From NCBI RefSeq assembly GCF_022378355.1, contig NZ_JAKMAJ010000017.1:1-64000 (forward strand): a DNA stretch of 64,000 nucleotides. Direction: 5' to 3'. Made by a program: the position numbers and the translations under genes. The notes under the pieces were generated by a model. That model saw only the letters and a program-made list of their open reading frames with translations, was not told where the DNA came from and did not search any database. Positions 1 through 64,000 of this stretch are shown here, one piece after another. Numbering within the stretch: position 1 is the stretch's first letter; each line of letters starts with the position of its first letter. This stretch comes from Brenneria bubanii (GTDB lineage Bacteria > Pseudomonadota > Gammaproteobacteria > Enterobacterales > Enterobacteriaceae).

Positions 1-143
1 TCCACGGAGAGAGGTTCAACACGCGGGAGGAGATGAAATCGGCGGTATTCGAGTATATCGAGATAGACTACAATCGGCACCGACGGCATAGTGCCAACGG
101 CGGGCTAAGCCCGGTGCAATTTGAGGAAAGAAACCTCGCTTAA
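1..143 (+). CDS. IS3-family transposase OrfB, C-terminal end (cut by window edge)
   Basis: The reading frame beginning at base 3 gives 46 residues and a TAA stop at 141-143. It contains [19 protein letters not shown], the typical end of the IS3-family DDE integrase domain (rve), in which the last helix carries the conserved Tyr-Asn-Arg...His-Ser pattern. The rest of the gene lies left of the window. Just after the stop, bases 149-173 (TGTCCACCGTCG... ending in AAGATCA) look like the right terminal inverted repeat of the element. It may be an intact copy, which cannot be judged here. It marks the left part of the window as accessory DNA. Confidence 0.85.
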
Positions 144-389
144 GGCAGTGTCCACCGTCGCTGGGCAAGATCAGCCAGCGTGATGACAACGACAGGTAAG
201 ACCGTGACTCACTAAACCTGAATGGTTTTTTGGGCTTAAAGCCCGCCGGAGAAATAAGGCGTGAGTCAGCGAATTACATAGGGGCTCGCAGCTGTCAGGC
301 TGCAATAAAGCCGGATATAAAGCTGCAACCTACCGTCAATGTCAGAACAATGGATGCCTGTGCAAACGGGATGCGTTCATATAAAAACC

Positions 390-1334
390 ATGACGATTTC
401 CCTGCATACCCAGACTAGCGCCCCTAATACCGCAGCGGCGACCAGCGTATCCCCGCTGGACCCGTCAGGCTCCTCAAAAACGAAATTTTTCCAAACCAAA
501 ACTGATATTTATCAGACCGTCACTGACAGCATCATTTCTGCGCTAGAAGCAGGCGTTAAGCCGTGGTCCTGCCCGTGGCAATGTGTACCGGGCATGTCAG
601 GATTACCTTCAAATTACGCGACTGCTGCTGCTTACAGTGGAGTGAATATCATGTTGTTGTGGAGCAGTGCGTCCGAGCAGGGATTCAGTGATTCACGTTG
701 GATGACTTACAAACAGGCGCAAGCGGAAGGCGGGCAGGTGCATAAAGGGGAACACGGCACTACCGCCATTTTCTATACCACACTGGAAAAGGAAAAAGAC
801 GACGGAGAAACTGACTATATCCCAATGCTGAAGACGTTCACCGTGTTTAATGTTGAGCAAATTGATGGTTTGCCTCTGAGTGACGAAGCCGTTTTTCCGG
901 CAGAGTCCTTTGAGCCGTTGCCGCGTGCGGAAGCGCTTTTCCGTAACAGTGGTGCAACCATTATTGAGAAGGGACAATACGCCTTTTTCGCACCATCAAC
1001 CGATGAAATTCGATTACCAGAACGTTGTCTTTTTACCGATGCTGCCAATTTTTACGCCACCGGTCTGCATGAACTGGTGCACTGGAGTGGTGGAAAAAGC
1101 CGCCTGAATCGTGAGATGAAAGGGAAATTTGGCAGTGAGGATTATGCTTTCGAGGAGTTGATCGCCGAGCTAGGAAGCGCGTTCCTGATGGCGGATCTAG
1201 GTATCGCTGGAGAGGTTCAGCATGAAAGTTATATCGATTCCTCGCTGAAAGCACTGAAGAACGACAAGCGCTATATTTTCAAGGCCGCCAGTGCGGCATC
1301 AAAAGCGCATCGTTATTTGATGGATAAAATCTGA
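390..1334 (+). CDS. ArdC-like antirestriction protein (ssDNA-binding plus metallopeptidase-like domain)
   Basis: A 314-residue protein with the two-part ArdC layout. The N-terminal ssDNA-binding domain (roughly residues 30-160) has the family pattern KTDIYQTVTDSII, then LPSNYATAAAYSGVN and RWMTYKQAQAEGG...KGE. The C-terminal zinc-peptidase-like domain has HELVHW (HExxH, about residue 227) followed by EELIAELGSAFL, the usual third-ligand helix. ArdC proteins are carried by conjugative plasmids and ICEs and are thought to protect incoming single-stranded DNA from restriction. An in-frame ATG at 339 also exists. I prefer 390 because family members start close to the KTDIYQ segment, but neither start has a good ribosome-binding site. 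The location in ICE cargo fits the role. Confidence 0.85.
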   Translation: MTISLHTQTSAPNTAAATSVSPLDPSGSSKTKFFQTKTDIYQTVTDSIISALEAGVKPWSCPWQCVPGMSGLPSNYATAAAYSGVNIMLLWSSASEQGFSDSRWMTYKQAQAEGGQVHKGEHGTTAIFYTTLEKEKDDGETDYIPMLKTFTVFNVEQIDGLPLSDEAVFPAESFEPLPRAEALFRNSGATIIEKGQYAFFAPSTDEIRLPERCLFTDAANFYATGLHELVHWSGGKSRLNREMKGKFGSEDYAFEELIAELGSAFLMADLGIAGEVQHESYIDSSLKALKNDKRYIFKAASAASKAHRYLMDKI

Positions 1335-1383
1335 ACAGGATGGGGCCGCAATGGAATGCGGCTTTGCTTGCAGAGATAGGTTG

Positions 1384-2025
1384 TAGTGACACACTGAATT
1401 TGGCCACCTGAACAGAGGAGATATGCTCAACTCTGAAAATACAGATGCTCAATAAAAAAAACTTCAGCGCGGAGTTCACACGCGAACACGCCCAACTGGT
1501 TGTTGCTCAAGCCGTCAGTGCTAAGGATGTGAGTCTCTCCACAATGACTCCTTGGGTAAAACAACTGTGTGATGAACGACAGGGAAAAACGCCAAAAACC
1601 TCTAGCATTACCCCGGAATAAATTGAAATACACGTATTAAAAAAGAAACTTCAACGTATTGAAATGGTAACGACATATTATAAAAGACTACCGCGCTGTT
1701 AATGTTGGACTCCCTGAACAGTTCTCGTACATGTTCTGCTGTACCAAATATCAAGCGAATAGCGTTGCGTAGCCAGAGTTGCATAGCATCAGCTATAGCT
1801 CTGTCGATGCAAAGAGCACTGCCATAATGGTATCGCATAAAGGCTTTCTGATGGGGTGCCGGCTCGCGGGCAAACTCATGAAAGAGCTGGGGTTGGAAAA
1901 CTGCCAACAGCCGAAACACAGGTATAAACATGGCAGGCAGGAGCACAGAGTCATACAGTATTGTCTTGATCGCCAGTTCGCGGTCCTGCAGGCTTCGTTG
2001 GGTTTATTGCGATATAACAGCATTA
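1384..2025 (+). mobile_element. Decayed IS3-family element (OrfA and OrfB remnants)
   Basis: The left end near 1384 (GTGACACACTGAATTTGG...) resembles an IS3-group terminus. From about 1454 a frame reads [16 protein letters not shown], then [19 protein letters not shown] and LKKKLQRIEM, clearly an OrfA HTH protein, but it contains in-frame stops (TAA at 1618-1620 and TAA at 1680-1682) and degraded residues. From about 1779 the OrfB start is recognisable (GRQEHRVIQYCLDRQFAV), then homology stops. No right terminal repeat was found. The element is non-functional, and its OrfB scrap runs in frame into the next gene. Confidence 0.75.
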
Positions 2026-2045
2026 TAAATTATCAAGGTGATGAA

Positions 2046-3878
2046 ATGGACGACATTGATACCAGTCTCGACGAACTTAACGCTATCGATTTCTCCCCCT
2101 TAATCCAGAGCAACCAGTCAGTTACCTGTTTTGAAATCGCCGACCATCTTTCTAGACTGGCGGGGAGTCCTGGGGTGAGATTGCTAATCCATATTTGCGG
2201 CTTTCACTTTCGGCCAGACAATCCACAGGTGCCATTTGGTCCGGGATTTCAAAGCAGCCAAGGTAGATGGGCAATTCCAGAGGACTTTAATGAGTTGTCG
2301 CTGGAGGTGCTTTCTCAGTTTTGCCCGACGGTGGCGTTACCCGAGCTTCAAGCCCGAATTGCTGACACGCTTTGGATCCGTAAAGTTGGTGGGATCCGTT
2401 TTCCCTTGCTGGCGGTTCGCGCTTATTACGTGTCCTGTCAGGCAATTATGGCTTCGCAAGGGGCGTGGGTTAGCGCTATGGAACGTCTGGAACGGGCACT
2501 TCGACTTTGCTGTTTTTTCCGCAAACATGCTGATTTTAGGGCAGAATTGGATCAACTTTCGACATATCTGCTGGCAGAGTATGGCCGTTCCAGAGGACAA
2601 GCGGACTCACCTTACCCGTTGCGCCTTATGCAACTCGCTTTTGAATGTAAAGTGAGTGAGTCTCCTTATATTGTCCAGGAACTCCTGTATCTGGCAAAAA
2701 ACTATCTGGCTCAACACCTTTTTTCATTTGCCGTTGACGCCTGTAAAACAGCAATCCCGATTGCAAATAGCTGTTGTGACAGGGATGTACAGTCTGAGTT
2801 CTGGCGCCTTCTTGCCGATACCTATCTGAAAGAATCACAATTCCAAGATGGCGGTATGATTTCGGCTGCCTGCATGCAGAATGCTATTGAAGCACTGGCT
2901 AACATTCCAGGAACCAGAGCAGAACGTCTTGCGCTGTATGAAGAGATGCGCGATTACCAGATCGAGTCCCGTCACCAGATGGGCATCCTTCAGTCCCCGT
3001 CTCAGGACATCAGTCAGATTGTTCATCAGGCCAGAAGTCGGGTAGTTGGAAGAGATTTGTTTGATATGGTTTTCAGACTGACAATGTTGGTCAGTCGGCC
3101 AACTGGCATTGATAGGCTTAAGGAGCAGGCTATCGAACAAAAGGCCAAAAGCATAGCCTGGATGTTTGGAGCCACACATATTGATCATGAGGGAATGACC
3201 GTTGCCCGTATACCCGCAGGACTGGGGATTGATGATGCAGATGGAGCAGTTATCTGGCCCATCATGATGAAGGGAATGCGCATCGATCATGAGCTAGCCG
3301 TCGTCGGGCAAATTATTCCGGCTACGGATGAGATAACAATGACGTATCCAATTCCCGAAGCGTTTTTCCGCGATTTATTCATCGATCATCCCTTTATACC
3401 GTTTGGGCATGAAGAATTTTTCATCAAGGGTGTGGTTTGCGGTTTCAATGGAGACTTTTTGACGGCCTGTCATGTGCTGATACCCCAGATCGAAAACAGT
3501 CTGCGATATGTGGCGAAAATCAAAGGTGAAGAGCCCTCTCAGCTTCACGGCGACGGCTCACAGGAGAGAAATGGTCTCAAGGGGTTGCTAGATAATCCAT
3601 TGATTATTGAAACTTTCGGAGTGGACATGATTGGCAATCTTCAGGCCCTGTTGGTGGACAAAATCTATGGTGATTTACGAAATCAACTGGCCCACGGTTA
3701 TGTGCCTGCCAGTTATTACAGCCAACCTGCCTGCATTTTTACCTGGTGGCTTGTACTGCGTATTCTCATGATCCCTACGGTCAAGTACTGGCAAGCCACT
3801 TACGGCAAAGGGAGCGAGGTTCAAGCTCACAGTGAGCAGGTTGATGAAGTTAACCCGTCCGGTGACGTATCCTTATGA
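2046..3878 (+). CDS. DUF4209-type large protein with HEPN-like motif
   Basis: A 610-residue protein. The frame is open back to 1779, but those 89 residues are IS3 OrfB scrap. The ATG at 2046 has AAGGTG six bases upstream and is the credible start. The middle is mostly helical. The C-terminal section (about residues 480-580) fits DUF4209: NSLRYVAKIKGE, then GLLDNPLIIETFG, then DLRNQLAHGYV. The last contains Arg545-x4-His550, the Rx4-6H signature of HEPN-fold ribonucleases. DUF4209 proteins have no settled function; a role in RNA cleavage or phage defence is inference from this motif and the location in mobile cargo. A terminator hairpin follows. Confidence 0.6.
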   Translation: MDDIDTSLDELNAIDFSPLIQSNQSVTCFEIADHLSRLAGSPGVRLLIHICGFHFRPDNPQVPFGPGFQSSQGRWAIPEDFNELSLEVLSQFCPTVALPELQARIADTLWIRKVGGIRFPLLAVRAYYVSCQAIMASQGAWVSAMERLERALRLCCFFRKHADFRAELDQLSTYLLAEYGRSRGQADSPYPLRLMQLAFECKVSESPYIVQELLYLAKNYLAQHLFSFAVDACKTAIPIANSCCDRDVQSEFWRLLADTYLKESQFQDGGMISAACMQNAIEALANIPGTRAERLALYEEMRDYQIESRHQMGILQSPSQDISQIVHQARSRVVGRDLFDMVFRLTMLVSRPTGIDRLKEQAIEQKAKSIAWMFGATHIDHEGMTVARIPAGLGIDDADGAVIWPIMMKGMRIDHELAVVGQIIPATDEITMTYPIPEAFFRDLFIDHPFIPFGHEEFFIKGVVCGFNGDFLTACHVLIPQIENSLRYVAKIKGEEPSQLHGDGSQERNGLKGLLDNPLIIETFGVDMIGNLQALLVDKIYGDLRNQLAHGYVPASYYSQPACIFTWWLVLRILMIPTVKYWQATYGKGSEVQAHSEQVDEVNPSGDVSL

Positions 3879-3933
3879 CTGCGGATGTACCATTGTTGAA
3901 TAGTTCTCTACCCTGAAGTACTTTGAATATAGG

Positions 3934-3955
3934 ACGCCTCTCGCGAGGCGTTTTA
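3934..3955 (+). terminator. Rho-independent terminator after the DUF4209 gene
   Basis: ACGCCTC (3934-3940), loop TCGC, GAGGCGT (3945-3951), then TTTAG. It is a 7-bp GC-rich stem followed by a short T run, 56 bases after the stop codon. Confidence 0.7.
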
Positions 3956-4402
3956 GTATTTATAGACCAGCATGATGCATTCGATAAGATTTGAATTTGT
4001 GACTGGTGTGGATCGGATTTTGATCAAGGCTGGTAAGGAGGTCATGTAAACGAGATTGGCATTTACATTTGTTAAACCGCCCTTAACCCTGAATCCGAGC
4101 GAATGGGTAAAGAAAGGCTCGTTCTGCTGCAATGCCTCTACTGAAACTATTCAAAAGTCAGCTTTTGGCACCCTGCAGCCCCTCGAAGCCTGCAGCTTTG
4201 AGCGAAGTGCGGAAGTTGGTAAGACATTTTAACACCGCGGGTGTATTAATCTACGGAGTAGGGTGAAACGCTCGAAGCAACGATCTTTTACACCTTCTAT
4301 AACTGGATGACCACTCGGATAGGCTTGCTCTGGAACTTTCTATGAACATCTACGAGACTATCGCCTTGCTAATGTTGTATTAGTTCAGTAAAAGAGAGAA
4401 CT
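3956..4402. other. Intergenic stretch without a recognisable gene
   Basis: About 450 bases with no open frame that looks coding on either strand and no clear repeat. AT content rises towards 4380, where a GAGAGAA ribosome-binding site precedes the next gene, so the promoter for the DUF4238 gene is probably in the last 100 bases. Confidence 0.4.
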
Positions 4403-5410
4403 ATGGATAATAAGGGATTACTTCACACAGATGTTGTTAGGCAGCATACAGTCCCAAGATTTCTGCTTGAAAATTTCGCCATCGGTTCGGAAAAAAAGAA
4501 ACGGGCCAAACAGGTATTCGCACTGAATAAACAGACCCGTAACGTACTAAAAATGAGTGTAAATGACGCTACGGTACACAGTCGTTTTTACAATCTTCAT
4601 GACCAGCCCAGCGTCGTCAGTCTGGAATCGTTACTTTGCCTCTACGAGGGTAGCGGCGCAACAGTTATACGTAAGCTGATTTCCACTAAGAACATACGGG
4701 GATTGTCCGAAGAAGAAAGGAATGCGCTCGCCCGGTTCGTCACCGTGCAACACCTACGTGCTCGTGGCGAATATGAGAACCAGAGGCACACGGCGCAGAG
4801 ACTGTACCACGCGATCAAGTTCAGGGGTATTATCAGTGAAGAAGTCGAGAACTATTTTAGCGATGAGAACTTTGAGCAGAATACCAAAGGCAACTTTCTG
4901 AATCAGATTGCCGACAGCGACTTTGAAATGTCAATTATATTGGGCAAAGAATGGCTATTGTTCGAGACAACACTGGATAGACCATTTTATATTTCGGACA
5001 ACCCCGTCACTATGTATAACGAAACTGACTTTGCTGGCAGGAGCAATACAGGAATTGCATTACCAGGTATCCAAATTTACCTCCCTTTATCAGCAACACT
5101 GATGCTTGCCATGGTATGTCCTTCTCTGCATGACAAACTCAAAGAAGAAAGAGACTTGATCTACAAATTGATCGTGAATCATATAGGTAGAGAGCAGTTA
5201 AACGTTTTTGAAAGGCTCGACTTCCTTAAAGACATGCTGGATAGACGATTGGTCAATATCGAAGACTGGAGGTTGAACCACCTAAATAATCTGCAGGTCT
5301 GGCGAGCAGAGCACTTTATATTTAGCTCGCTGGATGATTTTGATCGGGTAAAAAATCTCATTGATGATTGTCCTGAGTTAGTCGGTGGCCCCCGTTCTGT
5401 TGTCTCATAG
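4403..5410 (+). CDS. DUF4238 family protein
   Basis: A 335-residue soluble protein. The N-terminus VVRQHTVPRFLLENF is the DUF4238 signature (His-x-x-Pro-x-Phe-Leu-Leu). The middle has LARFVTVQHLRARGEYEN, and further on FYISDNPVTMYN and IQIYLPLSATLMLAM, also typical of the family, where the ISDNP motif is nearly invariant. The biochemical function of DUF4238 is unknown to me; members are sporadic and often lie in mobile or defence-rich regions. The ATG at 4403 follows GAGAGAACT, a usable ribosome-binding site. It is a lone gene with gaps on both sides. Confidence 0.7.
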   Translation: MDNKGLLHTDVVRQHTVPRFLLENFAIGSEKKKRAKQVFALNKQTRNVLKMSVNDATVHSRFYNLHDQPSVVSLESLLCLYEGSGATVIRKLISTKNIRGLSEEERNALARFVTVQHLRARGEYENQRHTAQRLYHAIKFRGIISEEVENYFSDENFEQNTKGNFLNQIADSDFEMSIILGKEWLLFETTLDRPFYISDNPVTMYNETDFAGRSNTGIALPGIQIYLPLSATLMLAMVCPSLHDKLKEERDLIYKLIVNHIGREQLNVFERLDFLKDMLDRRLVNIEDWRLNHLNNLQVWRAEHFIFSSLDDFDRVKNLIDDCPELVGGPRSVVS

Positions 5411-5535
5411 CATCCTCAATAGTTACTGGGCGCTGGAGAAAGTATGAGGGATAAATACAATTAATTATCAATAGATTGAGTGCATTTAACATATTGATAT
5501 CATTTATTAAGCAATAACATAGAGGTGAGGAGTTT

Positions 5536-6060
5536 ATGTCAGAAAACAATGATTTAGAAAGGAGTCTTTCCACTGCCTTTAGCAATCTGGTTAGTTTTAT
5601 CTTTAATACGGATCGCAACGGCGCTTGCCACGATACATCAGCAATTTTTTATATACTGTCATCAGAATTAGGATTTGACCCAAAACTCTACATTGGTGAA
5701 GTTCGTTATCCGCTTAGTGGGGCTTACTTTGATCATTCATGGGTTGAGATTGACGGTAATATTTATGATGCAGCTATTGCATATCCATTGCCTGGTGGAG
5801 TTAAAGTTTCAGGTTCGATTTTTAAATCAATTGATCAGGATACTGGAGAAAAGACCGACCTTGAGTTCGGTTTTAATAGTGAATCAGGATTAGACTTTAT
5901 AGCCTATCAAGTTTCACAGCAGACACTGGATCAATACGAAACGGCTACGAATTCAGGCATATGGAACATATCTTCATCTCAGGGTAAAAAATTAGGTCTT
6001 GACCTAGATGAATTCTTACTGAGTTTGAAATACGGGAACGTAATGCGAGAGATTATCTAA
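5536..6060 (+). CDS. Small protein with transglutaminase-like Cys-His-Asp pattern
   Basis: A 174-residue protein without signal peptide or membrane segments. Residues 30-85 carry a pattern resembling the transglutaminase/papain-like core: Cys31 at the start of a helix (NGACHDTSAIFYIL), His67 in YFDHSWVEIDG and Asp78 in IYDAAIAYP. The order, and the strand-turn-strand between His and Asp, match the catalytic triad of transglutaminase-like folds. I do not recognise a named family. Function (protease, crosslinker, toxin or inactive scaffold) cannot be told from sequence. The start is supported by GAGGTGAGGAG just upstream. A perfect hairpin terminator follows the stop. Confidence 0.55.
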   Translation: MSENNDLERSLSTAFSNLVSFIFNTDRNGACHDTSAIFYILSSELGFDPKLYIGEVRYPLSGAYFDHSWVEIDGNIYDAAIAYPLPGGVKVSGSIFKSIDQDTGEKTDLEFGFNSESGLDFIAYQVSQQTLDQYETATNSGIWNISSSQGKKLGLDLDEFLLSLKYGNVMREII

Positions 6061-6070
6061 TCTATCCATT

Positions 6071-6090
6071 AAGGTCGCTGGAGCGACCTT
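6071..6090 (+). terminator. Hairpin terminator, possibly bidirectional
   Basis: AAGGTCGCT (6071-6079), two-base gap GG, AGCGACCTT (6082-6090): a perfect 9-bp stem starting 11 bases after the preceding stop. The T tract is weak on both sides, so the termination strength is uncertain. Confidence 0.6.
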
Positions 6091-6209
6091 AATACTGCTC
6101 TTTCCATAATTCCGCTGTACATCCATTTAAACAAAGTCCGCTTTGGCACAAAGCTGCCTGTCAGATTAGGTTTGGCCCTATGTCGTAGTTGTGCCAGGTC
6201 AAGTCTGAG

Positions 6210-6497
6210 CTAATACAAATTATCAGTATCTTTCTGAAGCATCTTAAGGCGCTGTTCCAAGCTATTCAGTCTTTCTTCGAGGTCATGGCTCTGCTGCTCA
6301 ATATCTTCCATCGTTTCTGACAAAATATCACGCAGCAGCACAAAATTTGCTTGTAGGGCATAGACAAAATCGTGGCCGCGAACCAGTAATGCTTCGAGCG
6401 GTATGTCCTGTAATGCGAAATGCGTCATCCATGTCACCAGCGCTTTTGCGCTCATTTCAGTCAGTACGTCCGAAAGTCGGTCAGTTTCTCTGTTCAT
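6210..6497 (-). CDS. Small coiled-coil protein of the ICE backbone
   Basis: 95 residues. The C-terminal third (ETMEDIEQQSHDLEERLN and NSLEQRLKMLQKD) has clear heptad spacing and should form a coiled coil; the N-terminal half is helical and neutral. It lies about 100 bases downstream of the relaxase gene on the same strand and probably belongs to the mobilisation transcript. I do not recognise the family. A role as an accessory DNA-processing or partner protein is a guess from position. Confidence 0.55.
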   Translation of the reverse strand: MNRETDRLSDVLTEMSAKALVTWMTHFALQDIPLEALLVRGHDFVYALQANFVLLRDILSETMEDIEQQSHDLEERLNSLEQRLKMLQKDTDNLY

Positions 6498-6604
6498 TCT
6501 GGTGTCCTGTCTGTTCTGATGTTGGGTGAGTATTTCGGGAGGGCATGATTTCAGTTCGTTGCGCTGCTGGTGGGCGGGTTGGGACAGTAAGTGATACAGA
6601 ACAA

Positions 6605-7354
6605 CTATATGCCGTGGTCTAAATCGAGCCGTTGCAGCTCGTCGAGCGTGTAGATGCGGAAGACATTTCGGTGGCGGGTTTCCAGCGGGATGTGCTGATG
6701 GTTAACGATGACGTGCCTGATGCTGTCAAACAGCCGTTCAAGGCCGCGCTTTTTCTGCGGATCCGGCACAATATAAAAAACGTAAATCCAGTCTTTACGG
6801 GTCCGGGCCAATAAATGGCTGGCGATGATTGACCGGTATCGGGCTTTGGTTTTCAGACGACGCTCGGTCTCAATGGCGATCACCGTGCCGCCGGGCAGGG
6901 TGATCAGCCCGTCCGGGCGATGACCGACCTGATACCGGCTGAGGAAGGTTGTGCGGTCGCCGTTGACCCACCCTGACGCGCCTTTTTGCTCAAGGATGAT
7001 CCGGGCTGCCTGATTATCAAGGTGATGCTCCAGTGTCCAGCCGGTGATTTTTGAAGGCTCAAACCGCGCCGGGAAAAGCTTATCGTCGGGGGTCAATACA
7101 ACGGCCAGTCCGTCACTGGTAATGCCCCACAATGAAATCGTCATCGTGCGTGATACCAGGACATGCTTGTGTATTAACCCCATTCCCTCGACTTTTGAAA
7201 GCAGGGAATACAGCGATTTATGATCCCTGAAGCCGAACAGCAGCATCAGTGTTTTAAAGTCACTGTACGTTTCTTCATTCAGAAAATTCAGCAGTCGTTG
7301 TATTTTTTCGCGATGTCGAGTCTGGCGTTCGCTGTATGCGGTGATCAGCATCAT
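6605..7354 (-). CDS. mobC: MobC-type relaxase (MOB-C family)
   Basis: A 249-residue protein resembling CloDF13 MobC, the relaxase that nicks oriT without a catalytic tyrosine. Residues 15-80 look like a winged-helix DNA-binding domain (LLFGFRDHKSLYSLLSKVEG). Residues 145-170 contain HRPDGLITL followed by IAIETERRLKTKARY, the Asp...Glu-x-Glu...Lys arrangement of the PD-(D/E)xK nuclease fold used by MOB-C relaxases. The gene starts 10 bases after the mobB stop and has a GGGGGGA ribosome-binding site, so the two are co-transcribed. Confidence rests on the fold pattern, size and pairing with MobB. Confidence 0.8.
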   Translation of the reverse strand: MMLITAYSERQTRHREKIQRLLNFLNEETYSDFKTLMLLFGFRDHKSLYSLLSKVEGMGLIHKHVLVSRTMTISLWGITSDGLAVVLTPDDKLFPARFEPSKITGWTLEHHLDNQAARIILEQKGASGWVNGDRTTFLSRYQVGHRPDGLITLPGGTVIAIETERRLKTKARYRSIIASHLLARTRKDWIYVFYIVPDPQKKRGLERLFDSIRHVIVNHQHIPLETRHRNVFRIYTLDELQRLDLDHGI

Positions 7355-7363
7355 TCCCCCCTA

Positions 7364-9238
7364 CTAAAAATCCAGTAATGACGGGTTTTCCTCTTTATAG
7401 GCATTCGGTGTTGTCGTGTCTTTTTTGTCCGCCTCATCAAAAAAAAGATCGGGCCGCGTTGTGGTGATATCCGGTGTTGATGCGGGTTCAGGGGAAGTTT
7501 CCTCCTCATTAAAATCCAGAGTGATGTTTACCGTTGCGGCGTTGGCGGCAATCGCAGGCGACACGGCGCAGATCTCCAGCTCGCGTTTTTTCACCCTGAT
7601 GGGCGAAATCAGCGAAGCAGACGGGAGTGTTTTTGTCGTGAAGATGAAGCTGACAAAATCGGGTAAGTTCAGGATCATATTGCTGTCGGTAAAGAAACGC
7701 TCGGCCTGCCTGATGGTGCGTTCATCGTCGATAGTCTCTGTCAGCACGGCGTCGGTTTTCGCTTTACGGACCTCATCATCGACTAATATGGTGCCGGACA
7801 TCCTTGCCACCCATTCAGCGGTATCCGGGTCCATGACGCGATAAACCAGTTTGAATTTGGCGTTTTCAACGACCGCGCCGACAACGGCGTCCCCTTTCAA
7901 ATCTGCCGGACAGTCTTTTAAATCGGCAATCGACTGATGGTCCATAATAATATGTACGCCTTTATCCCGCGCCGCGCCTAAACCTTCGAGCGCTGGCCTG
8001 GATAAATGGTATTTCAGTTCGGAAAGATAAATAGCAATGGGGCGGGGGACGTCTTTCACCCGCTCGCGCCTTTCTGCCAGCTGGTACAGGCGAACCAGCA
8101 GCATGCGCTGAGCGGTAATGATTTTGCTGTTGCGCATTGAGCCAATCACATAACAGCAACCCCCTTCATCAAATATCCTATTAAGCGAAAATCCTGTCGG
8201 CGCATTGATGGCATTGAGTAGGGCCAGCTCTTCAATTTTCCCGAAGAAGGCTTTTATCTTATCTGCAATACCCTGAACGTAGTCTCCGTTATACACATCC
8301 CGAATGGTTGAGGCAGTATTACGGGTGACAAATTGTGCGGCTATCCGGGCAGCTTTCCGGTCGTCAATGCGATAAAAATCTGACTCCTGACCTTTCTCAG
8401 CCAGACTGAAACCGGCAACAAAAAGCTCTTCCAGCTCATCGGCGGTGATTTCTTCAATCAGATTTAACTGGTATGCCTGTTTCCTCAGGTCAATTAAGGC
8501 AAAGGGCTTCCCGGCATCTTTACAGGCTTTTCGGTAAAGGTGCGGAGCCCATTCATCATCCTTGGGGTCCATAACAAATACGCCTTCACCGGCCAGAATA
8601 CTTTGATAAAGTAATATCCCGGAGGCAACCCCTTTGCCGGCCCCGGTGGTGCCGATAATATCCGCGTGTTGTTTTTGCCAGTCTTTTAACGGCAAATACA
8701 TCGGATGAATATCGCGGTCAATGCCGATAAATAACCCTTTGTTCAGGTCGATATAATCCAGCGGGTCATAATGCAGCGTTTCCGGCAGCAGTGATTTTAC
8801 CGTGCGGACATCGGTGCGCAATTCCCGTTCAAGCGTTGTCTTTCTGACGAGGCGTTTCTTTATTTTGTCTAATTCAGGGGTTAATACCCTGCGCAGCAGA
8901 ATATGCAAAATAAAACCCGTTACGGTAAAGGCAATCAGCACCGGCAATGCCAGAACGGGAATGCTGGCGACTACACGGCCTTTATAAAGCCACTGGAAAA
9001 TCCAGATAACAACCGGGGCCATGGTACCGGAAAGAAAACACAGCAGGGAAAAAGCGATAATCAGCTTTTGCCACAACGGGGCTTTTTGCCGTTCATCGCT
9101 TTTCATCGACGCGAAAAACGGCATCGTCAGCCCCGATAACAGCGCCAGCATCAGCTGATGCTGTTGCATAAAAGCAATGAAGCTCAGCGCGCCATTCACT
9201 ATCGGCGACAGTGAAACGGCCAGCTTATTCAAAATCAC
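7364..9238 (-). CDS. mobB: MobB, VirD4-like type IV coupling protein
   Basis: A 624-residue ATPase that delivers the relaxosome to the mating channel. Three to four N-terminal hydrophobic segments (about residues 10-115) are followed by the nucleotide-binding domain with Walker A GTTGAGKG at 196-203 (the GKG ending is typical of VirD4/TraG proteins) and FVMDPKDDEW as the conserved second motif. HVIIMDHQS and an arginine-rich segment follow. The C-terminal tail is acidic and probably disordered. Size and pairing with MobC match the CloDF13 and HPI-ICE MobB/MobC system. It is the first gene after the long non-coding repeat region proposed as oriT. Confidence 0.88.
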   Translation of the reverse strand: MILNKLAVSLSPIVNGALSFIAFMQQHQLMLALLSGLTMPFFASMKSDERQKAPLWQKLIIAFSLLCFLSGTMAPVVIWIFQWLYKGRVVASIPVLALPVLIAFTVTGFILHILLRRVLTPELDKIKKRLVRKTTLERELRTDVRTVKSLLPETLHYDPLDYIDLNKGLFIGIDRDIHPMYLPLKDWQKQHADIIGTTGAGKGVASGILLYQSILAGEGVFVMDPKDDEWAPHLYRKACKDAGKPFALIDLRKQAYQLNLIEEITADELEELFVAGFSLAEKGQESDFYRIDDRKAARIAAQFVTRNTASTIRDVYNGDYVQGIADKIKAFFGKIEELALLNAINAPTGFSLNRIFDEGGCCYVIGSMRNSKIITAQRMLLVRLYQLAERRERVKDVPRPIAIYLSELKYHLSRPALEGLGAARDKGVHIIMDHQSIADLKDCPADLKGDAVVGAVVENAKFKLVYRVMDPDTAEWVARMSGTILVDDEVRKAKTDAVLTETIDDERTIRQAERFFTDSNMILNLPDFVSFIFTTKTLPSASLISPIRVKKRELEICAVSPAIAANAATVNITLDFNEEETSPEPASTPDITTTRPDLFFDEADKKDTTTPNAYKEENPSLLDF

Positions 9239-9273
9239 GATGCCTCCTTTGTCAGCAGTTCACCCCATGACAT

Positions 9274-9318
9274 CGCCCCACCTTTTCGCCCCACGGTGTC
9301 GGGCGAAAAGGTGGGGCG
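9274..9318. repeat. Perfect 18-bp inverted repeat near mobB
   Basis: CGCCCCACCTTTTCGCCC at 9274-9291 is the exact reverse complement of GGGCGAAAAGGTGGGGCG at 9301-9318, with a 9-base spacer CACGGTGTC. It lies 36 bases upstream of the mobB start. It may be a relaxosome protein site flanking nic, or a regulatory cruciform. Confidence 0.85.
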
Positions 9319-9487
9319 AGCGTCAGGGACGAAGAAGGTGGCCGCGTTGCGGCCATGTGCAGGAAAGCATGCTTCCCTGCACCAAGCGGCGTGCGCCAGT
9401 TCATGCGGGCTGGACGCCCTTATGTAATGTCACATGGGGGTAATGTCGCGGCTGGACGCCGCACCAAAACCCCCAACGTCAACGGCG

Positions 9488-9654
9488 GCACACCGTCGCA
9501 CGCTACGCGCGACTACCCCCTTTGAGACGCCGTTTTTCGCCTATTTTTTCTTTTGTCCGTTCCGGCCAAGCGAAAAAATGGGAAAACGCCTTCAAAGAGG
9601 GTAGTCGCGCCACGCTACCGGCTTTTGGCCGGAGACTTAGCCGCGACGGTGTGC
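9488..9654. repeat. Nested long inverted repeat in the candidate oriT
   Basis: Outer arms GCACACCGTCG (9488-9498) and CGACGGTGTGC (9644-9654) are perfect. Inside them, CGCGACTACCCCCTTTGA (from 9508) pairs imperfectly with TTCAAAGAGGGTAGTCGCG (9591-9609), and the pairing continues inward through GGCGTTTTCC/CGCCGTTTTT and a run of T against a run of A (about 9541-9548 and 9573-9578). The structure spans 167 bases. Confidence 0.75.
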
Positions 9655-9678
9655 GGGGCTTTGCCCCCCAAATAAACC

Positions 9679-9765
9679 GCTATCGTGGGCGATAGCTTTT
9701 CGCTCGCTGGGGCGGCGAAATTTATTCGGCTCCCCCCCCCCAGCTCGGTTCACCTGGGGGTGAAC
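9679..9765. repeat. Two hairpins sharing a 7-bp stem / TGGG loop layout
   Basis: GCTATCG-TGGG-CGATAGC (9679-9696) and GTTCACC-TGGG-GGTGAAC (9748-9765). The stems differ but the loop sequence and stem length are identical, and both are followed by GCTCGCTGG within a few bases. Compensating stems with a fixed loop suggest a recognised structure rather than chance. Confidence 0.75.
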
Positions 9766-10027
9766 GCTCGCTGGTGGGTTCGGCGACGCAGATTAGCAAT
9801 TTCTGTGAAATTGAATTTACTCGCCTCACGCCACGTTTAAATTTCTGCTGACGCATAAATTTAAAAGCCCAAAAATCGCTGCCTGTTCGTACCGTACGCT
9901 CTAATTAGATAACGCACATTTTGGCAGTTAAATCTTGCTTCTTACGGAGCGTTTGGGTGGCTGAGTATTTGCCGATTATTGTGGGTATACGATTTTTGTA
10001 TTCCTGCTTTGACAGATGATCATTTGA

Positions 10028-11065
10028 CTACACTTGCTGAGTGACTGAACTTCCACTTTCAGTGAATGTGACTGTCGCAATTGCGCCGTTAATGAGTGAA
10101 ATTTGTGGTGGTATATGACCGATATCCACGTCATAAAGCACGGGAACGTCAAGATCGCCAAGGGAGGCTCGAAGGGCATCCAGATAATTGTGTTGAGTGT
10201 GATCGCTGACGTCTGGCACAGCACTTCTACCTATTAGAATACCGGTTAAATTATTAAACCAACCGTGTAAGCGTAAGCTGAATAATGCTCGCGTTAACTC
10301 ACAGGGGGCCATCTCCACATTTTCAAAATACAGAACAGTGCCTTCATCGCTGTTTTGATCTTGAAACAAAGGCAGATTACCGAATGACGTGCCTGCTAAC
10401 CTCGATATGATTTCAAGGCATCCACCGATCAGACGTCCATGGAAGCTGGCAGAGGAAGTAACGCCATCAAGGTGTTTCCACTTTGTTTTTTGTGTCAGAT
10501 TAAAACCAGCGCCTGTGGCTGTACCCCATTGGTTTTCGTCAGTTTGGAATGCTGTTGAAGAGTGCTGTTTAATCACAGACCCCCGTTCAGCCTCTAGAAT
10601 GTTCCATATAGCTTTTGTGGTCGTGTCTAACTCCTGAGCGCCAAGATCCATAAGGTTAGGCCCATGAAGTGTTGCCCAGCCAGAAAGCGTGGTCAGCGGA
10701 ACATGAAAAGTACTCAAATCTGAAAAGCCGACAAACCATTTTGGTTCAGTCTGAGCTAGCAGATTAAAATCAAGTAACTCAAGTAGCTCTATTGCCAGAT
10801 CGCCTCCCCATGGCGGCATAACGGCTTTCACTTCCGGATCGGTGAGATAAGACATCAGTTCTTCCGCACGTGAAGTTTTGTATGCGCTTTTATTTTTATA
10901 CTGTGAACGCAAGCACATCCCTTCACGGACTCTGAAACCTTTTTTCTTAAGGTTGCTAATGGCAAGTTCCAGCCGGGGATGTAGATGTTGAGGGACGCCA
11001 GATGATGGAGCCGTGACGGCAATCAAATCTCCGGGAATCAGTTTGGGCGGAAAGCGGATACTCAT
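10028..11065 (-). CDS. MccF-like S66 peptidase (microcin C immunity type / LD-carboxypeptidase family)
   Basis: A 345-residue serine peptidase of family S66. The nucleophile elbow is FVGFSDLSTF with Ser115; the other catalytic residues are Glu248 in LYFENVE and His317 in DIGHIPPQ, the Ser-Glu-His order of the family. Length and the ENQWGTATG loop (Trp180) point to the MccF branch, which hydrolyses the aspartyl-nucleotide bond of microcin C and similar compounds, rather than to the shorter cytosolic LdcA of murein recycling. It has no signal peptide. It sits as single-gene cargo between trbM and the candidate oriT. A murein LD-carboxypeptidase remains possible. Confidence 0.8.
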   Translation of the reverse strand: MSIRFPPKLIPGDLIAVTAPSSGVPQHLHPRLELAISNLKKKGFRVREGMCLRSQYKNKSAYKTSRAEELMSYLTDPEVKAVMPPWGGDLAIELLELLDFNLLAQTEPKWFVGFSDLSTFHVPLTTLSGWATLHGPNLMDLGAQELDTTTKAIWNILEAERGSVIKQHSSTAFQTDENQWGTATGAGFNLTQKTKWKHLDGVTSSASFHGRLIGGCLEIISRLAGTSFGNLPLFQDQNSDEGTVLYFENVEMAPCELTRALFSLRLHGWFNNLTGILIGRSAVPDVSDHTQHNYLDALRASLGDLDVPVLYDVDIGHIPPQISLINGAIATVTFTESGSSVTQQV

Positions 11066-11172
11066 GTCGTAAATCCTTTTCTGAAGTTTAAACTCATAGT
11101 CCCTAAACTAGGCTCCTATGCCAAGCCTTGTTGGCAGTTTTATGACTACTTTTATCCGTTCGTGGCATGCGG

Positions 11173-11478
11173 TTAGCCGCGCATACGGCCAAAGCGCGAT
11201 AATATTTGACTGACGGCGGCCGGATCGGCGCTGGCGCACTGCGCGAGAAAATCCCGGCGCATAGTAAACGTCTTGTCCGGGTTGAAGCGATGGTGTTTTT
11301 TGAAGGCGTTGATGCTGAAAAAGGCGTGCTCCGCCTGGCTGCACTCATTGCCGCCGCCGTTGCCGGTTGCCTTTCCATACATGCACAACACCACTTCGCA
11401 GGGATCTGCCGCAAACGACGGTGTGGGAAAGCCGACGGCAAGGCACAGGAGCATCGCCGAGAGAACGGTTTTTTTCAT
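11173..11478 (-). CDS. trbM: TrbM/KikA-family conjugal transfer protein
   Basis: A 101-residue secreted protein. A cleavable signal peptide (about residues 1-23, ending FAA) precedes DPCEVVLCMYGKATG, the TrbM hallmark with paired cysteines, then a Gly/Asn-rich turn, a third Cys and a fourth Cys near residue 81. TrbM/KikA/MpfK proteins are periplasmic accessories of conjugation systems, probably with two disulfides. AAGGAT precedes the ATG. It lies downstream of the VirB genes on the same strand. Confidence 0.8.
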   Translation of the reverse strand: MKKTVLSAMLLCLAVGFPTPSFAADPCEVVLCMYGKATGNGGGNECSQAEHAFFSINAFKKHHRFNPDKTFTMRRDFLAQCASADPAAVSQILSRFGRMRG

Positions 11479-11543
11479 GGTGGTATCCTTTTATTGCAGA
11501 AGATAAATGTCGGGTGAATTGCGAACGTGGATGACAGTCGGGG

Positions 11544-11948
11544 TCAACGGTAAAAATAAATCTCGGTGGAATGACTGGCTAGGCGGTCAATTGCTTTAGG
11601 TTGATAAGTCACGACGGCTTGATAACCGTGTTTTCTCAGCCAGAATTTTGCCCTGAAATAACTCGCCCCATCGGGCGCATTGACGACAACCAGCTCTGAA
11701 TGCGCGACGGCATACCAGACACCGGCCGGATATATGGCTTCAGGGCTGAAAACGATGGACGTTGACCAGCGGCCATCGACGTCGGGGGACGGCACGACAA
11801 TACGATTTTCCGACCACTGCGGGAGCGTGGCGTTAACGGCCGCGCCGGGTGTATCCCATGCGGGCTGAACGGGCTCTGGCGGCGATGCGCAGCCGGCGAG
11901 CATCACCAGCGCCGCACCGGCATACAGTATTTCAACGATTTGCCTCAT
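11544..11948 (-). CDS. Cag12-like transfer lipoprotein
   Basis: A 134-residue lipoprotein: signal sequence with lipobox MLAGC (Cys about residue 20), then a proline-rich linker and a compact beta-rich domain ending FYR. Its first codons overlap the end of virB11 by 17 bases, so it belongs to the VirB operon. Lipoproteins annotated as Cag12-like occupy this position in related ICEs; that family label is from memory and only moderately certain. Probable role: outer-membrane component of the mating apparatus. Confidence 0.65.
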   Translation of the reverse strand: MRQIVEILYAGAALVMLAGCASPPEPVQPAWDTPGAAVNATLPQWSENRIVVPSPDVDGRWSTSIVFSPEAIYPAGVWYAVAHSELVVVNAPDGASYFRAKFWLRKHGYQAVVTYQPKAIDRLASHSTEIYFYR

Positions 11949-12960
11949 TAAAGACCTCCTTCATGTTGTTCAGATGAAGATGTTTAAAATAAATCGCGCC
12001 CATCCGGCGAATATCGCCGTGAATATCGACGCTGACGATAACGTCCACGCTGTTAAGCACCTTGCGCAGCAGTACCGCAAACGGGATATTCTGGCAGTCA
12101 GGATGTTCGTAGCAGCGGTCGATGATCCCTTCAATACAGGCCTCAGGGCTGCCCGCGTGCATCGAGGTGATGAGTCCCTTATGGCCGGAGCCGACGATTT
12201 TCAGTGCGTCCCAGGCCTCTTTTCCGCGGATTTCCGCCAGTAGGATCCGATCCGGATTCATGCGGTAATTAGCCCGGATCAGCCTGCCGGGGGTGACGAT
12301 GGCATCCTCCCCGGCATCCGCCGGGTAAAACAGATGGACATAATTGGCGTGGCGGTAAAAGCGGATTTCGGGGTTGTCTTCGATGGTGGTCAGTCTGAGA
12401 TGCGGCGGAATATAATGCAGCAATGTCTTCATATAGGTGGTTTTACCTGACCCGGTTTCGCCGACGATAAATAGCGTCTTGCCGTATTCAACCGCCTTTT
12501 CGATAAAGCGGGGGATCTCCCCACGCTTATAGTATCCGGCCAGTTCATCCTCTTTACTTTCCGTTCGCTCCTTGCCGGTCACCCGGTGATAAAAACCGGC
12601 GTCTACCCAGGACCGATGCGTTTTTTGCTCGAATGAGGGCTTGCGCAGCGTGATGGATACGGTGTCGCGCTCGCAGGCCGGGGGCATAATGGTCTGGATG
12701 CGTTCGCCCGATCCCAGCGTGGCGGACAGGATCGGCGAGGTATCATCCACGTTGTCCTCATTCCAGGCGGCCAGCGCTTTGGCGAACGCGTAACACTGAC
12801 GCAGCGTAACCGGGGCGTCGTGCCTTTGCCATTTTCCCCGTATTTTGGTGTGGATCTCGCCGGGACGGTTAATGGCGATTTCGGTCAGGCCCGCCAGCGG
12901 CAGAAAATCGCCGAACAGCCGGTTTTTCATGAACTCAAGAGACAGGTTGTCAGCGCGCAT
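11932..12960 (-). CDS. virB11: VirB11 secretion ATPase
   Basis: A 342-residue hexameric traffic ATPase at the cytoplasmic base of the T4SS. Walker A is GETGSGKTT at 167-175. The Asp box TTIEDNPEI, Walker B-like ILLAEIRGKEAWD and His box GLITSMHAGS follow in the correct order. The start overlaps the end of virB10 by 11 bases and the end overlaps the following lipoprotein gene, indicating tight translational coupling. Confidence 0.93.
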   Translation of the reverse strand: MRADNLSLEFMKNRLFGDFLPLAGLTEIAINRPGEIHTKIRGKWQRHDAPVTLRQCYAFAKALAAWNEDNVDDTSPILSATLGSGERIQTIMPPACERDTVSITLRKPSFEQKTHRSWVDAGFYHRVTGKERTESKEDELAGYYKRGEIPRFIEKAVEYGKTLFIVGETGSGKTTYMKTLLHYIPPHLRLTTIEDNPEIRFYRHANYVHLFYPADAGEDAIVTPGRLIRANYRMNPDRILLAEIRGKEAWDALKIVGSGHKGLITSMHAGSPEACIEGIIDRCYEHPDCQNIPFAVLLRKVLNSVDVIVSVDIHGDIRRMGAIYFKHLHLNNMKEVFNEANR

Positions 12961-14236
12961 ACCACCTCGTTTTCAGCCGCAGTTGATAGACAGAAGAGAA
13001 GTCGATATCCGTACCGGTCATGATGCCGATCACATCGCCCTGGTTCAGGTACATCGTGGGCGGGATATTGATGCTGTTTTCCAGCGTCGTTTTCGCCATT
13101 TCCGCCGTGGCCGCGCGGGTGTTTTCGGTGTAGTCGGTATTGCGGTCTTTGCCCGGCGCCGAATCCGACGCCGCAGCGGCCACGTCCTGCACGGTACTCA
13201 GCATCAGGGCATTGCCGAACCGTTCCCAGAAACGGGTATCGATCCAGCCGGCAATACCGGCTTCACCTAACTGGCCGCTGGCCTGCGTATCGATCAAGGG
13301 AATTTGTAGCTGGCCGGGCGTGCGCAATTCCGTCCAGATGACAAACATCCGGCTGCGGCCGTGTTGCAGCGCGCCGGTGCGATAAACGCCCCTGGCGATG
13401 GTGCCCGCCGGGATCAGCTTCACATGATTGCTGGCGCTGTAAACGTCCTCGCTGATAAGGCAGGAAAGCGTGCCGCCCACATCGGACACGAAGCGCCGCA
13501 TCATTGAGCAGGGAATATAGCGGTCAACCGGAATATAGAGATCCGGATCGAGGGTCAGACGCCGAACGCCAGTGACTTTCGCCACGCCCGGATTGCCGTC
13601 GTCGGTTGCCGGTGTGTCGGCATCTTGGCAGCGTAACTGGCCGTCGCTGCCTTTGACCATCACCGATTGACACGGCGTATAAGCGTCTGACGTTGCCGGA
13701 TGGCTGGGCGTGCCTGCATCACTTTGACTCGGGCTTGTATTGCTGTGCTGAGTCGTCGCCAGCGCGTTGTTCATCCCGTCCGCCAGTGCGGCGGCCTTGT
13801 TTAAAACGGGCGGTTCAGGCGGTAACGGCGGTGCTTCGTCCTGAGCCTGACGGCTGTCGGCGGGCGTTTCCGATTTGCCCTGTTCGAACAGGCCGAACGG
13901 ATTGCTGTCCAGCCCGAGGTTTTTGCGTTCATTGCGTGCCGTGCCGGATGAGGGCGGTGGTGCGCTCTCCGCCGTTTTATCCTCGTCCTTCTTCAGCATG
14001 CCAAGAAAATGGTCGCCGCCGAGCGCCAGCGCCATCAGTAGGGCCAGGCTCAGCAGGCTGACCAGCAGCGTCCGTCGGCCGGCGGGTTTTCGAAAACGCG
14101 TGACGTCGGGCTGACCGGGGGGCGTTTTCTGCTCCGGTTCTTGGCTCGCCATTGCCGCGCGGGCGCGTTCGCGCGCCTCGGCTTCCAGCTCCGCCGTGGT
14201 TTTTGGCGCGTCTTCCGGGGGAGATTTATCGGTCAT
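12950..14236 (-). CDS. virB10: VirB10 inner-to-outer membrane scaffold
   Basis: A 428-residue TrbI/VirB10 protein. A short cytoplasmic tail rich in charged residues precedes one membrane helix (about residues 53-75, LLVSLLSLALLMALALGG), then a proline-rich periplasmic spacer (PPLPPEPPVL), then the conserved beta-barrel domain with PAGTIARGVYRTGALQHG, WTELRTPG and the C-terminal NIPPTMYLNQGDVIGIM. Together with VirB7 and VirB9 it forms the outer-membrane core complex. Start and stop codons overlap virB9 (4 bases) and virB11. Confidence 0.93.
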   Translation of the reverse strand: MTDKSPPEDAPKTTAELEAEARERARAAMASQEPEQKTPPGQPDVTRFRKPAGRRTLLVSLLSLALLMALALGGDHFLGMLKKDEDKTAESAPPPSSGTARNERKNLGLDSNPFGLFEQGKSETPADSRQAQDEAPPLPPEPPVLNKAAALADGMNNALATTQHSNTSPSQSDAGTPSHPATSDAYTPCQSVMVKGSDGQLRCQDADTPATDDGNPGVAKVTGVRRLTLDPDLYIPVDRYIPCSMMRRFVSDVGGTLSCLISEDVYSASNHVKLIPAGTIARGVYRTGALQHGRSRMFVIWTELRTPGQLQIPLIDTQASGQLGEAGIAGWIDTRFWERFGNALMLSTVQDVAAAASDSAPGKDRNTDYTENTRAATAEMAKTTLENSINIPPTMYLNQGDVIGIMTGTDIDFSSVYQLRLKTRWYAR

Positions 14237-15126
14237 TTGGCCTCCAGCGTGACGTCGGGGGAGACGGTATCGCCGTTAGCCACGGTCGCGTTGCCAAATG
14301 CCGTGTTTTCAATCCCGACTACCGCATTGCCGTAGCGCAGCACCAGGCGCGGCGACAGAGAACGCACCACCATTACGGTGTAGTTACCCTGGCTGACAAC
14401 TCGGGGCGTCACCGCCTGCTCCCGGCCGTTAACGACCGTAAAGGCGGAAGGCAGGATTTTCACGGGCGAAAAGCCGAGGTAGGTAAATCGGCCGTCATCA
14501 TAGGCGAAGTCCGGCGCAATGGACGCCGAGCCCGTCGCCACCCGTTTGGTGTAACGCCAGTTGCGCGCCGTGGCGGCCTGCCGAAATGCCGCCGCTATCT
14601 GTTGTTTTTCCTGCATTTCCTGAAGCTGTTTCTGGCGGGCGGCGCTGGCTACGACGGATTGACGGCGGGCTTCAGCCGGATAGCGATAGCGGATAACGAA
14701 GGCCTGAGCGGGTGAGTCGTGCTCCAGCACATTCAACTCCAGACTGTAATCGCGTTTTGACGTCACGACGAAAAGGTTGGTTTTCCAGTCCTTCGCGGTC
14801 GGCAGAAACACCTGGCTGACATTGTTGCCGTTGGTATCCGTTACCGGCTGGGTTATGGGATTGGGGCTGACGCCCACCCGGTTATCGCTCTTGGTTACCG
14901 TCCAGCCTTTGGGAAAACCCGCTTGCGCGTCGATAACGGTTTCATCGTCGTCAAACAGCAGAGCAGTGACGTAGCCGGGGCGGGTGTTGACGACGGTGGC
15001 GTTCTGACTGTTATACGAAACGTTCTGCATCCGGCTGTCATACGTGCTGCCGCGCGGCGTCGCCGCGCCCCAGGCAGCGCATGCCGTCAGGAAAAAAACA
15101 CCGGTCAGCATTTTTTTCAGCATCAT
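14233..15126 (-). CDS. virB9: VirB9 outer-membrane core protein
   Basis: A 297-residue periplasmic protein with a signal peptide (residues 1-20, ACAAWGAATP). The N-terminal domain has YVTALLFDDDETV and SLELNVLEHDSP; after a Gln-rich linker (KQLQEMQEKQQ) the C-terminal domain has NWRYTKRV, DDGRFTYLGF and FTVVNGREQAVTPRVV, all typical of VirB9/TrbG. Its ATG overlaps the virB8 stop by 4 bases. Confidence 0.93.
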   Translation of the reverse strand: MMLKKMLTGVFFLTACAAWGAATPRGSTYDSRMQNVSYNSQNATVVNTRPGYVTALLFDDDETVIDAQAGFPKGWTVTKSDNRVGVSPNPITQPVTDTNGNNVSQVFLPTAKDWKTNLFVVTSKRDYSLELNVLEHDSPAQAFVIRYRYPAEARRQSVVASAARQKQLQEMQEKQQIAAAFRQAATARNWRYTKRVATGSASIAPDFAYDDGRFTYLGFSPVKILPSAFTVVNGREQAVTPRVVSQGNYTVMVVRSLSPRLVLRYGNAVVGIENTAFGNATVANGDTVSPDVTLEAK

Positions 15127-15806
15127 TCGCTCCTTAGCTCTTTATCACGCTGGTAGCTGGTGACGATGAACCCCAGCGGGTTCACTTCACGCTGGCTGTC
15201 CGTCAGTTGTTTGCGGGGGAGGTAGCGGTAGGTCAGGCGGATATTCCAGACATCGGTTTTCACCGAATTATCCGCAATGCGGCGAATGGTTCGCTTAATG
15301 CGTAACGTCGCCAGATGGTCGGGGGCGGTGGCCTCGGCATGAACGTTGGAAATAATGTCGATAGCGACGACATATTCCGCTTTGTTGAAAACAACGTCCG
15401 GCGCCTGGTCGCCGTTAAACCCGTCAAGATAATCCTTGTTTACGCCGTCGCTATTGAATAACTGCACGTCGTCATAATCGCGCTGAAGGGAAAAATAGTT
15501 ATAGCCTTCGCGGCGTTTGACATAATTTGCGGCCAATGCGTGCGCTAGCGATGCTTCAGTGGAAATATCCCGCTCTTTAATGCGGGTCATATAGTCATAA
15601 CGCCCGGTTTGTTTATCTACCGACCAGAGTTCTATTTCGGTGGTTTTCAGCGGCAGCAGAATAATAATGGCCGCAATCGCCATTGCGGCCAGAACAAATC
15701 CGACCGCCGCCATCAACCAGGCCACTTTTTTCTCGCGGGCGTCTTTTTCCAGAATGACCGATTCAAAGCTTCTGGATGCATCAATGACGTTGTTAACCTC
15801 GGACAT
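15123..15806 (-). CDS. virB8: VirB8 inner-membrane assembly protein
   Basis: A 227-residue bitopic protein: cytoplasmic N-terminus, membrane helix at about residues 29-52 (AWLMAAVGFVLAAMAIAAII), then a periplasmic NTF2-like domain with YVKRREGYN and YLPRKQLTDSQREVNPLGF, the conserved VirB8 end. The first 14 bases overlap the virB7-like gene. Confidence 0.92.
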   Translation of the reverse strand: MSEVNNVIDASRSFESVILEKDAREKKVAWLMAAVGFVLAAMAIAAIIILLPLKTTEIELWSVDKQTGRYDYMTRIKERDISTEASLAHALAANYVKRREGYNYFSLQRDYDDVQLFNSDGVNKDYLDGFNGDQAPDVVFNKAEYVVAIDIISNVHAEATAPDHLATLRIKRTIRRIADNSVKTDVWNIRLTYRYLPRKQLTDSQREVNPLGFIVTSYQRDKELRSE

Positions 15807-15939
15807 GGTTTGTCATCTCCTGGATAATGGCGGGGGAATTCACCTGCTGTGGGGCGCCGGATACCGGCGGCAGGCTGTCGTTATGCTGCGCGCAGCCCGT
15901 GAGTGCGCATAGCATCAGCAGGAAGAGGCTAGATTTCAT
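15793..15939 (-). CDS. virB7: VirB7-like small lipoprotein
   Basis: A 48-residue lipoprotein read from ATG at 15939, preceded by GAGGAATC. The lipobox is ALTGC with Cys16; the mature part is Pro/Gln/Asn-rich (SGAPQQVNSPAIIQ). Its place between virB6 and virB8 and the 14-base overlap with virB8 match VirB7, the lipid-anchored partner of VirB9. The sequence is too short for family-level proof, so the call rests on lipobox and position. Confidence 0.78.
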   Translation of the reverse strand: MKSSLFLLMLCALTGCAQHNDSLPPVSGAPQQVNSPAIIQEMTNHVRG

Positions 15940-16024
15940 ATCGATTCCTCTGTTTAAGGGGACAGGGATGTCGCACCGGCAGCGATCGCTACGATGCCAT
16001 ATGGATATGTGGATTAGGGAAGGA

Positions 16025-17053
16025 TCAGCGGTTACGCTGCTGGTTGAAGCGCTTCATGCTCGCTATTGCGGCGGTGCGTTTTTGCCAGGCGGTGACGGTC
16101 TTGTTCACGCCGGCGCCAATAAACTGGCCCGCCATAACGCCGCTTTTGGCCGCCAGTCGGGCACCGGCAGCACCGGCTTTCAGCGTCGGTTTGGCCGCGC
16201 CGGAGGACTTTTTCACCAGCCCGCTTAAGCCGCTCATAGCCGCCCCTTGTAATACCGCCTGAACGGCGGCGCCGCTCAGTGCGCCGGCGATCTTTGCGGC
16301 GAACCAGACCACGACGCCCGCTGCGATCCCGGCCAGCAGGCATTGCGCCGCCAGCGTCACCATGTTGCTTTCGCTGGAGGCGTTGATGGCGGCATCCAGT
16401 ATTTTATTCAGATAGTTGATGGCGATCCGGATGGATAAGGCGGAAAACATGATCGTCAATACGGCGGTGAAAATCGTTTTTAGCCAGTTATCAAACATCG
16501 GCTTAAGAAAACCGTACAGCAGGCAGAAAATAAATATCGGGGCGGTCGTCGTCATTAACAGAATGGTGATTTCGGCGAGCAGGTTGACGAATGTTGCCGC
16601 CAGTAAAAGCACGATTGCGCCGCTCCAGACCAGCACCTCGGCAAAGCCGCCGTTCAGTTTGACGTAGGATGCGGTATCCAGATTAAACAGCGTTTGCCCA
16701 AGCGTTTGCGCTTTCTCCCAGACGGTATCGAGCAACGCCCAGACGTTATCGTCGCCGCTGATCCCGTCCTTAAGTCCTTCGATGGCGGCAATGGCGGCAT
16801 CCAGCCAGCCGTCGCGGTTTAAAACAAAGGTGGTGATCAGCAGCATCCGGCCCACATCCCAGACAACATCCTCAACCGGGGTCTGAAGTTTGCCGCCCAG
16901 CGTCTGATAACCGCGATACAGAATAAATAGCGTGAAGGAACTGACGATAATCACGCTGATCATGGTGCCGTAGGTAGACGTTTGACCTTCCAACACGGCA
17001 TTAAGTCCATCCATGATGTTTTTGTTCATACCGACAAAAATCCCACTGGACAT
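16025..17053 (-). CDS. virB6: VirB6 polytopic channel protein
   Basis: A 342-residue inner-membrane protein with about six hydrophobic segments (for example MISVIIVSSFTLFILYRGY, VWSGAIVLLLAATFVNLLA and ILLMTTTAPIFIFCLLYGF) and a positively charged Ala/Lys-rich tail. The TAPIFIFCLLY...WLKT stretch is typical of TrbL/VirB6. It starts just after a hairpin that could attenuate transcription from eexN. Confidence 0.9.
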   Translation of the reverse strand: MSSGIFVGMNKNIMDGLNAVLEGQTSTYGTMISVIIVSSFTLFILYRGYQTLGGKLQTPVEDVVWDVGRMLLITTFVLNRDGWLDAAIAAIEGLKDGISGDDNVWALLDTVWEKAQTLGQTLFNLDTASYVKLNGGFAEVLVWSGAIVLLLAATFVNLLAEITILLMTTTAPIFIFCLLYGFLKPMFDNWLKTIFTAVLTIMFSALSIRIAINYLNKILDAAINASSESNMVTLAAQCLLAGIAAGVVVWFAAKIAGALSGAAVQAVLQGAAMSGLSGLVKKSSGAAKPTLKAGAAGARLAAKSGVMAGQFIGAGVNKTVTAWQKRTAAIASMKRFNQQRNR

Positions 17054-17086
17054 AGCGCCTCACATACCAATAAAGAGGTGGGAATA

Positions 17087-17107
17087 AAACAGGGGAAGCC
17101 CCTGTTT
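17087..17107 (-). terminator. Hairpin attenuator or terminator between eexN and virB6
   Basis: AAACAGGGG (17087-17095), loop AAG, CCCCTGTTT (17099-17107): a perfect 9-bp stem. On the minus strand it is followed by TATTCC after the terminal T run, so it could reduce read-through from eexN into virB6 and the distal VirB genes. Its strength is unknown. Confidence 0.65.
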
Positions 17108-17121
17108 TTATCGAGGGAATA

Positions 17122-17397
17122 TTACTCGGTAACGGATTTTCTTTTCTCGGCTTCCTGCTGAAACAAGGTTTCAAATTTTTCCTTGATGCCGGGTTTCCCT
17201 ATTTGCGCGAACATCAGGGCCGCTCGATGAGCAAACTCGCAGTTATCGCTCGCCTCGCCATCCTTGATGCATTGCGTATAGACCTCATAGGTCTCATCAG
17301 GATGTTGTTTATACCAGGCTTCGGATTTTGTCTCTTTACAGCCGGATAATGCGATAGCGCATGATACGGCGCATAATATGAATAAGGGTTTAACCAT
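17122..17397 (-). CDS. eexN: EexN-family entry-exclusion lipoprotein
   Basis: A 91-residue lipoprotein. I chose the ATG at 17397 because AAGGAG lies ten bases upstream; an upstream in-frame start at 17430 overlaps virB5. Lipobox ALSGC, then WYKQHPDETYEVYTQC and DNCEFAHRAALMFAQ, which is the EexN pattern of a WYK...HP segment, two cysteines and an N-C-x-x-A helix. EexN blocks redundant uptake of the same element by a cell that already carries it. It lies between virB5 and virB6, its usual place. Confidence 0.82.
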   Translation of the reverse strand: MVKPLFILCAVSCAIALSGCKETKSEAWYKQHPDETYEVYTQCIKDGEASDNCEFAHRAALMFAQIGKPGIKEKFETLFQQEAEKRKSVTE

Positions 17398-17407
17398 ATC
17401 TGACTCC

Positions 17408-18127
17408 TTATATATTATTGAGATCGGCAACCGGGGCGGTTAATTGCTGTTGCTCAAAGGCTTGCTGTTTTTGCCGCTCCAGCAGTTGTGTCCGCTGTTC
17501 CGCCCGCCTGACGGATATTTCCCACTGGCTGGTCAACGCGTTCAATTGTACGCTTCTGGCCGCCACGGCGTTAGCCAGGTCCTGCGACTCTTTCGAATCC
17601 TGCGCATTCGATATGCGGTCAGATAACGCGGCGATATCGTTGAGCGTGCCGGCGATCTTGTTTTCAACGTCGGACGTATTTTCTATCGCCACCGCCTGAT
17701 TCAGGATGATCTGTTTGCAACTCTCCAGATAACGCGGCGAGGAACTGGACTGATTACAGGTATCGAAAGATTGATATTTTCCATACAAGCGCTGAAGCTC
17801 GGAAGAATAGGCGCCGCCCTGATTGGTCAGCAGATCATCCAGTGAAACGCCGTTCTTGCGCAGAGCATCAATATCGCTTTTGAGGTTTTTCGCCTCGTTA
17901 AGGAATCCCTGAATATCTCGCACGCCCGTCGCCGTGGCTAATTGCCGCTTGTAGGCGTCAAGCTCGCTTTTATAGTGGGTGACGGTTTCCTGCCACTGCT
18001 GGAGTTTTTGCACCCACTGGTTAATGGATTCGGTATTCTGCACGCCGTCGAAAACCGGGATCCCGGCGCTGAACGCCGGAGTGGGGAGAAAGAGTGCTAA
18101 TGCCAGCACGGTGTTTCGGGTACGCAT
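17408..18127 (-). CDS. virB5: VirB5 minor pilus protein
   Basis: A 239-residue periplasmic protein with a signal peptide ending AFSAG and a long helical body with many Gln/Ala/Lys repeats (VQKLQQWQETVTHYKSEL). This helical hairpin is typical of VirB5/TraC, the pilus-tip adhesin. I use ATG 18127, which has GAGGTG six bases upstream; a GTG at 18136 is also in frame. The C-terminal region is Gln-rich (RQKQQAFEQQQL). Confidence 0.88.
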   Translation of the reverse strand: MRTRNTVLALALFLPTPAFSAGIPVFDGVQNTESINQWVQKLQQWQETVTHYKSELDAYKRQLATATGVRDIQGFLNEAKNLKSDIDALRKNGVSLDDLLTNQGGAYSSELQRLYGKYQSFDTCNQSSSSPRYLESCKQIILNQAVAIENTSDVENKIAGTLNDIAALSDRISNAQDSKESQDLANAVAARSVQLNALTSQWEISVRRAEQRTQLLERQKQQAFEQQQLTAPVADLNNI

Positions 18128-18139
18128 TGTTATCACCTC

Positions 18140-20887
18140 TCAGATAGCCATTTCAAGAAACTGCGCTTTCCATGCTTCAGGCTTCATGCCTTCCTGATAA
18201 AGGGCATCGAAGATTTTCAGGTTGTCTTCGCTCCCACTCAGCAGTTTGCTGACTTTCCCCAGTCCTGATAGGTCCATTTTCGCCATCGCCACGAACGGCC
18301 GGGTTTCACCGGCACGCAACGGCGTTTTCAGGATCACCATATAGCGCTCGCCCGGATCCAGATTTTTGACGATGTCATACACGCTTTCCGGTACTTTCAT
18401 TTTCTCCACGTAGTCCGCATGGCTGGCCTTTGGGTTGGCGAGAAAAATCTGTGTGCCGCACTGTTCGATGATTGCCGGGGCGATGGGATGCCTGACGATC
18501 TCGTCAGGCGATTGGGTGGCGGGAATGAAGATGCCGTTCAGCTTGCGAATGACCTTGAGCATATTGAGCGAGAACCGGGAGAATTCCACATCAGCCAGCC
18601 ACTTCCAAAACTCGTCCATAAACATCACCAGCCGGCGGCCGTCCAGCAGGCTGGTGACGCGGTACAGCAGGTAAAAGGTAATCGGCCCTCGGATATCGTC
18701 GTCATCCAGAAATTCCGTGCCGTCGATGCCGAAGTTATCGATATCGCTGATATCGAACGTATCCGCCTCGTTATCAAATACCCAGCCGAACTCGCCGCCC
18801 TGCGCCCACTGTTTCAGCCGGATGCGCAGCCCATTGACGCGGGCCTCCTGGGTCGGCGGCTCCGGCAGCACCTCCAGCAGCCGCGTGATGCCGTAACGGC
18901 GGTATTCCGGCGGATAGTCCAGCATGATGGTGTCCACGGCGGCGCTGATGCGCGCTTCGTCGCGCGGGTCGAGCGGTTTGCCGTTGCGGCGGCACAGCAT
19001 TCGCACCAGACGCTTGATAAAGTTGATGTTCCGCCGGGTCGGCGCCAGCGAAAACGGGTTGAACCCGGTGGGCTCGCCGGTACGGAGTCGAAAATAACGC
19101 CCGCCCATCTGGCGTATCGCCATCTCCGCCGCCCGGTCTTTGTCGAAATAAACGGTGGTCAACCGCTTGATGGTGGCCGAAGCGGCAAACGTCGCCGGGT
19201 TGCGGTATTTCTGCATCAGTTGTTGCATCACGGTCATCAGCATCGTTTTCCCCGAGCCGGTTTTCCCGATAATCGCCGTATTGCCCGGCGTTTTCTCGTT
19301 AAAGTCATCGCGTCCGGCCTGGCTGTCGTGCAGGTTCAGGTAATAACCGCCGCCGCCCGGCGATGTGAGGATAGCAATGGCTTCGCCCCAGGGATTGCCG
19401 CCGCGCTTGTGGGGATGGAAGTTGTGCAGGCTCGCCATATCCGCATAGTTCTGGCTGCTGACGGCCACCAGCCGCGGCCGCAAGGTATAGACGCCCGGCA
19501 GTTGCGCCAGATAGGCGGCGGGTAACGACAGGGTGGACAGGGTGGTCATAATGCCGAGGTCGGCGAAGGGCTGTGCCAGCGTTGTGGCGTCCTTCACCAC
19601 CTGGTCGGCGCTGGCGGATGAAACCAGCAGGGAGAAGTGGTATTTGCCGCACGACACATGCCCGGACTGGAGCAGGTCGCGCAGCACAATCAGCTCTTCG
19701 CGTTGCGACAGGGCGTCGTCATCGGCCGAGTTCAGCCGTTTTTCAGCCAACCGGATATGGTTCTGCGCTTCATCGCGCGCCATGCAGGTAAAGGACTGCG
19801 TCAGCACATACTCGCTTTCGGCGTACAGCAGTGCATCCAGTAAACCCGTGGTGGTTTCGGGCGAGTAGTCCTTGATTTCCAGACTGCGGAAGAAGCGGGA
19901 GCCGCCCACCGTCTGGCATTCGGCGGTATCGGTGGTAAAAAACACGTCCGCCGTGCCGAGTTGGTGGTAAAACGGCGCGCGCGTGACCGCCACGTTCTGC
20001 CATTGGCCGGTGAGCAGCCGGTGATAGAACGAAAGCTGCGAGGAGTACACCCGCCCGTTTGCTTCATAAACGCCCAGCGGCGTCGCCGTATAGCGGGATA
20101 AGGCGGCGTTCAATGACGCCCAGTGCTCAAGCATGGCCTTCAGGGCGATATCCAGCGCCGTCTGCCTTTTGCCGACCGGCTGCCTGCTCAGCGCCTTTTT
20201 CTCCAGCAGCGAGAACGGCGCAAAACAGATGGTGAAAAACAACCGGTGCCGCCAGAGCGGTTTGTCTTTGAGGGGCCGGTAGTACAGATCTGCGACCTCA
20301 TCGGCAAAGGGAATGCTCGATTGCGCCGCAAAGGCATCCTGGTAGGGTTCCCGGATACGGTGAATATAGAAAGTGACCGGCTGCCCTTCATACGACCGGA
20401 TCAGGTTATTCAGGTGGGTCGCCAGAAAAGTGAGATGATGTTCATCCTCGCATTCGAAAACGGTGCCGCCCAGCTCCCAGGTCGCCACCAAATCCCGGTG
20501 CCGGTTGCTGATGATGTGAGGGTGAATATGGGAGGAATACGGAATGTATTTATCCAGCGTGATGCGCGCGTTTAATTTCATCTTGTCGGTAAACTCCGCA
20601 ATATCGACGGCGTCATAGCGGTTCGCCAGGATGGCGTTGGCGCCAAAATAGCGGTTGGCGACCCATTGGCCGCGCGTTTTAAACGCCAGCCACAGCAGCC
20701 CGAAATAGTGGATGTCCTTACGGGCCCTGGCCTTCATCTCCATCCAGGCAGGAATAAGCAGCAAGACCAGGTAATAGCTGAGGTAAACCGCCAGCAGGAC
20801 GATAGCCCCGCTGACGATCACGAACGGTACGAGGGGAATGCCCATGATGGCGGCGGGGCGCGTCAGCGCCTTGTTCAGCGTGGTCAT
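18140..20887 (-). CDS. virB4: Fused VirB3-VirB4 protein (inner-membrane subunit plus ATPase)
   Basis: A 915-residue protein joining two normally separate subunits. Residues 1-95 are VirB3-like: a short basic N-terminus, a hydrophobic hairpin (IPLVPFVIVSGAIVLLAVYL and neighbouring segment) and MEMKARARKD. The remainder is VirB4, the large energising ATPase: an N-terminal conserved domain, Walker A GKTGSGKTML after about residue 530, Walker B LVMFMDEFWKWL and the downstream ATQSPDEI motif. Fused VirB3-4 is known in several VirB systems. A large open frame on the opposite strand across this gene is a high-GC shadow. Confidence 0.93.
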   Translation of the reverse strand: MTTLNKALTRPAAIMGIPLVPFVIVSGAIVLLAVYLSYYLVLLLIPAWMEMKARARKDIHYFGLLWLAFKTRGQWVANRYFGANAILANRYDAVDIAEFTDKMKLNARITLDKYIPYSSHIHPHIISNRHRDLVATWELGGTVFECEDEHHLTFLATHLNNLIRSYEGQPVTFYIHRIREPYQDAFAAQSSIPFADEVADLYYRPLKDKPLWRHRLFFTICFAPFSLLEKKALSRQPVGKRQTALDIALKAMLEHWASLNAALSRYTATPLGVYEANGRVYSSQLSFYHRLLTGQWQNVAVTRAPFYHQLGTADVFFTTDTAECQTVGGSRFFRSLEIKDYSPETTTGLLDALLYAESEYVLTQSFTCMARDEAQNHIRLAEKRLNSADDDALSQREELIVLRDLLQSGHVSCGKYHFSLLVSSASADQVVKDATTLAQPFADLGIMTTLSTLSLPAAYLAQLPGVYTLRPRLVAVSSQNYADMASLHNFHPHKRGGNPWGEAIAILTSPGGGGYYLNLHDSQAGRDDFNEKTPGNTAIIGKTGSGKTMLMTVMQQLMQKYRNPATFAASATIKRLTTVYFDKDRAAEMAIRQMGGRYFRLRTGEPTGFNPFSLAPTRRNINFIKRLVRMLCRRNGKPLDPRDEARISAAVDTIMLDYPPEYRRYGITRLLEVLPEPPTQEARVNGLRIRLKQWAQGGEFGWVFDNEADTFDISDIDNFGIDGTEFLDDDDIRGPITFYLLYRVTSLLDGRRLVMFMDEFWKWLADVEFSRFSLNMLKVIRKLNGIFIPATQSPDEIVRHPIAPAIIEQCGTQIFLANPKASHADYVEKMKVPESVYDIVKNLDPGERYMVILKTPLRAGETRPFVAMAKMDLSGLGKVSKLLSGSEDNLKIFDALYQEGMKPEAWKAQFLEMAI

Positions 20888-20896
20888 CGGTTCCTC

Positions 20897-21175
20897 CTAC
20901 GCGGCCCAGTAGGCGCCGAAGCCCGACGCGCCGACAATCAGGATGGCGCCGATAATGACGTTGCGCATGTCATGCAGACTCTTGCCGTCGAACAGTACCT
21001 TGTAGCCGATCCACATGGTCGCCAGCGTGATGGTGACGGCGGCCAGTCCCAGCAGGCCGGTGGAGGTGTTGCTCAGCGTCTCATTGGCTTTATTGAATCC
21101 GCCGTCGGCCGCCAGCGCTGGGGCGGACATTAATATGGAAGAGATGGCGGGCCAGAAATTACGTTTGCGCATCAT
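20897..21175 (-). CDS. virB2: VirB2 pilin
   Basis: A 92-residue prepilin: a long signal peptide (cleavage about ALA-ADGG near residue 23) and two hydrophobic helices (TGLLGLAAVTITLATMWIGY and NVIIGAILIVGASGFGAYW) joined by a short basic loop (DGKSLHDMR). This is the typical VirB2 hairpin that polymerises into the conjugative pilus. Its start touches the virB1 stop. Confidence 0.9.
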   Translation of the reverse strand: MMRKRNFWPAISSILMSAPALAADGGFNKANETLSNTSTGLLGLAAVTITLATMWIGYKVLFDGKSLHDMRNVIIGAILIVGASGFGAYWAA

Positions 21176-21840
21176 TAATTCTCCTCATTAGTCTCAGGGA
21201 CGGGTAAAGCGCCGCGCATAACGGCGTTCGGGTAGCGCACGGACGGTGACGCTGGCGTGGCGTTATCGGCCATGTCGCCGCGCAGGATGACGGCGGGGTA
21301 ATGGATTGCGGGTGTGGATTTTCCGGACGAAAGGTGTTGTTTATCTTCCCGCGTCGACGGGACGGCATAGCCGATACGCTGGACATAACTGGTGCGGTTA
21401 AAGGCGGCTTCCGGCCGCTGGCCGCTATCGAAATTGCCGGCGTAGTAGCAACTGAGCGCGCGTTGCAGGGAGCCGCCGCGCCGGTAGCAGTCGGTGAGGA
21501 TGCGCTCGAAGACCGACAGATTGATGCAGGGATCAAATAGCTCACGGGCGGTGACGCCATAGTGGCGGAAATTGCTGCTGGTGATTTGCATCAGGCCGAC
21601 CGAATAGCGGCGGCCCTGCGCGGCCAACCGCCTGACGATGCCGATGGCGTCCGCCTTGCTGGCGGGATAATGAGAAATCACCCCATGGCTGCCGGGCGCG
21701 CGCTGATGCTTCGGCACTATCTCCGCGATGGCGTAAGGGTGAAAACCGGATTCAACCCGCGCGACGTCGAGCGCGGTGGTCGGGTGAACGCTGGCGGCGC
21801 ATTGTATGGCCGCCGCCAGAAAGGCGGTGGTGGAAAGCAT
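21175..21840 (-). CDS. virB1: VirB1 lytic transglycosylase
   Basis: A 221-residue SLT-type murein hydrolase that opens the peptidoglycan for the channel. Catalytic Glu30 lies in DVARVESGFHPYAI; YSVGLMQITSSNFRHYG and LFDPCINLSVFERIL follow, then ALSCYYAGN. These are the GLMQI, N-x-x-x and YN-G-type motifs of family 1 lytic transglycosylases. A signal peptide is weak but present (residues 1-17). It is the first gene of the VirB operon and slightly overlaps virB2. Confidence 0.9.
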   Translation of the reverse strand: MLSTTAFLAAAIQCAASVHPTTALDVARVESGFHPYAIAEIVPKHQRAPGSHGVISHYPASKADAIGIVRRLAAQGRRYSVGLMQITSSNFRHYGVTARELFDPCINLSVFERILTDCYRRGGSLQRALSCYYAGNFDSGQRPEAAFNRTSYVQRIGYAVPSTREDKQHLSSGKSTPAIHYPAVILRGDMADNATPASPSVRYPNAVMRGALPVPETNEEN

Positions 21841-21898
21841 GGCGGCCTCGGAAAGGTAAAATGCAGGAGGGTAGCGACAGAAAGAAACGGGAAACGTA

Positions 21899-22153
21899 TT
21901 AACTGGCGGGAACGTCCTGCGCAGCGTTGTTATCTTCTCTGGGTTCGAGCAGCACCAGCTTGCCGGAGACGGCGATGCCAGGGGTCAGCACTACATTCAG
22001 ACCGGATTTGCCGTGATGGGCGAAGGCGGCGCCGACTTTGGTCCAGTAGGTGCTTTTTTCGCCCTGTGCATCGGGCTGACTTTCCTGGGTGACAAAGACG
22101 TGATAAAGGGGTTTTCGCGTAATTTTCCCTCTCATTAAAAGAGCGTTGAACAT
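21899..22153 (-). CDS. Conserved small ICE protein of unknown function
   Basis: 84 residues, soluble, with alternating beta-like stretches: KPLYHVFVTQES, STYWTKVGAAFAHHG, LNVVLTPGIAVSGKLVLLEP. An alternative ATG lies at 22135. The VGAAFAH...GLNVVL...G.LVL pattern resembles small proteins encoded near transfer genes in several ICEs and plasmids, but I cannot name a function. It sits immediately upstream of virB1 on the same strand, separated by 58 bases. Confidence 0.6.
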   Translation of the reverse strand: MFNALLMRGKITRKPLYHVFVTQESQPDAQGEKSTYWTKVGAAFAHHGKSGLNVVLTPGIAVSGKLVLLEPREDNNAAQDVPAS

Positions 22154-22560
22154 TGGTCACATCCCGATCCTGCATTCCGGTTTTAACGGGTCAGCGAGAA
22201 CATTCAGCGGCACCCTGAATTGTGGTTGTGTGACAGCCCGATCCCGATTGTTAAAGAGCGTATTCAGGCCATCCCGGCCCGGTGAAATAAACGTCCTGAA
22301 CATCGCCGGCAAATATCGGCGTGGTCAGGGTGCGCTATCTGATTCAGACGGGTAACAAGAAACTCAAACTGGAAAATAAAAGAAAAAGGAGGGGAAATTA
22401 TCTTGATGTGATTTTGAGTTTTATCTGGCAGGGAAGTGTTTTTTTGAAAGTCTGTGCGGTTTTTATTTTTTTTCGACACGCTTTCCAATAGTCAAAGTCA
22501 GGATATTTTTGCTGAAAGAAAATAAAAAACGTGCGGAACATCCTTGTTCTCCGTTCGTTT
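22154..22560. other. AT-rich spacer upstream of the VirB operon
   Basis: About 400 bases. A minus-strand frame of about 47 codons (start near 22541, MFRTFFIFFQQKYP) is Lys/Phe-rich and overlaps the end of the TraR-like gene; it is too weak to call. The stretch is a good place for the promoter of virB1-virB11. No strong hairpin was seen. Confidence 0.4.
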
Positions 22561-22770
22561 TTATCGCCTGCGGCGTTCAATTTTTGCCTGGCATTGTGTG
22601 CAGGTCGTCACGCCCGGCAACGTCTGCCGCCGTTTCTCGGGAATCGGCTTGCCGCAGAAACGACAATGCAAGAGTGATGGCGTGGGCGCCGGTTTGAAAC
22701 GGCTCTGTTCGATCATCTCTTCCAGCCGCTGCTCGTTAAATTCCTGGTCGCGATCAATCTCATCCGGCAT
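22561..22770 (-). CDS. TraR/DksA-type zinc-finger protein
   Basis: 69 residues with a four-cysteine zinc finger, CRFCGKPIPEKRR...CTQCQ (Cys36, Cys39, Cys57, Cys60), preceded by a helical segment (EIDRDQEFNEQRLEEMIEQ). This is the short TraR layout, which lacks the long DksA coiled coil. Plasmid TraR proteins bind RNA polymerase in the secondary channel and alter transcription independently of ppGpp. The start overlaps the preceding DUF2857 gene by 11 bases. Confidence 0.85.
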   Translation of the reverse strand: MPDEIDRDQEFNEQRLEEMIEQSRFKPAPTPSLLHCRFCGKPIPEKRRQTLPGVTTCTQCQAKIERRRR

Positions 22771-23344
22771 GCGACGCCCTCCAGTTCGACGCTTCCCGTT
22801 CGCAAAGCGAGATACGGTTCCAGACGCTGGTAAGCGAGGGCCCTGCCGTCGGCACGGACAGCGCCTCGGTAACCTGCATCATCGCCGTCAATGCCTCGGG
22901 CGATTCAAGGTTCTCTACGCGGCGTTTTTGCCATTGCCGCCAGATCTCGGCGTCGGTTTGTTCATCCGGGATGGGCGTCCGGCCTTGCGGAATAGCGACG
23001 CTCAGCAAGCGGCGGCGCACGCAGATTTCATTGGAGGTAAGGCCGAAATAGCGGTTAAGCAACGCAATCGAGCCGCCCAGTTGGATGGCCCGGTTAATCT
23101 GCTGCTGGCGCTGAACTTCCTGTCGCGACAGCGCCAACAGTTGGCGTAGCGCATCATGGCGAACGCTGACGGTCATAAACTGCGCCGACGCCCGGCTAAG
23201 GATAAACAGTTCGTCAAGGGACAGCTGATTAAGGGCATTCATTTCATCAAACGTAAACCCCAGCGCTTCGCAGTGACGGATATTGCCGTCCTTCAGCGCG
23301 TGCAGGGCATCGGTTAATACGGCGTAATTCAGTGACGGGATCAT
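22760..23344 (-). CDS. DUF2857-family ICE regulator (FlhC-like)
   Basis: 194 residues. The region ALNQLSLDELFILSRASAQ, then LLALSRQEVQRQQQINRAI and YFGLTSNEICVRRRLL, fits DUF2857, a family found between AlpA and ParB/TraR-type genes in ICEs. The final motif resembles the DNA-contacting part of FlhC/FlhD-type activators (Arg-Arg-x-Leu followed by a Gly-Arg segment), so an activator of the transfer operons is likely, but this is inference. It lies between alpA and the traR-like gene. Confidence 0.65.
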   Translation of the reverse strand: MIPSLNYAVLTDALHALKDGNIRHCEALGFTFDEMNALNQLSLDELFILSRASAQFMTVSVRHDALRQLLALSRQEVQRQQQINRAIQLGGSIALLNRYFGLTSNEICVRRRLLSVAIPQGRTPIPDEQTDAEIWRQWQKRRVENLESPEALTAMMQVTEALSVPTAGPSLTSVWNRISLCEREASNWRASHAG

Positions 23345-23360
23345 GATTCGGCTTCTCCCT

Positions 23361-23555
23361 TCAACGTGTTAAGCGGTTGGCTAATTTGAGGCTGATCCAT
23401 TCGTCCACTTCAGCTTCCAGCCAGGCCACGCTGGCCGGGCCAATCTTGATGGAACGGGGAAAGCGGCCGCTTTTCATATAGAGGTAGATTTGCGAGCGTT
23501 TCAGGCCGGTTTTTTCTTCAACCTGTTTCAGACGTAATAATTGATGAGATGTCAC
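23361..23555 (-). CDS. alpA: AlpA-family transcriptional regulator / excisionase-like
   Basis: 64 residues from a GTG start at 23555 that has AGGAG six bases upstream; the frame is open further 5' but without a good ribosome-binding site. The sequence LLRLKQVEEKTGLKRSQIY...GRFPRSIKIGPASVAWLEAEVDEWI is a MerR-like winged helix typical of AlpA, which activates integrase expression and excision in P4-like elements. It opens the regulatory block alpA-DUF2857-traR. Confidence 0.9.
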   Translation of the reverse strand: MTSHQLLRLKQVEEKTGLKRSQIYLYMKSGRFPRSIKIGPASVAWLEAEVDEWISLKLANRLTR

Positions 23556-23693
23556 GGTGTTCTCCTGTAGCAAAGAGGGGGTTTGCCCGGAGATGACACG
23601 ACAACACAAAGCCGCTGCGGGGATAAAGTCGATGAGCCCGTATTTCGGGTGGTAGAGTCCTTAATACGGACTTTCAGGTTTAAAAATGTAATT

Positions 23694-24617
23694 TTATCTC
23701 CTTGATGACGACGAAGTTGATGTGGGCGAGCCGCGTTCAAGCGCTGCTTTCAGCGTGTCGCCGCTGAATCGGTCGGTGATGCCTTCGTCAGAGGCCCATT
23801 GCTCGAAAATGGACAGGAGTTTATAGGGTTGCCGGATTAACGGACTGATAGCCTCGTTGTGCTTACAGGCAAGCCAGAACAGACGGGACAGTGGCGTGGA
23901 TATGCGTGTTTGAGTCGGTGAAAGGATTTTGTATTTAACAGGCATATTAATTAGTTTTTCAAGTTCTGAATACCGTATGACTAAACAGGCATCCTTAGGT
24001 AAGGTATAGACTGGAAAGTATCCGTATCGACCTACCTTCTGCGATAAAATATGTTCATGGATACTCAATTCGATACTTTCAGGTAACCTCTTGATTTGCT
24101 GTTCCATTCTTATCTTCCATGTGACTTTTTCGAATAACTGAAATATTTCTCCGGATAGGAAAACTGATATACCATAGTTAATGTCATTAGCCCCTGTTAG
24201 GGGTAAGGGAATATTAAGAGATTGGGCCAGTAATGACTGAACTATAACATATTCGTACCCAATTAATGTTGTATCAATAATTCTTTGTCTAGGGGTGAAG
24301 TGTTTCCCACTGGTGCTGATAATTAAGTTTACACCGTTAATGAAATTTTTTCCTTCAAGCAAGCAAAGTTGAGTTAAAAAGGAGCCTTCTGCTGATCGTA
24401 GCTTAACCTTATTATTCATTGTTTGAACCTTTCTTAAAACAATGGGGGGCTGGAAATAAATGGATAAATAGATGTTTCCACACAAGGCATGACGGTAAAG
24501 ATTACTAATTGTTAAATTTTCATTCGTAATTCTACTGGCTATTACAGCTGCTTCTTTTATAGTTACCCAGTCCGACATTTTGTTTTGGTTATTTAAAATA
24601 GTACTATTTAATGACAT
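23694..24617 (-). CDS. ICE protein with putative N-terminal DNA-binding domain
   Basis: 307 residues from ATG 24617, chosen because AAGGAG lies eight bases upstream. Residues 14-60 (DWVTIKEAAVIASRIT, ISNLYRHALCGNIYLSIYFQ) look like an AlpA/excisionase-type helix-turn-helix followed by a beta wing. The middle has DTTLIGYEYVIVQSLLAQ and DINYGISVFLSGEIFQLFE; the C-terminus is Ser/Thr-rich. I recognise the general type from phages and ICEs but no assigned function; a regulator is likely. A fragment similar to its middle section is present at 32012-32170. It is AT-richer than the VirB genes. Confidence 0.6.
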   Translation of the reverse strand: MSLNSTILNNQNKMSDWVTIKEAAVIASRITNENLTISNLYRHALCGNIYLSIYFQPPIVLRKVQTMNNKVKLRSAEGSFLTQLCLLEGKNFINGVNLIISTSGKHFTPRQRIIDTTLIGYEYVIVQSLLAQSLNIPLPLTGANDINYGISVFLSGEIFQLFEKVTWKIRMEQQIKRLPESIELSIHEHILSQKVGRYGYFPVYTLPKDACLVIRYSELEKLINMPVKYKILSPTQTRISTPLSRLFWLACKHNEAISPLIRQPYKLLSIFEQWASDEGITDRFSGDTLKAALERGSPTSTSSSSRR

Positions 24618-25065
24618 GGTATAGCTCCTTTTATATAACAATATCTTTTATTTAATAAAAGAGGATAGAGTTATCTGATAGGGCCTTGAATATATGACTG
24701 TGACGAAATAAATAAATGCTGAGTGAATTATTTATGTGTTTTTTTAGTGGTTATTCAGTATGGCGATTTAATTTCTCTAATTCAATCTGAGCAATTCCAA
24801 TTGCTGCGGTACGGTGAATTAGTACTGGTGGTTGAGGGATTCACTATATTAGTTAGGGCCGTCAAGGTCCTGCATAGGGATAGGGAAATTACCTTACTCC
24901 TTGAGTCGAATGAAATATTTTAATATTCAACCTGATGGTCAGTTTTTGATTATAAACCGGCCTTATGGCCGGTTTCTTTTATGTATAGTATTTTGTTATT
25001 ACTGATTAATATGATATGAAGAGCGTTATGTATAAAATCAATAGAGTAATTCCATCAAGTTAATA
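24618..25065. other. Spacer between ICE backbone and the metabolite cluster
   Basis: About 450 AT-rich bases. A plus-strand frame of 66 codons (24723-24923, GTG start, IQYGDLISLIQ, VLHRDREITLLL) ends just before a strong plus-strand terminator at 24954-24975, so a small gene or the tail of a degraded one is possible. It lacks a ribosome-binding site and I do not recognise it. Confidence 0.35.
24954..24975 (+). terminator. Strong Rho-independent terminator
   Basis: AAACCGGCC (24954-24962), loop TTAT, GGCCGGTTT (24967-24975), followed by CTTTTAT. It is a perfect 9-bp stem with a T tract in the plus direction; with A on the other side it may also stop minus-strand read-through from the MFS gene. 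Confidence 0.8.
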
Positions 25066-26238
25066 TTAGAAAATAGTGGGGTGTTTTCTAATTTTTACAA
25101 ACTGTATGATAGCGCCCACAGCTGCAATAACTCCTGCTGTAGTGGCAAGTACCCAGGGGGAGAAGTCCTGCAAGAGAAGAATTCCACCCATTGCTGCGCC
25201 AATTGCACTACCAAGATAGAGCGCTGACTCATTAAGGGCTACTGCTAAATTCCCATCCCCCTGTTGCTCACGAGCCTTAATTAGTTCGTTATTTTGCGGA
25301 ACTTGTAGTGCCCATCCTACAGCTCCCCAAACGGCGATCGGAATCATAACGAGCCATGTGCCGGAGGATGCAGTTGGAGGTAAAAGGAGTAACGAAATAG
25401 CTAAAATAATCATAATAACAAGGCTGAGTACTGGTCCTTGAAAGTGATCAACCAAGGGGCCAATCAAAAAGCTACCTACTACACCTCCAATCCCCCAAAC
25501 CCATAGATAGGGAGTAACGGAATGTATAGCGCCATACTCTGGATCTGAGAGCAATGGTGAAATGAAAGTGTACATACCAAGGCTGGCAACCGCGGCTAAT
25601 AAAGATACCAAAAGAATTATGACAACATGTATATCGGTAAGCAGCATCAGTTTATGCTTAAGTGATGTTATTTGAGCTTTAGGCAGCGCTGGAAGTTTCG
25701 TAATAAGCCCAAACAATGCAATTGCACCTAATAATGTCACTAACCATAAAGCTGCTGCCCATCCAAAGCGTTCTGCCAATAGGAGACTGAGAGGAACGCC
25801 AAGTACTGTTCCACTTGCCATGCCACCCATAATAACAGAAATAGCCTTTCCTCTTTGGTCTGGAGCTGAGAGTGCAACAGCTCCGGCAATACCCATAGCA
25901 AGATAGATACCAGCCCCTATTCCCGCAATTGCACGGAATATAAGCAATACAGTGAAATCAGTAGATAATGCACTGGCAGCATTGGCTACTACGAACAGAC
26001 CTAGGGCAAATAGTAGGCCACTGCGTTGCCGATGAGCTGGCAATAATGCAACAAAGACCGGTGAGCCGAGACCATAAGCAAGAGTGAAAGCTGTGACTAG
26101 TTGGGCTGCAATCGCGGCTGAAACCGAAAATGATGTTTGTATCATCGGTATTAGCCCGGCAGTAACATATGAAGCCATACCCAGAGCGAACGCCCCTAAG
26201 CCTATAAGATATACTGAGAATCGAGTATTTAAAGCCAT
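25066..26238 (-). CDS. MFS exporter of the metabolite cluster (DHA1-like)
   Basis: A 390-residue major facilitator with 12 hydrophobic segments. ATG 26238 (MALNTRFSVYLIG) has AGGA seven bases upstream; the frame is open further, but that part overlaps the AsnB-like gene. The pattern YVTAGLIPMIQTSF, then AYGLGSPVFVALL and RAIAGIGAGIYLAMG, places it with the AraJ/CmlA/YdhP-like drug and sugar efflux group. As last gene of the five-gene operon, the expected role is export of the product and self-protection. Confidence 0.85.
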   Translation of the reverse strand: MALNTRFSVYLIGLGAFALGMASYVTAGLIPMIQTSFSVSAAIAAQLVTAFTLAYGLGSPVFVALLPAHRQRSGLLFALGLFVVANAASALSTDFTVLLIFRAIAGIGAGIYLAMGIAGAVALSAPDQRGKAISVIMGGMASGTVLGVPLSLLLAERFGWAAALWLVTLLGAIALFGLITKLPALPKAQITSLKHKLMLLTDIHVVIILLVSLLAAVASLGMYTFISPLLSDPEYGAIHSVTPYLWVWGIGGVVGSFLIGPLVDHFQGPVLSLVIMIILAISLLLLPPTASSGTWLVMIPIAVWGAVGWALQVPQNNELIKAREQQGDGNLAVALNESALYLGSAIGAAMGGILLLQDFSPWVLATTAGVIAAVGAIIQFVKIRKHPTIF

Positions 26239-26296
26239 AAAATTTCCTAATCTCGAATTTAAAACAGGGGGGTAAATAATTCCCCCCTGATGGAAA

Positions 26297-28150
26297 TCAA
26301 AAAGAGAGCGAAACGTTGTAATCCTTAAGCCATGCATTTAAACCTATGGCTAATTCTATGCCCATACGGTCATACATGGGAGATAGGTCGCCAAGCGGCT
26401 TATCTAATGTCTGTTGAATTCGCTTACGATCTAATAAGGGTGTAACAGGTGAATTAGAGTCCTCTAAAATAGTGGTTAACGACTGACGTAAAGCCCTTTC
26501 GTATGCAGGGTGTTGGGTTGAGGGATATGGACTCTTAACTCGATTTGAAATACTTTCAGGCAGGATATCTTTAGTTGCAGCTCTTAGGATGCTTTTTTCA
26601 CGGCCATCAAACGCTTTCATTTCCCAGGGAATATTAAAAGCATATTCAACTAGCCGATGATCGCAAAACGGTACTCTAACTTCAAGACCAACAGCCATAC
26701 TCATTCTGTCCTTACGATCAAGCAATGTTTGAACAAATCTTGTCAGATTGACATAGCTCATTTGCCTCATGCGATGGTTGGTTTCATCCTCCCCAGGTAG
26801 CACAGGCGATTCTGCCAAGGCCTGGCTGTAGCTATCTTGCAAAAACTCATCCATTTTAAGTTTGTTCAATAAGCTCTGTGAAAAAAGAGTCTTTCCGTCG
26901 AAATATTTTCCAGTGACGGAGGTTAGCCATGGATAGGTCTTGGCCGCTATGGCCTCAGGATCATGGAACCAACGATATCCACCAAATACCTCATCTGCTG
27001 ATTCGCCTGAAAGTGCTACAGTTGAATGCTGTCTAATATTCTGAAAAAGCTGATAAAGAGAGGGCCACATATCTCCCCAAAAAGCGGGCGGCATATCTAA
27101 AGCATGCACTATTTTGGAACGTAATTCTGGATCAGCCATTGAGCTACTATCAATTATTATTTCCCCATGCTTAGAATTAATTAGCTCTACCAAATCTCGC
27201 ACAAAAGGAGCATCTGGTGTACCGCGGACCCCGTCGTCAGTGAATTCTGTACCATGATTGGCAAAATCAACAGAGAACGAACGAATATTCTCTTTTCCTG
27301 AGGCAAGAAGCTTTTTAGAAGCCAATGCCGTAATGATGGAGGAGTCCAGACCACCTGATAGAAGGCTGCATAACGGCACATCAGCAACTATATGACGATC
27401 GACGATGTCCTCAAGCAGATCACGGGTATGTTGTATTGTCTGCTCAAGTGTGTCTTGATGTTCATGAGCTTCAAGTTTCCAATAACGACTTTTAAAAAGT
27501 CCATCATGTGAAATTTTTATACATTCTCCAGGCAAAACCTCTCTCATACCTGAAAATATTGCCTGGGCGGGAGTTTTTACCATCTCTAATATTTCCCTCA
27601 TGCCATCCGCGGTCACTTTACGAGGTACAAGAGGGTTAGCTAGAAGGGCTTTTGGCTCAGAGCCAAAAATTATGCCATCTTTTGTTTCAAAATAATAAAG
27701 AGGTTTTACACCCATCCTGTCGCGTACAAGCAACAGTTCTTGTTTTAGCCGATCCCATATAGCGAATGCGTACATACCATTGAGTTTTTCAGGGAAATCT
27801 TTACCCCACTGAAGGTATGAATGTAATACTACCTCAGTATCGCTCCGCGTTTCGAAACGGTGGCCTAAGCTTTGAAGTTCTGTCCTTATCTCTTGAAAGT
27901 TATAAACTTCACCAGTATATGTGATTACTGCCGCAGCACGATATCCATCGTGATTGGCTATCATAGGCTGACGTCCTCCCTCAAGATCAATAACAGACAG
28001 CCTGCGATGCCCTAAGCCAACTGGCCCATCTATCCAAAGACCTTCAGCATCAGGACCACGCAAGGCCATAGTATCAGTCATTCGTTGCAACGTTTCCCGT
28101 TGCGATTCCAAATTTTGGCTATAAGAAAGCCATCCAGTCATTCCACACAT
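26297..28150 (-). CDS. AsnB-type glutamine-dependent amidotransferase of the cluster
   Basis: 617 residues with both halves of asparagine synthetase B. N-terminal class II glutaminase: Cys2 after Met1, then Arg50 (HRRLSVID), Asn84 (VYNF) and Asp104 (SDTE). C-terminal ATP-pyrophosphatase domain: SGGLDSS at 265-271, SFSVDFANHG and SGESADEVFGGY. All catalytic residues look intact, so ammonia from glutamine should be passed to an acyl-adenylate. In this operon the acceptor is probably the carboxylate of the assembled metabolite, giving a primary amide (as in primocarcin), rather than aspartate. That substrate is inference. GGAG lies nine bases before the ATG. Confidence 0.85.
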   Translation of the reverse strand: MCGMTGWLSYSQNLESQRETLQRMTDTMALRGPDAEGLWIDGPVGLGHRRLSVIDLEGGRQPMIANHDGYRAAAVITYTGEVYNFQEIRTELQSLGHRFETRSDTEVVLHSYLQWGKDFPEKLNGMYAFAIWDRLKQELLLVRDRMGVKPLYYFETKDGIIFGSEPKALLANPLVPRKVTADGMREILEMVKTPAQAIFSGMREVLPGECIKISHDGLFKSRYWKLEAHEHQDTLEQTIQHTRDLLEDIVDRHIVADVPLCSLLSGGLDSSIITALASKKLLASGKENIRSFSVDFANHGTEFTDDGVRGTPDAPFVRDLVELINSKHGEIIIDSSSMADPELRSKIVHALDMPPAFWGDMWPSLYQLFQNIRQHSTVALSGESADEVFGGYRWFHDPEAIAAKTYPWLTSVTGKYFDGKTLFSQSLLNKLKMDEFLQDSYSQALAESPVLPGEDETNHRMRQMSYVNLTRFVQTLLDRKDRMSMAVGLEVRVPFCDHRLVEYAFNIPWEMKAFDGREKSILRAATKDILPESISNRVKSPYPSTQHPAYERALRQSLTTILEDSNSPVTPLLDRKRIQQTLDKPLGDLSPMYDRMGIELAIGLNAWLKDYNVSLSF

Positions 28151-28174
28151 AATTTGACTCCAGGAATTAATTGT

Positions 28175-29245
28175 TTATCCGAGGCTTTCTAAGTCGGCAT
28201 TATGAGGTAGCAGGGCTCGTGCTTGACCTCGTATATAACGTGCTGGCAATGGTGCCAAAACTTTTTGACTGATTTCATCCAGCAATCTTTGCAGGTTGAA
28301 TGTTGCATTGAGATCTGCAAATGGTCGAATAGGAGGAGCGTTAGTTGAAACATATAAAATTACGTCTTTGCAGAACAGAGATAATTTTTCAATGGTCTCT
28401 AAACCGGGTTTTCTTGGCTCAGTTTTTAAATCCAACACAGTGATATTCTTACCATTTATATCCCGAGTCCAAATCTTGAGATGGTCACTGTCCCATTCAG
28501 GAGTGTCGTAAACAATTCGGGAGTGATATAATTTTCCAGATTGATTAATAAAGGTAAAATCTACGTTTCGTTGGCGTTTAATATTGACAAAGCTGCTATA
28601 ACCAGCAATTGGTGAATCACCCAGTTTCGCGGTGATTAAAACAGTATCAAGGATATATTCACCTGAAATTGAGAAATCAGATTTAATACCCAATGCTGCT
28701 TCTAGCTTTAATGGCATATCTTCTTCACAAATCCAATATATCAAATCCAATGCATGGATAATTTCACTGGTAACGCCACATGTAGGTCGATAATCATTAA
28801 TACGGTCCTTTCCCCAATAAAACGTCGCTCTGATTAGGGTCCATTGCTGTTTCTTGACTTCATTCCGTAGTGTTTGGGTCGTCTCTGAATAGCGCTCAAC
28901 TAGATTAAGTGCAAACCCTTTAATATTTTTAAGTGATTTATTCAAGTCGCTCCAGTCTTCACCAGGTACAGCTAATGGTTTTTCGCAAATAACAAAGCCT
29001 TTAAAAGAAGACAATTCTTTTAAAATTAAAATATGGCTATGATCATTCACGCTCACAACAACGATATCTGGGCAGAATTTTTTAATTGCTTCAGACACTG
29101 TATCAAAATACGGTAACTCTTCACTGCGCTTACGCCTTCCAACATAAGAAAATAACATAGGGATACCTAATTCTTTTCCTAAATTAACGAAAGAACGATG
29201 ATAACGCTGGCCTGCATAGCCCAACCCAATAATAAGTATTTTCAT
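28175..29245 (-). CDS. Gfo/Idh/MocA-family oxidoreductase of the cluster
   Basis: 356 residues. N-terminal Rossmann fold begins ILIIGLGYAGQRYH (GxGxxG at 7-12); the family motif CEKPLA is present with Glu88-Lys89-Pro90, followed by NLVERYSE. The C-terminal alpha/beta domain is recognisable (YWGKDRIND, EIIHALDLIYWI). The start overlaps the GNAT gene by 4 bases (ATGA). In the alaremycin pathway, as I recall it, a Gfo/Idh-type enzyme (AlmC) removes water from the N-acetylated hydroxy intermediate to give the exo-methylene group; that is the role I propose here. Confidence 0.8.
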   Translation of the reverse strand: MKILIIGLGYAGQRYHRSFVNLGKELGIPMLFSYVGRRKRSEELPYFDTVSEAIKKFCPDIVVVSVNDHSHILILKELSSFKGFVICEKPLAVPGEDWSDLNKSLKNIKGFALNLVERYSETTQTLRNEVKKQQWTLIRATFYWGKDRINDYRPTCGVTSEIIHALDLIYWICEEDMPLKLEAALGIKSDFSISGEYILDTVLITAKLGDSPIAGYSSFVNIKRQRNVDFTFINQSGKLYHSRIVYDTPEWDSDHLKIWTRDINGKNITVLDLKTEPRKPGLETIEKLSLFCKDVILYVSTNAPPIRPFADLNATFNLQRLLDEISQKVLAPLPARYIRGQARALLPHNADLESLG

Positions 29246-29751
29246 AACCTATTTCCTTCATAGATGAAAAATTTCTCAGGGCTAATAATGAACCCTAATT
29301 TTTCATAAAGGCTTTCAGCTTCTTTAGTTGACTCCAGAACAACTTTAGAAACTGCTCTCTCCTCAAACCAACTTAGTAGATCTTGCATAATGCGAAATGC
29401 GACTCCACGTCTTCGCCATTGAGGAAGAACAACCACAGACTGGACCCAACCGCACAATCCTGTGATGCAATCTGGAGAGGGGGGACGACTATCAACGATA
29501 CCTGTGGCACATCCTGCAAGTTGCCCTTCACATTCTGCGACAACTATTCTGATGTTTTCGTTGCTACCATGAAGATCATTTATCCAGTTGTTATAAGCCG
29601 TTTTCCAAAGATTACTTTCTTGGGCATTACGACTCGTATATATTGTGCTATGATTGCCATCCAGTAAAATAGCACGTAGCTTTATAAGACTTTGAATGTC
29701 CTCTATTCTAGCCACACGAATATTAATTTGATTATCAAATTTAATCATCAT
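29242..29751 (-). CDS. GNAT N-acetyltransferase of the cluster
   Basis: 169 residues covering one GNAT domain. The acetyl-CoA loop is QWRRRGVAFRIM (R-R-x-G-x-A, about 113-118), after the beta strand WVQSVVVLP; the C-terminal strand VVLESTKEAESLYEKLGF completes the fold. Start and stop are coupled to both neighbours: TAATG with the ALAS gene, ATGA with the oxidoreductase gene. Expected substrate is the amino group of the 5-amino-4-oxo acid made by the ALAS-like enzyme, giving an N-acetyl (or other N-acyl) derivative. Confidence 0.85.
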   Translation of the reverse strand: MMIKFDNQINIRVARIEDIQSLIKLRAILLDGNHSTIYTSRNAQESNLWKTAYNNWINDLHGSNENIRIVVAECEGQLAGCATGIVDSRPPSPDCITGLCGWVQSVVVLPQWRRRGVAFRIMQDLLSWFEERAVSKVVLESTKEAESLYEKLGFIISPEKFFIYEGNRL

Positions 29752-30983
29752 TATGCAGCCTGCCCTGTAGATGATTTATGTTTTAGAGGGATATCGAAAT
29801 GCTGAAATACTTCCAAAAGTGATTTAGCAAGATGGATAATTTGTTCTTCGCTGTGATTAGGTGTAGCGTTGACCCTAAATCGCTCAGTTCCTACAGCTAC
29901 TGAAGGATAATTAATAGGTTGCAAGTAAACCCCGTGTTCCTTCAATAAACGCTCTGCTGCGGCCTTGCATTTTACCGCGTCGCCCACAAGAACAGGTAAT
30001 ATATGAGTTGTAGAGCAAGGCATCACCGGAATGTTCAGTCGATCAAGTTCTGAACGCAAAAGCTTGGTGCGCTCATGAAGCATTTCTCGCTCTTGAGAGT
30101 GTTTTTTGAGATACTCAACGCTAGCTAAGCAACCAGCTGTGATTGCAGGAGGTAAGGATGTAGTGAAAATGAAACCAGTTGCGAATGAGCGTATAGCATC
30201 TATCATCCATTTTGATCCGGTAATATATCCCCCAATTACACCAATGGCTTTGGCCATTGTCCCCTGAATAATATCAATTTTATTTGCCACACCAACTTGT
30301 GCGGCAATTCCTTCCCCATTGGGGCCATACATACCAATAGCATGTACTTCATCAAGGTAAGTTAAAGCATTATGTTTTTTAGCCACTTCAACAATGGATT
30401 CAATAGGGGATATATCGCCATCCATTGAATAAATCGATTCAAAAATAACTATTTTTGGTCGCGTTAGTGGGTATTTAGAAAGAATTTTATCCAGATTATC
30501 TACGTCATTATGTTTAAAAATCTGCCGTTCTGTTTGAGTTGAACGTATGCCATTAATTATTGAAGCGTGATTATTTTCGTCACTAATTACCACGCAATCT
30601 GGTATTTGCCGCAATAGGCATTGCAGTGTTGCGTCATTGGAGCTAAAACCAGTTGGGAAAACTAAAGCTGCTTCCTTGCTATGCCATTCGGCAAGGCTGC
30701 TTTCTAATTTCCCATATAATCCATGTGTACCGCCAATATTCCGAGATCCTCCTGAGCCTGCACCGTAGGAATCGATAGCCTCATGCATGGCTTGTCGAAC
30801 AACGGGATGTTGAGATATTCCTAGATAATCATTACTGCACCACACTACAACAGGTCTGGACTCGTCTCCTTCCAGATGAGCTAGGGGATAGCTACCACAT
30901 ATACGATTTAGTGTAATAAAAGTACGATACTGACCTAAAGATTTAAGGCCGTTCAGCTTTTCATTCAATAAATTCTGGTACAT
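29751..30983 (-). CDS. 5-Aminolevulinate-synthase-type PLP enzyme, predicted serine/succinyl-CoA condensing (AlmA-like)
   Basis: 410 residues in the alpha-oxoamine synthase family, much closer to ALAS than to BioF, KBL or SPT: residue 20 Arg in GQYRTF, CSNDYLG, DENNHASIINGIRS, IFKHNDVDNL, DEVHAIGMYG and GTMAKAIG with the PLP lysine at 245; the C-terminus has LQPINYPSVAVGTERFRV, the ALAS succinyl-CoA region. The glycine-specificity position (Thr83 in Rhodobacter capsulatus ALAS, within GGTRN) is Ser80 here (GGSRN). Enterobacteria make ALA from glutamyl-tRNA, so this is not the heme enzyme. First gene of the operon, with AGGGGTGA upstream of the ATG. Confidence 0.88.
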   Translation of the reverse strand: MYQNLLNEKLNGLKSLGQYRTFITLNRICGSYPLAHLEGDESRPVVVWCSNDYLGISQHPVVRQAMHEAIDSYGAGSGGSRNIGGTHGLYGKLESSLAEWHSKEAALVFPTGFSSNDATLQCLLRQIPDCVVISDENNHASIINGIRSTQTERQIFKHNDVDNLDKILSKYPLTRPKIVIFESIYSMDGDISPIESIVEVAKKHNALTYLDEVHAIGMYGPNGEGIAAQVGVANKIDIIQGTMAKAIGVIGGYITGSKWMIDAIRSFATGFIFTTSLPPAITAGCLASVEYLKKHSQEREMLHERTKLLRSELDRLNIPVMPCSTTHILPVLVGDAVKCKAAAERLLKEHGVYLQPINYPSVAVGTERFRVNATPNHSEEQIIHLAKSLLEVFQHFDIPLKHKSSTGQAA

Positions 30984-31027
30984 TTTGTCACCCCTGTAAT
31001 TTTTACAAACACCGTGGATGCAAAGGT

Positions 31028-31058
31028 CGCTACGCTCTTAATAATTAGGGGCGTAGCG
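31028..31058. promoter_or_regulatory. Candidate operator between the metabolite operon and its regulator
   Basis: CGCTACGC (31028-31035) and GCGTAGCG (31051-31058) form a perfect 8-bp inverted repeat with a 15-base AT-rich centre (TCTTAATAATTAGGG) that could hold a promoter -10 element. It lies 45 bases upstream of the ALAS start and 64 upstream of the divergent regulator gene, the expected place for shared control. Confidence 0.55.
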
Positions 31059-31121
31059 GCATTGAATTGCATTGTGTCTTGGTTTTTTTACCATTACAAT
31101 CTAACTGTTTATGCTATTACT

Positions 31122-31997
31122 ATGAGTGATGTGATGAGAACAGTTCGCAATATGCAGAGGACACGTAAAGAGCTATCTGAATTTTTGCGTAGCCGCCGAG
31201 AACGTTTGGAGCCTGCTGATGTGGGGCTGACATCAACGGGGAGAAGACGCACTCCAGGCCTTCGCAGAGAGGAAGTGGCTGCGCTTGCAGGGGTGGGGCT
31301 GACATGGTACACCTGGTTAGAACAAGGCAGAGATATTGGCGTTTCAGCAGCATTTCTTGATAGTCTTTCACGTGTCTTAAAACTTGATGCCACCGAACGC
31401 CGTCATCTCTACCTTTTGACACAACAACGACCTCCCGTAGAGCCAGGTAAAACATGGTGCATTGTGCCTCCCCTTATCCATCGCCTTATGGGGAATTTAA
31501 AAGCCAGTCCGGCCTATGTGATAAATTTAAGATGGGATGTCATTGCATGGAATATGGCTGCTGATCGTGTCTTTCATTTCTCAGAATATGCGCCAGAACG
31601 CAGGAATCTTCTCTGGATGATCTTTACTGACCAGCCTACACGTATGTTGTTCGACCCTTGGGAAGAGCAAGCTCATCAGTTAATTTCACATTTCCGTAGA
31701 GACTTTGTTAGAGCAACGCAAGCTGCTGATATATCTGAATTAATTAAAGATCTTGAAAATATTGATCCAGATTTCAAAACATGGTGGCATGAGCAGGATA
31801 TTCATGGCCCTTACTATGAAAAACGACAGTTAAATGTTGAAGGAGTAGGTTATGTTTCTTTCGAACATACCATGCTGACAATCGATCAGGACAGACATTT
31901 AAGGCTAGTATATTACGCTGCCATAGAGGGGAGTGATACTGGCTTGAAGTTTGAAAAATGGGTGACCTCAGATCCCGAGAAAACCGTTAGAAATTAA
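31122..31997 (+). CDS. MmyB-like XRE transcriptional regulator
   Basis: 291 residues from ATG 31122; an earlier in-frame start (31014) adds a hydrophobic stretch that is unlikely to be translated. Residues 10-85 hold an XRE helix-turn-helix (ELSEFLRSRRERLEP, RRTPGLRREEVAALAGVGLTWYTWLEQGR). The C-terminal part (YVINLRWDVIAWNMAADRVF, LLWMIFTD) is the MmyB ligand-binding domain, a PAS-like fold that binds lipid-like or small ligands. It is transcribed divergently from the five-gene operon and is the obvious local regulator, probably via the inverted repeat between them. Confidence 0.85.
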   Translation: MSDVMRTVRNMQRTRKELSEFLRSRRERLEPADVGLTSTGRRRTPGLRREEVAALAGVGLTWYTWLEQGRDIGVSAAFLDSLSRVLKLDATERRHLYLLTQQRPPVEPGKTWCIVPPLIHRLMGNLKASPAYVINLRWDVIAWNMAADRVFHFSEYAPERRNLLWMIFTDQPTRMLFDPWEEQAHQLISHFRRDFVRATQAADISELIKDLENIDPDFKTWWHEQDIHGPYYEKRQLNVEGVGYVSFEHTMLTIDQDRHLRLVYYAAIEGSDTGLKFEKWVTSDPEKTVRN

Positions 31998-32011
31998 TTT
32001 TCTTAACATAG

Positions 32012-32170
32012 TTAAATAATGTATAAAGAAATTCTGCCAACAGGAATAACTATTAAAAATGCAGTCTTTTCTGGTTTGTTTCTGTATTGTTTCCTGCTGT
32101 GTTTTTTTTCGATAACTTGGAACATATCTCCGGAAAGAAGAACTGAAATTCCATGGTTTATTTCTCTAGA
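32012..32170 (-). pseudogene. Fragment of a paralogue of the 23694-24617 ICE gene
   Basis: The minus frame reads REINHGISVLLSGDMFQVIE, matching DINYGISVFLSGEIFQLFE in the middle of the protein at 23694-24617; the two then diverge (KKHSRKQYRNK against KVTWKIRMEQQI). Nucleotide similarity is clear but well below identity, so it is a diverged paralogue, not a recent copy. It is fused in frame to the integrase relic on its right. Confidence 0.7.
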
Positions 32171-32179
32171 TCCTTTTAC

Positions 32180-32524
32180 GAGTAACGCATTCTGCGACCA
32201 CTGGCAGGATTCCATCAAAGCGCTACAAGCCATCGCCCGGAATCCGTGACCGTAGACATCCGTTTTGGTGTCATAGCTCATTAGTCGTAATGCTTTGTTG
32301 ACTGTGTTTTAGCACATTGGTTTATACGGGTTATGGTCGCCGGGAAACACCAGTTCCAGATGGCCTGAAATCGCTCGAATCTGCTTCAGAATGTCGATGG
32401 CTTGTCGGGAGAGCGGGACAATATGCGGCATGCGCATTTTCGCGCCACGTCCGGAGTAGCGAACGCCGGCAATCGCATCGCGGGTGGCGGGTATGGTCCA
32501 GATCCTGTTTCTGAAATCTATCTC
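32180..32524 (-). pseudogene. Relic of a second P4-type integrase
   Basis: Covers about residues 249-363 of the intact integrase at 33032-34294: DEIDFRNRIWTIPATRDAI through GHLELVFPGDHNPYKPMC, then a stop where the intact gene has Glu (ENTVN), then SYDTKTDVYGHGFRAMACS with the HxxR motif. The N-terminal two thirds and the catalytic tyrosine region are missing. It is highly similar to the intact gene, so it came from a close relative of this element. Confidence 0.85.
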
Positions 32525-32529
32525 GTCTG

Positions 32530-32829
32530 GGAGGACTTTGCTTTGCCAATGTACCGGGGCTGCATTTGTATGTTGTTCAACTGGCGCAAAAGCATCGACC
32601 GAAAGGTGTCGATGTTGCGTCGGCATTGAACATTGCTGCCGCCAATTTGGGGGTCGCATTGGCATCTTTTATCGGTGCGCGTGTGGTTGCCTCGCCTATG
32701 GGCTTACAGGCGACGCCCTGGGTTACCGCGTTGTTGGTTGTTGTGGCATTACTGCTCACGGTATGGAGTGGTTTCCTGGACCGCAAGGCTTTGGCAGAAA
32801 ATAACGGGTGGAAACATGATGCAGATTAA
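32530..32829 (+). pseudogene. C-terminal fragment of an MFS exporter
   Basis: Plus-strand frame reads LCFANVPGLHLYVVQLAQKH, DVASALNIAAANLGVALASF and ATPWVTALLVVVALLLT, then SGFLDRKALAENN and a stop. This is the last two to three membrane segments of a DHA1 drug/arabinose efflux protein. It begins right at the left edge of the integrase relic, with no start codon and no 5' part, so it was cut by insertion or deletion. It is not from the exporter at 25066-26238. Confidence 0.75.
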
Positions 32830-33031
32830 AACGATCATCCCCTCGGCCATAGACCTGATACGAGTTCCCGGCCAATTAACAATAGATTAGCCATTTATTT
32901 TGATGGTCGACTGAATAATGCGATGACGCAATAATGATTTTATCGTGACACAGAATTCAGAGCTCTCTTTTGAAATATAAATCAGAGCCCATCCACCGGG
33001 CCCTGTTCTGTAACCATTTTGTACTTTAATA
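32830..33031. other. Short non-coding spacer left of the integrase
   Basis: About 200 bases with no coding frame and no clear hairpin between the MFS relic and the integrase stop codon. Confidence 0.4.
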
Positions 33032-34294
33032 TCAGCCTATTATCACCCGCTTATCTAATATATATGGGGGGACGTACTCTTTCCGGCATACATCCAGATA
33101 ATCCGACCACCACTGCATCATCGCTTTGCGGGCTTCAAGATGGGCGGCTTTGTGGATATAGGCCGCCCGTACGCTGTTGCGCTCCTGATGACTCATCTGG
33201 CGTTCAACCGCATCCTGCGACCACTGGCCGGATTCCATCAAGGCGCTACAGGCCATCGCCCGGAATCCGTGGCCGCAGACATCCGTTTTGGTATCATACC
33301 CCATCAGACGAAGCGCCTTGTTGACGGTGTTTTCGCACATGGGTTTATACGGATTATGGTTGCCAGGGAATACCAGTTCCAGATGGCCTGAAATCGCTTT
33401 GATTTGCTTCAGAATGTCGATGGCTTGCCGGGACAGCGGCACGATATGCGGCGTGCGCATTTTCGCGCCGCGCCCGGAGTAGCGAACGCCGGCAATCGCG
33501 TCGCGGGTGGCGGGAATGGTCCAGATTCTATTTTTGAAATCTATCTCGCGCCAGCGAGCGAAGCGCAGTTCGCTGGAACGGATAAACAGGTGCAGGGTGA
33601 GCAGTACCGCAAGCCGGGTCAGTTCCCGACCTTGCTGATAGTTTTCAATGCGTTCCAGCAGCTCAGGCAGACGCTCCAGCGGCAGAGCCGGATAGTGGCG
33701 TCTAACCGGCGGAGCCGTTACGCCAACTAAGTTCAGCGCCGGGTTGTTTTCAATCCATCCTTGCTGAACCGCGTAACGCATAATATTGCACAGATGCTGC
33801 CGTGCGCGGGAGGCCACCTCTAGCAAACCTTTTTCCTCAATACCTTTCAGAAGGGCAGTGAAGTGTCGGGTTTTCAGTTCCGTTATCGGCTGATTACCGA
33901 TCGCCGGAAAAACATGATTGTTCAGGCTGGCAAGCAAGCGAGCGGCATGGTTCTCCGACCAGGTTCTGTTGCTTTTATGCCAGCTCAGCGCAACGGTCTT
34001 GAAACTCTTTGCTGGTGAACGCGCTGCCTTTTCAGCGGCTCGTTGCTGCGCCGGGTTGATATTCTGCACCAGTAGTTTGCGGAGTACATCACGTTTCTGT
34101 CGTGCTTCCGACAAACTGATTAACGGATAGGCACCCAGCGCTATGCGGGTTTCTTTGCCAGCGAAATAGTACCTGAAGTACCAGAGACGTGAACCAGTAG
34201 GTTTAACGTGGAGATATAGACCGTGAGAATCGGATAGTTTTATGGGGGTAACGGGAAGTTTTAAGTTGCGGATTTTCGTGTCGTTTAGGGACAT
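33032..34294 (-). CDS. int: P4-type tyrosine recombinase (ICE integrase)
   Basis: 420 residues: the N-terminal DUF4102 arm-binding domain (IKLSDSHGLYLHVKPTGSRL, ALGAYPLISLSEARQKR), a core-binding domain (about 100-190) and the catalytic domain with Arg239 (IRSSELR), His342 and Arg345 (HGFRA), His369 and Tyr379 (AAYIH). It sits 162 bases from the 3' end of tRNA-Asn, which is the usual position and target of this integrase type. It should catalyse integration and excision of the whole element. All key residues are present. Confidence 0.95.
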   Translation of the reverse strand: MSLNDTKIRNLKLPVTPIKLSDSHGLYLHVKPTGSRLWYFRYYFAGKETRIALGAYPLISLSEARQKRDVLRKLLVQNINPAQQRAAEKAARSPAKSFKTVALSWHKSNRTWSENHAARLLASLNNHVFPAIGNQPITELKTRHFTALLKGIEEKGLLEVASRARQHLCNIMRYAVQQGWIENNPALNLVGVTAPPVRRHYPALPLERLPELLERIENYQQGRELTRLAVLLTLHLFIRSSELRFARWREIDFKNRIWTIPATRDAIAGVRYSGRGAKMRTPHIVPLSRQAIDILKQIKAISGHLELVFPGNHNPYKPMCENTVNKALRLMGYDTKTDVCGHGFRAMACSALMESGQWSQDAVERQMSHQERNSVRAAYIHKAAHLEARKAMMQWWSDYLDVCRKEYVPPYILDKRVIIG

Positions 34295-34456
34295 ATGCGG
34301 GTCACTCCGTTATCGAACTGGAAAGACCCCAAATCTGACCACCATTTTTTCCCGATGCGGAGGGAAAACTAGAAACGCATCGGGAAGGGTTTTCACGCTA
34401 ACCTGTTGAATCAATGTACAAATAGGGATTCGCAAGAATGCATGAAAACAAGTAAA

Positions 34457-34532
34457 TGGCTCCCCTGACTGGACTCGAACCAGTGACATACGGATTAACA
34501 GTCCGCCGTTCTACCGACTGAACTACAGAGGA
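34457..34532 (-). tRNA. tRNA-Asn (GTT), integration site of the ICE
   Basis: 76 bases including the encoded CCA. The minus strand reads TCCTCTGTAGTTCAGTCGG..., with anticodon GTT in GGACTGTTAATCC, the T-loop GGTTCGAGTCC and the acceptor end CAGGGGAGCCA. The acceptor stem has a T-G wobble at pair 4 because the 3' strand carries GGGG where, from memory, the common enterobacterial tRNA-Asn has GAGG. The integrase gene lies directly beyond the 3' end, so this 3' part was probably supplied by the element at insertion. Confidence 0.95.
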
Positions 34533-34662
34533 ATCGTGTGAACGGGGCGCATGATATCTAGGGCCTGATCGACTGTCAATGGCAATATTCGAAGTAAATG
34601 ACTGATTGTTTAGACAGTGTACAGTTCTTGCTTCTCATCGGTTAATAAATGACAGGTACAGG

Positions 34663-35442
34663 CTAATCCGTGCTGTTATGCCATGCCTTGAGGCGGGTTA
34701 ACGGATCCTGACGATAGAATCCAGTGAAGCATCGATATAACTCAGGAAACCGTTCTTCCAATAATTCCGGAGCGCTGAAGAAATATTCGGAAAGTACAGC
34801 AAAGCATTCGACGGGATCCTGAGCCGCATAGGGATCCATGCTGGCTGCGTCTTCGCCGACTAAATCGATCTCTTCCTGCAACGATTCCATTGCGCTATGT
34901 AGCCGCTGTTCCCACTGGGCGATATCCCGCAGTGCAATTAGCGGAACGCCGGTAGCCATGCCGCCGCCACGCAGATCCAGCTTATGAGCGACTTCATGAA
35001 TAACAAGATTGAATCCGGATAAATCGAACGAGTCCTGTATCTCCTGCCAGTTCAGTATAATCGGACCCTGATCCCAACTTTGTCCGGACTGTACCACTTT
35101 GCCGGTGTGAACCAGTCCGAACTCGTCCTGCCATTCATCATCTACCATAAACGGAGCGGGGTAAATCAGCACTTCGTGGAAGCCATCCAGACACTCGATA
35201 CCCAATTCCAGAATTGGTAAGGTAAACAGCAGAGCGATACGCTGCTGCATGCTCTCGCTCAACGTCAATCCCTGTAAGGGGATCAGGCGTTTTAGCTTCA
35301 GGAACTGACTCGCAATATTCATCAGTCGCGACCGTTCCTTATCATTTAGAGGCGCGAGTAAGGGGATTGCCATTGCAGATTGCCAGCTATCCAACGCATC
35401 AACCTGAAGCTCATTTGTTTTCCATGGCCACTTTATCATCAC
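34663..35442 (-). CDS. mtfA: MtfA peptidase (Mlc titration factor A)
   Basis: 259 residues of the M90 zinc peptidase family. Zinc motif [12 protein letters not shown] is preceded by [20 protein letters not shown], with a downstream Glu in [13 protein letters not shown] that serves as the third ligand. MtfA binds the glucose repressor Mlc and so affects ptsG expression. The order tRNA-Ser, mtfA, tRNA-Asn is conserved with E. coli, supporting core chromosome here. Confidence 0.92.
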
Positions 35443-35533
35443 TGTTGCTCGCTAAGTCATCACTTGAATCTAAAGACGATAGCTAAGGCTGTTAAAATGC
35501 CATAAAAGAAGGCATTATAGCAGCCGCTTGAAC

Positions 35534-35623
35534 GGAGAGATGCCGGAGCGGCTGAACGGACCGGTCTCGAAAACCGGAGTGGGGGTAACTCCACCGGGGG
35601 TTCAAATCCCCCTCTCTCCGCCA
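35534..35623 (+). tRNA. serU: tRNA-Ser (CGA)
   Basis: 90 bases with a class II long variable arm: GGAGAGATGCCGGAGCGG..., anticodon CGA in GGTCTCGAAAACC, variable arm GTGGGGGTAACTCCAC, T-loop GGTTCAAATCC, acceptor CTCTCC-GCCA. All stems pair well. It matches serU in sequence type and in position next to mtfA. Confidence 0.95.
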
Positions 35624-36197
35624 ACTTACCAATAGAATCAATAAGTTAGTTTTTGATTTTGTCCTGCATAAAGTAATACATAAAATCGCGCGTTGAAAAT
35701 GACTTTTTCTAACGCACCTATTTTTATCATGTTGTATTTTCGCTGGCATTCACTTTTACCCCCTCCAGGTCACACTCTCAAAACAAATTATCTCTAGGCT
35801 GTTGCTGATGCGCGAACATCGGACTAGCGGATGGATTGATCTTCCTATGAGAAAAATAGATGTTGAAAATATACGCAGGCCGTTGATCTAAAAGTTAAAG
35901 CAAGCGTAGCCCGGTGAATTGGGCGAGATAGCGGCAACGCAGGCTGAAATTGGCATTAATATTTTGTGCCAATACAGCGATCATTCAAACCCACTGATCC
36001 TAATGACAGATAATGATATCCTTGCCGGCAGAGTGATGGATAAATGGACGACGTTGCCAGAGTAAAATATAAAAATACGCCGGCTTGATTGATATTATTG
36101 AGCCTTTAAGCGCAACCGTGCGGCTGCGATATCCGAACCTTTATCAAACACTGAAAAACGCTCTTCTAGAGAACAACCCATCAGGAACGATTTTAAA
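35624..36197. other. Intergenic region with a possible coding scrap
   Basis: About 570 bases. A plus-strand frame ending at a TAA near 36063 reads [18 protein letters not shown] then [20 protein letters not shown]; it looks coding but has no start and is interrupted upstream by a stop, so it may be the tail of a lost gene, possibly a toxin or effector C-terminus in front of the immunity-like gene. The remainder shows nothing clear. Confidence 0.35.
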
Positions 36198-36509
36198 ATG
36201 AAGAAAGAGTATACAATTCTGGGGGCGAAATTTGAGCTTGAACTCGTTAGCATATTCGATACTTTATCGGCTATTGATTTTTCGAGAGAAATAGATGAGC
36301 AAATATTGGTTTTAGATGAGGATTTATTACAATTATCATTCAAATCCGGGGTTATCGTTGATGTTGGCTGGTATCCGGCTCTTGAAAAAGAGGGTAAGTT
36401 TATTATTTATCGAATAACTGATGGCTGCTGGGAAGATCCCGAATGTAAATACAGCGTGGGGTGGGATAAAAAAGAACTGATATCTAAAATTAGAGAGTCG
36501 ATAAGGTAA
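36198..36509 (+). CDS. Immunity-protein-like small acidic protein
   Basis: 103 residues, acidic and soluble, with alternating strands and helices: KFELELVSIFDTLSAIDF, LVLDEDLLQLSFKSG, VIVDVGWYPALEKEGKF and a final helix KKELISKIRESIR. The size, the GVIVDVGWYP segment and neighbouring orphan fragments suggest an immunity protein of a polymorphic toxin system left without its toxin. I do not recognise the family, so this is a guess from appearance. The ATG has only a weak ribosome-binding site. Confidence 0.5.
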   Translation: MKKEYTILGAKFELELVSIFDTLSAIDFSREIDEQILVLDEDLLQLSFKSGVIVDVGWYPALEKEGKFIIYRITDGCWEDPECKYSVGWDKKELISKIRESIR

Positions 36510-36551
36510 CAAGACGCTGTCGCGAAAATCACTCATTTTGTGCAACGGTGA

Positions 36552-36671
36552 CCCAATTGTAATAAATGCGAAGTTTTGGAAATTGGTAGTTATGAAATCT
36601 GTCCTGTTTGTAATTGGGAAGAGGCTTCCACGCAAGATAAAGATCCAACCCATGATGATGGGTTAATGTAA
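36552..36671 (+). pseudogene. Fragment of a CPCC-family cysteine-rich protein
   Basis: The frame reads PNCNKCEVLEIGSYEICPVC then NWEEASTQDKDP and stops. The YEICPVCxWE motif is the core of CPCC-family proteins. A stop codon lies immediately upstream in frame and no start codon is available, so the N-terminal CPCC part is lost and the gene is broken. CPCC proteins often sit in arrays of immunity-like genes, which fits its neighbour at 36198. Confidence 0.6.
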
Positions 36672-36889
36672 TGAGTGCAGTCAAAGCTCCTAAAGCCTAT
36701 ACAGATGAGGTAAAGGAAAATAGCCGTCAGCAAGGCTGACCGGCATTTTTTCATAGTAAAGGCCGTCGCCATTGGCGTTAAGCACCTCACGCTGCATTGC
36801 GTCGTCGCACGAAATGACGGCATATAAAGTTGTCGGATTGCATGGGATGTACTAATTTCATAGTTAATCATTACGTTACGGAGATAGAT

Positions 36890-37057
36890 ATGGGATTTTG
36901 GCGCATCGTATTTACGATCATTTTACCGCCGCTGGGCGTCGTGCTCGGCAAAGGGATTGGCTGGGCGTTTATTCTGAATATCATCCTGACTTTGCTCGGA
37001 TATTTCCCCGGACTGATCCACGCTTTTTGGGTGCAGACCAAAAACGACGGTGTTTGA
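36890..37057 (+). CDS. YqaE/Pmp3-family small membrane protein
   Basis: 55 residues with two hydrophobic helices: FWRIVFTIILPPLGVVLGKG and FILNIILTLLGYFPGLIHAFW, ending in a short polar tail. The LPPLGV...LLGYFPGLIHA pattern is diagnostic of Pmp3/UPF0057. These proteins are linked to membrane potential and salt or stress response. ATG 36890 follows CGGAGATAG. It is a single gene. Confidence 0.9.
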   Translation: MGFWRIVFTIILPPLGVVLGKGIGWAFILNIILTLLGYFPGLIHAFWVQTKNDGV

Positions 37058-37548
37058 GTCGGATGATGGCGATATCGTCCTTTTAACGCAAGACGACATT
37101 GCGTTGTTTCATCGTACGGGTGATGCCTGCGGCATTATCCGTACGTTCCCGCCCGAGAGCAAACCCTCAATGCGTTGTTTCTCCTGCATGCGCTTCGCGC
37201 AAACGCTGTAACGCGTTTGGCTCAAACGTTAGCATTGCGTTCCGCCAGGCAAATGGTTCAAGGTAGATCACTTTCCTCTTGCTGCCCGATATCACACGTT
37301 TGACACTGTTCACTATGCAATCAGAAATGCTATTCTGATCACGCACTTTTGCGGTATTCGATGTCGTTAAACTGCTTAAAACTGCCTGTTGTATCAGTGA
37401 TTTTTATCTTTGCCGCTGGTGGTAGCCGACATTTGCTCTTTCATACGTTAAACAATATAACCGCACGCTATGGCGGACATCCGTGTCTTGCCGCTTGTCA
37501 TTAAAGTGCGGAAGTCGCAGTTATCTTTTGTCGTATCGGGGAATCAAG
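37058..37548. other. Intergenic region before the AEC transporter
   Basis: About 490 bases with no coding frame I trust. Bases 37096-37250 contain repeated short blocks (CATTGCGTTGTTTC at 37098 and ATGCGTTGTTTCTCC near 37170; TTGCGTTCCGCC near 37236). AT content rises near 37380-37480 where the promoter of the transporter should lie. Confidence 0.4.
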
Positions 37549-38460
37549 ATGGTTGATGTGCTTATCAAAGCCTTCTCGTTTGTTTTTGTCATTATTATTG
37601 GGTATCTGCTGAAGCAGTATGGCGTATTACAACGATCGGACAGCCAGGCGCTGTCGAAGATCATGATGAACATCACCTTGCCAGCGGCCGTGATCACCGG
37701 CTTCGCCAGTTTTAAAGTCGATCACTCGCTATTGATCCTGGTGCTGCTGGGATTGGGGTGTAACCTGTTATTGATGGGCGCCGGTTATTTGATTGCCAGG
37801 AAAGGGCCGGAGGGGATGAAAGCCTTTTATATCATCAATTCGCCAGGTTATAACATCGGCTGTTTTACCTTGCCCTATGTGCAGAGTTTTCTCGGGCCGG
37901 CCGGTATTGTTGCAACCTGTCTGTTTGATGCCGGCAACTCGATTATTTGTACCGGCGGCAGCTATGTCGCCGCATCGCAGGCCACCGGACGCAGCGCCGG
38001 TCTGAAAAGTTCGATCCAGCGGTTGTTCTCCTCCGTCCCGTTTGATGTTTACATGCTGTTGCTGATTGCGGCGCTTTGCGGCCTGCATCTTCCCTCTCAG
38101 ATAACCCTGGTTACGTCGACCATTGGCAACGCCAACCCCTTTCTGGCCATGATGATTATCGGCATGATGCTGGAAATTAATATTAACCGGGCGGCGCTGG
38201 CGAATGTTTTTAAAGTATTGGCGCTTCGTTACACCGTGGCTTCCGCATTCGCCATCTTATTTTATTACTACACGCCGTTGCCGCTGGAAATTCGTCAGGT
38301 TCTGTCGGTGGTGGTGTTCTCACCGGTTTCATCGCTGGCGCCTTTATTCACCTCCAGATTCAGCGGGATGTTCGCCTCGGTTTCCAGTTTTACCAATTCA
38401 CTATCGGTCATCATCAGTATTACTATCATCACCACGTTGTTAACACTGATGCAGTCATAA
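37549..38460 (+). CDS. AEC-family transporter (auxin efflux carrier type)
   Basis: 303 residues with about ten membrane segments in the AEC 5+5 layout: VLIKAFSFVFVIIIGYLLK, then IMMNITLPAAVITGF in the first half and GNANPFLAMMIIGMMLEI, VFSPVSSLAPLFTSRF and VSSFTNSLSVIISI in the second. These families include YfdV and MdcF; substrates are often carboxylates and cannot be told from sequence. ATG 37549 is chosen because homology begins at MVDVLIKAF, though the frame is open 22 codons further. Confidence 0.85.
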   Translation: MVDVLIKAFSFVFVIIIGYLLKQYGVLQRSDSQALSKIMMNITLPAAVITGFASFKVDHSLLILVLLGLGCNLLLMGAGYLIARKGPEGMKAFYIINSPGYNIGCFTLPYVQSFLGPAGIVATCLFDAGNSIICTGGSYVAASQATGRSAGLKSSIQRLFSSVPFDVYMLLLIAALCGLHLPSQITLVTSTIGNANPFLAMMIIGMMLEININRAALANVFKVLALRYTVASAFAILFYYYTPLPLEIRQVLSVVVFSPVSSLAPLFTSRFSGMFASVSSFTNSLSVIISITIITTLLTLMQS

Positions 38461-38607
38461 GGGTTCAAGATCATCGTCGAGGCGTATGAATTAATCGCTA
38501 TTGGCTCAGACTTGATACGGCGGGGGTTTGTGTTGGAACACAACGAAACCCGCTCATCGGCAACGAGCCGCGCATTGCACGCCAAATAGACAATAAAGAG
38601 GAAATCA

Positions 38608-39135
38608 GTGGCCAGTTTTTTAAACAAGCTTTTTGGCGCTACAGAGAAGGGAGCCGGTGACGATACCGTCGAGCTCCGGGAGCCAGACCTCACGATTAGG
38701 CGCGCAAAAAACGAGATGCAGCTGCGCACGCAAGCAGCAATAGATTTGTGGGGCCTCGATACGGCTTCATGGGCGGCTGATCTTGATTCAGGTACCATCA
38801 CTTTCGTCAGTGACGAAAAAGAGATGGTTATAACCGCACCAGTACAAGTCGTCGGCACCTACAATACGGAAGACGGTACTTGGTTATGGGGTTGGGATCA
38901 TCCATCAGTAAGTGAATCACTTGGCGCGTTCGCCCGGCAAGTGCGAAACTTTGGAGAGCAATACGGGAGGGAGAAACTCACCACGCCCAAATTCGCTGCG
39001 TCGATGGATGATGCGTGGACGTTTACTGCTCTTGCCTGTTATCTCAGCGGTGGTGAGGGCGGTTATTGTGGCTCGTCAGGTTCAACCCGAGTGCTGATGG
39101 TCTATGGCTCGGTGTCGTTAAGTAAGAAGGCATAA
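38608..39135 (+). CDS. DUF6882-family protein
   Basis: 175 residues from a GTG start with GAGGAAATCA just upstream. The segment VQVVGTYNTEDGTWLWGWDH, then VSESLGAFARQVRNFGEQYG and ACYLSGGEGGYCG, fits DUF6882 (formerly part of a WapI/immunity-like annotation). The function is unknown; members often occur singly and sometimes next to toxin systems. There is no signal peptide or membrane segment. Confidence 0.65.
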   Translation: MASFLNKLFGATEKGAGDDTVELREPDLTIRRAKNEMQLRTQAAIDLWGLDTASWAADLDSGTITFVSDEKEMVITAPVQVVGTYNTEDGTWLWGWDHPSVSESLGAFARQVRNFGEQYGREKLTTPKFAASMDDAWTFTALACYLSGGEGGYCGSSGSTRVLMVYGSVSLSKKA

Positions 39136-39244
39136 TCGGTGAGCAAAGTATTGCCGATCGATATAGCCCATGGCTGCAACAATGTCATATCGCTCTCAAT
39201 CTAATATAATTAATTTTATTAATCATGTTCTTATGGAGTAATAC

Positions 39245-39583
39245 ATGAGTGATGCCAATTTTGCGCACCTGCCTGAGCCGCCGTATTTTGCCGTTGTTTT
39301 TTCATCGCAGCGTACGCCCGGTGATGGTGGATACAACCAGATGGCTTCCCGAATGGCTGAACTGGCCATGGTCCAGCCCGGATATCTCGGCGTGGAAAGC
39401 GCGCGTGACCAGCAGGGATTCGGCATCACGGTTTCATACTGGGATTCGCTGGACGCTATCACGCAGTGGAAGCGTCATGCCGAACATCGTATCGCTCAGG
39501 AGTTTGGTATTTCCGAGTGGTATCAGCACTATGAGCTGCGGATTGCGGAAGTGAAGCGCGCCTACGGTAAAAGAAAGGATTAG
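39245..39583 (+). CDS. Antibiotic-biosynthesis-monooxygenase (ABM) domain protein
   Basis: 112 residues forming one dimeric ferredoxin-like domain: YFAVVFSSQRT, MAELAMVQPGYLGVES, ITVSYWDSLDAITQWKRH and WYQHYELRIAEVKR. The YWDSLDAI-WK motif is typical. Such small proteins occur widely and are not evidence of antibiotic production; some act on quinones or heme. TGGAGTAAT precedes the ATG. Confidence 0.82.
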   Translation: MSDANFAHLPEPPYFAVVFSSQRTPGDGGYNQMASRMAELAMVQPGYLGVESARDQQGFGITVSYWDSLDAITQWKRHAEHRIAQEFGISEWYQHYELRIAEVKRAYGKRKD

Positions 39584-39622
39584 GGCAGCCGGCAGCCTCG
39601 TCAAAACGGCGCTGCCGACATG

Positions 39623-41098
39623 CTACTGGTCTGATTTGACCACCCGATTTCGACCTTGCTGCTTGGCCTGATACAAGGCGATATCGGCCCGGTTGATTAA
39701 CGTATCCAGCATTTCTTTTTCCTGATACTGCGCCGCGCCGCAGCTGATGGTCACATGAATCATGCCATTTTTGTACGGTACCGCCATTGCTTCAACGTCA
39801 TGCCGTAGCGTTTCAGCCCGCGGTAGCGCATGTTCAATATCACAGTTATCCAGCAAAACCACAAATTCCTCCCCGCCCCAGCGGCAAACCCGATCGCTAT
39901 TGCGAATGGACTGCTGCAGCATCTTCGCGATCTGTTGCAAGACCAAATCCCCTACACCATGCCCGTAGCGGTCATTGATCGCTTTAAAATGGTCGATATC
40001 CAGTAGCAGGATGGAAAGGGGACGGTGTTGCGCCTGGCGTTTACCGCTTAGGTGAGTGAAATAATAATCGAAAGCCTGACGATTCATCATGCCCGTCAGC
40101 TTATCGGTTGTGGCCATTTGTTCCAGGCGGCGTTGATAGCTGCCGATGGTCAGCCATAGCAGGAGCAGAAACAGCGTGCTGACGGTAATGCTTACGCTCA
40201 GGTTTCTCACCAGGGTATCGAACAGGCGGCGCTCGCTCGGATGATTACTTTGCTCGACCATTAAATACCAGTCAAATTCAGGAATGAGCCGGGTATTGAG
40301 AAATATCGGCCTGTTGTTTAAAGCGTATTGATAGGCGCCGCCAGGCACCGTAAGAATTGAGGTGGCGAGGGGCGCCAGCCCGGGCTGTTGTTGAATCGTC
40401 ATTGCGCGCTCATAGGTTTTACCGTGCAGCATCACATTGCCGGCCTTATCAATGAAATAAATCGTGCGGTTATAGCGTTGTTCATATTTTTCAATCAGTT
40501 GACTAACGCGCGCTATGGGAATACCGATGCCGGTGACGCCGATGACGTTGCTTTGATAGTCCATAACCTTGTGGTTAATGAAAATATCCATATGCGTGCG
40601 ATCTTCGGGATCGAGCTGGATATCGATAAAGTAGGGGGTAGCGTCCGGCAGATTGCGGGCTTGAAAAAACCACTGATCTTCAGCGGCATTTGGCGAGATG
40701 GTGCGCTGAATATTCTCGGAATCGTAAAAACGCTTCGTTTTGTCTGAGGCAAAAAAGGAAAACAGGGTATCAAAACGGCGGTCAATCTCTTTCAGATAGC
40801 GAATCATCGCCTGGCTATCGTGTTCGTCATGCAGCACCCAGTCACGAACAAAGGTGTCGTGCGCCATCAGCGATGAGATAAATATGGGCTTCAGTAAGTC
40901 TTGCTGAATTTCGGAGTACACGTTGTCGCTGGTCAGCGGAAGCGTGTTTTCTTTTATCTCTTCCTCTAACGATCTTTTGGCGACCTCATAGCTGGTCCAG
41001 CTAATGATCAGGAAGGCGGTAAGCAGCATAATCGCAAATAACACCACTGCGCGTGTCTTATTCAGCCAGAGTGAGTTTGTTATTAATCCTATCTGCAA
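39623..41098 (-). CDS. Cache-domain diguanylate cyclase
   Basis: 491 residues from a TTG start at 41098 that has AGGAG seven bases upstream; the frame is open to another TTG at 41152 without a ribosome-binding site, and no ATG exists before the first membrane helix. Layout: membrane helix (VVLFAIMLLTAFLII), periplasmic dCache-type sensor (LMAHDTFVRDWVL, DIQLDPEDRTHMDIFINHKV, MVEQSNHPSERRLF), second helix, then a GGDEF domain with CRWGGEEFVV and an upstream inhibitory site RNSD. It should make cyclic di-GMP in response to an external ligand. Confidence 0.9.
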   Translation of the reverse strand: MQIGLITNSLWLNKTRAVVLFAIMLLTAFLIISWTSYEVAKRSLEEEIKENTLPLTSDNVYSEIQQDLLKPIFISSLMAHDTFVRDWVLHDEHDSQAMIRYLKEIDRRFDTLFSFFASDKTKRFYDSENIQRTISPNAAEDQWFFQARNLPDATPYFIDIQLDPEDRTHMDIFINHKVMDYQSNVIGVTGIGIPIARVSQLIEKYEQRYNRTIYFIDKAGNVMLHGKTYERAMTIQQQPGLAPLATSILTVPGGAYQYALNNRPIFLNTRLIPEFDWYLMVEQSNHPSERRLFDTLVRNLSVSITVSTLFLLLLWLTIGSYQRRLEQMATTDKLTGMMNRQAFDYYFTHLSGKRQAQHRPLSILLLDIDHFKAINDRYGHGVGDLVLQQIAKMLQQSIRNSDRVCRWGGEEFVVLLDNCDIEHALPRAETLRHDVEAMAVPYKNGMIHVTISCGAAQYQEKEMLDTLINRADIALYQAKQQGRNRVVKSDQ

Positions 41099-41498
41099 AA
41101 CAGTGCTCCTGATGCGATCAACTAATGATAGGCAGATAAAAAGCCTCTTCAACTTGATGACTGCCGGTAACTTCCTTGATTGAAGTTAAGCAGGCATATC
41201 AGGAAACATCAATAAAAGCCGGTCAGAACGTGCTTGATGTAACATATTGACGAAGGAGAAGAAAAAACGGAGAACAAAAGATAAAAACGCCTGGGTTTGA
41301 TCGGTTTATCGTTCATTCGCGAAAATCCACAAATGGATCACCAGATGATATTTTAAGGCATTAGCCCCAGCGTCCGACAGGTTCAGACGTAGTGTAATGA
41401 TTTGTATTTTATTGTTGGCTTGCTCAATGTAACTTGTTAAGGACGAGGGAATGGTGGTATCAATCAACATTGGTTTTGGCGATTAATTTGGCTTGGCA
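41099..41498. other. Divergent promoter region
   Basis: About 400 bases between the diguanylate cyclase and the lipid kinase, transcribed away from each other. It is AT-rich with no coding frame and should contain both promoters. No operator could be identified. Confidence 0.4.
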
Positions 41499-42410
41499 AT
41501 GACAGCAGAAAGACGAGAGGATAAGCGGGATTGCCCAACTGCGCTTTTATTTATTAACCAATATGCGAGAAGCGGCGATTCATCAAAATCGTATGTCGCT
41601 CAATTATTGCAATCGCATAATATTGCGGTTATTGAGCCCGGCAGACAGAAGGCTGCTTCCTGCGGCGATATTATTCGCGCTCACGCCCATGAGGTTGATT
41701 TCGTTATTATCGGCGGCGGCGACGGCACGTTGAACGCCGCGGCTCAGGCTCTGGTTGATACCGGGCTGCCGCTTGGCGTACTGCCGCTGGGCACGGCAAA
41801 TGATTTTGCCCGTACGCTGGAGATCCCTAAAGATTTACGGCTGGCGGTACAGGTTATCGCTGCGGGAAACTTAAGGACCATCGATCTGGGGGTAGTGAAC
41901 GGCCATCTGTTTTTTAACGTTTCCAGCATCGGTTTTTCGGCGGCGCTGGCGCGCGGATTATCGGCAAAGTCTAAAAAACGGTGGGGAACGCTGGGATACG
42001 CGCTCGCCGCATTTAAATTGCTGAAGCAGAGTCGTCCTTTCAGCGTTGAAATTGAGTGCGACGGCGTCAGGGAAAAGGTTAGAACCGTGCAGATTTCCGT
42101 CGGCAACGGACGTTTTTACGGTGGCGGAATGACGGTGGAACAGACCGCCGCGCCTGACGATGGGCGACTTGATATTTATAGTCTGGAAATCTCCCACTGG
42201 TGGGAAATGCTGGCGCTTGTCCCCTTTCTGCGCAGAGGAACGCACGGTCGATGGCGTAAAGTGCGTACTTTTTCCGCCACACGTTTAACACTACATACGT
42301 CAAAAGCGCACGATATCAATGCCGACGGCGAACTGATCGGGAAAACGCCCGCGACATTTACTATCCGGGAAAAAACGATTCAAGTATTCTCGCCTAAAAT
42401 CGTGGAGTAA
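41499..42410 (+). CDS. YegS/BmrU-type lipid kinase
   Basis: 303 residues of the diacylglycerol/lipid kinase family: FINQYARSG, then the nucleotide loop VIIGGGDGTLNAAA, LPLGTANDFARTL, and in the C-terminal domain ISVGNGRFYGGGM, DDGRLDIYSL and DINADGEL. It phosphorylates a lipid such as phosphatidylglycerol or diacylglycerol. I chose ATG 41499; a TTG two codons upstream is also in frame. The divergent neighbour is the diguanylate cyclase. Confidence 0.88.
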   Translation: MTAERREDKRDCPTALLFINQYARSGDSSKSYVAQLLQSHNIAVIEPGRQKAASCGDIIRAHAHEVDFVIIGGGDGTLNAAAQALVDTGLPLGVLPLGTANDFARTLEIPKDLRLAVQVIAAGNLRTIDLGVVNGHLFFNVSSIGFSAALARGLSAKSKKRWGTLGYALAAFKLLKQSRPFSVEIECDGVREKVRTVQISVGNGRFYGGGMTVEQTAAPDDGRLDIYSLEISHWWEMLALVPFLRRGTHGRWRKVRTFSATRLTLHTSKAHDINADGELIGKTPATFTIREKTIQVFSPKIVE

Positions 42411-42427
42411 TTAAATTTATATAAGTG

Positions 42428-42703
42428 ATGAGCATGCAAACCATTATTTCTGCAATACTGGCTTTCTTTTTATTTGAGCCATTAGATAATGAACTTAATC
42501 GCTATGCGGAATCGATCAATATGCCAAAAGAAACCGCTCAGCAGGTGTTTTCATGTTTAAAATCAGAGACGCCGAAAATTATTGATAAGGCTCAGTCAGA
42601 TCTCTGGTGGACAACGACAACCATTCTTTCAATATGGACGGGCGTGGCGGATGTAAAACAGGTTATTAGCGAAGCGGCAGCCAAGCTGCGTGGCGCCATT
42701 TAA
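42428..42703 (+). CDS. Small hypothetical protein with N-terminal hydrophobic helix
   Basis: 91 residues. One membrane or signal-like helix (TIISAILAFFLFEP), a helical middle (ESINMPKETAQQVFSCL) and a second semi-hydrophobic segment (WWTTTTILSIWTGVADV). Starts at 42425 (GTG), 42428 and 42434 are all in frame with no strong ribosome-binding site. It lies 17 bases after the lipid kinase and may be co-transcribed. I do not recognise the family. Confidence 0.5.
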   Translation: MSMQTIISAILAFFLFEPLDNELNRYAESINMPKETAQQVFSCLKSETPKIIDKAQSDLWWTTTTILSIWTGVADVKQVISEAAAKLRGAI

Positions 42704-42812
42704 TAAAGTTAATGAATCAACCTGAGCATCTTCAATGCGGTGATTAGACATAATGAAAATTCAGACCGGCATTAAACCCGCTGGCCTGAATTTATCCATT
42801 CAAATACGTGCG

Positions 42813-43412
42813 TTATTTAAAAATACGAAAACGTTCTTCGTCAGGAATATAGGTTTTTTCGCCAGCCGGTTGTTCAATGGAGCCGAATGGCAGTTGCGCG
42901 CGCAATTTCCAGCTAGCCGGCAATTGCCATTGCGTCTTCACGTCGTCATCAATCAATGGATTGTAATGTTGCAATGAGGCGCCGACCTTTTCCTGCGCCA
43001 ATGCCGACCACACGGCAAATTGCGCGATCCCGGTAGAATGTTCGGACCAAACCGGGAAGTTATCCGCATACAGGGCGAATTTCTGTTGCAGCTCTTCAAT
43101 GACTTGGGTGTCTTCAAAGAACAGCACCGTTCCGGCGCCCGCGGCGAACGACGCCAGCTTGTTCTCTGTTGCGGCGAAAGCCTCTGCAGGCACCCGTTGT
43201 TTTAGCTGTTGCTTAACGATATCCCACAGTTTCTCGTGCTGTGCGCCAAACAAAATAACGACGCGGGAACTTTGCGAATTAAAGGCGGAGGGGCTTTGCT
43301 TGACGGTTTCGCTAACGAGCGAAGTAATCTGGTCTTCCGATATAGGCAATGTTTTGCCGATGGCGTAGATAGAACGACGATTCTTGATGGACTGCAAAAA
43401 AGCATTACTCAT
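42813..43412 (-). CDS. Nitroreductase-family protein (Frm2-like)
   Basis: 199 residues of the FMN-dependent nitroreductase fold: SIKNRRSIYAIGKTLPIS with the FMN-phosphate Arg pair, QSPSAFNSQSSRVVIL, then VLFFEDTQVIEEL and VGASLQHYNP. The short N-terminus and the Ser-Ala-Phe-Asn-Ser-Gln motif match the small fungal/bacterial Frm2 group rather than NfsA or NfsB. Substrate is unknown; members reduce quinones or nitro compounds. Confidence 0.82.
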   Translation of the reverse strand: MSNAFLQSIKNRRSIYAIGKTLPISEDQITSLVSETVKQSPSAFNSQSSRVVILFGAQHEKLWDIVKQQLKQRVPAEAFAATENKLASFAAGAGTVLFFEDTQVIEELQQKFALYADNFPVWSEHSTGIAQFAVWSALAQEKVGASLQHYNPLIDDDVKTQWQLPASWKLRAQLPFGSIEQPAGEKTYIPDEERFRIFK

Positions 43413-43479
43413 GGTCTGTTCCTCTTTACATGATTGCTTATTTTGATCATATGACGCCTGATGGGCCGCATTGAGTATA

Positions 43480-44232
43480 TTAGCTGCCGCAGACTTCGCA
43501 GTTTGGATTTTTAAGCAATTTTATTTCACGAAACCGCATAATCAGGGCGTCGAACATCAGCAGGCGACCCGTTATAACCCTACCGTAGCCCGTGATCAGT
43601 TTGATGGCTTCCATCGCCTGCATACTGCCGATGATGCCCACCAGCGGAGCCATGACGCCGGCTTCCACGCAGCTCAGGGCGTTTTCGCCGAACAGACGGC
43701 TGAGGCAGCGGTAGCAGGGCTCATCCTGTTGGTAGGTGAAGACGCTGAGTTGACCCTCCATACGAATGGCGGCGCCGGAAATCAGCGGTTTTTTCAAATG
43801 AAAGCCAATGCGGTTGAGGCGATCGCGGATAGACTGGTTATCGGTGCAGTCGAGCACCACGTCGTGCTCAGCAACCAGCTTGGTCAATGCCTCGTCATCC
43901 AGGCCGGCATTGATTGTCGTGAGGGAGAGATGAGGATTGACTTGGGCTAGCGCGAGTCGCGCGGATTCGACCTTGGCCATACCGATGTCGGCATCGTGGT
44001 GCAGTATCTGCCGCTGGAGATTGGAAAGAGATACCGTATCGAAATCCAACAGCGTCAGGTGTCCGACGCCAGCCGCCGCCAGATATTGCGACGACGCGCA
44101 GCCCAGCCCGCCAAGTCCGACGACCAGCAGGCGCGCGGCTTTCAGTTTTTCCTGACCGTCAAAGTCAAAGCCGCGCAGCACAATCTGACGATTGTAGCGC
44201 AGCGTCTCCTGGTCGCTGAGTTCCGGCAGCAT
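43480..44232 (-). CDS. moeB: MoeB, molybdopterin-synthase adenylyltransferase
   Basis: 250 residues of the ThiF/MoeB family. Adenylate-binding loop VVGLGGLGCASSQYLAAAGV, arginine finger region LQRQILHHDADIG, DCTDNQSIRDRLN and two zinc-binding CxxC pairs (CYRCLS and CEVCGS). It adenylates the C-terminus of MoaD for thiocarboxylate formation in molybdenum cofactor synthesis. The start lies 3 bases after the moeA stop, as in E. coli moeAB. Confidence 0.95.
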   Translation of the reverse strand: MLPELSDQETLRYNRQIVLRGFDFDGQEKLKAARLLVVGLGGLGCASSQYLAAAGVGHLTLLDFDTVSLSNLQRQILHHDADIGMAKVESARLALAQVNPHLSLTTINAGLDDEALTKLVAEHDVVLDCTDNQSIRDRLNRIGFHLKKPLISGAAIRMEGQLSVFTYQQDEPCYRCLSRLFGENALSCVEAGVMAPLVGIIGSMQAMEAIKLITGYGRVITGRLLMFDALIMRFREIKLLKNPNCEVCGS

Positions 44233-44234
44233 GA

Positions 44235-45470
44235 TCAGTTGCCCAGCAGCGCATTGAAGGGTTCAATTTCAACCCATTCGCCGGCGGCGACAGAACCGCG
44301 ATCGATTTCGAGCACGATAAAACAGTTTGCCTGACTAAAGGAGCTGAACACGTGGGAGCCCTGATGGCCGGTGCTCTTGACTTCCCATTCGCCCTGCGCG
44401 TTACGACTAAAATACCCGCGTTGAAAATCGGCGCGCCCCGGCGTTTTTTTCAGCGCGCTGGTGGTTTTCACCCGCAGACGGCTCGGCGACCGCCACTGTG
44501 AATGTCCGGACAGCCGGGCCAGAAGCGGTTGCACCAATTGATAAAAGGTGGCGACGGAGGAAACCGGGTTTCCCGGCAGTCCGCAGAACCAGGCGTTTTG
44601 CAGTTTACCGAAGGCGAAGGGTTTCCCCGGCTTGATGGCCAATTTCCAAAAGCTGATATTGCCGAGTTCTTCCAGCATCTGTTTCGTGTAATCCGCTTCG
44701 CCGACGGATACGCCGCCGCTGCTGATGACCAGGTCAGCGCCGCAGTCCGCCCGACGGAACACCTCGCGCAGCGCGGCCGGATCGTCACGCACGATGCCCA
44801 AATCGCTGACCAGACAGCCAAGCTGTTCCAGCATTAAGCGCACGGCGAAACGGTTGGTGTCATAAATTTGTCCGGCTTGCAGCGGCTGGCCGACGGGCTG
44901 GAGTTCATCGCCGGTAGAAAAAATAGCGACCTTCAGGCGACGGAACACCTCAACCTGCGCAATGCCCAGCGATGCCAGCAAAGGTAATTCCGCCACGCTC
45001 AGTTTGGTTCCCGCCGGCAGGACCGCCGCGCCTTGACGGATATCTTCTCCCGGCAGACGAATATTTTGTCCGGCTTTCACCTGGTTGAGAAAACGAATGC
45101 CTGTCGATTCGACCTCAGTCTGCTCCTGCATCACCACCGCATCGGCGCCAGCGGGAATCGGCGCGCCGGTCATAATCCGGACGCAGGTGCCGGTCGGCCA
45201 GTCGCCGTCGAAGGGCGCGCCGGCGAAAGCCTTGCCGGCGATCGGCAGCGTAACGGCGGCGGTCAGATCGGCACAGCGAATGGCGTAACCATCCATCGCG
45301 GCATTGGCGAACGGCGGAACATTTATGGGCGAAGTTATCGCGCTGGCGGTAATGCGGCCCGTGGCGTCATACAGTGAGACGGTCTCCGTTTCCGCTATCG
45401 TCTCAAGCCGGGAAAACATCTTCTCCTGCGCTTGTTCGAGAGTTAATAAACCTGGGCTTAGGCTTTCCAT
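44235..45470 (-). CDS. moeA: MoeA, molybdopterin molybdotransferase
   Basis: 411 residues. ATG 45470 has GGAG upstream. Motifs: [69 protein letters not shown] and [13 protein letters not shown]. It inserts molybdate into adenylylated molybdopterin. It is transcribed with moeB and diverges from the gsi operon. Confidence 0.95.
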
Positions 45471-45800
45471 CAGCACTCCATCATCTTATTCATTGCGTCA
45501 TTGTCGGGGCCGGCAGGCAAAAATACGCATCCTATGCCAATATTATGTCAGAGAACTTCGCCACCTTCACCTGTCATGCGCACGGCGGCGGGGGCTTTTT
45601 TATCTACTTATATCCTTTGTTTATGTTAATTAACCTAATGTTATAAAAGATATTTTTTCAGGCTTATACTACATTTTCTGCTTTACATCCTACATTACGC
45701 TAAATATAGTCAAAAAAACGAGTTTGATGACAAACGGTTATTCGCCAGCCGGTTTGCTCTAATATTCCAGCATCCCGTTTTATATGGAGACTCACTAGTA
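45471..45800. other. Divergent promoter region between moeA and gsiA
   Basis: 330 bases, AT-rich around 45600-45730 with GTTAATTAACCTAATG near 45625. No gene is present; in E. coli iaaA lies in this interval and is absent here. No operator could be named with confidence. Confidence 0.45.
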
Positions 45801-47699
45801 ATGACACAAACACGGCATCCTCATGCGCCGCTTTCCGCTCCTGAGTCGGGTTTTATTCTGCCGGATGAACGGGTGCTATCAGTACGCGATCTGAGCGTTT
45901 ATTTTCAACAGCAGGGGCGGCGGACTGATGCGGTGCGTGATTTAACCTTTTCGGTGGACCGAGGGGAGACGCTGGCGATTGTGGGTGAGTCGGGCTCGGG
46001 GAAATCGGTCACGTCATTGGCGCTGATGCGGCTTGTCGAGCATGCCGGCGGCGTGATTCATCAGGGCGAAATGCTGTTTCGCAAGCGTGACGGCCAGATT
46101 CTGGATTTAACCACCGCCGGGCAGCCGCGGATGCGTAAACTGCGCGGCGCCGATTTGGCGATGATTTTTCAGGAACCGATGACATCCTTGAACCCGGTAT
46201 TTTCCGTCGGCGAGCAGATAGCCGAGTCCATCCGTCTGCATCAGGGGATGGATCACCGCGCCGCTAAGCGTGAAGCGCTGCATATGCTGGATCTGGTGCG
46301 TATCCCGGAAGCGCGTAATGTGCTGGAGCGTTATCCGCATCAGCTGTCCGGCGGCATGCGTCAGCGGGTCATGATCGCCATGGCGCTTTCCTGTAAGCCG
46401 TCGCTCTTGATTGCCGATGAGCCGACGACGGCGCTGGACGTCACCATTCAGGCGCAAATCCTGCAGCTTATCCGCGTATTGCAACGGGAAATGGACATGG
46501 CGGTGATCTTTATCACCCATGACATGGGCGTTGTGGCGGAGGTCGCCGACAGGGTGCTGGTGATGTATCACGGTGAAAGCGTTGAGTCCGCCGCCGCCAG
46601 CGAGATTTTCAACGCGCCCCGCCACCGTTATACCCAGGCGCTGCTGGCGGCGGTGCCCAAGCTTGGCTCGATGCGCGGGCAGCCTTATCCGGCAAAATTC
46701 CCTTTGCTGAATCAAGCATCGTCAGCCGACAATGCGCCGCAGAACACCATTCCTTTGCAAGCTGAACCGATTTTGCAGGTAAAAGATCTGGTGACCCGCT
46801 TCCCGATTCGCAGCGGCATTCTGAACCGGGTAACGCGCCAGGTTCATGCGGTGGAAAAAGTCAGTTTTGATCTCTATCCGGGGGAGACGCTGGCGCTGGT
46901 GGGGGAATCGGGCTGCGGTAAGTCCACCACCGGGCGTTCGCTGCTGCGATTGGTGGAAAGCCAAAGCGGGACGATTATCTTTAACGGCCGACAAATTGAC
47001 CGCATGGCGGGCGCGGCATTACAGCATCTGCGTCGCGATATTCAGTTTATTTTTCAGGATCCGTACGCCTCGCTAGATCCGCGCCTGACGATCGGTTTTT
47101 CCATTATGGAACCGTTGCTGGTGCACGGCGTAACGAAAAATCGTCAGGAAGCGGAAGCGCGGGTGGCCTGGCTGTTGGCGCGAGTGGGGCTGGATCCGGA
47201 GCATGCACGTCGCTATCCTCATGAGTTTTCCGGCGGTCAGCGTCAGCGTATCTGTATCGCCAGGGCGCTGGCGCTGAATCCCAAAGTGGTGATTGCCGAT
47301 GAATCGGTCTCCGCGCTTGATGTCTCCATCCAGGCGCAAATCGTCAATCTGATGTTGGAGTTGCAGCGCGAATTCGGCGTCTCATTTTTGTTTATCTCCC
47401 ATGACATGGCGGTGGTTGAACGGATTAGCCATCGGGTGGCGGTGATGTATATGGGACAGATCGTGGAGATCGGCCCGCGTAGCGCGGTGTTTGAACATCC
47501 TCAACATCCCTACACCCGTAAACTGATGGCGGCGGTTCCCGTTGCTGATCCTGCGCGTCGCCATCGTGAACAGGTTTTACTGGTTGATGAAGTACCCAGC
47601 CCGATCAGGGCAATAGGCGATGAACCTACCACCGCGCCCTTAGTTCAGGTTGGCGAACGACATTTTGTCGCTCATCACCCGATTGCTGGCGCTTATTGA
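45801..47699 (+). CDS. gsiA: GsiA, glutathione importer ATPase (two fused ABC domains)
   Basis: 632 residues. First ABC domain: Walker A GESGSGKS, signature LSGGMRQR, Walker B LLIADEP. Second: [28 protein letters not shown], with the OppD/F C-terminal peptide-transporter extension. Two full ABC halves in one chain and adjacency to gsiBCD match GsiA (E. coli YliA). It powers uptake of glutathione across the inner membrane. Confidence 0.93.
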
Positions 47700-47727
47700 C
47701 AGGGCATTACAAGGAGAGCGTAACACG

Positions 47728-49272
47728 ATGAATGTTATTACTTTGAAGCGCAATTGGCTACTGGCTGCCGGTGTTGCCGCGGCGATGGCCGCCGTACCTG
47801 CCTGGGCGGCCAAAGATGCGGTTATCGCTGTGGCATCCAACTTCACTACTCTGGATCCCTACGACGCCAATGACTCATTGTCGCAAAGCGTGGCTAAATC
47901 GTTCTATCAGGGGCTATTCGGCTTCGACAAAGATATGAAACTGGTCAATGTGCTGGCGGAAAGCTACACCACCAGTTCGGATGGCCTGGTTTATACCATC
48001 AAGCTGCATCCGGGCGTGAAGTTTCATGACGGTACCGACTTCAATGCCGACGCCGTGAAGGTGAATCTGGATCGCGCCAGCAATCCGGAAAACCGTTTGA
48101 AGCGTTATAACCTGTTCAAAATGATCGATAAAACGGAAGTGGTTGACGCGCAGACGGTAAAAATTACGCTGAAAACGCCGTTCTCCGCCTTTGTCAATAA
48201 CCTGGCGCATCCGGCGGCGGTGATTATTTCGCCCGCGGCGCTCAAGCAATATGGTAAAGAGATCGGTTTCCATCCTGTCGGCACCGGTCCGTATCGTTTT
48301 GTGCTGTGGAACCAGACCGACTACGTTAAGGTAGAGAAGTTTGCCGGCTACTGGAAATCCGGCCTGCCCAAGCTGGACAGCATCACCTGGCGTCCGGTGG
48401 TGGATAATAATACCCGCGCCGCACTGCTGCAAACCGGCGAAGCGCAGTTCGCGTACCCGATTCCGTTCGAACAGGCCGGCGTGCTGGCGAAAAACGATCG
48501 GCTGGCGCTGGTCTCTTCGCCATCCATTTTGCACCGTTATATCAGCCTCAACGTGACTCAAAAACCGTTCGATAATATCAAGGTGCGGCAGGCGCTCAAT
48601 TACGCCATCAACAAAGAGGCATTGATTAAAGTGGCGTTTTCCGGTTATGCCACGCCGGCGGAAGGACCGCTTCCGCCAAGCATCGATTATGCGGTGAAGT
48701 ATCAGCCGTGGCCTTACGATCCGGCGAAGGCCAAAGAACTGCTGAAGGAAGCCGGTTATCCGAACGGGTTCACCACCACGCTCTGGTCGTCGCACAACCA
48801 CAGTACGGCGCAGAAAGTGTTGCAGTTTACCCAGCAGCAATTGGCGCAGGTTGGCGTTAAGGTTCAGGTAACCGCCATGGATGCGGGTCAGCGCGCCGCC
48901 GAAGTCGAAGGCAAGGGCGTGAAGGATACGGGCGTACGGATGTTTTATACCGGCTGGTCCGCCTCAACCGGTGAAGCCGACTGGGCGCTATCGCCGCTGT
49001 TCGCCACCGCCTCCTGGCCGCCGGCGCTGTTTAATACCGCGTTTTACAGTAATCCGCAGGTTGATGCCGATCTGACTGGCGCGTTAAAAATTACCGATCG
49101 GACAGAAAAACAGAAACTGTATAAAGACGCGCAGGACAAAATCTGGGCCGACGCGCCATGGATTTTCCTGGCTACCGAAAAGCTGGTATCCGCCAATAAC
49201 AAGAAATTGACCGGATTTTACGTCATGCCTGATACCGCGTTCAGTTTTGACGACGCGGACCTGAAAGAGTAA
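47728..49272 (+). CDS. gsiB: GsiB, glutathione-binding periplasmic protein
   Basis: 514 residues. ATG 47728 is preceded by AAGGAG; the frame is open upstream but overlaps gsiA. Signal peptide ends near [12 protein letters not shown] family 5 motifs: [37 protein letters not shown] and [12 protein letters not shown]. It delivers glutathione to GsiCD. Confidence 0.93.
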
Positions 49273-49373
49273 TTCAGTCGTCAGTGAGGGTGGGGCGGTG
49301 ATGATAAGCCGCCTCGCGTTTTCAGCAATTCCACTCACCGGAGAATGTGTCGCATGTTCGTGGAAACTTATCC

Positions 49374-50294
49374 ATGCTGAATTATTTTATTAAACGGTTA
49401 CTGGGATTGATTCCCACTTTATTGATTGTCATGGTGCTGGTTTTTTTGTTCGTACACCTGTTGCCGGGCGATCCGGCGCGATTGGTCGCCGGACGGGAGG
49501 CCGACGCCGCGGTAATCGAGCTGGTTCGTCAGGATTTAGGCCTGGACAAGCCGTTGCCGCAGCAGTTCTGGCATTTTTTCACTCATGTTCTTCAGGGCGA
49601 TTTGGGCAACTCAATGGTTTCCAAAAGACCGGTAACGGACGAGATCGCCACCCGTTTTATGCCTACGCTGTGGCTGACCGTCGCCAGCATGGCGTGGTCG
49701 GTTATTTTCGGTATGACGATCGGCGTGGTCTCCGCCGTATGGCGTAATGGCTGGCCCGATCGCATCGGTATGACGCTGGCGGTTTCCGGCATCTCTTTTC
49801 CTGCCTTTGCGCTTGGCATGCTGTTGATGCAGGTCTTTTCCGTTGAGCTGGGCTGGCTGCCCACCGTTGGCGCGGACAGCTGGCGACACTATATTTTACC
49901 CTCGATCACCCTGGGAGCCGCCGTCGCCGCAGTGATGGCGCGCTTTACCCGCGCCTCTTTCGTCGAGGTCATGCAGGAAGATTACATGCGTACCGCGCGG
50001 GCAAAAGGCGTGCGGGAGTCGCTGGTGGTGGTGAAGCATGGTTTACGTAATGCGTTGATCCCGGTGATTACCATGATGGGGCTGCAGTTTGGCTTTTTAC
50101 TCGGCGGATCGATTGTGGTTGAAAAGGTTTTTAACTGGCCGGGATTGGGACGCTTGCTGGTCGACTCGGTGGAGATGCGTGATTACCCAGTGATTCAGGC
50201 GGAAGTTTTGTTATTTTCTCTGGAGTTCATTCTGATCAATTTGTTGGTCGATATGCTGTACGCCGCGGTTAACCCAGCGATTCGTTACAAATAA
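49374..50294 (+). CDS. gsiC: GsiC, glutathione importer permease
   Basis: 306 residues from ATG 49374 ([17 protein letters not shown]), equal in length to the E. coli protein. DppB/OppB-type permease with six membrane segments, [10 protein letters not shown] near the N-terminus and the EAA loop [20 protein letters not shown]. It forms the channel with GsiD. Confidence 0.93.
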
Positions 50295-50303
50295 GGAAAA
50301 GAA

Positions 50304-51209
50304 ATGAGAAACTGGCGACGTAAATCGGTGTTGTCGGCTATGCCGCTGATCAAGGAGAATCAAATTCGCACGCCGTGGCATGAATTTTGGCGACGTTTTC
50401 GGCATCAACATGTCGCGATGCTGGCGGGCCTGTTTGTGCTGCTATTGCTGGCGGTTGCCGTGCTGGCGCCTTATCTGGCTCCCTTCGATGCGGAAAATTA
50501 CTTTGATTATGACCGCCTTAACGAAGGTCCGACGATGATGCACTGGCTCGGGGTCGATTCTCTTGGTCGGGACATTTTCAGCCGTATCATGCTGGGGGCG
50601 AGAATTTCGCTTGCCGCTGGAATTTTCTCCGTATTGGTCGGTATGTTGCTCGGTACGGCGCTTGGCCTGTTGGCCGGCTACTATGAGGGATGGTGGGATC
50701 GCGTGATCATGCGCGTTTGCGATGTGTTGTTCGCTTTCCCCGGTATTTTGCTGGCGATTGCCGTGGTGGCGATCATGGGCAGCGGCATGGCGAATGTGAT
50801 TGTCGCGGTGGCGATCTTCAGCGTGCCGGCGTTTGCCCGGCTGGTGAGAGGCAATACCCTGGTCTTGAAGCAGCAGACCTTCATCGAATCGGCTCGCAGC
50901 ATCGGCGCGTCCGACTGGACCATCGTATTCCGGCATATCCTGCCCGGCACGGTATCCTCAATTGTGGTGTACTTCTCCATGCGTATCGGCATGTCGATCA
51001 TTACCGCCGCCAGCCTTTCCTTTCTCGGGCTCGGCGCTCAGCCGCCAACGCCGGAGTGGGGCGCCATGCTCAATGAGGCCCGCTCGGATATGGTGATTGC
51101 GCCGCATGTGGCCATTTTTCCCAGTTTGGCGATTTTCCTGACGGTGCTGGCATTCAATCTGCTGGGGGACGGCTTGCGTGACGCGCTGGACCCGAAACTG
51201 AAAGACTAA
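50304..51209 (+). CDS. gsiD: GsiD, glutathione importer permease
   Basis: 301 residues, DppC/OppC type: hydrophobic helix near residues 34-56, [22 protein letters not shown] loop [19 protein letters not shown] and [15 protein letters not shown]. It starts 10 bases after gsiC and ends the gsiABCD operon. Confidence 0.93.
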
Positions 51210-51257
51210 AAGCCGGTTTTGCCGACGGCCCGCTCGACGATTCGAACTGGCCGTTTT

Positions 51258-51674
51258 TCAGCTTATACCGCCTTGCGCATCAGAATTGCTGGTTTTAGAC
51301 GCGCGATTAAAATCAATGACCTGCTGACGAAACAGTAAAAATGCCAGACGATGTCGACAGGCCGGACAATAAAGATCCTCCGCAATGCGCGGACGTTCGA
51401 CTTTTCGCACCCATTGCAGCGGATAGCTGGCGATCCGCTTGCTGGACAGCCCCCAATAATCGGGGAAGTAGGAGTCAAAATCCGCATCGCAAAAATCGCA
51501 TAACACCAGTTCCTGTCCCCATAATCGCCACACGTTATATTCATGTTCGCCGCGCTTGCACTCTTTCAGTTCCCCCTTGGCGTGGCCGCAGTCGAAACAG
51601 GGGGCGACGGGTATGCTGTGCAGTTCACCGGCACAGATCGGACACCGGGACGGCGGCGTAGAATTGATCATCAA
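51258..51674 (-). CDS. Zinc-ribbon hypothetical protein
   Basis: 138 residues with four CxxC pairs: CPICAG, CFDCGH, CDFCDA and CPACRH, so probably two zinc ribbons. Between them are WRLWGQELVL and DSYFPDYWGL. It overlaps the next gene by 4 bases (ATGA), indicating a shared transcript. I do not know the function; it may be a partner of the neighbouring immunity-like protein. Confidence 0.65.
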   Translation of the reverse strand: MMINSTPPSRCPICAGELHSIPVAPCFDCGHAKGELKECKRGEHEYNVWRLWGQELVLCDFCDADFDSYFPDYWGLSSKRIASYPLQWVRKVERPRIAEDLYCPACRHRLAFLLFRQQVIDFNRASKTSNSDAQGGIS

Positions 51675-52171
51675 AGTATTCCATTATTCCAGGTGGTTTG
51701 GTTTGCGAACTGATATTTGTAGCTATCGATTCGCCATTGTTGCTGACGTTGCACAATCACGAACATTATTTTGCGCGGCAGAATGGCGGCGCTGATATCC
51801 CAAGTCACTTCAATGCGATTTTTATTTTTTTGCAGGCACTGACTCGGCGTTTCCGCGTTGAGGCCGTCATAAATCGTCGGCATCCCTGCGCTCATCGGGC
51901 CGTCTGGCCCGCCATATTTGCGCACCTTATCGGTACAGTAACGCACGAATATTTCGCGATACCGTTCGCGATACTGGCGCTGGATCGATTCATCTTGTTC
52001 CCTGTATTGTGCCATCACCGCTTCTGGCGCGCCATGAACATAGGTCTCGCTGTGTGCTCGCCATGCCGTGCAGAATGCCGCTTCCCACTCGTTCATCAGG
52101 GTCGCGAATTGCAGGGTAAATGCCCGGGCGTCAAATGGCGCCGTCGGTTGAATCGTAGGCTTTTCGGTCAT
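51671..52171 (-). CDS. Immunity-like protein, possible NTF2 fold
   Basis: 166 residues. A helical N-terminus (LMNEWEAAFCTAWRAH, YREQDESIQRQYRERY) is followed by strands ending IMFVIVQRQQQWRIDSYKYQF, a pattern common in NTF2-like immunity proteins of polymorphic toxin systems. It is translationally coupled to the zinc-ribbon gene. I do not recognise the exact family, and no toxin gene is adjacent. Confidence 0.55.
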   Translation of the reverse strand: MTEKPTIQPTAPFDARAFTLQFATLMNEWEAAFCTAWRAHSETYVHGAPEAVMAQYREQDESIQRQYRERYREIFVRYCTDKVRKYGGPDGPMSAGMPTIYDGLNAETPSQCLQKNKNRIEVTWDISAAILPRKIMFVIVQRQQQWRIDSYKYQFANQTTWNNGIL

Positions 52172-52223
52172 TGGGTGCTAATCCTTCAGTGTTTCTGGCT
52201 TGATGTTCGAGCATCCAGAGCCT

Positions 52224-52547
52224 TTAATCATCATCCAAGCCAACGCCATAGACGTTGAACTCCCAGCGGATAAATTCATCGGCGCTGCCGGTAAATTCCA
52301 CCCGTGGAAAATTGGCGAATTCCGTGCGTTGCGCCCAGGTAAGATGAACCACGGAAACGCGGTCCGCTTCCTGCGTGTGCCGCAACAGAATGTCGTCGTT
52401 CCCTTCCCGATAGGCGATAACGGCAACATCAGTACCATGCAGAGCATGCTGCGGCGGCAGTTCTGTTTCATACTCATTCTGAAGCGCCTGCTGTTTCAGT
52501 CCTGCGGCATATTCCCAGCCGCAGGGTAGGCGATGGGCTATAGACAT
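52224..52547 (-). CDS. Small hypothetical protein
   Basis: 107 residues from ATG 52547 (MSIAHRLPCGWEYAAG), which has GAGG eight bases upstream. It contains LHGTDVAVIAYREGNDDILL and VVHLTWAQRTEFANFPRVEF, likely a small beta-rich protein. Just upstream, a short frame (DAHEALFRLVKTYSDATD, after a stop) looks like the tail of a lost gene. Function unknown; it belongs to the same minus-strand cluster of small genes. Confidence 0.55.
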   Translation of the reverse strand: MSIAHRLPCGWEYAAGLKQQALQNEYETELPPQHALHGTDVAVIAYREGNDDILLRHTQEADRVSVVHLTWAQRTEFANFPRVEFTGSADEFIRWEFNVYGVGLDDD

Positions 52548-52810
52548 CGATGAGTCCTCTATTTTCAATCACAAAGTCGGTGGCGTCGGAGTAGGTTTTC
52601 ACCAACCGGAAGAGGGCTTCATGGGCATCCTCCTTCCTGGCTCAGAATAGCGTATGGATGAGAAAAGTTAACGTTATTAAGTGGATAATATTATCTTATC
52701 ACTCAATCCGGGGGGGCAACCAGTACCTTTAGCGGGCGATGTCTTCGCCTCTGGCGCGTCATCGAGTATAGGGTAGATGAATGGCAAGACAGCGGGCTGG
52801 TCTATGCGAT

Positions 52811-52836
52811 AAGAGCGCGGCTATTGCCGCGCTCTT
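52811..52836 (-). terminator. Terminator of maeA
   Basis: AAGAGCGCGG (52811-52820), loop CTATTG, CCGCGCTCTT (52827-52836): a perfect 10-bp GC-rich stem 20 bases beyond the maeA stop on the minus strand. Confidence 0.8.
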
Positions 52837-52856
52837 TGATCGAAATAAAGAGAGGG

Positions 52857-54554
52857 TTAGAACGAGGTGCGTTTGTAGCTGCGGTATTGCGGCTGCCAGA
52901 AGTTATTGGCGATCGCTTTCGCCAGCGCGTCACCAGAGGTCACTACGGCAACGCCCTGCAGCTGAGCGGCTTTACCCACCTCCAGCGCAATACGTTTCGA
53001 TACGTCCTGAATATCGGCGATATCCGGCAGTAGCGCGCCGTCTCCATCGTTGGCCATCGGTGAGCACTCAGCCAACGCGCGGCTTGCCGCCATCAGCATG
53101 CCGTCGGTAATGCGTTTCGCGCCGGACGCCAGTACGCCTAAACCAATGCCTGGGAAGATAAAGGAGTTATTACACTGGGCAATGGGGTAAACCTTACCTT
53201 GGTAGTTGACCGGATCAAACGGACTGCCGGTCGCCACCAGCGCGGTACCGTCCGTCCAGCGGATGATATCTTCCGGGCGAGCCTCTACGCGAGAGGTGGG
53301 ATTGGATAACGGCATGACGATTGGGCGAGCGCAGTGCCGGTGCATTTCACGGATGATCTCTTCCGTAAACAGGCCCGGCTGGCCGGAAACGCCGATCATG
53401 ATGGTAGGTTTGGCGTTACGCACTACCTCCAGCAAGGAAATCGCGTCGCTGGCGATGTCCCAGTGCGCCAATAGCTCGCTTTTCTGCACCAGCTTACTCT
53501 GGAAGTCGAGCAGGTTCGGCAGCTTGTCGGTCAGCAGGCCGAAACGATCAACCATGAATACGCGGGCGCGGGCTTCTTCTTCGCTGAGACCTTCGGATTT
53601 CATCTGGGCGATAATTTGTTCCGCGATGCCGCATCCAGCGGAACCCGCGCCGAGGAACACCACTGTCTGGTCGCGCAACTGGCTGCCGGCGGCGCGGCTG
53701 GCGGCAATCAGACTCCCCAGCGTGACGGCGGCGGTTCCCTGAATATCATCATTGAAGCTACAGATTTCATCACGATAGCGATTCAGCAGCGGGGTGGCGT
53801 TTTTCTGAGCAAAATCTTCAAACTGCAACAGCACATTCGGCCAGCGGCGCTTCACCGCCTGAATAAACTCATCGACGAATTCATAATATTCGTCATCGGT
53901 GATGCGCTGATGGCGCCAGCCCATATACAGCGGATCGTTCAGGCGCTGCGGGTTATTGGTGCCGACATCCAGCACGACGGGCAGGGTATACGCCGGGCTG
54001 ATGCCGCCGCAGGCAGTGTACAGCGAGAGTTTACCGATGGGGATGCCCATGCCGCCGATGCCCTGATCGCCCAGACCCAGAATGCGTTCGCCATCGGTAA
54101 CCACGATGACTTTGACATTCTGCTTGGTGGCGTTTTGCAGCATGTCGTCGATATTGGCGCGATTAGGGTAAGCGATAAACAGGCCGCGCGCCCGGCGGTA
54201 GATATCGGAGAAATGCTCGCAGGCTTCACCGACGGTCGGGGTGTAGATGATCGGCATTAATTCGCTGAGGTGGGCGTCCAGCAGACGGTAGAACAGGGTT
54301 TCATTGGTATCTTGTATATTGCGCAGGTAGACGTGCTTTTCGATGTCGTTTTTGAACTCCCGACATTGTCGCCAGGCACGTTCAGCCTGTTCTTCAATGG
54401 TTTCTACGGCTTCCGGTAATAATCCGTGCAGATTGAAGTTGGCGCGTTCTTCTTCTGTAAATGCGCTACCTTTATTCAGCAAGGGAAATTCAAGAAGTAT
54501 GGGACCAGCGTAAGGGATGTAAAGGGGACGTGTACTTTCGTATTCTAATTCCAT
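52857..54554 (-). CDS. maeA: NAD-dependent malic enzyme
   Basis: 565 residues, the E. coli MaeA length. Conserved blocks: [46 protein letters not shown] and [15 protein letters not shown] (NAD-binding), and [14 protein letters not shown]. It converts malate to pyruvate and CO2 with NAD. Monocistronic, with the terminator directly downstream. Confidence 0.96.
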
Positions 54555-54949
54555 GACTTTATATACTCTTTGGGTAACAGAAACGAATTGAGTGACATAC
54601 CCGCTATACCTGTCATTTTACAAGCTGCGCGCGTGTCGGCTTCCCTGGCTCATCCCGGCGAATTATTGCTTCTGGTTTCCGAGAATTCGTTCAGTTGCCG
54701 CCATCCCGTACCTTGAAATTTATTGGGTATATATACTTCAAGCGGCTGGTAAATTGGCTCTGTTGCTCGGCCTTCCGGCAGCTTGAATTATTTTGGGTAT
54801 CAGACGAAACCTAATGTACTGCCGATCTTAAATTACCCACAAAATATGTACAGAAAATGTTAATTAAAATAGTTACATATAACTTGCAATAAAAAATTAA
54901 AAAAGCTGTATCGATTCAACCTCTTCCGCTGACTCTCTAATTCAGAAAA
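54555..54949. other. Intergenic region with an interspersed-repeat-like palindrome
   Basis: 395 bases without a gene. Bases 54726-54801 (GGGTATATATACTTCAAGC ... GCTTGAATTATTTTGGGTAT) form an imperfect palindrome resembling the TACCCGTCATACTTCAAG-type intergenic repeats widespread in Enterobacterales. An AT-rich block follows (54830-54910). Confidence 0.5.
54726..54801. repeat. Enterobacterial intergenic palindromic repeat (degenerate)
   Basis: Arms ACTTCAAGC (from about 54737) and GCTTGAATT (near 54781) flank GGCTCTGTTGCTCGGCCTTCC, and both ends carry GGGTAT. The layout matches the short repeats found near many genes in Pectobacteriaceae, Yersinia and Serratia, although this copy is degenerate. 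Confidence 0.5.
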
Positions 54950-55840
54950 TTACGCATTGCTGAAACCTAATGTGACATGTTTACAGCCGAGTTCAGCCAG
55001 AATAAGCCGCGAGGTTTCCCATTGTCTGATGGCGGCGTTACGTCGTTCGACCACCACCGCCCGGCGGATTGTCTGATGCCGCTCGCCGGCCAGATTCATC
55101 AGATTCAGCGCCACCTGCAAGGGAGGCAGGCCAGGATTAAACGCCGCATTTTCCGCATAGCGGCCGGCATAAATGTCGCCGCCGGCAGTTTCTAATGCGA
55201 CGCCGCTGATTGCCTGACTGTAGGGCGCGTGGCTGCGGTTGGCGGCGTCCAGTGCCGCAACGGATAAGGGATCGCTATCCGACAGCGTATCGGCGTGGTC
55301 GATTTCATCCATCAACCGCGTGCTGATGTTCAGGTCGCGGGGGCCGAACGAGTCGGGTAAATAATGACTGAGCAGCGCGGGCCGGCGTCCCGGTAACTGA
55401 ATACGCAACGCGGGAGCGGTGTTAAGTTCATTCATAAATTGCCGACAATGGCCGCACGGCGTGTAGTTGACCGTCACCGCGCTCAATCCGGGTTCGTTAC
55501 GCATCCAGGCGTGGCTGATGGCGCTTTGCTCCGCATGTACCGTTTGCTGTAGCTGCGCGCCGGCGAACTCCATATTGGCGCCGAAATAAAAATTACCGCT
55601 GACGCCCTGCGCGACGGCGCCTACATGAAAATGAGAGATAGGCGTTAGCGCGCAGGCGGCAGCCAGCGGCAATAGCGCAAAAGCCAGCGCGTTGGCGTCA
55701 AGCTGGCATGCATGACTTAACATCTCCACTTCGTCAGCGGTCAGCATGCCGGCAAAGTTTCGTCGGTCCAATATGGGGGGCAGCGCGGATTGCAATTGAA
55801 CCGGCAACGATTGAATCGCATCATTAAATCGTGGGTGCAT
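54950..55840 (-). CDS. cdd: Cytidine deaminase
   Basis: 296 residues, the long enterobacterial Cdd type. Zinc and catalytic motifs: [13 protein letters not shown] (HAE) and [14 protein letters not shown] (PCxxC). N- and C-terminal halves are both deaminase-like, the second lacking the catalytic residues. Deaminates cytidine and deoxycytidine. It lies downstream of yohJK, as in E. coli. Confidence 0.95.
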
Positions 55841-56094
55841 GGCGGCTTACCTTTTGGTACCAGTCAGTGAACAGCATAATAGGAAGTTAATCAGTAATAA
55901 ATAGTGATATATATCTCGTTATTTATGCAATATATGAAACTCATATTCTTAACATGCGACTTTTATCAAAAATAAAACCGCTTTAGATCGGCGTTCGTTA
56001 TTTTTCGTATTTGGATAATGGCTGTAAGAAACCGATTTCAATAATTGCCGAACCAAAAGACAATGTCCTTTGATTCGGCCTGTAAGTGGCGGGC

Positions 56095-56790
56095 CTATTT
56101 AAAAAACGCGAGAAGAAGCGGGAAAATAAACGGCGCCAGCAGCGAGGTGATAATGCCGCAGATAACCAGCGCCAGCGAGCTGAACGCCCCTTCCTGAAAA
56201 TCCGCCTCGGCGCAGCGAGCGGTGCCTAAAGCATGTGACGCGGTACCCATAGACAGACCGCGCGCGGCTTTGGTTTTGATGCCAACACGATCAAACAGGC
56301 CATGGCCGACGACGGCGCCCACAATGCCGACAAAAATCACGCATACCGCACTGATGGCGGGAATACCGCCTATCGAACTGGCAACCGCCATGGCAATTGG
56401 CGTGGTGACGGATTTCGGCAAAACCGAGGCGGCGATTTCATTCGAGGCGCCCAGCCACAAGGCGACCAGCGTGCCTGAGACGATGGCGGCGACGCTGCCG
56501 ATAAAGCAGACGCTGATAATGGATTTCCAGCGCGCCCGAATCTGGTGCAGCTGTTCGTACAGCGGAAAAGCCAGTGCGACGACGGCCGGTTGCAGCAGAT
56601 TGTTGAGCACTTCGCTGCCTTTGAAATAGTGCTCATAAGGAATATGTAGCAGCAGCAACAGCGGAATAATTATCGCCATTGAAACCAGCAGCGGATTCAG
56701 CAGCGAAATTTTTGTCCAGACGGCCAGCCTGCGGGCGGCAAAAAAAACCAGCAGGGTAAGTGGCAATGACCACCAGATATACGCGAGCAT
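56095..56790 (-). CDS. yohK: YohK, LrgB-family membrane protein
   Basis: 231 residues with about seven membrane segments and the LrgB pattern KSVTTPIAMAVASSIGGIPA and GTASHALGTARCAEAD. The pair YohJ/YohK (LrgA/LrgB-like) is related to CidAB and PlsY-type exporters; a role in murein turnover or carboxylate export is debated. It abuts the yohJ stop. Confidence 0.9.
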   Translation of the reverse strand: MLAYIWWSLPLTLLVFFAARRLAVWTKISLLNPLLVSMAIIIPLLLLLHIPYEHYFKGSEVLNNLLQPAVVALAFPLYEQLHQIRARWKSIISVCFIGSVAAIVSGTLVALWLGASNEIAASVLPKSVTTPIAMAVASSIGGIPAISAVCVIFVGIVGAVVGHGLFDRVGIKTKAARGLSMGTASHALGTARCAEADFQEGAFSSLALVICGIITSLLAPFIFPLLLAFFK

Positions 56791-57197
56791 TATTCTTTAT
56801 CCTCAGGCCGTTCGTTTTCGCCGCCGATGGCGTGTTCGCGCTGCATAAGCTGGGTGCTGAAGCCGACGACGAGCATGACAAAAAAGGTGCTGACCAGACA
56901 AGAGATGACGATCGGACCAAACTGTTGGCTAAGCAGATCGTAATAATTCATCACGCCTACGCCGATCGGTACAAACAGCATCGCCATATGGCGAATAAAC
57001 AGATGACAGCCGGGTTTAACCCAGTCTGACGGCAAGATTTGCGAAGCGAGGAGAGCAAATAAAATAAGCATGCCAATGATGCTGCCCGGGATAACAATCG
57101 GCAGTAACGCGGATATCGCATTGCCTGCGTACAGACAGAGATAAATCAATGCGAAAGCACGTAAATACCGCCAGCAAAGGGTGATCGTATTACGCAT
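56790..57197 (-). CDS. yohJ: YohJ, LrgA-family membrane protein
   Basis: 135 residues from ATG 57197, close to the E. coli length; the frame is open 11 codons further. Four membrane segments: [55 protein letters not shown] and [18 protein letters not shown]. Co-transcribed with yohK. Confidence 0.88.
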
Positions 57198-57314
57198 GGG
57201 AAAGTCCTGATTAACTGATGGGACAATCATAACCCTAATGGAATTAGTGTGCCACCGATCACAAGTTTTCCTGATTCGCCAACTTAACGGCGGCGCGAAT
57301 ACGCGATGTCCGGA

Positions 57315-58607
57315 TCAGTCGTTAAATAAACGGCGATCGCAGACCGCTTCCCCGACTGCATCGGTTAGCCGTTGCAACTGCGCTGGCTGAATTATATAAG
57401 GCGGCATCAGATAAATGAGTTTGCCGAATGGGCGAATCCACACCCCGCGCTCAACGAAAAAGTGTTGTAAGCGCGCCATATTGACCGAATGCCTCATTTC
57501 CACGACGCCAATCGCCCCCAGTACCCGCACATCCGCTACTGTTGGCGCCGCGCTTAACGGCGTCAGCGCCTGTCGTAATTGCCGCTCGATAGACGCGACC
57601 TGCTGCGGCCAGCGATTCTCCGCCAGCAGCGACAGACTGGCGTTGGCTGCCGCGCAGGCCAGCGGATTGCCCATAAAGGTCGGGCCGTGCATAAAACAGC
57701 CAGCCGCGCCGTTGCTGATGGTTTCCGCCACTTGCCGGGTGGTGAGCGTGGCGGAGAGGGTCAGGTATCCGCCGGTCAGCGCTTTGCCCAGGCACATAAT
57801 GTCCGGCGTGATGCCCGCGTGTTCGCAGGCAAACAGCTTGCCGGTACGGCCGAAACCGGTGGCGATCTCGTCGGCAATCAGCAGAAGGTTGTACTGGTCG
57901 CAAAGTTCCCGTACCCGCTGCAGATAGCGCGGGTGATAAAAGCGCATGCCGCCGGCGCCCTGTACGATGGGTTCCAGCACAATCGCCGCTATCTGTGCTG
58001 CCTGCTCCGCCAGCAGGCTATGCAGCGGCGCGATATCCTTTTCGTCCCAATCGCCATCGAATCGGCAGTTGGGCGCGTCAACGAACAGATGTTCGGGCAG
58101 ATAGCCCTGATACAAACTGTGCATCGAATTTTGCGGGTCGCACACCGACATTGCGCCAAAGGTATCGCCATGATAGCCGTGGCGCAGCGTCAGAAAGCGT
58201 TGTCGATATTGGCCGCGGGCCTGCCAGTACTGCAACGCCATTTTCAACGCCACCTCGACGGCGACGGAGCCGGAATCCGCCAGAAACACGCATTCCAGCG
58301 CCTCGGGCGCGATCGTCACCAGTTGTCGACAAAGCGCCACCGCCTGTGGATGCGTGATGCCGCCGAACATCACGTGCGACATCTGCGCCATCTGCCGCTG
58401 AAGCGCCTGATTGATGACCGGATGGTTATAACCGTGGATCGCCGCCCACCAGGAGGACATGCCATCGATCAAGCGGCGTCCGTCGTCAAGCTGAAGCTCG
58501 GCGCCCTGCGCCGATACCACCGGATAGCAGGGGAGCGGTTGGGTCATTGAGGTATAGGGATGCCAGATGTGGCGCTGGTCGAAAGCGAGGTCTTCAGGGG
58601 TCATCAT
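57315..58607 (-). CDS. bioA: BioA, DAPA aminotransferase
   Basis: 430 residues; start at 58607, with a second ATG at 58604 that may be the true one. [32 protein letters not shown]-type core, [31 protein letters not shown] and [16 protein letters not shown] with the PLP lysine. Converts KAPA to DAPA with S-adenosylmethionine as amino donor. Divergent from bioB across the BirA operator. Confidence 0.95.
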
Positions 58608-58611
58608 GATG

Positions 58612-58647
58612 TTCGTAAACTAAAATGGTGTTGAGTTGGTTGACAGT
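58612..58647. promoter_or_regulatory. BirA (biotin repressor) operator
   Basis: Half sites TTCGTAAACT (58612-58621) and GGTTGACAGT (58638-58647) with a 16-base spacer match the enterobacterial consensus TTGTAAACC-N15/16-GGTTTACAA, with a few changes. Located between divergent bioA and bioB. Biotinoyl-5'-AMP-bound BirA should repress both directions. Confidence 0.8.
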
Positions 58648-58698
58648 ATAGAGGGTTAATTTAAACTGACGAAGTGTTTTTATTTTGGAGATGCCGCC

Positions 58699-59739
58699 AT
58701 GGCTGACCGCATTCACTGGACGCTTGAGCAAGCGCAAACCCTTTTTGATAAGCCTTTTCTGGAACTGATGTTTGAAGCCCAGCAGGTTCACCGCCGGCAC
58801 TTTGATCCGCGACAGGTACAGGTCAGTACGCTGCTGTCGATCAAGACCGGCGCCTGTCCCGAGGACTGTAAATACTGTCCGCAGAGCTCCCGCTACCATA
58901 CGGGAATTGAAACCGAGCGGCTGATGCAGGTGGAGCAGGTTCTGGCGTCGGCGCGTCAGGCGAAGGCCGCCGGTTCGACCCGTTTTTGCATGGGCGCCGC
59001 CTGGAAAAATCCGCATGAGCGCGATATGCCCTATCTGGAAAAAATGGTGCAGGGCGTCAAAGCGCTGGGGATGGAAACCTGTATGACGCTGGGAACCCTG
59101 AATGACGATCAGGCCGACCGTTTAGCATCGGCGGGGCTGGATTTTTATAATCATAACCTGGATACCTCGCCGGAGTTTTACGGCAACATCATTACCACCC
59201 GTAGCTACCAGGAACGGCTGGATACCTTGGATAAGGTGCGCACCGCCGGTATTAAAGTGTGCTCCGGCGGCATTGTCGGTCTGGGGGAAACGGTGAGCGA
59301 TCGGGCGGGATTGCTGGTGCAGTTGGCGAATTTGCCCAAACCGCCTGAAAGCGTGCCGATTAATATGCTGGTCAAGGTAAAAGGCACGCCGCTGGCGGAT
59401 AACGATGATGTCGATCCCTTTGATTTTATCCGCACCATCGCTGTTGCGCGCATCATGATGCCGACGTCATATGTGCGCTTATCGGCCGGGCGCGAGCAGA
59501 TGAACGAGCAGACGCAGGCGATGTGTTTTATGGCCGGCGCCAATTCCATTTTCTATGGCTGCAAGCTCCTGACTACCCCTAATCCGAAAGAAGATAAAGA
59601 CCTGATGCTGTTTAGCAAGCTGGGGCTGAATCCGCAGCAGACCGCCACAGAATACGGAGATAATCAGCAACAGCAGCGGTTAACGCAGCAGCTAACCACG
59701 CATGCCGATACGGAGCAGTTCTACAATGCCGCCGTATAA
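58699..59739 (+). CDS. bioB: BioB, biotin synthase
   Basis: 346 residues, a radical SAM enzyme: [16 protein letters not shown] carries the Cys-x3-Cys-x2-Cys cluster site, followed by [22 protein letters not shown] and GGIVGLGET. It inserts sulfur into dethiobiotin. First gene of bioBFCD. Confidence 0.97.
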
Positions 59740-59784
59740 GAACCGCCGTGCGGAGAAGGCGCGCAAACATCGACGGGCCGACTT

Positions 59785-60933
59785 GTGAGTTGGCAGCGGC
59801 GTATTGCTCAGGCGCTGGAAAAACGGCGCGCGGAGGATGCCTACCGCACCCGCCAGGCGAATCAGGGCGGCAATGGACGCTGGCTGGAACTGGACGGGCG
59901 GCGTTACCTTAACTTCGCCAGCAATGACTATCTGGGACTGAGTCGTCATCCCGATATTATTCAGGCCTGGCGGCAGGGAGCCGAGCGCTACGGCGTGGGC
60001 AGCGGCGGTTCCGGACACGTCACCGGCTATACCGACGCCCACGAGCGACTGGAGCGACAGCTGGCCGATTGGCTGGGCTACCCGCGGGCGCTGCTGTTTA
60101 TCTCCGGCTATGCGGCGAATCAGGCGGTGGTGGCGGCCTTGACGCAGCCGGGCGATCGCATTCTGGCCGATAAACTGAGCCATGCCTCGCTGCTGGAGGC
60201 CGCCGCGCACTCGCCGGCCACCTTGCGCCGCTTTTCGCACAATGATGATAACGCCTTGAGACAACTGCTGGAAAAGCCCGCGCAGGGACAGACGCTGGCG
60301 GTAACCGAAGGGGTGTTCAGCATGGATGGCGATACCGCGCCGCTGCCGCGCCTGCAGGCGTTGTGCCGCGATCGCGGCGCCTGGCTGATGGTGGATGACG
60401 CCCATGGCATCGGTGTACTGGGAGAGGAAGGCCGGGGAAGCTGTTGGCTGCAGGGCGTGAGGCCCGAGCTGTTGATCGTCACCTTCGGCAAGGCCTTTGG
60501 CGTCAGCGGCGCCGCCGTACTCTGCGATCAGCCGCTGGCGGAGTACCTGTTACAATTCGCCCGCCATTTGATTTACAGCACCGCCATGCCCGCGGCGCAG
60601 GCCTGCGCGTTGAGCGCCGCGCACGGCTGTATTCGCCGGGGCGAGGAACGGCGTGCGGCGTTACGGCGCAATATCGATCTGTTTCGCGCCGGGTGCGACG
60701 GCACATCCTTTCAACTGATGAATTCGCATTGCGCCATTCAACCGCTGCTGGTCGGCGACAACGCGCGTGCGCTGTCGTTAATGACGCGTATTCGCGAGCA
60801 GGGCGTGTGGGTTAGCGCCATGCGTCCGCCGACGGTTCCCCCCGGCAGCGCCCGTCTGCGAATCACGCTGACGGCGGCGCACCGGCCGGACGATATCGAA
60901 CGACTGCTGACGGTGCTGCGCCATGCTGACTGA
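59785..60933 (+). CDS. bioF: BioF, KAPA synthase
   Basis: 382 residues from a GTG start. PLP enzyme of the alpha-oxoamine synthase family: [43 protein letters not shown] and [11 protein letters not shown] with the PLP lysine. Condenses pimeloyl thioester and alanine. Compare the cluster ALAS at 29751-30983, which belongs to the same superfamily but to the ALAS branch. Confidence 0.96.
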
Positions 60934-61681
60934 TGTACACGACAAGCGGGCGATAGCCCGCGCTTTTGGCCGGGCCGCCGGCAGTTATGACCAATTTGCC
61001 GCGCTGCAGCGCGCCAGCGGCGAACGATTACTCAACATGATCGCCGCTCACCAGGGGGCGCGGGTGCTGGATGCCGGCTGCGGCACCGGATATTTCAGCC
61101 GACGCTGGCAGCAATTGGGTAAGACGGTGACGGCGCTGGATTTGTCTGCCGACATGCTGGCCCATGCGTCTGAACGGCAGTCCGCCGCGCGTTATCTGCT
61201 GGGGGATATCGAAAATCTGCCGCTGGCGGACAGCAGCGTGGATATCAGCTACAGCAATCTGGCGGTTCAGTGGTGTGATTCGCTGCCCGCGGCGCTGGCG
61301 GAGCTGCATCGGGTGACTCGCGCCGGCGGCGCGATCGCCTTTTCGACGCTGGCCGAGGGATCCTTGATCGAGCTGGCGCAGGCCTGGCGCCGTCTTGATG
61401 GTTCTCGCCGGGTTAATCGCTTTCTGCCCGTCGATGCGATTGATGGCGCCTGCCGGCCTTATCGTTACCGGCTTCATCAGGAACGGCTGACCTGTCGCTT
61501 TCCCGATGTACTGGCCGTCCTGAAGTCGCTAAAAGGCATTGGCGCCACCTGGCTGCATCAGCCGCGCGCGCCGGGGTTGCTCAGCCGCGCGCGCCTGAAT
61601 GCGCTGTCGTCGGCGTATCCGCAGCAGGATGGATATCCGCTGAGCTATCAACTGGTTTATGGAGTCATTTATCGTGATTAA
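60923..61681 (+). CDS. bioC: BioC, malonyl-ACP methyltransferase
   Basis: 252 residues: an SAM-binding fold with [15 protein letters not shown] (motif I) and [10 protein letters not shown]. Starts the pimelate branch of biotin synthesis by masking malonyl-ACP as a methyl ester. Overlaps bioF by 11 bases and bioD by 8. Confidence 0.94.
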
Positions 61682-62354
61682 ACGCTGGTTTGTAACGGGA
61701 ACGGATACCGAGGTCGGTAAAACCATCGCCAGCAGCGCGCTGTTGCAGGCGGCGAATCGCGCTGGATACCGTACCGCGGGGTACAAGCCGGTAGCTTCCG
61801 GTTGTGAAGTCACCCCGTTAGGGATACGTAACGGCGATGCGCTGTCGCTGCAGGCCAATAGCGGCGTACGGCTGGACTATCAGAGCGTCAACCCGCTGGC
61901 GTTCGTCGAGCCGACGTCGCCTCACATCGTCAGCGCGGCCGAGCAGCGGCCTATCCGGCTGTCTGCGCTTTCCGCCGGACTGCGGGCGTTGGAGGAACAG
62001 GCTGACTGGCTGTTGGTGGAGGGCGCCGGCGGTTGGCTGACGCCGTTGTCCGAACAAGACACTTTCGCTGACTGGGTGGCGCAAGAACAGCTGCCCGTTA
62101 TTCTGGTGGTCGGCATTAAGCTCGGCTGCATTAACCATGCGTTGCTGACCGCCAATGCCATCAGACAGTCGGGACTGATGCTCAGCGGTTGGATCGCCAA
62201 CGATATTATGCCGCCGGGGAGACGGCATCAGGAGTATCTGAGCAGCCTGCAGCAGCGTCTGCCGGCGCCAATGCTGGGGGAAATTCCCCATCTGCCCGAT
62301 CCGCTGACGCGGAATTTAGGCCAGTATATCGATCTGACGCGGCTGGTGGCGTAA
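61674..62354 (+). CDS. bioD: BioD, dethiobiotin synthetase
   Basis: 226 residues from a GTG at 61674 within the end of bioC; GGAG lies upstream and the resulting N-terminus [20 protein letters not shown] matches the family, although an ATG at 61659 is also in frame. P-loop GTDTEVGKT; VEGAGGWLTPL. ATP-dependent ring closure giving dethiobiotin. Confidence 0.95.
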   Translation: MIKRWFVTGTDTEVGKTIASSALLQAANRAGYRTAGYKPVASGCEVTPLGIRNGDALSLQANSGVRLDYQSVNPLAFVEPTSPHIVSAAEQRPIRLSALSAGLRALEEQADWLLVEGAGGWLTPLSEQDTFADWVAQEQLPVILVVGIKLGCINHALLTANAIRQSGLMLSGWIANDIMPPGRRHQEYLSSLQQRLPAPMLGEIPHLPDPLTRNLGQYIDLTRLVA

Positions 62355-63158
62355 CGAAACGCCGCGATATCCCCATGGACGAAAAAGGAGAGGGCGATAA
62401 TGGCATATATTGATTGTCATCTCCTATTGATAATTAGCTTCGTATTTATTACATTTCGGGAGAAAAAATTAGCCTAAAAAACCTATTTAGCCCTTGACAG
62501 CACTGACTTCTCGCTAATTTCACCCTTCCCGCCTTTATCATTTTCAGCCGCATATTTATCAGATAAATTGCAGAAAAAAAATGAAGAAAATACCTATACG
62601 TGTTGCCGTTAGATGACGGTAGTATTTCGGCAGCGCAGAGCGGATGCGGGGTTGTGGGAGTTATCCACTATTTCTGTGGATAACTGTGTGCATTAGAGAT
62701 AGAAAAACCTAGCCAGGCTAGAGCTGACGCGGCTCGCCGCCAGGTTGGCGTTATTCTCTGCTTTTTGCTTAACTCTTTCCAAATCATCGTGTTATTTAAA
62801 AGCAAGCCCCCGCAACGCCGATGCGGCGTCATTGGATAAATTAACGACAAAAAATACACAGATATAGTTAGCGAAATAATTTATCTGGGGATAAATAATG
62901 ACGGACATTAACGATGATTAAAAAATCGTCGAGCGCGATGTCAAACCCAGCCTGGCTGGCGGCTGACCATAAAAAGAGAACCCGAGGAGGATGAATCACC
63001 CCTTTAGATGATAATTCTCTTGATGCTGTTTTTATACCCAGTATCATGGAGGTGGCAAAGTCGGTGATTGATTCCCATAATACCTTGTGTGTCAATGTTT
63101 GCCGTCCGGTTCCATTCATTTGCCATCCGGCAGCCATCCAAGAGAAACGTATTCAACT
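62355..63158. other. Long bioD-uvrB intergenic region
   Basis: About 800 bases, with strongly AT-rich parts near 62400-62600. It contains the paired DnaA-like boxes at 62659-62685. A minus-strand frame at 62868-63137 (90 codons) is open but not recognisable and has no ribosome-binding site. I did not find a clear LexA box, although uvrB is usually SOS-regulated. Confidence 0.5.
62659..62685. promoter_or_regulatory. Paired DnaA-like boxes upstream of uvrB
   Basis: AGTTATCCAC (62659-62668) and GTGGATAACT (62676-62685) form a perfect 10-bp inverted repeat with a 7-base spacer. Its minus strand gives TTATCCACA (62675-62683 reversed), a perfect DnaA box, facing the near-match TTATCCACT. A DnaA-binding site near the uvrB promoter is known in E. 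coli, so this is likely conserved. Confidence 0.7.
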
Positions 63159-64000
63159 ATGAGTAAAGTATTCAAACTGAATTCCGAATTTAAACCAGCG
63201 GGCGATCAGCCGGAAGCCATTCGTCGTTTAAAGGAAGGGTTAGAGGATGGGTTGGCGCATCAGACGCTGCTGGGGGTAACCGGCTCCGGGAAAACATTCA
63301 CCATTGCTAATGTGATCGCCGATCTTAATCGGCCAACGATGGTGCTGGCGCCCAACAAGACGCTGGCCGCCCAGCTTTATGGCGAAATGAAGGCGTTCTT
63401 CCCCGATAACGCGGTGGAATATTTTGTCTCCTACTACGACTACTATCAACCGGAAGCCTATGTGCCGAGCTCCGATACCTTTATCGAAAAGGACGCGTCG
63501 GTTAACGAACATATCGAACAGATGCGGCTTTCGGCGACAAAGGCGATGCTGGAGCGGCGCGACGTGGTGGTGGTCGCCTCGGTTTCCGCCATTTACGGTC
63601 TGGGCGATCCCGATCTGTATCTGAAGATGATGCTGCACCTGACGCAAGGGATGATTATCGATCAACGCGCGATTTTACGCCGGCTGTCTGAGCTGCAATA
63701 TACCCGTAACGATCAGGCTTTTCAGCGCGGGACCTTTCGTGTTCGCGGTGAAGTGATTGATATTTTTCCGGCCGAATCGGACGATGTGGCGTTGCGCGTC
63801 GAACTGTTTGATGAAGAGGTTGAACGCCTGTCGCTGTTTGATCCTTTAACCGGGCAGGTTATGCAGACCTTGCCGCGTTATACCATCTACCCTAAAACGC
63901 ACTACGTCACGCCGCGCGAGCGTATTCTACAGGCGATGGAAGATATCAAGGTGGAACTGGCCGATCGCCGCAAGGTGCTGCTGGCGAACAACAAGCTGGT
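63159..64000 (+). CDS. uvrB: UvrB, excinuclease ABC subunit B (cut by window end)
   Basis: The first 280 codons from ATG 63159; the gene continues past the window. [19 protein letters not shown]-loop [24 protein letters not shown] and the beta-hairpin region [19 protein letters not shown] match UvrB. It verifies DNA damage and hands it to UvrC in nucleotide excision repair. Confidence 0.97.

Follow-up and report, generated by a model that had tools for sequence, protein, structure and literature searches.

We analysed a 64,000-nucleotide stretch of Brenneria bubanii DNA (the window) and found that it carries a five-gene operon with a divergent regulator, together a low-GC cargo that an ICEKp-like element carries at a tRNA-Asn gene. 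We propose, with a probability of about 0.6, that this cargo encodes an alaremycin-type antimetabolite pathway extended by an amidation step. An N-acylated ALA-type product is quite likely; the chances that the product is specifically an amide are about even. The gene content, its conservation, the selection acting on it, its mobile context, the Ser83 signature of the ALAS-like enzyme and the kinship of the AsnB-like enzyme were established directly, and we infer each chemical step, substrate, product and target.

The initial annotation had described five tightly packed minus-strand genes with overlapping codons and a divergent MmyB-type regulator, and this organization holds: the six ORFs contain no internal stops, the ALAS and GNAT genes overlap by 1 base, and the GNAT and Gfo genes by 4 bases. 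The ALAS-like PLP enzyme (29751 to 30983, minus strand, 410 aa), assigned by TIGR01821, a residue table, and a tree, scores 553.5 bits in the profile search against a TIGR01821 cut-off of 338.55. It is accompanied, on the same strand, by a GNAT N-acyltransferase (29242 to 29751, 169 aa; Acetyltransf_1 above the Pfam cut-off); a Gfo/Idh/MocA-type protein (28175 to 29245, 356 aa; PF01408, GFO_IDH_MocA, above the Pfam cut-off), whose motifs in an alignment of 12 proteins are GLGYAG, CEKP, and NDYRPTxGVxSExIHxLD; an AsnB-like glutamine-dependent amidotransferase (26297 to 28150, 617 aa; 504.1 bits against the TIGR01536 cut-off of 267.1); and a predicted MFS exporter (25066 to 26238; MFS_1 above the Pfam cut-off). 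The plus strand carries an MmyB-like helix-turn-helix regulator with a ligand-binding domain (31122 to 31997; MLTR_LBD and HTH_31, both above the Pfam cut-offs). The starts of the last two genes, chosen by eye in comparison with relatives, are probably 26238 and 31122, both later than those of the longest ORFs (25066-26337 for the MFS gene; from 31014 for the regulator). Just upstream of the regulator, a six-locus alignment points to a candidate operator or promoter, the TTACAATCTAACTGTTTATGCTATTAC stretch (31094 to 31127, plus strand); its search string was found, in a count made without a chance control, in 13 of the 15 AsnB-type loci and at an orphan MFS+regulator pair (L010).

Alaremycin is 5-acetamido-4-oxo-5-hexenoate, and primocarcin is its amide. 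Okui et al. are said to have described, in 2025 in ACS Bio Med Chem Au, the alaremycin (alm) genes of Streptomyces sp. A012304, which reportedly encode an ALAS homologue, an N-acetyltransferase, an oxidoreductase, and an exporter. This list, likened by description, is matched within one operon here (ALAS homologue, GNAT, Gfo/Idh/MocA protein, and MFS exporter). Unlike the Streptomyces genes, those of the window lie on an enterobacterial ICE and include an AsnB-like amidotransferase and an MmyB-like regulator; what would be new is a mobile, amidating form of a known alaremycin-type gene set. The initial annotation had matched one enzyme of this mobile operon to each step, and our proposal keeps this correspondence. 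The ALAS-like enzyme would condense succinyl-CoA with L-serine (not glycine), with loss of CO2, to produce 5-amino-6-hydroxy-4-oxohexanoate; the GNAT would acetylate the amine of this aminoketone; and the Gfo/Idh/MocA protein would drive the loss of water that yields alaremycin, an unusual role, as the family suggests redox chemistry. The AsnB-like enzyme, using glutamine and ATP, would then convert the carboxylate into an amide (primocarcin or a close analogue), and the MFS protein would export the product, ensuring self-protection, under the control of the divergent ligand-binding regulator. By imitating 5-aminolevulinate (ALA), the product would target the porphobilinogen synthase of competitors, in which alaremycin displaces ALA according to excerpts of PMC12670364. 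Only the extra AsnB-like enzyme suggests primocarcin, for which an amide-forming enzyme type here adjoins an alaremycin-like gene set; the word "primocarcin" was not found in the open-licence literature searched.

The AsnB-like protein consists of glutaminase and synthase domains, with an N-terminal Met-Cys-Gly and an SGGLDSS motif at residue 265. Its nearest solved chain is 7ylz (562.8 bits, versus 151.2 for 1ct9, E. coli AsnB), identified in excerpts of PMC13122635 as the trichostatin hydroxyamidotransferase TsnB9. By sequence comparison, it resembles the amidotransferases of natural-product pathways more closely than it does E. coli AsnB. TsnB9, PhzH, and Dip5 likewise have glutaminase and SGGLDSS synthase domains (PhzH and Dip5 being likened by description, not by sequence), and PhzH, which is homologous to asparagine synthetase, forms a carboxamide (PMC6060551, in part). 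Plasmid-borne relatives of the enzyme are found in a phenazine-type cluster and close to an NRPS gene. The AsnB of a K. michiganensis plasmid sits in an unrelated ACP/AfsA-type set. By analogy with TsnB9, the product could also be a hydroxamate, or another carboxylate could be acted on.

At position 83 of the ALAS (R. capsulatus numbering, Thr83 in that enzyme), serine is present at 25 of 25 loci of the operon type, i.e., 22 relatives, the window, and L012 and L013, whose ALAS keeps Ser83 without a GNAT or Gfo gene. Threonine occupies this position in all 27 of the other well-matching ALASs examined, which are the next-best matches with DNA fetched, from a longer list. At these 27 Thr83 loci, no GNAT, Gfo, or AsnB relative was found at E 1e-3 in up to 1.5 kb per side, and the same neighbour test found GNAT and Gfo at L037 and L038. 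Moreover, the tree contains 23 operon-type ALASs, drawn from Gammaproteobacteria and Bacillota, and a branch supported at 100/100 has all of them on the same side. Hence, Ser83 and the tree set the ALAS of the operon apart from haem-type ALASs. Excerpts of PMC11906848 give, at the position taken as 83, serine for serine palmitoyltransferase and AONS, threonine for ALAS, and valine for KBL. In excerpts of PMC4525017, Ser83 is a hallmark of cyclizing ALASs, which use glycine; because it is also typical of these enzymes, Ser83 alone does not prove that serine is the substrate. Ser83 is found as well in a S. clavuligerus ALAS adjoining an AMP-binding gene, and Ser365, another cyclizing mark, in the window ALAS and in 9 of the 14 operon-type ALASs read there.

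Synteny with relatives is present: the identical six genes in identical order occur at 15 loci, the window copy included. Of the 14 others, 1 is in E. coli and 1 in another genus of enterobacteria, and the remaining 12 copies all belong to a single genus from a different gammaproteobacterial family. A comparison of the window copy with that of E. coli gave dN/dS values of about 0.05-0.15 for five genes (0.041/0.84 for AsnB, 0.143/0.95 for Gfo, 0.18/1.18 for GNAT, 0.062/0.93 for ALAS, and 0.050/1.11 for the regulator), and the operon genes, the MFS gene not being among those compared, are under purifying selection. This selection, together with the recurrence of the same genes in the same order, shows that the gene set is not due to chance. 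Protein identity between these two copies is 69% for GNAT, 78% for Gfo, 88% for ALAS, and 92% for AsnB. The window MFS is 67-72% identical to the MFS of 13 AsnB-type loci, 86% to a truncated E. coli MFS (94% over 100 aa), and 77% to that of the orphan MFS+regulator pair. Among the part of the 14 other AsnB-type operons checked for intactness, L124 has an AsnB match in two pieces and a regulator match with two stops, and L121 a regulator match in two pieces.

Beyond what the initial annotation had in view, we observed that the operon is one of a larger group of ALAS-GNAT-Gfo-MFS cassettes, carried by mobile elements of several kinds. AsnB-less sets were found in Bacillota as well as in further Enterobacterales, and several of them lie on plasmids or ICEs; the GNAT is present at all 15 AsnB-type loci and at 7 of the 8 loci without AsnB. 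A search of 72,556 plasmid records with the Gfo protein gave 6 matches, none of them actinobacterial, and a search of viral contigs gave 2 pattern matches and no relative. The Gfo tree has long branches, which may join falsely, and its branching order was not used. According to excerpts of PMC4525017, actinomycete hemA loci share a neighbourhood with Geobacillus thermoglucosidasius (to which locus L014 belongs), and these actinomycete hemA genes have neither cyclizing-type marks nor a conserved context. The regulator family is common, being represented in 40 of the 382 genomes available for the host's family, and its members adjoin a divergent MFS-type ORF in 19 of 30 fetched loci (12 by weak similarity and 7 of the 7 tested by Pfam). 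The MFS+regulator pair is also found alone on an Enterobacter plasmid.

The ICE context that had been claimed for the operon is borne out. A tyrosine integrase (33032 to 34294, minus strand; Phage_integrase, Arm-DNA-bind_3) lies next to the integration site, a tRNA-Asn gene (34457 to 34532, minus strand) with the core GGCTCCCCTGACTGG at 34458. The conjugation module (6605 to 23609, minus strand) encodes MobC, the coupling protein, VirB11 to VirB1, DUF2857, and AlpA, as identified by Pfam and NCBIfam; no gene named MobB was identified in the element. An S66 peptidase gene is inserted in this module. The integrase is 79% identical to that of the E. coli LR-33 element, and the conjugation proteins are each 68-85% identical to their counterparts in that element. 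ICEKp-like elements have direct repeats of 17 bp at both ends. The contig begins at window base 1, and a search of the host genome for the core, which has three matches (one at tRNA-Asn and two on contig C8), did not find the far attachment site. The integrase at tRNA-Asn, the virB secretion system, and the mobilization gene are those of an ICEKp-like element. ICEKp/HPI-type ICEs, which carry yersiniabactin or colibactin genes, share with it an integrase at tRNA-Asn, virB, MobC, and an antirestriction gene, followed by variable genes (PMC6202445 and PMC8461471, both in part). However, where ICEKp has ybt between the integrase and the transfer module, the window element holds the five-gene operon, without a yersiniabactin locus; this likeness is one of layout, the sequence comparison being with the E. 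coli LR-33 element. Such a cluster had appeared undescribed to the first annotator, and among the titles examined in searches of the open-licence literature, we recognized no paper describing one; a text search of one HPI paper and one Pectobacterium paper (aminolevulinate, asparagine synthase) gave nothing on such cargo.

Part of this evidence could be read in other ways. Ser83 and Ser365, both present in the window enzyme, are markers of the cyclizing ALASs of C5N (2-amino-3-hydroxycyclopentenone) pathways (S83, L/V149, T231, and S365 in excerpts of PMC4525017), and L035, a presumed cyclizing ALAS, shares Ser83, Ser365, and Ala231 with it. However, the window ALAS keeps Ile149, which is Leu in L035, and L035 groups with other ALASs in the tree, on a long branch that makes its placement unsure. 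Moreover, in C5N operons the ALAS is accompanied by an amide synthase and an aminolevulinate ligase (PMC4525017, in part), whereas the window operon has neither, and no AMP-binding ligase was found among its proteins with Pfam and NCBIfam. Position 231, whose mapping is insecure (Asp in that paper, Glu in R. capsulatus in this numbering, Ala in the window and L035), fails to separate the window enzyme from L035, so we slightly raised the odds of a C5N-type pathway, which stays highly improbable. Least probable of all is an auxiliary haem-supply operon whose ALAS makes 5-aminolevulinate from glycine: the enzyme scores far above the haem-ALAS model and its relatives are annotated hemA, but it has serine in place of the Thr83 of haem ALASs, its tree position is distinct, and a GNAT, a Gfo protein, and an exporter keep it company. 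Furthermore, Enterobacterales rely on the C5 route for ALA, and the operon's ALAS is the sole one above the cut-off in the host genome. Both readings were set aside on the residue signature, the neighbours, and the tree.

The operon might also serve to modify and expel an ALA-like compound instead of making it. The frequency of the regulator family, its many divergent MFS neighbours, and the pair travelling alone in Enterobacter fit such a catabolic or resistance function, but they account for the MFS and regulator genes and leave the condensing ALAS and its GNAT, Gfo, and AsnB companions unexplained, and we consider it quite improbable. It is somewhat less unlikely that the pathway starts as we propose and ends elsewhere, the ALAS using a different amino acid such as L-alanine, the GNAT another acyl group, or the AsnB-like enzyme forming a hydroxamate, so that the ALA mimic is neither alaremycin nor primocarcin. 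AONS uses alanine. Serine at the gatekeeper position is shared with AONS (PMC11906848, in part), the closest AsnB relative of known structure acts as a hydroxyamidotransferase, and the lower identities of GNAT and Gfo, compared with ALAS and AsnB, are as expected if tailoring varies. On the contrary, the GNAT and Gfo genes have dN/dS near 0.15, i.e., they are under purifying selection, and the steps are most simply read as leading to alaremycin and from there to its amide.

To our knowledge, Enterobacterales are not counted among the makers of ALA-mimic antibiotics. If the alaremycin-type reading is true, an antibiotic pathway of only five genes would be unusually compact, small enough for laboratory expression and aimed at porphobilinogen synthase, which is an essential step. 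Ser83 also offers a sequence lead for separating antibiotic-type from haem-type ALAS genes, both now annotated hemA. A broader and rather doubtful possibility is that these operons belong to a class of mobile haem-antimetabolite cassettes carried as weapons by unrelated conjugative elements, ranging from plasmids of staphylococci and Bacillaceae to ICEs of enterobacteria. AsnB-type amidation would then protect the producer, because the amide would lack the carboxylate recognized by porphobilinogen synthase, and give an uncharged form able to enter rivals and be reactivated inside them, and the regulator-exporter pair would also travel alone as a resistance unit. The presence of the core gene set on several kinds of conjugative elements and plasmids suggests selection for its carriage by mobile elements.

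We examined the operon of Brenneria bubanii (minus strand, 25066..30983) in a contig of 127,856 bases, of which the window covers bases 1-64000, from a genome of 4.89 Mb. Its existence, as described in the initial annotation, was borne out: the open reading frames of the five genes and of the divergent regulator are intact, and profile matches agree with the families that had been named, i.e., ALAS-like, GNAT, Gfo/Idh/MocA (Gfo), AsnB-like and MFS proteins with an MmyB-like regulator. The ALAS and GNAT genes overlap by one base and the GNAT and Gfo genes by four, while 24 bases separate Gfo from AsnB. The G+C content of the operon and regulator genes (0.38-0.45) is lower than that of their surroundings (0.56 in the transfer genes, 0.54 in chromosomal DNA to the right, 0.48 in bases 1-10000 of the window), which suggests a foreign origin. 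Enterobacterales use the C5 route. The best supported reading of the operon is alaremycin-type, with an ALA mimic as predicted product; primocarcin, the amide that AsnB would perhaps form, is a plausible one.

The ALAS carries a distinct signature at residue 83 (R. capsulatus numbering). This residue is Ser in 25/25 ALASs of the operon type (22 loci, the window, and the plasmid loci L012 and L013), and Thr in R. capsulatus and in 27/27 other ALASs read (L039-L065), the next-best matches with DNA fetched, taken from the longer list of a phylum search that matched 151 of 398 genomes. According to PMC11906848, ALAS has Thr at one position, which we take to be residue 83, where serine palmitoyltransferase and AONS have Ser and KBL has Val. 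Thr83 is described as setting the amino-acid specificity of ALAS, and Ser83 as marking cyclizing ALASs (PMC4525017). On residues alone, the window ALAS (Ser83, Ser365, Ile149, Ala231) could thus be a cyclizing enzyme of the C5N type: it shares Ser83, Ser365, and Ala231 with the presumably cyclizing ALAS of S. clavuligerus (L035; Leu149), which lies next to an AMP-binding gene. However, the ligase and the amide synthase are missing from the operon, and this is better counter-evidence than the residues. In a maximum-likelihood tree rooted at its midpoint only, a branch with 100/100 support separates the 23 operon-type ALASs included from the 27 others and L035, whose placement is unsure because of its long branch. 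Flanks of up to 1.5 kb around these 27 showed no relative of GNAT, Gfo, or AsnB. The Ser83-type ALASs of a Priestia megaterium plasmid (L012) and a Macrococcoides canis plasmid (L013) have DMT-family transporter genes close by, with no GNAT or Gfo near the ALAS and no Gfo anywhere in either plasmid record; their pathway would perhaps lead to a different product.

As for the putative tailoring enzymes of the proposed alaremycin-type pathway, an alignment of 12 Gfo proteins showed that the protein retains GxGxxG and EKP, and that the block NDYRPTxGVxSExIHxLD is almost invariant, staphylococcal copy included. AsnB has a glutaminase N-terminus and SGGLDSS, and its closest solved chain, 7ylz, is TsnB9, the trichostatin hydroxyamidotransferase (PMC13122635). 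A phenazine-type cluster (L032) and an ACP/AfsA-type set (L016) contain plasmid-borne relatives of it, and a further plasmid relative has an NRPS gene nearby (L031). PhzH, an asparagine-synthetase homologue, is reported to convert phenazine carboxylate into the carboxamide (PMC6060551). Because amidation is said to weaken the antibacterial activity of dipyrimicins (PMC13122635), amidation may, by analogy, protect the producer.

The operon had also been assigned to an ICE, and this context holds, with tRNA-Asn, integrase, VirB genes, coupling protein, and MobC all present. From right to left, the element comprises tRNA-Asn, the integrase, a truncated second integrase, the regulator and operon, a 315-aa protein, AlpA, DUF2857, the VirB genes, the coupling protein, MobC, ArdC, and variable genes. 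The truncated integrase (32012-32665), 300 bases of which (32186-32485) match the intact integrase gene at 88% identity, points to another integration event or to recombination beside the operon. The variable genes past ArdC encode a DUF7380/DUF4209 protein and a DUF4238 protein (within 1779-5410). A Peptidase S66 gene (10028-11065) lies in the transfer region, roughly at the site of an IS element in E. coli LR-33; the LD-carboxypeptidase family (S66) includes microcin C immunity proteins. The LR-33 element, also at tRNA-Asn, has the same backbone from VirB1 to MobC (68-85% per protein) but different cargo (leuCD and others) where the window ICE has the operon. The order of modules matches that of ICEKp, whose yersiniabactin locus adjoins the integrase; the transfer module comes next, and beyond it lie an antirestriction gene and cargo that varies (PMC6202445). 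In the chromosome right of the ICE, a biotin operon matches that of E. coli at about 76% identity (best match, covering 15% of an 18-kb query), which suggests an enterobacterial host. In another enterobacterial genus (genome G236), an AsnB-less set (L025) adjoins the 315-aa protein, AlpA, and DUF2857 (62-80% to those of the window), as well as VirB1, 2 and 3-4 (47-60%), on a contig without the integrase end. Its position beside the same ICE genes suggests that this slot has received related cargo on more than one occasion.

Fifteen AsnB-type loci have the six genes in the same order: the window, L009 in E. coli, L028 in genome G373 (flanked by nhaA-like and dnaJ-like genes), and 12 copies (L066, L067, L116-L125) from one genus of another gammaproteobacterial family, in 11 of the 46 genomes searched. 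One genome, G1427, holds two such operons (L118, L119), on two contigs and in differing surroundings. The E. coli copy (NZ_LR536430) is possibly inactive, its MFS gene being truncated next to an IS110 element and the His of the ALAS DEVHA motif being replaced by Arg. AsnB-less sets were found in G184 (L026), G282 (L027), G236 (L025, where the ALAS reads in two frames), and G350 (L029, broken), in a Paenibacillus contig of 1.7 Mb (L002), and on plasmids of Rahnella (L011), Parageobacillus (L014), and Staphylococcus capitis (L015). This last, a mobilizable 9,275-base plasmid of strain DSM 20326, is a minimal cassette of ALAS (Ser83), GNAT, Gfo, and MFS, the MFS gene being in two pieces, one at each record end. 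The regulator is present in 15/15 AsnB-type loci. The stretches examined of the eight AsnB-less loci (an 11-kb contig for L025) yielded neither a regulator match nor an AsnB match. L026 sits among TIGR03745, TIGR03750, TIGR03749, TIGR03752, and TraD genes, i.e., another ICE class, and L066 adjoins an IncP-type TraG, ParA, and an RlxS-like relaxase (618.5 bits, under the model cut-off of 850). Together with the plasmids, these settings appear to place the cassette on three or more types of conjugative machinery. The AsnB-type copies L119, L121, L122, and L125 are located elsewhere, without the conjugation markers of L066.

The regulator belongs to a common family (40/382 genomes of the host's family). 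A divergent MFS-type ORF accompanies it at 19 of the 30 regulator-family loci fetched, window included (12 by weak similarity, 20-27%, to the window MFS, and 7/7 tested by Pfam); so frequent a partner suggests an efflux regulator that the operon has recruited. TTACAATCTAACTGTTTATGCTATTAC lies directly upstream of the regulator as a candidate operator or promoter; by raw string matches, it recurs in 13/15 AsnB-type loci (not L116 and L117) and at an orphan MFS and regulator pair on an Enterobacter ludwigii plasmid. On the Enterobacter ludwigii plasmid NZ_CP116348 (L010), MFS (77%) and regulator (70% to the window's) lie within ICE-type genes with no biosynthetic genes near the pair, which is possibly a travelling resistance pair.

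The Gfo protein occurs in 6/392 genomes of the host's family and 2/10 of its genus (own genome counted in both), in 1/295 of its order (its own, in a sample overlapping that of the family), in 1/398 Bacilli genomes (the Paenibacillus on which the search was centred), and in 6/72,556 plasmid records. A near-match DNA search found operon DNA in 1/5,426 E. coli genomes. Between the window and the E. coli copy, GNAT and Gfo have changed faster than the remaining genes. In the five genes compared, dN/dS is 0.05-0.15, and dS reaches 0.84-1.18, synonymous sites being near saturation. Hence, the operon has been maintained by purifying selection over a long separation.
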